Shown here one piece after another: positions 1 through 21,103 of a DNA stretch of 21,103 bases. The position numbers were made by a program, and so were the translations under genes. The number at the start of each line of letters is the position of its first letter. Position 1 is the first letter of the stretch. This stretch comes from Treponema sp. (GTDB taxonomy: Bacteria > Spirochaetota > Spirochaetia > Treponematales > Treponemataceae), in NCBI GenBank assembly GCA_017617145.1, contig JAFZWX010000159.1, positions 1 through 21,103 on the forward strand. Direction: 5' to 3'. Below the pieces are notes generated by a model, which had not been told where the DNA came from, searched no databases, and saw nothing but the letters and a program-made list of their open reading frames with translations.

Positions 1-41
1 CCGTTATTCAAGCGAAGAACAAAAAAGGAGGTTCTACTTGA
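1..41 (+). CDS. 3' end of an upstream phage gene (partial)
   Basis: The frame beginning at base 3 reads VIQAKNKKGGST and stops at TGA 39-41. That stop overlaps the TTG start of the capsid gene (TTGA), the same coupling seen later at 18703. By position just upstream of a major capsid gene it could be the end of a prohead protease or portal-type gene, but twelve codons are too few to tell. A second frame is also open across this edge, so the assignment rests on the overlap pattern alone. Confidence 0.4.
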   Translation, partial: VIQAKNKKGGST

Positions 42-1345
42 ACGAGGTTATTATAGGCTTGCAGCAGAAATTAAACAATATGAAAAGCCTGGTACCAACC
101 GAAGCTGCAACACCGGAACAGGTTTCTAAATACTTCAATGAGACAGAAGAACTCATTGACGGTATTTTGAAAATGGCAGACAGTCAGCAGACTGCATCTA
201 CAACAGAACTTGAAGGAATCAAAGATTCCATCAAAGAACTCAGAAACATCTTGCGAAAGTCGGATGCCGAAATGAAGCCTTTGACTTACCGTGATGTCTG
301 CTACAATCTTGGAAAAGCTTTGTGCGCTGCCTGGAACAAGGATGCACAGACACTTGGAGAACTTAAGTTCTGTCCAAACATTCGTGCTGAAAAATGGAAC
401 AACCCGAAGGACTTCAGCTGGGAAACAGGAAAAGGCTTTGTTCCTTCTAAAGCTGTACTCGGAGAGCCAATCGGAAACCTTGCCAACAACGACCAGTATT
501 TGATCAATCCGATTTACGAAGAGACCATCATGCAGGAAGCTGCTAAACAGTCAATGATGATGAACCTCGTAACTCACCGTCCGATGAGTGGTCCATCAAT
601 CTTCATTCCTGAAAGGGACCGCGGCGGAATTGAACTTAAATGGCTCACAGCTTATGGTCAGAAAATCGACGCAACAAAATCAAACATGCCAACAAGAACA
701 GAGCTTAAAGCTTATACTCTTGCAGGCTATGTTCCATTCTTTGATGAGTTTGGCGAAGATGTCTTTGTTGATTTGGGAAAGATGTTCCTCGAAGATTTCT
801 GTGAAGCTTACGGTCAGGAGTTTGACCGCCAGTGCCTTATTGCAGACGATGACCCGTTCACAGGTGCAATGAATATGGCAAATGCCGAAGTATGCAGAAT
901 CCAGAGCACAGACGAATCAGCACTTACATATCTTGATTTCCGCGCAGCCGAACTGCAGGTTGAACCGGAAGAAAGAAAATACTGCAAGTGGTTCCTGAAC
1001 GAAACAGTTTTGAATCACATTGCAAACATTCAGGACGACAACGGAAACCCAATCTGGAGAAAGCCAGGCGATTCAATGCCAGGCCGCATTGACGGTTACG
1101 ATGTCGTAGAGTCTCGTCTCCTTCCTCAGCTTGCAGACCTGGAAGCTGATTCCGTTGTGGCAATCTTTATGAATCCGAAACGAATCATTCACGGCAACCG
1201 CAAGGGAATTGAAATCAAACGCTTTGACGAAACAACAGAGGGCTTGGAATACGGAGAACTCTTTATGAGATTCCGAAAGCGTGACGGATTCCTCGTTACC
1301 CGCCCTGCAAAGAATATGGTTCTTCTTAAGACCGCAGAAGAATAA
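38..1345 (+). CDS. HK97-fold phage major capsid protein
   Basis: Main shell protein of the phage head, 435 residues. The start is TTG at 38, chosen because AAGGAGG lies at 25-31 with a 6-nt spacer. Residues 1 to about 80 are charged and helical, like the delta/scaffold region of HK97-type capsids. From about residue 140 the pattern is typical of the family: a GEPIGNL segment, an N-arm strand ending in RPMSGPSIFIP, then the KAYTLAGYVPFFDEFGEDV segment (family: 'k.a.kla....iS.ell.D') and the helix leading to DDDPFTGAMN. The C-terminal part holds RIDGYDVVESRLLP and a final RKRDGFLVTRPAKN strand, as in P-domain/A-domain ends of the family. It is translationally coupled to the gene before it. Family membership is inferred from pattern and neighbours; the fold itself is not shown by sequence alone. 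Confidence 0.82.
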   Translation: MNEVIIGLQQKLNNMKSLVPTEAATPEQVSKYFNETEELIDGILKMADSQQTASTTELEGIKDSIKELRNILRKSDAEMKPLTYRDVCYNLGKALCAAWNKDAQTLGELKFCPNIRAEKWNNPKDFSWETGKGFVPSKAVLGEPIGNLANNDQYLINPIYEETIMQEAAKQSMMMNLVTHRPMSGPSIFIPERDRGGIELKWLTAYGQKIDATKSNMPTRTELKAYTLAGYVPFFDEFGEDVFVDLGKMFLEDFCEAYGQEFDRQCLIADDDPFTGAMNMANAEVCRIQSTDESALTYLDFRAAELQVEPEERKYCKWFLNETVLNHIANIQDDNGNPIWRKPGDSMPGRIDGYDVVESRLLPQLADLEADSVVAIFMNPKRIIHGNRKGIEIKRFDETTEGLEYGELFMRFRKRDGFLVTRPAKNMVLLKTAEE

Positions 1346-1439
1346 CCCGTGCACACAGCGTGACCCGCGCAGTCAGCTTCCAGACAACAAAATCGGAGAG
1401 AGTTTGGAGGCTGATTACAAGCGGAAGGAATTAAAACTT

Positions 1440-1934
1440 ATGAAACCATTTCCCTTTGAAGAACTCCAGAAGATACTGGAATTAAAAGAAACAGAAATAG
1501 AAACAGATGAACTCATCTTTGATTCTACCCTCACACAAGTAGAAAAGATGCTTAGATTTTCTCTTGAGGACAGAAACTACAACGAGCTGCAAACAGTAAG
1601 GGACCATGTTGTTTATACAGATTTTGACCATATAACAGAAATGGTAAACATAACAGATATGAATACAAAAGAGCATGTACCTAACTGCATAATAGACGGA
1701 AGGAAAATCTTCTTACTTTCTGCAGAATATGAAAACCATGTTTTGTTTCTTAATTACAATGCAGGCTTTACATCAGAAACATTACCGGCTGATTTGAAAG
1801 AAACAATCATTAAACTATTCCTGATTAAAAAGAAAGAATTTATAAGACAGAAAAACCATGAAGATAACCCAAGCTTTGAAATGCCTAAAGACATTACAAA
1901 TGTAATTGATATATATAGAAGAAAATCACTGTAA
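1440..1934 (+). CDS. phage head-tail connector protein (gp6-like)
   Basis: A 164-residue protein directly after the capsid gene, the usual place for the connector that sits under the portal. Its C-terminal half contains FLNYNAGFTSETLPADLKETIIKLF (given here in two parts: FLNYNAGFTSETLP, then ADLKETIIKLF), the 'Y.aGy....lP.dlk.ai' pattern common in gp6/gp15-type adaptors. The start was set at ATG 1440 with AAGGA at 1425-1429. The frame stays open upstream into the capsid gene, and TTG 1404 with GGAG at 1395-1398 is a possible alternative adding 12 residues. Bases 1346-1439 otherwise hold no gene. The stop overlaps the next start by one base (TAATG). Confidence 0.55.
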   Translation: MKPFPFEELQKILELKETEIETDELIFDSTLTQVEKMLRFSLEDRNYNELQTVRDHVVYTDFDHITEMVNITDMNTKEHVPNCIIDGRKIFLLSAEYENHVLFLNYNAGFTSETLPADLKETIIKLFLIKKKEFIRQKNHEDNPSFEMPKDITNVIDIYRRKSL

Positions 1935-2332
1935 TGAATAATTTTGAAAGCGTTTACAAAGAACTTGAAAACCTCTTTATCAACAAACTCCCTGACTACA
2001 TAGAAAAAATAAATGTAGAACACAATGACGGAATAATCATTAAACCTTTTGAAAACACAAAAATGGAAGAAAACTGCATAACACTTCCGTCATTCAACTT
2101 TGCTCTTGAACAGGCTGAGTATGAGGAAAAAGACAGGATTATTGAAAATACAATTTATGAAGTTAGTTTTGAAATAAAGCTCCCTGAATACGAAAAGGAT
2201 AAAACAATCCATCTCTGGAGATATATTGAAGCGATAAATAAAATGCTTTTAGAAGAAAAAAACGAAGATATTGAATATTTTCGAATTACAAAAATACAAG
2301 GCACAAAAGTTTTTATTAAGTTAGTAACTTAA
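1934..2332 (+). CDS. probable phage neck / tail-completion protein
   Basis: A 132-residue protein translationally coupled to the connector gene. No catalytic motif or membrane segment is visible. The order strand-rich middle (NTIYEVSFEIKLPEYE), helix (IHLWRYIEAINKMLLEE), then strands (YFRITKIQGTKVFIKL) resembles small neck and tail-terminator proteins encoded between connector and tail tube in siphophages. The name rests mainly on position, because the sequence alone does not identify it. The last codons lie inside a perfect 19-nt palindrome, and the head module ends here, followed by the restriction cassette. Confidence 0.4.
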   Translation: MNNFESVYKELENLFINKLPDYIEKINVEHNDGIIIKPFENTKMEENCITLPSFNFALEQAEYEEKDRIIENTIYEVSFEIKLPEYEKDKTIHLWRYIEAINKMLLEEKNEDIEYFRITKIQGTKVFIKLVT

Positions 2333-2333
2333 T
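2315..2333. repeat. perfect 19-nt palindrome over a stop codon
   Basis: ATTAAGTTA-G-TAACTTAAT is a perfect 9-bp dyad around one central base and includes the TAA stop at 2330-2332. Its GTTA/TAAC core recalls the GTTAA/TTAAC core of the two tail-gene upstream elements. It may be an operator or a transcript 3'-end structure; no T-run follows, so it is not a standard terminator. Confidence 0.6.
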
Positions 2334-2564
2334 CTACCGCAGCAATTTACAGAACCCAACTATTGACATGAAGGAAGATAAGAATTATCTCTAAAATCTT
2401 ATTGAGAACTTGCGACGTAAACGTTGTAAGTTCTCAATGTAAAAAAAGGATACCTCATTGTGACCTGATTAAATTCCTGCTTAAATCTGAACTTATTATA
2501 TTATAAAAAATACAACAAGCGAGGAAGTTCATAATCAATTTTTTATCTAAATATCTTAAAAAGA
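2333..2564. other. non-coding junction between head genes and restriction cassette
   Basis: No convincing ORF lies here on either strand. The stretch contains a TTGACA at 2363-2368 with no good -10 at normal spacing, the 17-bp hairpin described separately, and an AT-rich block (TTATTATATTATAAAA near 2493-2508) that could form a weak promoter. It is the left junction of the cargo cassette. Confidence 0.6.
2401..2438. repeat. 17-bp inverted repeat with TAAA loop
   Basis: Arms ATTGAGAACTTGCGACG (2401-2417) and CGTTGTAAGTTCTCAAT (2422-2438) pair over 17 positions with two G.U wobbles and a 4-nt loop. A run of A rather than T follows on the + strand, so it does not match a + strand intrinsic terminator. 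On the minus strand only a poor T-rich stretch follows. It may be a dispersed palindrome or a structured RNA element at the cassette border. Confidence 0.7.
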
Positions 2565-2594
2565 CACGAAAAAAATCCATTTTCGTGCTATAAT
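2565..2594 (+). promoter_or_regulatory. extended -10 promoter with overlapping operator-like dyad for the hsd operon
   Basis: TATAAT at 2589-2594 is preceded by TG at 2586-2587, giving a perfect extended -10 (TGnTATAAT). No good -35 is present at 16-18 nt, which fits extended -10 promoters. The dyad CACGAAAA (2565-2572) / TTTTCGTG (2580-2587), with a 7-nt spacer, covers the -35 and spacer region and ends in the TG. A protein bound there would block or control RNA polymerase. The predicted start near 2601 leaves a short leader containing GGAG at 2605-2608 before the hsdR ATG. Confidence 0.6.
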
Positions 2595-2617
2595 GAATCA
2601 AACTGGAGTATTAAAAA

Positions 2618-5600
2618 ATGAGTAAAGGATTCAATGAAAACACTAGAGTCCAGGTTCCGGCAATTTTACACCTTACAAGGCTTGGATATACATACATTGG
2701 AAAGATTTATGAAGAGAATGCTGGTGAACAGTATGATTCTGAAACAAATATACTCATTGATGAATTTCATAACTCCTTTAACAGACTAAATCATGGAAAA
2801 GAAAAAGAATGGCAGCATATTTTTTCTGATATTAAACAGATTCTGAATGATGATGATCTTGGACGTGGGTTTTACAAGCTTTTAACTTCTGAAACAGCTT
2901 ATAAGTTAGTTGATTTTGAAAATCCGAAGAACAATACTTATCTTGTTACAGGAGAGTTTACCTGTCGTAATGGAGATGATAACTTTCGTCCTGACATTAC
3001 TCTTTTCATAAATGGTCTTCCGCTCGTTTTTATTGAAGTAAAGAAACCGAATAACCACGAAGGCATTGTTTCTGAATATAAACGTATTTATGAACAAAGA
3101 ATGCCGAATAAAGCATACCGCAGATTCTTTAATATTACTCAGTTAATGATTTTCTCTAATAATATGAACTATGATACTCTGGACGGAATTGTTCCTGTAC
3201 AGGGCTCGTTCTATTGTACTGGTTCAAGATCGAAACCTTTCTTTAATTGCTTTAGAGAAGAGAATCCTGCTCAACTTGATATTGAGCCTTTTATTGCAGC
3301 TTTTCCTTATAAGAAGCTTGATGAAACTGTTGAGCAGATAGTGCTTTCTGATTTCAACTGTCAGGTCATTTTCCAAACGGAAGAATATAAAACTAATAAA
3401 AACTTTGACAGACCAACAAATAAGATTCTTACTTCGATGTGTTCTCCTGCAAGACTTCTTTATTTACTCAAATATGGAATTGCATATTTGAAGAGTGAAA
3501 AGGAAGTTGATGGTAAGATTGAAATTAAAGATGAAAAACACATTATGCGATACCAGCAGTTCTTTGCTTCTATGGCGATTACTGCAAGATTCGATAAAGG
3601 TATAAAAAGCGGAATTATCTGGCATACACAGGGAAGCGGAAAGACTGCGCTTGCGTATTACCTTAATTTTATTCTTACTGATTATTTTGCAAAACAAAAT
3701 ATGGTTGCTAAGTTCTATTTTATTGTAGACCGTCTTGATTTGATGGAACAGGCAACTGAAGAGTTTGAAAATCGTGGACTGAAAGTTACAACTGCTGAAA
3801 CTCGTGAAGAACTTATGAATCAGTTTAAGCACACACAGTCTAAGGAAAGCAATACTGGTGAACATGAAATTGTAGTTGTAAACATTCAGAAGTTTGCAGA
3901 AGATAAATCGAAGGTTGATTTACCTGCTTATTCTACAAACTTACAAAGAATATTCATTATTGATGAAGCTCACAGAGGATATGACCCGGCAGGATGTTTC
4001 CTTTCTAATCTTTTTGATGCAGATAAAAATGCAATTAAACTTGCTCTTACCGGTACTCCACTTTTGAAGGCAGAAAAAAAGAGTTGTGCTGTATTCGGTG
4101 ATTATATCCACACATACTATTATGATAAATCGATTGCGGACGGTTATACTGTAAAACTTTTAAGAGAGGATATAGAGACTTCTTACAAGGAAAAACTGAA
4201 TGAAGTTCAAGAAAGAGTTCGCAAAACCCTTACAGATGAAAATAAAAACTCTCTGGATAAACTGGTTCAGCAAAAAGAAGTAACAAAGGCAGATATTATA
4301 GAGCACGAAGTATATGTAAAAGAACTCTTGCGTTATATCATAAAAGACTTTGTTAGATTCAGAGCCATTCAAGGAGACCCTACTCTTGGGGCAATGATTG
4401 TTGCAGAAACTGGACCACAGGCAAAAAAGATTTCTAAATACTTTGATGAAGTTATGTCTGAACTCAAAGAAAAAGAGAATATGACTACAACGCTGAAGCA
4501 TGCTCTTATTCTTCATGACGTAGGTACTAAACAGGAACGCAAGCAGATAGTTCAAAAAGACTACAAAAAGAATATGACAGTTGATGTTCTTGTTGTGTTC
4601 AATATGCTTTTGACTGGATTTGATGCTCCTCGTTTGAAGAAGCTTTATCTTGGACGTGCATTACAGGATCATAACCTTTTACAGGCTATTACACGAGTAA
4701 ACCGTCCGTATAAAGATATGCGATATGGATACCTTGTGGATTTTGCAGATATAAAAGCAAACTTTAATGAGATTAACAAACAGTATCTGAATGAACTGAA
4801 TAAGTTTAATGATCCGAATGAGGATGGTACAACTAATACAAACACCTTTACTCAGATTCTGGAAAATCCTGAACAGATTATTCATGACATGAAAGTTATT
4901 AAGCAGACACTCTTTGATTATGATACTGAAAATGCAGAAAACTTCAGTTCGCAGATTTCTGAGATTGAAGACAAAGACAAACTGCTTGAACTTAAAAATG
5001 CTTTGTTTGCTGCTAAATGCATGAGCAATCTTGTTCGTACTTTTGGTGATGAAGAACTTAAAGCAGCTTTTGTAAAAGTTAGGCTTGACCGTGTAGCAGA
5101 AATGCTCAGCGAGGTTCAGAATCATATTGATTTGATTAATCAGAAGGAAGCTTTTATTGCAAGTGAAGATACAAAGATTGCAATTAATGAAGCAATGCTG
5201 CATATTAAGTTCAACTTTGCAAAGATTGGCGAAGAAGAATTAAAGATAATTTCATGTGGTAAAGAACTGGAAGAAAAACGCAAGCGAACTTTGAATGAGT
5301 TTGAAAACAATTTTGACCCGGAAGACCCAGAGTTCATTACTCTCAGGGCGGCTTTCTTAAACAGATTCAAAGAACATGGATTTGTTCCTAATTCGATTGC
5401 ACAATTCAATGAAGAAAACAAGGATCTGGATGAAATTATTGCAAGATTGAGAAATATAAATAAGAAGAATGAAAATCTTGCAAAAAAATATGGTGGTGAT
5501 GCAAAATTTGTAAGAGTTCACAAAAGAATCCGAGAAGCTAATCAGGAACGCCAGATAAAACATGAGCCATGTATTATTTCTGAATTTGAGGATGATATAG

Positions 5601-5821
5601 TTCATGCATTACTTACGGTAAAAACTGAAATTGACCAGAAGGTATTTGACCGCAACAATATTCTTAAGAAAGATGATTATTTTGAAAATACAGTTTATGA
5701 ACTTGTAGACGGTACTTTGTATAAAATGCATATTGATTCAGAAATGGATGACTGCGACTTTATAAAGAACAAAGTAGCCAGACAGTATTTAAATCAATAT
5801 CATAATGTATATGGAGCATAA
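2618..5821 (+). CDS. hsdR: type I restriction enzyme R subunit (endonuclease/translocase)
   Basis: Motor and nuclease subunit that, with HsdM and HsdS, translocates and cuts DNA lacking the proper methylation. It has 1067 residues, a normal length. The N-terminal PDDEXK nuclease is visible as PDITLF at 125-130 followed by EVKK at 140-143. The SF2 translocase motifs follow in order: Walker A HTQGSGKT 336-343, DEAH box IIDEAHRG near 447-454, motif III LTGTP 477-481, then in the second RecA-like half a TGFDAPRLKKLY segment and ITRVNRPY as motif VI. The C-terminal about 350 residues are helical and charged and probably form the HsdM-binding domain. Start ATG 2618 has GGAG at 2605-2608. It is the first gene of the operon, and hsdM begins 3 nt after its stop. 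All key motifs look intact. Confidence 0.95.
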   Translation: MSKGFNENTRVQVPAILHLTRLGYTYIGKIYEENAGEQYDSETNILIDEFHNSFNRLNHGKEKEWQHIFSDIKQILNDDDLGRGFYKLLTSETAYKLVDFENPKNNTYLVTGEFTCRNGDDNFRPDITLFINGLPLVFIEVKKPNNHEGIVSEYKRIYEQRMPNKAYRRFFNITQLMIFSNNMNYDTLDGIVPVQGSFYCTGSRSKPFFNCFREENPAQLDIEPFIAAFPYKKLDETVEQIVLSDFNCQVIFQTEEYKTNKNFDRPTNKILTSMCSPARLLYLLKYGIAYLKSEKEVDGKIEIKDEKHIMRYQQFFASMAITARFDKGIKSGIIWHTQGSGKTALAYYLNFILTDYFAKQNMVAKFYFIVDRLDLMEQATEEFENRGLKVTTAETREELMNQFKHTQSKESNTGEHEIVVVNIQKFAEDKSKVDLPAYSTNLQRIFIIDEAHRGYDPAGCFLSNLFDADKNAIKLALTGTPLLKAEKKSCAVFGDYIHTYYYDKSIADGYTVKLLREDIETSYKEKLNEVQERVRKTLTDENKNSLDKLVQQKEVTKADIIEHEVYVKELLRYIIKDFVRFRAIQGDPTLGAMIVAETGPQAKKISKYFDEVMSELKEKENMTTTLKHALILHDVGTKQERKQIVQKDYKKNMTVDVLVVFNMLLTGFDAPRLKKLYLGRALQDHNLLQAITRVNRPYKDMRYGYLVDFADIKANFNEINKQYLNELNKFNDPNEDGTTNTNTFTQILENPEQIIHDMKVIKQTLFDYDTENAENFSSQISEIEDKDKLLELKNALFAAKCMSNLVRTFGDEELKAAFVKVRLDRVAEMLSEVQNHIDLINQKEAFIASEDTKIAINEAMLHIKFNFAKIGEEELKIISCGKELEEKRKRTLNEFENNFDPEDPEFITLRAAFLNRFKEHGFVPNSIAQFNEENKDLDEIIARLRNINKKNENLAKKYGGDAKFVRVHKRIREANQERQIKHEPCIISEFEDDIVHALLTVKTEIDQKVFDRNNILKKDDYFENTVYELVDGTLYKMHIDSEMDDCDFIKNKVARQYLNQYHNVYGA

Positions 5822-5824
5822 AAA

Positions 5825-7474
5825 ATGAGCGATATTAAAGCTAAAACAATAAAGTTGATTGATGAACTTAAAGCAACCTGTCAGGCCAAAGGTCTCGGAA
5901 ATGATGGAAATGAGTTCAAGATTATTACCCAAGTTTTTCTTTATAAGTTTTTAAATGATAAGTTCGGTTATACACTAAAAACAAAAGATACTCGCTACAA
6001 AGAACAGTTTGCAAAGGCTGCAAAATGGGATGAAGAATATTCAAAGCTTTCTGAAGAGGAACAGAAACGTGTTTGTAAAGTCCTGGGAGCAGACTGTCCA
6101 AATCTTTACAGCAGACATTTAATCTCTACTCTCTGGAACCAGCAAAGTAAAAAGGATTTTGATCAGATTTTTGATGATACAATGGAAGATATTGCAGCTG
6201 TAAACATTGAAACCTTTTCTACAATGACTGCAGAAAAAGCAAAGATTCCAATTTTTGAACGACTTACCCAATATGTAACAGATACAAGCCAGAGAGCAGC
6301 TTTTGCAAGTGCTCTTATAGACAAGCTTGCAAACTTCAGTTTTGAAGAAGCATTTAAGGAACATTACGATTTCTTTGCAGCTGTATTTGAATATCTTATC
6401 CAGGATTACAACACAGCTGGCGGCGGAAAATATGCTGAATATTATACACCACATGCAATTGCAACTATTATGGCAAGATTGCTTGTAGGCGATGATGAAG
6501 ACTTACACAATATTGAATGTTATGACCCTTCTGCCGGAACTGGTACTTTGCTTATGGCATTGGCTCACCAGATTGGAGAAGATAAGTGTACAATCTTTAG
6601 TCAGGATATAAGTCAGCGTTCAAATAAGATGCTCAAACTGAATCTTATTTTGAACAACCTTGTTTCGAGCCTTGATAATGCAATTCAAGGAGACACGCTT
6701 GTAAGTCCTTATCATAAAGGCGAAGACGGAACCAGTTTGAAACAGTTTGACTTTGTTGTTTCAAATCCACCGTTTAAGATGGACTTTAGCGATACTCATA
6801 AAGATATTGCAGCTCAACCAGCTCGCTTTTGGGCAGGAGTTCCAAATATAAAACCGAATGACAAGGATAAGATGGAAATATACCTTTGTTTTATTCAGCA
6901 TGTAATTAACTCTTTGAAGGAAGAATCTGGAAAAGGCGCCATTGTTGTTCCTACAGGATTCATTACTTCTAAAAATGGAATTGGTAAAAAGATTCTTGAA
7001 AAGATTGTTGATGAACACATTGTATGGGGTGTTGTTTCAATGCCTAGCAATGTATTTGCAAATACTGGTACTAACGTTAGTGTGCTCTTCTTTGATAAAT
7101 CTAAATCAAGTGAAAATGTAATTCTTATTGATGCACAGAAACTTGGTGAAGAATACAAGGATGCACAGGGCTTAAAGAAACGTCGTCTAACACAAGAAGA
7201 AATTGAAAAAATTGTAACTACATTCCGCAAAAAAGAAGTTGTTGATGATTTTAGCGTTGTTGTTTCTTATGACCAGATTAAAGAAAAAGGTTATGCCCTT
7301 AGTGCAGGACAATACTTTGATATCAAGATAGAATATGTAGATATAAGCGAAGAAGAATTCAATGCACAGATGAAAGCTGATACTGATGAGCTTAATGATA
7401 TGTTTGATGAAAGTCATAAACTGGAAAGTGAAATAAAAAAGCAGCTGGCAGGACTGTCATTCTGCGGGAAGTAA
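5825..7474 (+). CDS. hsdM: type I DNA methyltransferase M subunit (N6-adenine)
   Basis: Transfers a methyl group from S-adenosylmethionine to adenine at the site chosen by HsdS, and is also needed for restriction. It has 549 residues. Residues 1 to about 150 are the helical HsdM N-terminal domain. The catalytic domain shows GGGKYAEYYTP at about 199-209, AdoMet motif I DPSAGTG at 234-240, and the N6-adenine catalytic motif IV NPPF at 314-317. A later GVVSMPSNVFANTGTNVSVLFF segment (two parts: GVVSMPSNVFANTG, TNVSVLFF) is also typical of HsdM. GGAG at 5813-5816 inside the end of hsdR serves as ribosome binding site. All motifs are intact, so the enzyme should be active if paired with a working HsdS. 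Confidence 0.95.
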   Translation: MSDIKAKTIKLIDELKATCQAKGLGNDGNEFKIITQVFLYKFLNDKFGYTLKTKDTRYKEQFAKAAKWDEEYSKLSEEEQKRVCKVLGADCPNLYSRHLISTLWNQQSKKDFDQIFDDTMEDIAAVNIETFSTMTAEKAKIPIFERLTQYVTDTSQRAAFASALIDKLANFSFEEAFKEHYDFFAAVFEYLIQDYNTAGGGKYAEYYTPHAIATIMARLLVGDDEDLHNIECYDPSAGTGTLLMALAHQIGEDKCTIFSQDISQRSNKMLKLNLILNNLVSSLDNAIQGDTLVSPYHKGEDGTSLKQFDFVVSNPPFKMDFSDTHKDIAAQPARFWAGVPNIKPNDKDKMEIYLCFIQHVINSLKEESGKGAIVVPTGFITSKNGIGKKILEKIVDEHIVWGVVSMPSNVFANTGTNVSVLFFDKSKSSENVILIDAQKLGEEYKDAQGLKKRRLTQEEIEKIVTTFRKKEVVDDFSVVVSYDQIKEKGYALSAGQYFDIKIEYVDISEEEFNAQMKADTDELNDMFDESHKLESEIKKQLAGLSFCGK

Positions 7475-7486
7475 TGGGAGGAAGAT

Positions 7487-8743
7487 ATGGGAAAATCAAT
7501 TAGCATCATTGATAATGATTATTCTAAGTGGGTAGAAGTTCTTATAAATCGCTACAAAAGAACCCAGATAAACGCTGCAGTAAAAGTAAATTCAGAACAG
7601 ATAAAATATAATTTTCTCTTAGGCCGCGATATAGTAGAAATGAAAGTTGAAGAACGCTGGGGAGAAGGCGTTATTACACAATTAAGTAAAGACTTAAAAA
7701 AAGAAATGCCAACAGCTGAAGGTCTTTCTGTCACAAACCTACGTTATTGCAGAAGATTTTATTTATTGTATTCAAATTTAATTATAATTCACCCCCAATC
7801 TGAGGGCGAATTAACAAAAAAGAAGAAAAATGAAATTCGCCCCCAAGCTGGGGGTGAATTGATAGAGCTCTCAGAAAACAAAGAAGCAACTATCATATTC
7901 AATATTCCCTGGGGTCACCATAAACTGATTCTGGACAAGGTTAAGGGTAATACTAAAAAAGCCTTGTTTTATATGCAGCAAACTTTGGAAAATGGATGGA
8001 GCCGAAATATTCTGCTTAATTGGATTGACACAGACTTGTTTGAGCGTTCTGGAAAATCGATTACAAACTTTGTAAATACGTTACCAGTTCCAAATAGTGA
8101 TTTAGCACAGGAAATTACAAAAGATCCATATAATTTTGCATTTGCCGGTGTTACAGAAAAACATAATGAAGATCAATTGAAATTTGCTTTATTGCAAAAT
8201 ATAACAAATTTTCTTGTTGAACTTGGAACTGGTTTTGCTTATGTTGGAAGAGAATATAGACTTGAAATTGGGCATACAGAAAATTTTATCGACTTGCTTT
8301 TTTACAATTTGAAATTACGATGCTATGTCGTTGTTGAAGTAAAAATTGGAAAGTTTTCTTCTCGTGATATTGGGCAGATTGGAAGTTATATTGTTGCTGT
8401 AAATCATCAATTAAGAGAAGAAGGAAAAGATAATCCGACAATTGGACTTTTAATTTGCAAAAGTAAAGATAATATTCAAGCTCAATATGCTCTGGAATCT
8501 AGCAGTCAGCCAATAGGTATTTCTGAATATGAGCTGGAAAAATTCTATCCGGAAAAAGTTGAAGGAACAATTCCAACAATTGCAGAAATTGAAAATAAAG
8601 TATCTAACGGTATTGGAATTGAAGAGGCAGCAAAATTATCTATACTTTCTGTAAAAGATGCTGCTGAATTAAAGATTCCTAATGTAAATAATTCAGCTAA
8701 GTCTGCTTACGTAAAGAAACAACAGAAAAAGAAAAAGGACTAA
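7487..8743 (+). CDS. YhcG/DUF1016-family PDDEXK nuclease protein
   Basis: A 418-residue member of the YhcG (DUF1016) family, found often within type I restriction loci; its exact role there is not settled. Residues 10 to about 95 form the N-terminal DUF1016 domain (YNFLLGRDIVE, LSVTNLRYCRRFY). Residues 139-180 carry IPWGHHKLILDKV and TLENGWSRNIL, matching the family's 'LSWSHY...NGWS' block. The nuclease core is at 267-290: NFIDLLFYN with D269, then VVVEVKIGKF with E284 and K286. The C-terminus is lysine rich. GGGAGG at 7476-7481 is a strong ribosome binding site. Residues 100-126 are encoded by two palindromic repeats that sit in the variable linker between the two family blocks. The gene separates hsdM from hsdS. 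Possible roles are a second nuclease, a subunit of the RM complex, or an anti-phage effector. Confidence 0.85.
   Translation: MGKSISIIDNDYSKWVEVLINRYKRTQINAAVKVNSEQIKYNFLLGRDIVEMKVEERWGEGVITQLSKDLKKEMPTAEGLSVTNLRYCRRFYLLYSNLIIIHPQSEGELTKKKKNEIRPQAGGELIELSENKEATIIFNIPWGHHKLILDKVKGNTKKALFYMQQTLENGWSRNILLNWIDTDLFERSGKSITNFVNTLPVPNSDLAQEITKDPYNFAFAGVTEKHNEDQLKFALLQNITNFLVELGTGFAYVGREYRLEIGHTENFIDLLFYNLKLRCYVVVEVKIGKFSSRDIGQIGSYIVAVNHQLREEGKDNPTIGLLICKSKDNIQAQYALESSSQPIGISEYELEKFYPEKVEGTIPTIAEIENKVSNGIGIEEAAKLSILSVKDAAELKIPNVNNSAKSAYVKKQQKKKKD
7786..7860. repeat. pair of 27-nt palindromic repeats inserted in frame
   Basis: Two 27-nt units lie at 7786-7812 and 7834-7860, starting 48 nt apart, which keeps frame. 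Each is an imperfect palindrome: arms AATTCACCCCC/GAGGGCGAATT in the first and AATTCGCCCCC/GGGGGTGAATT in the second, with 5-nt centres. The units are also inverted copies of one another with about four differences. They encode the related peptides HPQSEGEL and RPQAGGEL. They stand out as GC-rich islands in an AT-rich gene, which suggests a mobile palindromic element. Confidence 0.8.
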
Positions 8744-8749
8744 GCAGAT

Positions 8750-9997
8750 ATGGAATTGAAGAAATATAGGCTTGAAGAATTAGCAAAAGTAGAAATAAGC
8801 GGAGTTGATAAGAAAACTAAGTATAATGAAACTCCTGTTAAACTATGCAACTTTACTGATGTTTATTATAACTGGGCAATTACTAAAGAAATGGCAGATT
8901 CTTTTATGGACGCATCTGCTAATCAAAAAGAAATTGATTCATTTATTCTCAAAAAAGGTCAAGTTGCTTTCACAAAAGATAGTGAAACACGCGATGATAT
9001 TGGCGTGCCAACCTATATTGCTGATGATTTTGAAAATGTAGTTCTTGGTTACCATACTGCTTTAGTTACACCAGACAAAAACAAACTTTCTGGTAAGTAT
9101 TTGAATGCCTTTATGAATTCAAAATATATCCAGAAGTATTTTGAAAATAACGCAAGCGGAAGCGGACAAAGATATACCCTTTCAAATGAAACCTTAAATA
9201 GTATTCCTGTATTAGCACCTGATCTCCCAACTCAAGAAAAAATTGGAAATATATTCAGTAACATTGATAGAAAAATTTCACTGAACCGTCGTATGAACGC
9301 AAAACTGGAGCAAATGGCAAAACGTCTTTATGACCACTGGTTTGTGCAGTTTGATTTTCCTAATGCAGAGGGCAAGCCCTACAAGACAAGCGGCGGCAAA
9401 ATGGTCTGGAACGAAAAACTCAAACGCGAGATTCCGGAGGGATGGACATGCGGTGTATTATCAGATATAGCAAACATAACAATGGGACAATCACCAGAAG
9501 GAAGTTCCTACAACGAAGATGGCAATGGTTCTATTTTCTACCAAGGAAGTACAGATTTTGGAATGCGATTTCCCAAAATTCGTATGTTCACAACAGAGCC
9601 AGCAAGATTTGCAAAACAAGGCGATATTTTGATGAGTGTACGTGCACCTGTAGGTGCAATGAATATTGCAAATACAGATTGTTGTATTGGTCGTGGTTTA
9701 GCAGCGCTTAATTCAAAACTTGGTTCAATTACACATCTATGGTATTTGATGGACGTTTTCAAACACACTTTTGAAAACAAAAGCGCAGCAGGTACCACTT
9801 TTGGCGCAATCACAAAAGATGAATTACACAATTTACCGGTTATTATACCTTCAAAAGAAGTAATTTCTGCATTCAGTGAAAAGACTCAATCTATTTTTAA
9901 TTATCAATTAGAAATTGAAAAAGAGACTGCAAAACTTACTACACTTCGAGAACGTCTATTGCCGTTGCTTATAAATGGTCAAGTTGAGGTAAAATAA
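8750..9997 (+). CDS. hsdS: type I restriction-modification specificity subunit
   Basis: DNA-recognition subunit, 415 residues, with the standard two-domain layout. Target recognition domain 1 spans about residues 1-158. The central conserved region (LPTQEKIGNIFSNIDRKISL, about 159-178) continues into a long helix to about residue 200. Domain 2 begins at IPEGWTCGVLSDIA (about 228) and runs to about 375, with GDILMSVRAPVG typical of HsdS, then the C-terminal helix ending TLRERLLPLLINGQVEV. Each domain would read one half of a split target. Only one complete hsdS is present, so no shuffling partner is visible. Start ATG is 6 nt after the previous stop with a poor Shine-Dalgarno site, suggesting coupling. 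Confidence 0.93.
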   Translation: MELKKYRLEELAKVEISGVDKKTKYNETPVKLCNFTDVYYNWAITKEMADSFMDASANQKEIDSFILKKGQVAFTKDSETRDDIGVPTYIADDFENVVLGYHTALVTPDKNKLSGKYLNAFMNSKYIQKYFENNASGSGQRYTLSNETLNSIPVLAPDLPTQEKIGNIFSNIDRKISLNRRMNAKLEQMAKRLYDHWFVQFDFPNAEGKPYKTSGGKMVWNEKLKREIPEGWTCGVLSDIANITMGQSPEGSSYNEDGNGSIFYQGSTDFGMRFPKIRMFTTEPARFAKQGDILMSVRAPVGAMNIANTDCCIGRGLAALNSKLGSITHLWYLMDVFKHTFENKSAAGTTFGAITKDELHNLPVIIPSKEVISAFSEKTQSIFNYQLEIEKETAKLTTLRERLLPLLINGQVEVK

Positions 9998-9998
9998 T

Positions 9999-11396
9999 AT
10001 GGATTTTTATGATTTAGCTCCTACTAATGAAAATGTTTATCAAACTTTTTTTGAAGACAAAATTGGTCGTAATCCTAAAGTATTTAAATTTATTTCACTT
10101 ATAAATAGAATCAACGCCTCTTGTTCTATATCATTGGATGGTTCATGGGGAAGTGGTAAAACTATATTCGTGAAACAAGTTAAAATGGTTCTTGATACTC
10201 TAAATCAAAACAAGGCAAAAGGTGATTTTTCTAAGCAACAAGAAGATGCCGTAAAAGCAGTTTTTACTAGACAGACAGATAAGAATACACCAGTTGATTC
10301 AATAAAACCGCATGTTTGTGTTTATTATGATGCTTGGGAAAATGATAATGATATAGACCCATTGATATCACTTGTGCATAGTATTGTAAAAGATTTTTCT
10401 TGTGGTTATAAATTCGACCATGCACCTGATTTAGGAAAAGTAGTTTCTTCTATTGCTATGGGAATTACATCGGCAATAACAAATATTGATGTCCATAAAA
10501 TATTTGAAGATTGTCACTTTACAAATGATTTAGAGGATTTTAAGAAAACAAAAGATCTTGAGCAAACAATTTCTGAAATGTTAGATTCTTTGTTACCAGA
10601 ACATGGTAATAGATTAGTCATTTTCATTGATGAATTGGATAGATGTAAACCAATATATGCTGTCAAACTTTTAGAAAGAATTAAACATTATTTTACAAAT
10701 GAAAAAATAACATTTGTTTTTTCAACAAATGTAAAAGAATTGTCTAACACAATAAAGAATCTATATGGCTCAGATTTTGATGCAGATAGATATTTGGATA
10801 AATTTTTTGATTTAAGACTTTCTTTGCCTCCAATTGATATTAGTGAATACTTATCAAAATTAGGATATTGGGAAGAGCATATAATCATAAAAAAAATATT
10901 CAATGATTATTCATTTTCAATGCGTGAAATATGCAGATTCATGAAAGTATATGAACTCGCTAAACCTTCTGATTTTGCATTAAATTCAGTACCGTATTCA
11001 CAAGAATGCAATTATGGTTTTAGAATTCTAGAGAATTGTGTTTTACCATTACTTATTGCATTACAAATTACAGATTCAAAAATACTTAGCGATTTTATAA
11101 ATGGGAAGAACTCAAAACCATTAGTAGATTTGCTTGGTTCGATTCATCATCCATATTTAGATATTTTGAATATTCATTCAATGCCTATTTACATAGAAAA
11201 AGGAGAGGCGTGCCAGAAAGATGTTATCAATTGCTTATACGAAAAAATATACCACCCAGATTATTCAGTGGATATAAGTAAATATGGGAATAATTTGGAT
11301 ATAATAGATTTTCAACCTCTAATGGTAAAGATAATTCATGATAGTTTTTGTTTAATATCTGAATTCAATACAGCCCAAGATAAAACACGGAAATAA
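9999..11396 (+). CDS. KAP-family P-loop NTPase, first of a tandem pair
   Basis: An ATPase of the KAP group (STAND-related P-loop NTPases; PifA, the F-plasmid phage-exclusion protein, belongs here). It has 465 residues. Walker A is GSWGSGKT 48-55, the KAP signature YYDAWEND 109-116, and Walker B with the family's DELDRC is VIFIDELDRC 207-216, followed by an LLERIKHYF helix. A YLDKFFDLRLSLPP segment about 60 residues later matches KAP sensor-region features. The C-terminal 180 residues are helical and not recognised. KAP proteins often have membrane helices inserted in the NTPase domain, but none is clear here, so it is probably soluble. It starts one base after the hsdS stop with GAGG at 9986-9989, so it belongs to the RM operon. 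It looks even more AT-rich than hsdRMS, hinting at separate ancestry. Confidence 0.82.
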   Translation: MDFYDLAPTNENVYQTFFEDKIGRNPKVFKFISLINRINASCSISLDGSWGSGKTIFVKQVKMVLDTLNQNKAKGDFSKQQEDAVKAVFTRQTDKNTPVDSIKPHVCVYYDAWENDNDIDPLISLVHSIVKDFSCGYKFDHAPDLGKVVSSIAMGITSAITNIDVHKIFEDCHFTNDLEDFKKTKDLEQTISEMLDSLLPEHGNRLVIFIDELDRCKPIYAVKLLERIKHYFTNEKITFVFSTNVKELSNTIKNLYGSDFDADRYLDKFFDLRLSLPPIDISEYLSKLGYWEEHIIIKKIFNDYSFSMREICRFMKVYELAKPSDFALNSVPYSQECNYGFRILENCVLPLLIALQITDSKILSDFINGKNSKPLVDLLGSIHHPYLDILNIHSMPIYIEKGEACQKDVINCLYEKIYHPDYSVDISKYGNNLDIIDFQPLMVKIIHDSFCLISEFNTAQDKTRK

Positions 11397-11398
11397 AA

Positions 11399-12778
11399 AT
11401 GACAGATTACCTTTCCCGCCAACCATATATTGACCTCCTCAAATCAGTAATTATAAATCAATGTGAAAACCCTTCCGGTTATTCTTTTTCTATTGATGGA
11501 GATTGGGGGTGCGGAAAGACATGGATATTGACAGAACTTGAACAACAACTTATTGAAGATAAAGAGTATCTCATCTTTCATTACAATGCCTGGGAAAATG
11601 ATTATTATAAAGAACCTCTTATAGCAATTCTTTCGGTAATGATAGAAAAGCTAAATGAAATAACGAAACAAAAATCTCTTTATGAATCAGCAATTGATGA
11701 ATTAATAAAAGAAGCTTTGAATGATTTAAAACTTCTAATATGTGGTCCTTTTCACGAAGTCACAAAAATTGATTTAGAAAAATCAATTGAACATAAAAAA
11801 GGTCTTTTCAAACGAATCAAACAAGGCACAAAAATATCATCAAAAGAAATTGATTCTTTTCTTCCTCTGCAAAATGCACTAAAAACTGTTAGAGAAAATA
11901 TAAAAAAGCTTTCAGTTAAATTGCACATTATTCTTGTTATTGATGAATTAGACCGTTGCCTGCCTGAATATGCAATAAAGGTTTTGGAAAGACTACATCA
12001 TATTTGTAATGAAATGCCGGTTATTCAGATTCTAGCGATTAACAAACGAGATTTATCTTTTGGAATTGCAAAAATCTATGGAGTAAATAATTCTGAAATT
12101 GATCCTTATAAATTTGCTGATAAATATTTGCAGAAATTTATTCAGCTTAGTATTCCTCTAAACAATGGAATTATTTCAGATGATGAAACTATATTAAATA
12201 AAATTGATGAAGGTTTTTCTCCTGCGATTGCAATAGATAAAGCAAGTTTAATTGATTTTTATAAATCATTAATGACTGGAATAACACCAAGAACACAGGA
12301 GCATATTTGCAAACAAGTAGCATTAGCTCATAAACTTACTGTTTTGAGTGGACATAAACTAGATTCTTATTCCTATGGACTTCTCTGTTGTGAACTGCTG
12401 TATTGCATTAAATATTTAATATTTAGGACTTATACTGATTTTATTATAGAACATGAAGATGGTTCTATTTATTCATTAAAATCAAATATCATTAACAATA
12501 AATGCGAAATAATATCTTTAAGTCAATTTGAAAACAATCTGGAGAAAATCTTTAGAAAAGAATATCAAAGTCACGAAGAAGATTTTCCAAGTCCGAGAGG
12601 TGGATATAAACAATTATCTGGTTTTTCGTGCGAAAATACTTCTAGTCAGCTTATGAATTATTTTGTTAATACATATTTAATTTCAATTAAATGGCCACAA
12701 GTAATTACAATGGATAATGTTATAAAACCTGAAAGAGAGTTTCTGAAATATTTTAAAACAACTTTACAAAGGTTTTAA
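11399..12778 (+). CDS. KAP-family P-loop NTPase, second of a tandem pair
   Basis: A diverged paralogue of the preceding protein, 459 residues. It has Walker A GDWGCGKT 34-41, the matching signature HYNAWEND 61-68, Walker B IILVIDELDRC 177-187 with the same following pattern (PEYAIKVLERLHH against PIYAVKLLERIKH), and YLQKFIQLSIPL aligned with YLDKFFDLRLSLP. Outside these blocks the two proteins differ strongly, especially after about residue 280, so they are unlikely to be a recent duplication. No membrane segment is clear. It begins 2 nt after the first KAP stop. Two adjacent, distinct KAP ATPases suggest a hetero-oligomer or a sensor/effector pair tied to the restriction system, but this is inference. 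A terminator-like hairpin overlaps its stop codon. Confidence 0.82.
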   Translation: MTDYLSRQPYIDLLKSVIINQCENPSGYSFSIDGDWGCGKTWILTELEQQLIEDKEYLIFHYNAWENDYYKEPLIAILSVMIEKLNEITKQKSLYESAIDELIKEALNDLKLLICGPFHEVTKIDLEKSIEHKKGLFKRIKQGTKISSKEIDSFLPLQNALKTVRENIKKLSVKLHIILVIDELDRCLPEYAIKVLERLHHICNEMPVIQILAINKRDLSFGIAKIYGVNNSEIDPYKFADKYLQKFIQLSIPLNNGIISDDETILNKIDEGFSPAIAIDKASLIDFYKSLMTGITPRTQEHICKQVALAHKLTVLSGHKLDSYSYGLLCCELLYCIKYLIFRTYTDFIIEHEDGSIYSLKSNIINNKCEIISLSQFENNLEKIFRKEYQSHEEDFPSPRGGYKQLSGFSCENTSSQLMNYFVNTYLISIKWPQVITMDNVIKPEREFLKYFKTTLQRF

Positions 12779-12786
12779 TTTTTTTT
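12753..12786 (+). terminator. weak intrinsic terminator ending the cassette
   Basis: TTAAAAC (12753-12759) pairs with GTTTTAA (12772-12778), with an inner CTT/AAG extension (12762-12764 with 12769-12771), an AA bulge and a TACA loop. Eight T residues follow at 12779-12786. The stem is AT-rich, so termination may be partial. The right arm includes the stop codon of the second KAP gene. Confidence 0.45.
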
Positions 12787-12793
12787 ACTAACT

Positions 12794-12855
12794 CTTTCCC
12801 AAAAGTTAATATTTCTTAACCATCAGGAAACCCATCTCAATTTTATAATTACCTT
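12794..12855 (+). promoter_or_regulatory. conserved upstream element A with dyad and -10 (tail-tube gene)
   Basis: Bases 12794-12830 form an inverted-repeat block (CTTTCCC...AGTTAAT...CTTAACC...GGAAA) that recurs upstream of the next gene. TATAAT at 12844-12849 ends 6 nt before the ATG, placing a typical transcription start at the A of ATG. No Shine-Dalgarno site is present. This suggests a phage late promoter with an activator site at the -35 region and a leaderless mRNA. It is intact directly after the restriction cassette. Confidence 0.6.
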
Positions 12856-13638
12856 ATGAACATTCAAGGCAGAGACTGCACACTGACTGTGGCAAGAGAC
12901 GATGAATTTATTCCATTACCGTACAGCGAGGAAACTGTAAGATTAGCGTCAAAAGGCTATTCTTTGCCAGGATGTATTGGCGAAAGAAACAGGGAAAAGA
13001 CTGTAGTAACGCACAGGGAAATTGAAGGCTGCTTTGTAACGCGGCTTGAATACCTGAACGTACTGCCCCTGTTTCTTTTGTTTTTTAACAGCAGTGAAAA
13101 GTTTGACCTTTATGCAGACAGAGGATTTGAAAAGACAGTTTACAAAAATGTACTGCCGCAAAGCTTTGAGCTTAGGGCGGATAATAAGGATGCATTTAAG
13201 ATAAGGGTGAATGTAAAATCAAGTCGTGAATCTTATGTGACAGAATGGCCGCTAAATACTCCGAAACTTGAATGGAATGATACAGGACGTACATATTTTT
13301 ATGACGGACATTTTGTTACTGCGGATTTACAGACGCTGCCGCTGGTGTACAGGTTTGAGCTGAACGGAAGCTTTACTGAAAAGACAAACTTTAAGATTAC
13401 TCTTTATTTTCCTCTCTCTGAAAATCATTACCCTTCTCAGGGGAGAATTGAAAAGCTTAATATCCTGATAGATCATACTGACGGAATAAGCGTTGATTTA
13501 TTTAATCTTGTGCCAGTCACAGACTTATGCGACATAAACTGTCCGGACACGGTTTTGTGTTTTCAGACCTTTAACATTCTTGGGGATGTAATTTTGAACA
13601 TAAGGAACCAGGAACAGAATACCCATGTACTTTTATAA
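12856..13638 (+). CDS. phage tail-tube-like protein
   Basis: A 260-residue protein opening the tail module. The opening IQGRDCTLTV, the middle VTHREIEGCFVTRLEYLNVLPLFL (two parts: VTHREIEGCFVTRL, EYLNVLPLFL) and the strand DLYADRGFEKTVYKNVLPQS followed by FELRADNKDAFKIRVNVKSS (about 97-136) match the order seen in tail-tube proteins of siphophages, where a subunit-linking hydrophobic helix is followed by 'ydG.vv.sl.l' strands. No signal peptide or enzyme motif is visible. Start ATG 12856 lacks a ribosome binding site and lies almost on the predicted transcription start. The assignment is by pattern and position; another minor tail protein is possible. Confidence 0.45.
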   Translation: MNIQGRDCTLTVARDDEFIPLPYSEETVRLASKGYSLPGCIGERNREKTVVTHREIEGCFVTRLEYLNVLPLFLLFFNSSEKFDLYADRGFEKTVYKNVLPQSFELRADNKDAFKIRVNVKSSRESYVTEWPLNTPKLEWNDTGRTYFYDGHFVTADLQTLPLVYRFELNGSFTEKTNFKITLYFPLSENHYPSQGRIEKLNILIDHTDGISVDLFNLVPVTDLCDINCPDTVLCFQTFNILGDVILNIRNQEQNTHVLL

Positions 13639-13639
13639 T

Positions 13640-13701
13640 CTTTCCAAAAGGTTAATAAAACTTAACCAACGGGAAAGCACATCCGGGCTTAAACTAAACT
13701 C
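13640..13701 (+). promoter_or_regulatory. conserved upstream element B with dyad and -10-like hexamer (tail hub gene)
   Basis: It aligns without gaps to element A over the full 62 nt to the ATG; roughly 29 of the first 37 positions agree by eye. The dyad is CTTTCC...GGTTAA...TTAACC...GGAAAG (13640-13676). TAAACT at 13690-13695 falls at the same position as TATAAT in element A. No Shine-Dalgarno site precedes the ATG. It starts one base after the stop of the tail-tube gene. Confidence 0.6.
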
Positions 13702-15204
13702 ATGAAGTTTTATGAGCTGCCGCCAGAAGTAAACAACAGAATCTCAAACACAGATATGCGTCCATATGTTCGAATTGTTTTTGAAAAACAAGGCGGAGAT
13801 GTTTTTGTAAATGACAGCGATATTATTGAATGCGTTATAACTTCTTACAAATCTACTGACGGTGGAATTGTTAATTATGGAGAGATTGTTTTTGACAACA
13901 CCAATGGCAGCTTTGATGTAGAGAATGATGAAGAGCTTATTCCTGGACTTAGCATTGAAGTTTGGTATTGCTTTGGAGACAATTCTTCTACCTTCTTCCG
14001 CTTTCATTTTTTTGTTGATGATGACGGATTCCAAACAGAAGCTACAGGATTCTTAGACAGGACCTGTAAGATAAAGCTTGTTGATTTGAGCAGCAGACTT
14101 GATAACGCAAAGCTACAGAGAAATTGGACTGACAGTGAAACTGTTGTAGACAGCGTTGTTTGTGACAAAACTAATCCTGCAGAATCACTAGTACACATAA
14201 TCGCAAGACGTGCAGGAATTGAAGCAAATCAGATTAACTGCGGCTACCTTCCTTTTAATATTCCTTATGTAGTTTTGAACAACACTGTATGGAAAGAGCT
14301 TTGTGCTCTTGCTCGTGCTTATAATGCAGTTGTTGAATGTGGTCGCGATATGACTCTGAGTTTTATTGAAAGTCCTTATGACACTGAAAATGAATATTCA
14401 GAAGAAACAGGTTTTGATCTGACTGAAAAGGAAATTACTCATTACAGATTCTTCAGCAGAAATGATAACTATGCAAATAATATCCGCCTTAAATATACAC
14501 GCTATGTGAGAACTGAACGACAAGAACTTTGGCAATACAGTGACGGTCCTGCCTGGTACGACGAGGATATGAATGCGTGCTATCCGTTTACAGATGACAG
14601 CCGTGCAATTATTCGTGATGCAGATTACCAGGCAATTTATGTTGCAAAGAATGAAGAAGGAAAAACAAGGAATGTTGTTTGGGCTGACAATCTTACAACG
14701 GAACAAGAATTTATTGACCAGATGATTGTTGCTGATGGTTCGGAAAAGCCTGGTGTTATTCAGTTTGATACTACAACTTACAAGGACCGTGCTGTTATCC
14801 AGCTTACAAGAAACAACAATCTGATTGCATTATACAAAGCTGCAATTTATGGAAGCGCAATTATAAGTGAAACAAACTTTTCTGTTTATGTAAAAGATGA
14901 TGAAGAAATTGCCAGATACGGACAGATTGCAAAAAATATTACTTCCAAGTTTTTGAGTGATGATGAAATTGAAGGTACTCCATTTTATGAGAGACGTGCA
15001 AATGATTTACTTCGCGAATGCGTGAACAAAAAAAGCGGCTGGTATGTGACTACTTTTCTTTGTCTGGTTGGAGCTCGTGTTGGGGCTTTTATGAATATAA
15101 GACTTAATGAAAACAAAGCTTTTAAGAAAGTAAGAATTGATGAGCTTACTTTGAGATATAAAAAGGATTGTGCGTTCAGCACTGAATTGTGGCTTAGTGA
15201 TTAA
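13702..15204 (+). CDS. phage tail hub / baseplate-type protein
   Basis: A 500-residue, beta-rich protein with no membrane segment. The N-terminal third has ECVITSYKSTDGGIVNYGEI and a FDNTNGSFDVEND stretch, then TCKIKLVDLSSRLDNAKL. Residues about 150-220 read ESLVHIIARRAGIE ... VVLNNTVWKELCALARAYN AVVEC. This 'helix, then strand, then W..l..la.a.ga.v' pattern is characteristic of gp27/phage hub-like (tail tip, late control D-like) proteins. It would form part of the tail tip ring that touches the cell. It follows the tail-tube gene directly with no tape-measure gene between them. The start is fixed by the conserved 62-nt upstream element; there is no Shine-Dalgarno site. Confidence 0.5.
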   Translation: MKFYELPPEVNNRISNTDMRPYVRIVFEKQGGDVFVNDSDIIECVITSYKSTDGGIVNYGEIVFDNTNGSFDVENDEELIPGLSIEVWYCFGDNSSTFFRFHFFVDDDGFQTEATGFLDRTCKIKLVDLSSRLDNAKLQRNWTDSETVVDSVVCDKTNPAESLVHIIARRAGIEANQINCGYLPFNIPYVVLNNTVWKELCALARAYNAVVECGRDMTLSFIESPYDTENEYSEETGFDLTEKEITHYRFFSRNDNYANNIRLKYTRYVRTERQELWQYSDGPAWYDEDMNACYPFTDDSRAIIRDADYQAIYVAKNEEGKTRNVVWADNLTTEQEFIDQMIVADGSEKPGVIQFDTTTYKDRAVIQLTRNNNLIALYKAAIYGSAIISETNFSVYVKDDEEIARYGQIAKNITSKFLSDDEIEGTPFYERRANDLLRECVNKKSGWYVTTFLCLVGARVGAFMNIRLNENKAFKKVRIDELTLRYKKDCAFSTELWLSD

Positions 15205-15210
15205 GGAGGA
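15203..15210 (+). promoter_or_regulatory. strong Shine-Dalgarno pointing to an ATA start
   Basis: AAGGAGGA overlaps the hub stop codon and lies 5 nt before ATA 15216. The reading frame continues without a stop into the coiled-coil membrane protein. No ATG, GTG or TTG occurs in frame until ATG 15288, which has no ribosome binding site. Confidence 0.65.
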
Positions 15211-15215
15211 CTACC

Positions 15216-15512
15216 ATAGAAAACTTAGAGGTACTTGTTAAGTCTATCAATGACTTAAAAATTGAGCTTTCCGGATTCAGGTCGGAAATGAAAGAGTTTA
15301 AGAAGGCTGTTGAAAAGAGAGTTGATTCTCTTGATAACAGGACTGTTGCCTGTCAGTTTAATCCGAACGTGTGTGCAACTGCCAGAAGGCTTGAAGAACA
15401 CATCAAGGCGGATGCCGGAAAAGGTGGAAAAGTTACAGGGATTATTGCCTGTGTAATTTCTTGCTTTAGTGTTGCGGTTACGCTGATAACTCTTGTGGTT
15501 AAGGGGATGTAA
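15216..15512 (+). CDS. XhlA-like small coiled-coil membrane protein (lysis module)
   Basis: A 98-residue protein if started at ATA 15216, or 74 residues from ATG 15288. The longer form is favoured by the perfect Shine-Dalgarno at 15203-15210 and by the continuous heptad-like helix ENLEVLVKSINDLKIELSGF leading into RSEMKEFKKAVEKRVDSL. A polar region with three cysteines or so follows (CQFNPNVC), then one C-terminal transmembrane helix about 72-94 (VTGIIACVISCFSVAVTLIT). This layout matches hemolysin XhlA and holin-associated phage proteins. It sits just before the endolysin candidate and abuts it (TAA at 15510-15512, ATG 15513). Role in lysis is inferred from layout and neighbours. Confidence 0.6.
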   Translation: MENLEVLVKSINDLKIELSGFRSEMKEFKKAVEKRVDSLDNRTVACQFNPNVCATARRLEEHIKADAGKGGKVTGIIACVISCFSVAVTLITLVVKGM

Positions 15513-16088
15513 ATGGATAACAAGAATTTGAGAATGCGGCTGATGCTGGAAGCTGAAAAGGAAATTGTAAGCGGACTTAATGAAGCAGAACGCTACCGCT
15601 ACTTTTTAGGAAGGATGCAGTTTTTGCGTTATGAAAGCGGAAAGGAAAATATGATTAGCTCGGATTGTTCAGGCTCTGTTTGTCTTGCCTTACTTCTCGC
15701 TACCGGCTGCAGCATTAGAGTTACTGCGGATACTTTGTTCAAAAAATATTTTACAAAAAAGAATCCTGAAAAGAATGATATTCAGGCAGCGTTCTTCATC
15801 ACTCTTTATGACAGAAAACTTGGGACCAGGCTTTATAAAGAAAATGAAGTTTGCCATGTTGCCGGAGTTTGTGGAACTGATGTTGTGCTTAACTGCGTGG
15901 AGCCTTATTCGGTTTTAAGAAGCCTTAGCGACATGAAGCCCTTTTACCAGGCAAATGATTACCGCGTTGTTGTTCGTGGTCTTGACCGTGAAGCTTTGCA
16001 AAAAGCAAGTGATGACAATGTGGATTTGTTTGGAGCTGACTATCAGTTTATGCAGATTCGGGAAGCAATTGATGGAGACAGAAAGTGA
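15513..16088 (+). CDS. NlpC/P60-like cysteine peptidase, candidate endolysin
   Basis: A 191-residue protein with no signal peptide. The motif SDCSGSVCLALLLATG at about 50-65 places a catalytic cysteine at C52 in the DCSG signature of NlpC/P60 hydrolases, which cut peptide bonds in peptidoglycan. H115 in CHVAGVCG, followed by the VVLNCVEPY strand, is the expected histidine. The third polar residue is not certain. Family members are usually 110-150 residues in the catalytic core, so the extra ends may be specific. Its place between an XhlA-like protein and a holin candidate supports an endolysin, although a tail-tip hydrolase used during entry is also possible. The next gene starts in a GTGA overlap with its stop. 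Confidence 0.6.
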   Translation: MDNKNLRMRLMLEAEKEIVSGLNEAERYRYFLGRMQFLRYESGKENMISSDCSGSVCLALLLATGCSIRVTADTLFKKYFTKKNPEKNDIQAAFFITLYDRKLGTRLYKENEVCHVAGVCGTDVVLNCVEPYSVLRSLSDMKPFYQANDYRVVVRGLDREALQKASDDNVDLFGADYQFMQIREAIDGDRK

Positions 16089-16303
16089 TTAAGTTTAGAT
16101 TCCAGAGATTGATTGAAAAGATGCTGAGTATTAAGTTTGTGATTTTTATTGCAGCAACAGTGCTCAGATGTTTTGGTGTGATTGGTTGTGCTGAATGGCT
16201 GACAGTTGCATTGGCTGTAATTGCCGGACGTGAGGTTCAGAAGTTTAAGGATTTTGGTTTTACCAAGAAGGTTGAGAATGAAGAAAGTTTGGGAAGTGAT
16301 TAA
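16085..16303 (+). CDS. holin candidate
   Basis: A 72-residue protein starting at GTG 16085, overlapping the previous TGA stop. It has a basic N-terminus (KFRFQRLIEK), two close hydrophobic helices about 15-34 (IKFVIFIAATVLRCFG) and 36-48 (AEWLTVALAVIAG), and a charged tail. That is the size and layout of small phage holins, which open the inner membrane to release the endolysin. There is no family motif, so the name depends on topology and lysis-module context. Confidence 0.5.
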   Translation: MIKFRFQRLIEKMLSIKFVIFIAATVLRCFGVIGCAEWLTVALAVIAGREVQKFKDFGFTKKVENEESLGSD

Positions 16304-16586
16304 AAAGATTCTGATTTGGATTGGCAGCTTATTTGTTGCCATATTCACGGTTCTTCTTGTTAGAGATTCCCGGGTCAAGCCCGAGAATGACACGGTTGAA
16401 CAAGATATAAGGGAGGATGATATTGATGAAATCAATGCTAAGGCGGCTAAGAAACGGGAGGAAGCGATTGCTCGTATTGAGCATGCTGATGCTCGTACTT
16501 TGTCCGAAGGTTATGGCTCAGTCTGTGACGCAATCTCAGACGGAAAAGCAAGATTCAGAAAGCGTTGCGGCAGAGCTGACAATTGA
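16278..16586 (+). CDS. membrane-anchored coiled-coil protein, inner-membrane spanin-like
   Basis: A 102-residue protein with one N-terminal transmembrane helix (about 10-28, ILIWIGSLFVAIFTVLLV) and a charged helical rest, resembling inner-membrane spanin subunits that help disrupt the outer membrane. ATG 16278 overlaps the end of the holin gene by 26 nt; AAGG lies at about 16267-16271. Residues 29-38 (RDSRVKPEND) come from a dispersed palindromic repeat inserted in frame. The 3' half overlaps the next gene in another frame, as in nested Rz/Rz1 pairs. Low similarity to known spanins is expected because that family is defined by topology. Confidence 0.45.
   Translation: MKKVWEVIKKILIWIGSLFVAIFTVLLVRDSRVKPENDTVEQDIREDDIDEINAKAAKKREEAIARIEHADARTLSEGYGSVCDAISDGKARFRKRCGRADN
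16365..16391. repeat. 27-nt dispersed palindromic repeat inside a gene
   Basis: The unit begins GATTCCCGGGTCAAG and ends CCCGAGAATGAC. Arms ATTCCCGGGT and GCCCGAGAAT pair around CAA with two wobble positions. From memory, a sequence of this type is a repeated intergenic and intragenic palindrome in several unrelated bacterial genomes, coding the peptide SRVKPEND in this frame. It is a GC-rich island in this gene. Confidence 0.65.
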
Positions 16587-16860
16587 GGAAGTTATGGAAA
16601 TTGCAGAAGAAGAAATTGAGCGAACAGCTCAGGAGGCAGTTAAGGCTGCTTTACTGGAAGTTGGCGGCGAGCTGGCTTATGAAAAAGAGAGAGCTGAAGA
16701 ACTGGAAAGACAGAAGCTGGCTCTTGAAATAGAAAACAAAAAGCTTAAGGAAGAATGCCAGAAGAAAGACAAAAACTTTCTTTATGGTGTTTTGATTGGT
16801 GGAACTGGTGGCGTGGTGCTTATCAGTGTAGTTATGGGATTGCTTGGAGGAATAAAATGA
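16426..16860 (+). CDS. signal-peptide, coiled-coil and C-terminal membrane protein, possible single-protein spanin
   Basis: 144 residues from ATG 16426, chosen because GGGAGG at 16411-16416 gives a 9-nt spacer; the upstream ATG 16417 lies too close to that site. A basic N-terminus (RRLRNGRKR) and hydrophobic core LLVLSMLMLVLCPKVMA form a signal peptide, with VMA/Q (residues 29-32) as a good signal peptidase I site. C26 sits in LVLC, which is not a normal lipobox. Residues about 50-115 are a long charged coiled coil. Residues about 118-141 (FLYGVLIGGTGGVVLISVVM) form a C-terminal transmembrane helix. It overlaps the previous gene out of frame by 161 nt. The layout is that of unimolecular spanins (outer-membrane anchor, coil, inner-membrane anchor), except that the lipid anchor is uncertain. 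The stop overlaps the next start (ATGA). Confidence 0.5.
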   Translation: MKSMLRRLRNGRKRLLVLSMLMLVLCPKVMAQSVTQSQTEKQDSESVAAELTIEEVMEIAEEEIERTAQEAVKAALLEVGGELAYEKERAEELERQKLALEIENKKLKEECQKKDKNFLYGVLIGGTGGVVLISVVMGLLGGIK

Positions 16861-17411
16861 TTTTTGATAAGAACAAGGTTCGGGGAATGGTGACGGTTAC
16901 TGTGCGTGATAAGGACGGTAATATTAAATGTTTTGAACGCAGCTTGTGGAGACGAATGTTCGGACTTAAAGCAAAGCCGATGATTTTCAAGCATCACAAC
17001 ACCATCACTACTCAGGGAGATGGACTACTTGCGGATCTGATGATTAGTAATCCTGTTCAGAACAAGGTGGATGCAACTTATGGTTATATGATTGTCGGAA
17101 CCGGCTGGACCGGAAGCAGTCCTAAGAACAATACGAATGTAAACACTTCAACCGGAACTTATAAAAAACTTGATTCAACTTTCCCGAAATTGCAGGCAGC
17201 ATTTGGACAGACAGGACAGAATGTTGTTTTGTACCGCACAAGCTTTGCTGCAGGAGATTTGAACGCAAATGGTATAAACGAAGTTGCACTGATGAACGGA
17301 AACAACGCACAGGCAAAATGTCTTGCTTATGCACAGATAAGCCCTGCTGTAAATGTAACAAGTGCGGACAGTCTTCAGATTGACTGGCAGATAACTGTAA
17401 GCGGAAGCTGA
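16857..17411 (+). CDS. phage virion protein, tail fibre/baseplate-like
   Basis: A 184-residue protein starting at ATG 16857 with GGAGG at 16846-16850; the frame is open further upstream but that part is a shadow of the previous gene. The region KHHNTITTQGDGLLADLMIS, then YGYMIVGTGWTGSSPKNN and RTSFAAGDLNANGINEVALM, follows the pattern 'n.it..G...l...l......ia.G.g....a.......l............v......g.i.E.gl.n' seen in small phage tail and fibre-tip structural proteins. No signal peptide or enzyme motif is seen. Function as a receptor-contact or tip component is inferred. Confidence 0.45.
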   Translation: MIFDKNKVRGMVTVTVRDKDGNIKCFERSLWRRMFGLKAKPMIFKHHNTITTQGDGLLADLMISNPVQNKVDATYGYMIVGTGWTGSSPKNNTNVNTSTGTYKKLDSTFPKLQAAFGQTGQNVVLYRTSFAAGDLNANGINEVALMNGNNAQAKCLAYAQISPAVNVTSADSLQIDWQITVSGS

Positions 17412-17413
17412 TT

Positions 17414-18706
17414 ATGAGCAACACAGTTCTAGGAAACAAACAGGAATATACATTCTATCAGGAAACTCACGAAATTGAGCTTGATGATGATGAATGGATT
17501 GAAATGGAAGGTGAAATTGTTGATGAACAAGTTATTGTTGGATTCAGAGAAACCTGTCCTAAAGCATCACAAAGTACAACCGTGCAGATTGGCTTTTACT
17601 ATAAACCGCCTGATTCTGAATGGTATTGGGATTATATGTATGGTGACCCATACAGACCAATTGTTCCTGTTGTATTCAGCTGCAACAATAATGGAAATCT
17701 TACGGAGTGCCTGAACCAGAGCTTTTTTGAAGTAGCTTTAAGTAATAGAAGCGAAGGCTGGGTTGTGATGAATGTAACACTGAAAAGAGCACTTGCGAAA
17801 AATGAAGTTGTTCTGTTTGGTGTTTATTCTGACCAGTTAGGAATTGCCGGAATTGATTGTGCGGATGCAGACAGCGTTTCGAGCTATTACTATTTTTCAC
17901 ATGCAGACAGACGAAACTATAATTCGGCAATTGATTATGTTTCTTCACAGGCTTTTCTTAATAAGCAAGGCAAGGTAACTTGCGAATACTACCCGATGAT
18001 TTACCTGGAATATGTAAATGCAGTTGAATCTGTTGCGTACACCAGAACTGTACTTGGGAATGTGGGAGCCTCTACTCTGCTTAGTAAGAGAGGTGTTTAT
18101 AAAAGAAACAAAAATATTACGATGGCTGCCATTGCTCTTATATGGCGAAAAGGTGCTTATAAAAAAACTGTTGGAACTACTGCAGGAGTTTCAGAAGCTG
18201 AAAGCAGAAAGCTTTTGATGACAAGACAGACTGTATCTGGAACAACTACAATTGATAACTCAGGCCGAAAACTTAGAGCTGTTAGAAGTATTCAGAACAA
18301 CGGAGGCTTTTCAAGCTCCTACAGAAGAATGCTTATTAAAAGAATCTGTAATTCGGAAACAGTTGGACCTACAGAAACCGTACAAAGATTTCTTTTGATT
18401 ATCAGAAAGCTGGTTTTGACAAAAGGAATAAATGACAGTTCTACACACAAGGCGAACTATAAAAAGCTTGTCCTGGCAAATACTGAGAATGTGGATGCTG
18501 TTTCTAAAAAAAGCCAGAGTATCAGAAATATTGAATCTACTGTGGATGCACAGACAGTTCCGTTTGCTTCTAGGCTTTTCTTCCGTACAGTGCAGACTAT
18601 TTCGGGATTCTGGGATTGGATTCGTGGGAAGATTCGGGAAGCTAATAATGTGATAACTTTGTTCTGTCCGATTGCGGATGAAATAATTTTGGAGTGTAAG
18701 ATTTGA
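17414..18706 (+). CDS. large phage structural protein, probable tail fibre
   Basis: A 430-residue protein starting 2 nt after the previous stop. Residues 1 to about 210 look beta-rich and globular, with many aromatic residues (FYYKPPDSEWYWDYMYGDPY). Residues about 215-400 contain loose repeats rich in basic and hydroxyl residues (for example SKRGVYKRNKN, RRMLIKRICNSETVG, RKLVLTKGINDSSTH, KKLVLANTENVDAVS), as expected of a repetitive fibre shaft. No enzyme motif was found and I do not recognise a named family. Position between virion proteins and a baseplate-like protein supports a host-contact role. Confidence 0.4.
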   Translation: MSNTVLGNKQEYTFYQETHEIELDDDEWIEMEGEIVDEQVIVGFRETCPKASQSTTVQIGFYYKPPDSEWYWDYMYGDPYRPIVPVVFSCNNNGNLTECLNQSFFEVALSNRSEGWVVMNVTLKRALAKNEVVLFGVYSDQLGIAGIDCADADSVSSYYYFSHADRRNYNSAIDYVSSQAFLNKQGKVTCEYYPMIYLEYVNAVESVAYTRTVLGNVGASTLLSKRGVYKRNKNITMAAIALIWRKGAYKKTVGTTAGVSEAESRKLLMTRQTVSGTTTIDNSGRKLRAVRSIQNNGGFSSSYRRMLIKRICNSETVGPTETVQRFLLIIRKLVLTKGINDSSTHKANYKKLVLANTENVDAVSKKSQSIRNIESTVDAQTVPFASRLFFRTVQTISGFWDWIRGKIREANNVITLFCPIADEIILECKI

Positions 18707-18996
18707 AAAGGATTTATAAAAGTAAAACTAAGCTCAGGATTTTAATAGATACTAAGTGTGATTTATCGGGATTTCAGACTGTTTCGATTATGGCAAAAAA
18801 GCCGGATGATACGACTGTGAGTTTTCCTGCAGTTGTAAAGGATGTTGAAAAAGGAATCATCTTTTATGATGTTCAGACTGTGGATGAAATAGATGTGGCT
18901 GGCTGGTGGACGTTCTGGCCAGAAGTTGTTTTTGATGATGACAGGACTGCCTGTGGACGGGCTGAGAAAGTGTTTGTTTATGAAGAAGGTAGATGA
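18703..18996 (+). CDS. small phage baseplate/fibre-attachment (BppU-like) domain protein
   Basis: 97 residues from TTG 18703, which overlaps the previous TGA stop (TTGA); GGAG at 18691-18694 is the ribosome binding site. The pattern IDTKCDLSGFQTVSIMAKKP, DDTTVSFPAVV, KGIIFYDVQTVDEIDVAGWW, TFWPEVVFDD matches a widespread single-domain phage protein ('...d.s.a..v.i.v.kPdg....w.a.v....i.y.t...did..G.w...a.v...g....g....f.V'), related to baseplate upper-protein N-terminal domains that attach fibres. The C-terminus VFVYEEGR also fits. Confidence 0.5.
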   Translation: MKRIYKSKTKLRILIDTKCDLSGFQTVSIMAKKPDDTTVSFPAVVKDVEKGIIFYDVQTVDEIDVAGWWTFWPEVVFDDDRTACGRAEKVFVYEEGR

Positions 18997-19306
18997 CCAT
19001 GTTCCAATTGAATTTTGTCATGCGGCAAAAGATTTTGTATTGGAAATATCTGGCGATGTGAAGATTTATAAACAATTCTGCTCTCTTGAAAAAAACATCA
19101 GCGAAGAAGCTTTGAAGTTTGCTGCCTGGTGGGAGCTTGGAAGATTTCTTGAGAACAGACATTCAATTGCTTTATTAAATGACAATATTGATGAGGTCTA
19201 TAGAACAATAGAAATGAATAATGTTTTAGATGGATTTAATCAGCTTCAATTAAAGCTGGTTTTATTTTACAGGCTGCTTAAAAAAAATGGGATGATAGAT
19301 GAATAG
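18980..19306 (+). CDS. small helical protein of unknown function
   Basis: 108 residues from ATG 18980, overlapping the end of the previous gene by 17 nt; no clear Shine-Dalgarno site is present, so coupling is likely. It is mostly alpha-helical with amphipathic segments (ISEEALKFAAWWELGRFLEN, FNQLQLKLVLFYRLLKKNGM). No enzyme, membrane or DNA-binding motif was recognised. It lies between a baseplate-type protein and a replicative helicase and overlaps the helicase start by 8 nt, so it could belong to either module. Confidence 0.6.
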   Translation: MKKVDDHVPIEFCHAAKDFVLEISGDVKIYKQFCSLEKNISEEALKFAAWWELGRFLENRHSIALLNDNIDEVYRTIEMNNVLDGFNQLQLKLVLFYRLLKKNGMIDE

Positions 19307-20723
19307 CACTGAAATATCTGAGAATGAGAGACTCGCTATAGAAGAGCTTAGCCGGGATCTGCGTGCCAATAAGTTTGTGACCGGTGAAATGCAGTTTACC
19401 GATGTTACAAACTGCGACTATTTTCTCAAAGCTTATGGAGATATTATCCGCTATTGTATTACCTGGAACAAGTTTCTTTTCTGGAACGGAACTAACTGGG
19501 ATATTGATACTCGTGGCCGTGTTGCTGAACGCTGTAAAATATTTGTTCATAAAATGTATCGTGGAATGCGTTATATTACCGATCGTCAGCTGGAAGCAGC
19601 TTTTGAAAAACATCTTATAAAAAGTGAAAGCTTCCGCCGTATTCAGGCATTGGAAGGACTTTTGAAAATAAGTGAAGAAATTAAGGTTGAAGATTTTGAG
19701 CTTGATACAAACAATTATTATTTTAATGTTGATAAATATACACTGAATCTCAAAACAATGAGAGTTATGGAACCGAACCAAAAACATCTTATTACAAAGA
19801 AAAGCAATTTTATTTTTGAGAAAGGCACAGACTGTCCGACCTGGAATCTTTTTTTGATGCAGATATTCAACAAGGATTTGCAGCTTATCCGCTTTATTCA
19901 AAAAGCTATGGGCTATGCTTTGAGCGGCGATGTAAGTGAACAATGCCTTTTTATTTTATGGGGAACAGGTGCAAACGGTAAATCTACTTTCTTAAATGTA
20001 ATGCTGGAGCTTTTTGGAGATTATGCAACAAGTACAGGCATTGAAACTTTTATGAAGAAAAACAGTGAACAGAGCAACGACCTGGCAAGACTTAAAGGAC
20101 TGCGCCTTGTTACCACAAGTGAAATTGAACAAGGCCGACAAATTAGTGAAAGCCTTATAAAAGTGGTAACCGGAGAGGATGCTCTGACCGCAAGATTCTT
20201 GTACGGAGAGTATTTTTCTTTTAAGCCGACCTTTAAGATTTTTATGGCGACAAATCATAAGCCGAAAATCCGGGGTGCTGATAACGGTATCTGGAGGCGT
20301 ATTAAAATGATTCCTTTTACCGTGACTATCCCTCCGGAGCAGAGAGATAAAAATCTGACCGCAAAACTGATTGCAGAAAACTCCGGAATCTTGAACTGGC
20401 TTTTGAAAGGCTATGCGATGTGGAAGAAAGAAGGACTTGAAGAGCCAGATGCCGTAAGAGAAGCAAATGAAGAATACAGAATGGATATGGATAGCGTTGG
20501 AACTTTCGTGACTGACTGCCTGGAGCTGGATGCGTCTTTACAGTGGCGGCTTCCTACAAATCTGCTTTATCAGACTTATATCAAATGGTGCAATAAAAAC
20601 AATGAACGTGTAATGAGTCAGAAGTGGCTTGGTATGAGAATGAGTGAAAAAGGATTTAAGCGTGTTATCACAAATGGACAGCGGCTCTGGTGTGGGCTGG
20701 CGGTGAAACTGGAATGGAGATAA
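19299..20723 (+). CDS. D5/P4-type phage replicative helicase, C-terminal primase-helicase part
   Basis: An ATP-driven replication helicase of the SF3/D5 group, 474 residues. Residues about 55-175 form the D5_N-like region. Residues about 215-345 are the helicase core: Walker A GTGANGKST 222-230, LVTTSEIEQG near 270-279 in the Walker B position, sensor motif MATNHKP 316-322, then RGADNGIWRRIKMIPF with arginines 333-334 typical of the family. A winged-helix-like C-terminal part follows (LYQTYIKWCNKNNERVMSQK, about 427-446). Full P4-alpha or D5 proteins have an additional N-terminal primase domain, which is absent here, so a separate primase may exist outside the window. Its presence in a late structural block and next to the repeat array suggests it acts at an origin there, though this is inference. 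Confidence 0.85.
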   Translation: MNSTEISENERLAIEELSRDLRANKFVTGEMQFTDVTNCDYFLKAYGDIIRYCITWNKFLFWNGTNWDIDTRGRVAERCKIFVHKMYRGMRYITDRQLEAAFEKHLIKSESFRRIQALEGLLKISEEIKVEDFELDTNNYYFNVDKYTLNLKTMRVMEPNQKHLITKKSNFIFEKGTDCPTWNLFLMQIFNKDLQLIRFIQKAMGYALSGDVSEQCLFILWGTGANGKSTFLNVMLELFGDYATSTGIETFMKKNSEQSNDLARLKGLRLVTTSEIEQGRQISESLIKVVTGEDALTARFLYGEYFSFKPTFKIFMATNHKPKIRGADNGIWRRIKMIPFTVTIPPEQRDKNLTAKLIAENSGILNWLLKGYAMWKKEGLEEPDAVREANEEYRMDMDSVGTFVTDCLELDASLQWRLPTNLLYQTYIKWCNKNNERVMSQKWLGMRMSEKGFKRVITNGQRLWCGLAVKLEWR

Positions 20724-20890
20724 AAAATCAAAAAAATCTGTTGGTGGAGAGAAATATACAGAGTCTCTTGAGAAGATAATAAAGAATCCTTGTATCTTAT
20801 GTTGAAAAGTACTTATATTATCGTCTATCATGTGCAGATTTGATTAGAGCTTACTCCATAGTATTTTTCATATCAACAACGAAACTGTAT

Positions 20891-20965
20891 CTATTAAATG
20901 TAGAAGAATTCTCATCTATTAACCGTAGAAGAATTCTCATCTATTAACCGTAGAAGAATTCTCAC
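20891..20965. repeat. three tandem 25-bp repeats
   Basis: Units at 20891-20915, 20916-20940 and 20941-20965 share the pattern CTATTAA, two or three variable bases, TAGAAGAATTCTCA. The first differs at two positions (ATG against CCG region) and the third in the last base. A partial fourth unit (GTATTAAAT) begins at 20966. Each unit has an AGAATTCT core at a constant 25-nt spacing (20905, 20930, 20955). Regular spacing near 2.4 helical turns suggests protein-bound iterons or operators. Confidence 0.85.
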
Positions 20966-20969
20966 GTAT

Positions 20970-21026
20970 TAAATCATGTAAAAATCTAACCGAAATCTAA
21001 CCGTAAATCATGTTAGAATTCTAACC
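20970..21026. repeat. mosaic of short direct repeats next to the 25-bp array
   Basis: TAAATCATGT occurs at 20970-20979 and 21004-21013. AAATCTAACCG occurs in exact tandem at 20982-20992 and 20993-21003, with a related TTCTAACCG near 21019. A fourth AGAATTCT core lies at 21015-21022 within the palindrome TTAGAATTCTAA. The block continues the theme of the 25-bp array. Confidence 0.8.
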
Positions 21027-21030
21027 GAAA

Positions 21031-21103
21031 TTATTTAGGTTTGATGGACATTTTCAGGAGCTGTTCCTGGAGAATGTCCACATTCTTTTTCAGTTCAAGC
21101 AGA
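21031..21103 (-). CDS. 3' end of a minus-strand gene (partial)
   Basis: Read on the minus strand, the last 23 codons give LLELKKNVDILQEQLLKMSI then KPK and a TAA stop at 21033-21031. The leucine-rich spacing is a short coiled coil typical of C-terminal oligomerising tails of DNA-binding or replication proteins, but the family cannot be named. It converges on the helicase gene across the repeat region. Confidence 0.5.
   Translation of the reverse strand, partial: LLELKKNVDILQEQLLKMSIKPK

Follow-up and report, generated by a model that had tools for sequence, protein, structure and literature searches.

The window analysed here, the whole 21,103-nucleotide stretch of a Treponema sp. contig, carries six restriction and defence-type genes behind a phage capsid gene. 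This raises the question of what a type I restriction system is doing at this site, and whether the nuclease and the two NTPases encoded with it work with restriction or beside it.

A type I gene set with two accessory slots

The following features were delineated in the window:

38..1345, + strand: major capsid protein, left-hand phage module (Pfam Phage_capsid, 91 bits; PHROG major head protein; relatives in 22 IMG/VR loci)
1434..2332, + strand: two conserved phage genes (1434-1934 and 1934-2332), the second forming the left border of the hotspot; putative neck position; no Pfam family above cut-off
2565..2594, + strand: putative operon promoter/operator, a palindrome CACGAAAA-N7-TTTTCGTG (2565-2587) overlapping an extended -10 element TGCTATAAT (2586-2594)
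2618..5821, + strand: hsdR, type I restriction subunit, 1067 aa (Pfam HSDR_N, E 3e-30; SWI2_SNF2, 3e-44; ResIII, 2e-25; T1R_D3-like)
5825..7474, + strand: hsdM, N6-adenine methyltransferase subunit, 549 aa (Pfam N6_Mtase, 215 bits, E 2e-63; PADLOC MTase_I, 769 bits)
7487..8743, + strand: DUF1016/YhcG PD-(D/E)XK nuclease, 418 aa, in the hsdM/hsdS accessory slot (Pfam YhcG_C, E 1e-56; DUF1016_N, 7e-32; PADLOC PDC-S02)
8750..9997, + strand: hsdS, specificity subunit, 415 aa (Pfam Methylase_S in two stretches, E 2e-20)
9999..11396, + strand: KAP1, KAP-family P-loop NTPase, 465 aa, in the accessory slot after hsdS (Pfam KAP_NTPase, E 1e-29)
11399..12778, + strand: KAP2, KAP-family P-loop NTPase, 459 aa, the final cassette gene (Pfam KAP_NTPase, E 1e-29)
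12856..13638, + strand: conserved phage gene, right border of the hotspot and right neighbour of the cargo in every complete interval; no family; tail gene by position only

The six cassette genes are co-directional, all of their reading frames are open, and the gaps between them are 3, 12, 6, 1 and 2 nt. HsdR contains DITL...EVK and DEAH motifs, HsdM has NPPF at residue 314, the DUF1016 protein has a D...EVK motif, and KAP1 and KAP2 have intact Walker A (GSWGSGKT/GDWGCGKT) and Walker B motifs; we take the HsdR, HsdM, DUF1016 and KAP motifs in the functional meaning usually given to them. The first-pass annotation had named the genes in this order, with intact hsd motifs and gaps of 1 to 12 nt, and the reading frames, Pfam searches and motif check bore it out. 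With nuclease and translocase domains in HsdR, NPPF in HsdM and two Methylase_S stretches in HsdS, the cassette comprises, at the level of sequence, a complete type I restriction-modification gene set (hsdR, hsdM and hsdS) plus accessory slots. One slot lies between hsdM and hsdS, where the DUF1016 nuclease is found, and one follows hsdS, where KAP1 and then KAP2 are found. The GC content per kb is 0.28-0.37 in the cassette, compared with 0.44 and 0.39 at the window ends.

Because the intergenic gaps are short, the six genes probably form one transcription unit. As for the single extended -10 promoter proposed for it, TGCTATAAT does occur only once in the window when both strands are scanned, but promoter-like sites are not commoner than in shuffled sequences (40 vs 47.2). 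The proposed terminator-like end did not hold up: there is a T-run after the last stop codon but no hairpin at 12779-12855, and terminator-like sites show no excess over shuffles (4 vs 4.6). The palindrome arms and the -10 element are identical in a sister phage (locus L180), with a different loop. Among the 255 loci examined, L180 is the only one with the palindrome pattern, and we therefore rejected it as a general restriction-modification operator; the pattern is also present in six viral contigs.

A defence-rich hotspot between two conserved phage genes

In the first-pass annotation, the cassette lies exactly between the head-neck genes and the tail genes. The capsid gene is certain and the border genes are conserved, but the neck and tail assignments are positional guesses; neither the two genes before the cassette nor the two just after it gave a Pfam family above cut-off. 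Of 200 genomes from a Treponema-like genus, 29 carry this phage family. Every interval counted as complete has a relative of the 1934-2332 gene on its left and a relative of the 12856-13638 gene on its right. The same two border genes flank variable cargo of 1.4-14.2 kb in 27 phage or prophage intervals, with 24 distinct cargoes among them. A restriction or methyltransferase gene occurs in 18 of the 27, and in two nothing was recognised. Genes for C5 and D12 methyltransferases are frequent, and many of the methyltransferase genes are accompanied by a nuclease gene (HsdR, MvaI/BcnI, BpuJI, LlaJI, GmrSD or type III res). In one phage (L273), a DUF1016 gene is the sole cargo reading frame (PADLOC PDC-S02, 395 bits). 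The interval thus has the high-turnover, defence-rich cargo between two conserved phage genes that characterises a phage defence hotspot, and it offers a compact place for finding spirochaete defence systems.

A variable interval between two conserved phage genes that holds varied defence systems, including restriction-modification, is described for P2 and P4 phages in the accessible part of Rousset et al. 2022 (PMC9122126). The layout is the same here, in another phage family and another host. The present hotspot, however, is close to the capsid gene, whereas the P2 and P4 intervals are at the Q-A and psu-int loci, and cargo here reaches 14 kb, compared with about 1-5 kb in that account.

Relatives of the phage sit within bacterial contigs of up to 3.4 Mb, and it is therefore probably a temperate phage of Treponema-like (gut) spirochaetes. 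A megablast search of the phage collection showed no known relative. When the right flank was searched among viral sequences, a single-sequence query gave none, and an alignment query gave only contigs already in our set. We also considered the hairpin at 2400-2440 as a recombination site of the hotspot; its stem has 19 pairs, compared with at most 13 in 16 other regions behind the putative neck gene, and this candidate was rejected.

A sister phage with the same restriction core

The phage at L180 (genome G504) shares the hsd core and, on either side of the cargo, the border genes. Protein identities between the two phages are 96% for HsdR, 98% for HsdM, 63% for HsdS, 31% for the protein in the DUF1016 slot and 45% for KAP2, and five flanking genes show 53-70%. 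L180 thus carries another DUF1016 protein in the same slot; it has no KAP1, and a 308-aa reading frame occupies that place. DNA similarity between the two loci breaks inside hsdS. Two diverged phages, therefore, carry at the same site a near-identical hsdR-hsdM core, as judged from these alignments, and differ in the specificity subunit and the accessories. Given that the hsdR-hsdM DNA is far more alike than the surrounding phage genes, the core has moved as a module. Other relatives of the phage hold quite different cargo. Both the movement of hsdR-hsdM as a module and the richness of the hotspot in restriction and methyltransferase genes support the earlier view that the cassette is phage-borne.

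KAP genes recur at type I operons

The exact order hsdR-hsdM-DUF1016-hsdS-KAP-KAP was found nowhere else in the genomes and loci searched. Of the search that the first-pass annotation had suggested for this ordered set, what stands is a link between KAP genes and type I genes that exceeds both chance and two control families. Across 19 genomes with KAP genes, an N6 methyltransferase gene is found within 10 kb of 11 of the 25 KAP genes, compared with 1 of 60 control genes in the same genomes (Fisher p=2e-6; C5 methyltransferases 1/44, AbiEii 0/16); the KAP loci are not fully independent, since G001 gives 4 of the 25 and G370 and G506 share near copies. Within the hotspot, KAP2 is found in three of the five type I cassettes and in none of the 22 other cargoes (p=0.0034), and removal of the window leaves 2/4 vs 0/22 (p=0.018). 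The co-location with N6 methyltransferases and the 27 hotspot intervals lead us to reject a chance placement of the cassette.

KAP and hsd genes are also directly adjacent, at distances of 1 to about 15 nt, in several arrangements: hsdS-KAP1 in the window, L198 and L188, hsdR-KAP2 in L176 and L173, and hsdS-KAP2 in L183 and L186. The association is thus not confined to one genome, as it might have been; the same hsd set occurs with KAP2 in G504 (L180), and hsdS-KAP1 adjacency occurs in G002 and G417. In several loci a nuclease gene precedes KAP2 (HNH_5 in L177 and L197, Mrr_cat in L197, LlaJI in L181). Genes inside or directly behind an hsd operon that recur in independent loci are what is expected of embedded modules, and KAP1 and KAP2, which belong to two distinct NTPase families, recur, mostly singly, at type I operons.

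The association is not exclusive. No hsd gene is visible near 7 of the 19 KAP2 matches in the genus, some of them on short contigs, or near 3 of the 6 KAP1 matches, and of two further KAP2 loci at class level, L191 has type I genes and L178 lacks them. KAP homologues also lie apart from type I genes in G225, G316 and G030 and beside type III and LlaJI systems, and at L023 a KAP1 relative stands alone amid genes that by eye appear to be phage structural genes. To place KAP1 more widely, we tallied 25 families each around 99 of 100 near neighbours (one KAP1 fragment was dropped) and 100 of 134 distant genes. Among the 99 near neighbours, HSDR_N occurred at 2, N6_N4_Mtase at 7 and ResIII at 5, so that a type I-specific KAP1 across bacteria was rejected outside Treponema.

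The pairing of two KAP genes fared similarly. Among 168 KAP loci, overlaps included, two full-size KAP genes are found in the window, L058/L197 (one genome), L081, L113 and L048, the last with two KAP1-type genes 1 kb apart. In G001 (L058/L197), a type I locus holds both KAP1 and KAP2, separated by an HNH gene. In [Clostridium] fimetarium (L113), KAP-KAP directly precedes hsdM-hsdS, which counts for a link between the pair and type I genes. These two loci support the pair, but their arrangements differ from that of the window and KAP1 and KAP2 are mostly single, and the pair was rejected as the usual unit.

The embedding of defence genes in type I loci is reportedly the subject of a 2024 preprint by Payne et al. 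The available text of PMC12255303 and PMC11411939 describes DarTG2 in the RptR island and TgvAB in Vibrio VPI-2, and that of PMC12707154 gives PrrC at EcoPrrI as a precedent for a defence gene in an hsd cluster. These loci likewise have extra defence-type genes inside the hsd cluster. As far as those accounts go, the cassette differs from them in having KAP NTPases and a DUF1016 protein as occupants, in being phage-borne, and in combining variable accessories with a near-constant hsdR-hsdM core. A search of the open PMC literature gave no paper joining KAP, P-loop, type I restriction and DUF1016, and the available portions of that literature on KAP NTPases and restriction do not describe KAP genes as type I operon members. 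In the portions at hand, KAP proteins appear in a table row (PMC10855626), as Tmn (PMC13273231) and as a plasmid protein with a guessed role in phage exclusion (PMC3387028); those of PMC11514479 and PMC12409362 yielded nothing on KAP NTPases. Phage defence hotspots, like the embedding of genes in type I loci, are thus already known. This hotspot and the KAP NTPases as recurrent type I operon members are new, and they extend the known patterns without breaking them.

Likeness of the KAP proteins to known defence NTPases

KAP P-loop NTPases with transmembrane segments inserted in the NTPase domain were reportedly described by Aravind et al. in 2004. KAP1 and KAP2 have the domain and the Walker A and B motifs but lack the inserted segments of this membrane subtype; their highest 19-residue hydropathy mean is 1.37, which indicates no transmembrane stretch. 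In this they differ from Tmn, a KAP-family NTPase with two transmembrane domains that shares the domain and the anti-phage setting, according to the accessible part of PMC11846954.

Structure models of KAP1 and KAP2 were of modest confidence (pLDDT 76-77, pTM 0.49 and 0.64). Their fold matches were RdrA, covering part of each model, and BrxC, with low Foldseek TM-scores (0.2-0.4), and no solved relative was found by sequence at E<=0.1. The predicted folds resemble RdrA. RADAR consists of the RdrA NTPase and the RdrB adenosine deaminase. The likeness here is limited to the NTPase fold: KAP1 and KAP2 are about half the length of RdrA, with 12-18% aligned identity, and neither a deaminase nor a BREX gene is found among the six cassette proteins. 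QatABCD combines QatA, a KAP-type ATPase, with the QueC-like QatC and partners. QatA models match the KAP proteins weakly (29-70 bits), and no QueC-like family, of the kind linked to Qat systems in the available text of PMC13279940, is found among the six proteins, so that the cassette does not qualify as a Qat system. The VIA-align structural match lists contained no QatA or PifA row, an absence that carries no weight. In PADLOC, KAP2 matches PDC-S20 over its full length (576 bits), KAP1 matches it partially (172 bits), and the DUF1016 protein matches PDC-S02 (488 bits). PADLOC gives these two models no description; we take them to be phage defence candidates.

Possible roles of the cassette

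Based on these results, we consider it reasonably probable that the cassette, with a putative role in defence, is a type I system carried by a prophage and has exchangeable second-line defence genes embedded in it. In a lysogen, HsdMS would mark host and prophage DNA and HsdRMS would cut unmodified DNA that enters the cell. A second layer to restriction, as the first-pass annotation had suggested, may come from the DUF1016 nuclease and the KAP NTPases: they would be co-expressed against phages that escape restriction through modified DNA or anti-restriction proteins. The KAPs would act as oligomeric NTPase sensors or switches working with nearby nucleases, rather than as membrane proteins.

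A variant of this reading has a chance that we put a little short of even. In it, the KAP and DUF1016 genes each defend on their own and have no functional tie to restriction; they would simply exploit a 3' end that is transcribed and a region that recombines. Different accessories at the same slots, the DUF1016 gene alone at the same hotspot and the lone KAP1 relative at L023 speak for it, but two other families in these genomes show a far weaker type I link, and KAP2 tracks type I cassettes within the hotspot. The opposite view, which we regard as doubtful, ties the KAP NTPases, with DUF1016, physically or functionally to the type I complex, so that they fire when restriction is inhibited. 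PrrC at EcoPrrI would be the model (PMC12707154, in the portion available). The recurrent embedding 1-15 nt from hsdS or hsdR in different type I families and the [Clostridium] fimetarium arrangement are consistent with this. However, no HsdMS-binding part was identified, and the occurrence of homologues away from type I genes, or next to type III and LlaJI systems, points to no fixed partner. It is highly improbable that the methyltransferase mainly marks phage DNA against host restriction, with the extra genes supporting phage growth rather than lysogen defence: the frequent C5 and D12 methyltransferase genes would fit, but the nucleases that accompany many methyltransferases are unneeded for self-protection. 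It is scarcely credible that faulty assembly fused a chromosomal operon onto a phage contig. A plainly chimeric public contig (L060, from a Bacteroidales MAG) is indeed 100% identical to window positions 10358-11303 and then continues into other genes; against this, L180 repeats both the borders and the hsd core in a different genome, and the borders recur in 25 more complete intervals.

We also entertain an unlikely extension, in which KAP NTPases form a client class dedicated to type I restriction. As exchangeable switches in hsd operons, they would sense when the restriction complex fails or is engaged and would then drive a nuclease next to them (DUF1016, HNH, Mrr or HsdR itself), and in this phage, G001 and [Clostridium] fimetarium two KAPs would act together, perhaps in a mixed RdrA-like ring. 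If the preferred reading of embedded, exchangeable defence genes is true, type I operons would serve as platforms with fixed slots open to defence modules, and phages would have the platform core in common but exchange specificity and accessories. Whether embedded genes work with or beside restriction is directly testable with the window and L180, which form a natural experiment: hsdR-hsdM is near-constant, hsdS, DUF1016 and KAP2 differ, and KAP1 is present in one and absent from the other.

Composition of the cassette

The cassette consists of hsdR, hsdM, a DUF1016/YhcG nuclease gene, hsdS and two genes for KAP-family P-loop NTPases (KAP1 and KAP2), all six co-directional and separated, from hsdR to KAP2, by gaps of 3, 12, 6, 1 and 2 nt. 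It lies in the window as follows:

1934-2332, left border gene, presumed neck gene from its position only
2618-12778, six-gene cassette
9999-11396, KAP1
11399-12778, KAP2
12856-13638, right border gene
13702, right-flank gene

The Pfam families of the six genes were clear and catalytic motifs were present; the core of the first-pass annotation was right. Among the PADLOC defence candidates, KAP2 matched PDC-S20 over its full length (576 bits) and KAP1 in part (172 bits), and the DUF1016 protein matched PDC-S02 (488 bits). The cassette is likely to act in defence. Directly 5' of it, we found a palindrome and an overlapping extended -10. The terminator-like end that had been described was not recovered, as no hairpin terminator was found 3' of KAP2. 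A very stable hairpin without a T-run (-24.7 kcal/mol, z -7.6) lies at 2400-2440, 3' of the neck gene and 5' of the promoter, and no comparable stem was found in 16 other regions scanned.

Comparison with a sister phage

The sister phage L180 (genome G504) carries at the same site a cassette in the order hsdR-hsdM-DUF1016-hsdS-308aa-KAP2, from which KAP1 is absent. The palindrome arms and the -10 are the same in both phages, and the loop is altered. Protein identity to the window is 96% for hsdR, 98% for hsdM, 63% for hsdS, 31% for DUF1016 and 45% over 365 residues for KAP2, and a DNA similarity of 91% spans window 2522, just 5' of the promoter, to 7474. Given that the five surrounding phage genes share only 53-70% identity, the much closer hsdR-hsdM core points to a recent exchange. 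On this comparison, the cassette is modular: its core was exchanged recently, and the specificity subunit and accessories differ. We also found a close hsdM (E<=1e-120) in 22 of 200 genomes of the genus of G001, an uncultured Treponema sp.; around these genes, hsdR, hsdM and hsdS occur with varying extras in the hsdM-hsdS gap and behind hsdS. Three further viral contigs carry related hsdRMS sets, without KAP within the stretch examined.

A variable-cargo hotspot

Megablast of the window against the phage collection gave no match. With the capsid protein as query, 22 IMG/VR loci were retrieved (67-93% identity), and 11 of these contigs had relatives of both border genes. The right-flank gene has relatives in 29 of the 200 genus genomes (38 matches listed), and the host of the window phage is inferred from relatives. 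From the 38 matches, 27 upstream regions were newly examined and two others were part of the comparison already; eight, mostly on short contigs, and one row representing the other half of a split gene were left out. Both borders were present in 20 of the 27 regions and not in the other seven. In six of the 20, the cargo duplicates that of an IMG/VR contig, and each of these was merged with its counterpart, so that the complete intervals number 27: 11 IMG/VR contigs, the window, L180 and 14 others. Their cargo spans 1.4 to 14.2 kb. DNA comparison, in which three intervals spread over two loci were compared apart from the rest, gave 24 distinct cargoes, with one near-identical pair and one near-identical trio.

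A restriction or methyltransferase gene was recognized in 18 of the 27 intervals by Pfam, PADLOC or a phmmer match to annotated cargo, the weakest assignment being a C5 match of 83 bits (L272). Five are type I and two type III; the rest are MvaI/BcnI, BpuJI, LlaJI, GmrSD, C5 or D12 enzymes. Of the remaining nine intervals, three carry AlbA_2 and two AAA_14/DUF4143; one has a DUF1016 gene alone, one has a DruA/SspH-like set, and in two nothing was recognized. The lone DUF1016 gene, the sole cargo ORF of one prophage (L273:13227-14399; PDC-S02, 395 bits), is a candidate stand-alone defence gene.

Several other features of the cargo were observed. A 275-aa ORF without a Pfam family (L251:4784-5608) has relatives adjoining quite different restriction-modification systems (e.g. 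L264, L276, L278, L280, L281 and L287). An ORF of 157-166 aa (L012:8892-9362 and relatives, e.g. in L263, L269, L280, L287 and L288) is a repeated first cargo gene directly 3' of the neck gene. The cargo of L277 (DruA-like and SspH-like genes) and of L266 (D12 methylases, a DrmD-like helicase and a protein of 2399 aa that matches TmtA weakly) possibly represents mixed or new multi-gene systems. In L271 and L285, where the left border is outside view, a long polysaccharide-type gene run (by eye, from protein starts) lies 5' of the right border gene, possibly another cargo kind or a prophage edge. Outside the cargo, on the right-hand side of the window, ORFs 16417-16860 and 16755-17411 lie in different frames and share about 100 nt, possibly reflecting a later start or a frameshift.

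KAP genes at type I loci

KAP1 was found in 6 and KAP2 in 14 of the 200 genus genomes (E<=1e-40), and in 7 and 9 of 297 genomes, respectively, at class level (E<=1e-20). When the flanks in the genus were read, an hsd gene lay in the same gene run for 12 of 19 KAP2 matches and 3 of 6 KAP1 matches. As a reader-independent test, we took the 19 genomes that have a KAP match and located their N6_Mtase genes at E<=1e-20: in this set, selected for KAP presence, 11 of 25 KAP matches lay within 10 kb of one, four of the 25 coming from G001 and near copies being common to G370 and G506. The controls in the same genomes scored 1 of 44 (C5 methyltransferases) and 0 of 16 (AbiEii), giving Fisher p=2e-6, or p=4e-12 when the genome background (2.3%) serves as the reference. 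The close hsdM (22/200) and KAP (19/200) occur together in seven genomes (p=0.0016). At the hotspot, KAP2 is present in three of five type I cassettes versus none of 22 other cargoes (p=0.0034), and without the window in two of four versus none of 22 (p=0.018, by hand).

In published work, DarTG2 sits between hsdS and hsdR of a type I locus (PMC12255303), TgvAB of VPI-2 are defence genes embedded in a type I locus (PMC11411939), PrrC is another such gene (PMC12707154), the KAP NTPase Tmn is a membrane protein (PMC11846954), and antiviral-system hotspots of phages are already published (PMC9122126). In the open-licence PMC literature, we found no paper describing type I operons in which KAP NTPases recur as members.

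KAP1 relatives were also seen in other settings: amid phage structural-type genes on a different viral contig (L023:10001-11380, by eye), and, in L061 and L063, flanked on one side by a helicase/DUF4391-type pair and on the other by type III mod-res-type genes (partly by eye), with a DUF1016 gene adjoining KAP1 in L063. In addition, a Bacteroidales MAG contig (L060:1-946) is 100% identical to window 10358-11303 and then continues into unrelated genes; this public contig is chimeric.

Tandem KAP genes

The two KAP genes had been proposed as a characteristic pair. This holds only for a few loci (among them the window, G001 and L113), and adjacent KAP-KAP genes are rare among loci with a KAP match. 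One very long type I operon of G001 (C4, L196:7130 to L197:10529) contains both KAP1-HNH-KAP2 and an additional KAP2. That operon starts with hsdR-hsdM, a BroN-like gene, an ATPase gene and hsdS, behind which it includes DUF3800, KAP1, HNH, KAP2, a RhuM-like gene (by eye), Mrr and the second KAP2. L081 has a tandem KAP pair without hsd genes within the stretch examined. In [Clostridium] fimetarium (L113:9989-19777), a KAP-KAP pair lies directly 5' of hsdM, followed by hsdS, and its second KAP reaches only 97 bits against the KAP2 profile. Farther along L113 is a gene of 1116 aa, which may encode a restriction subunit.
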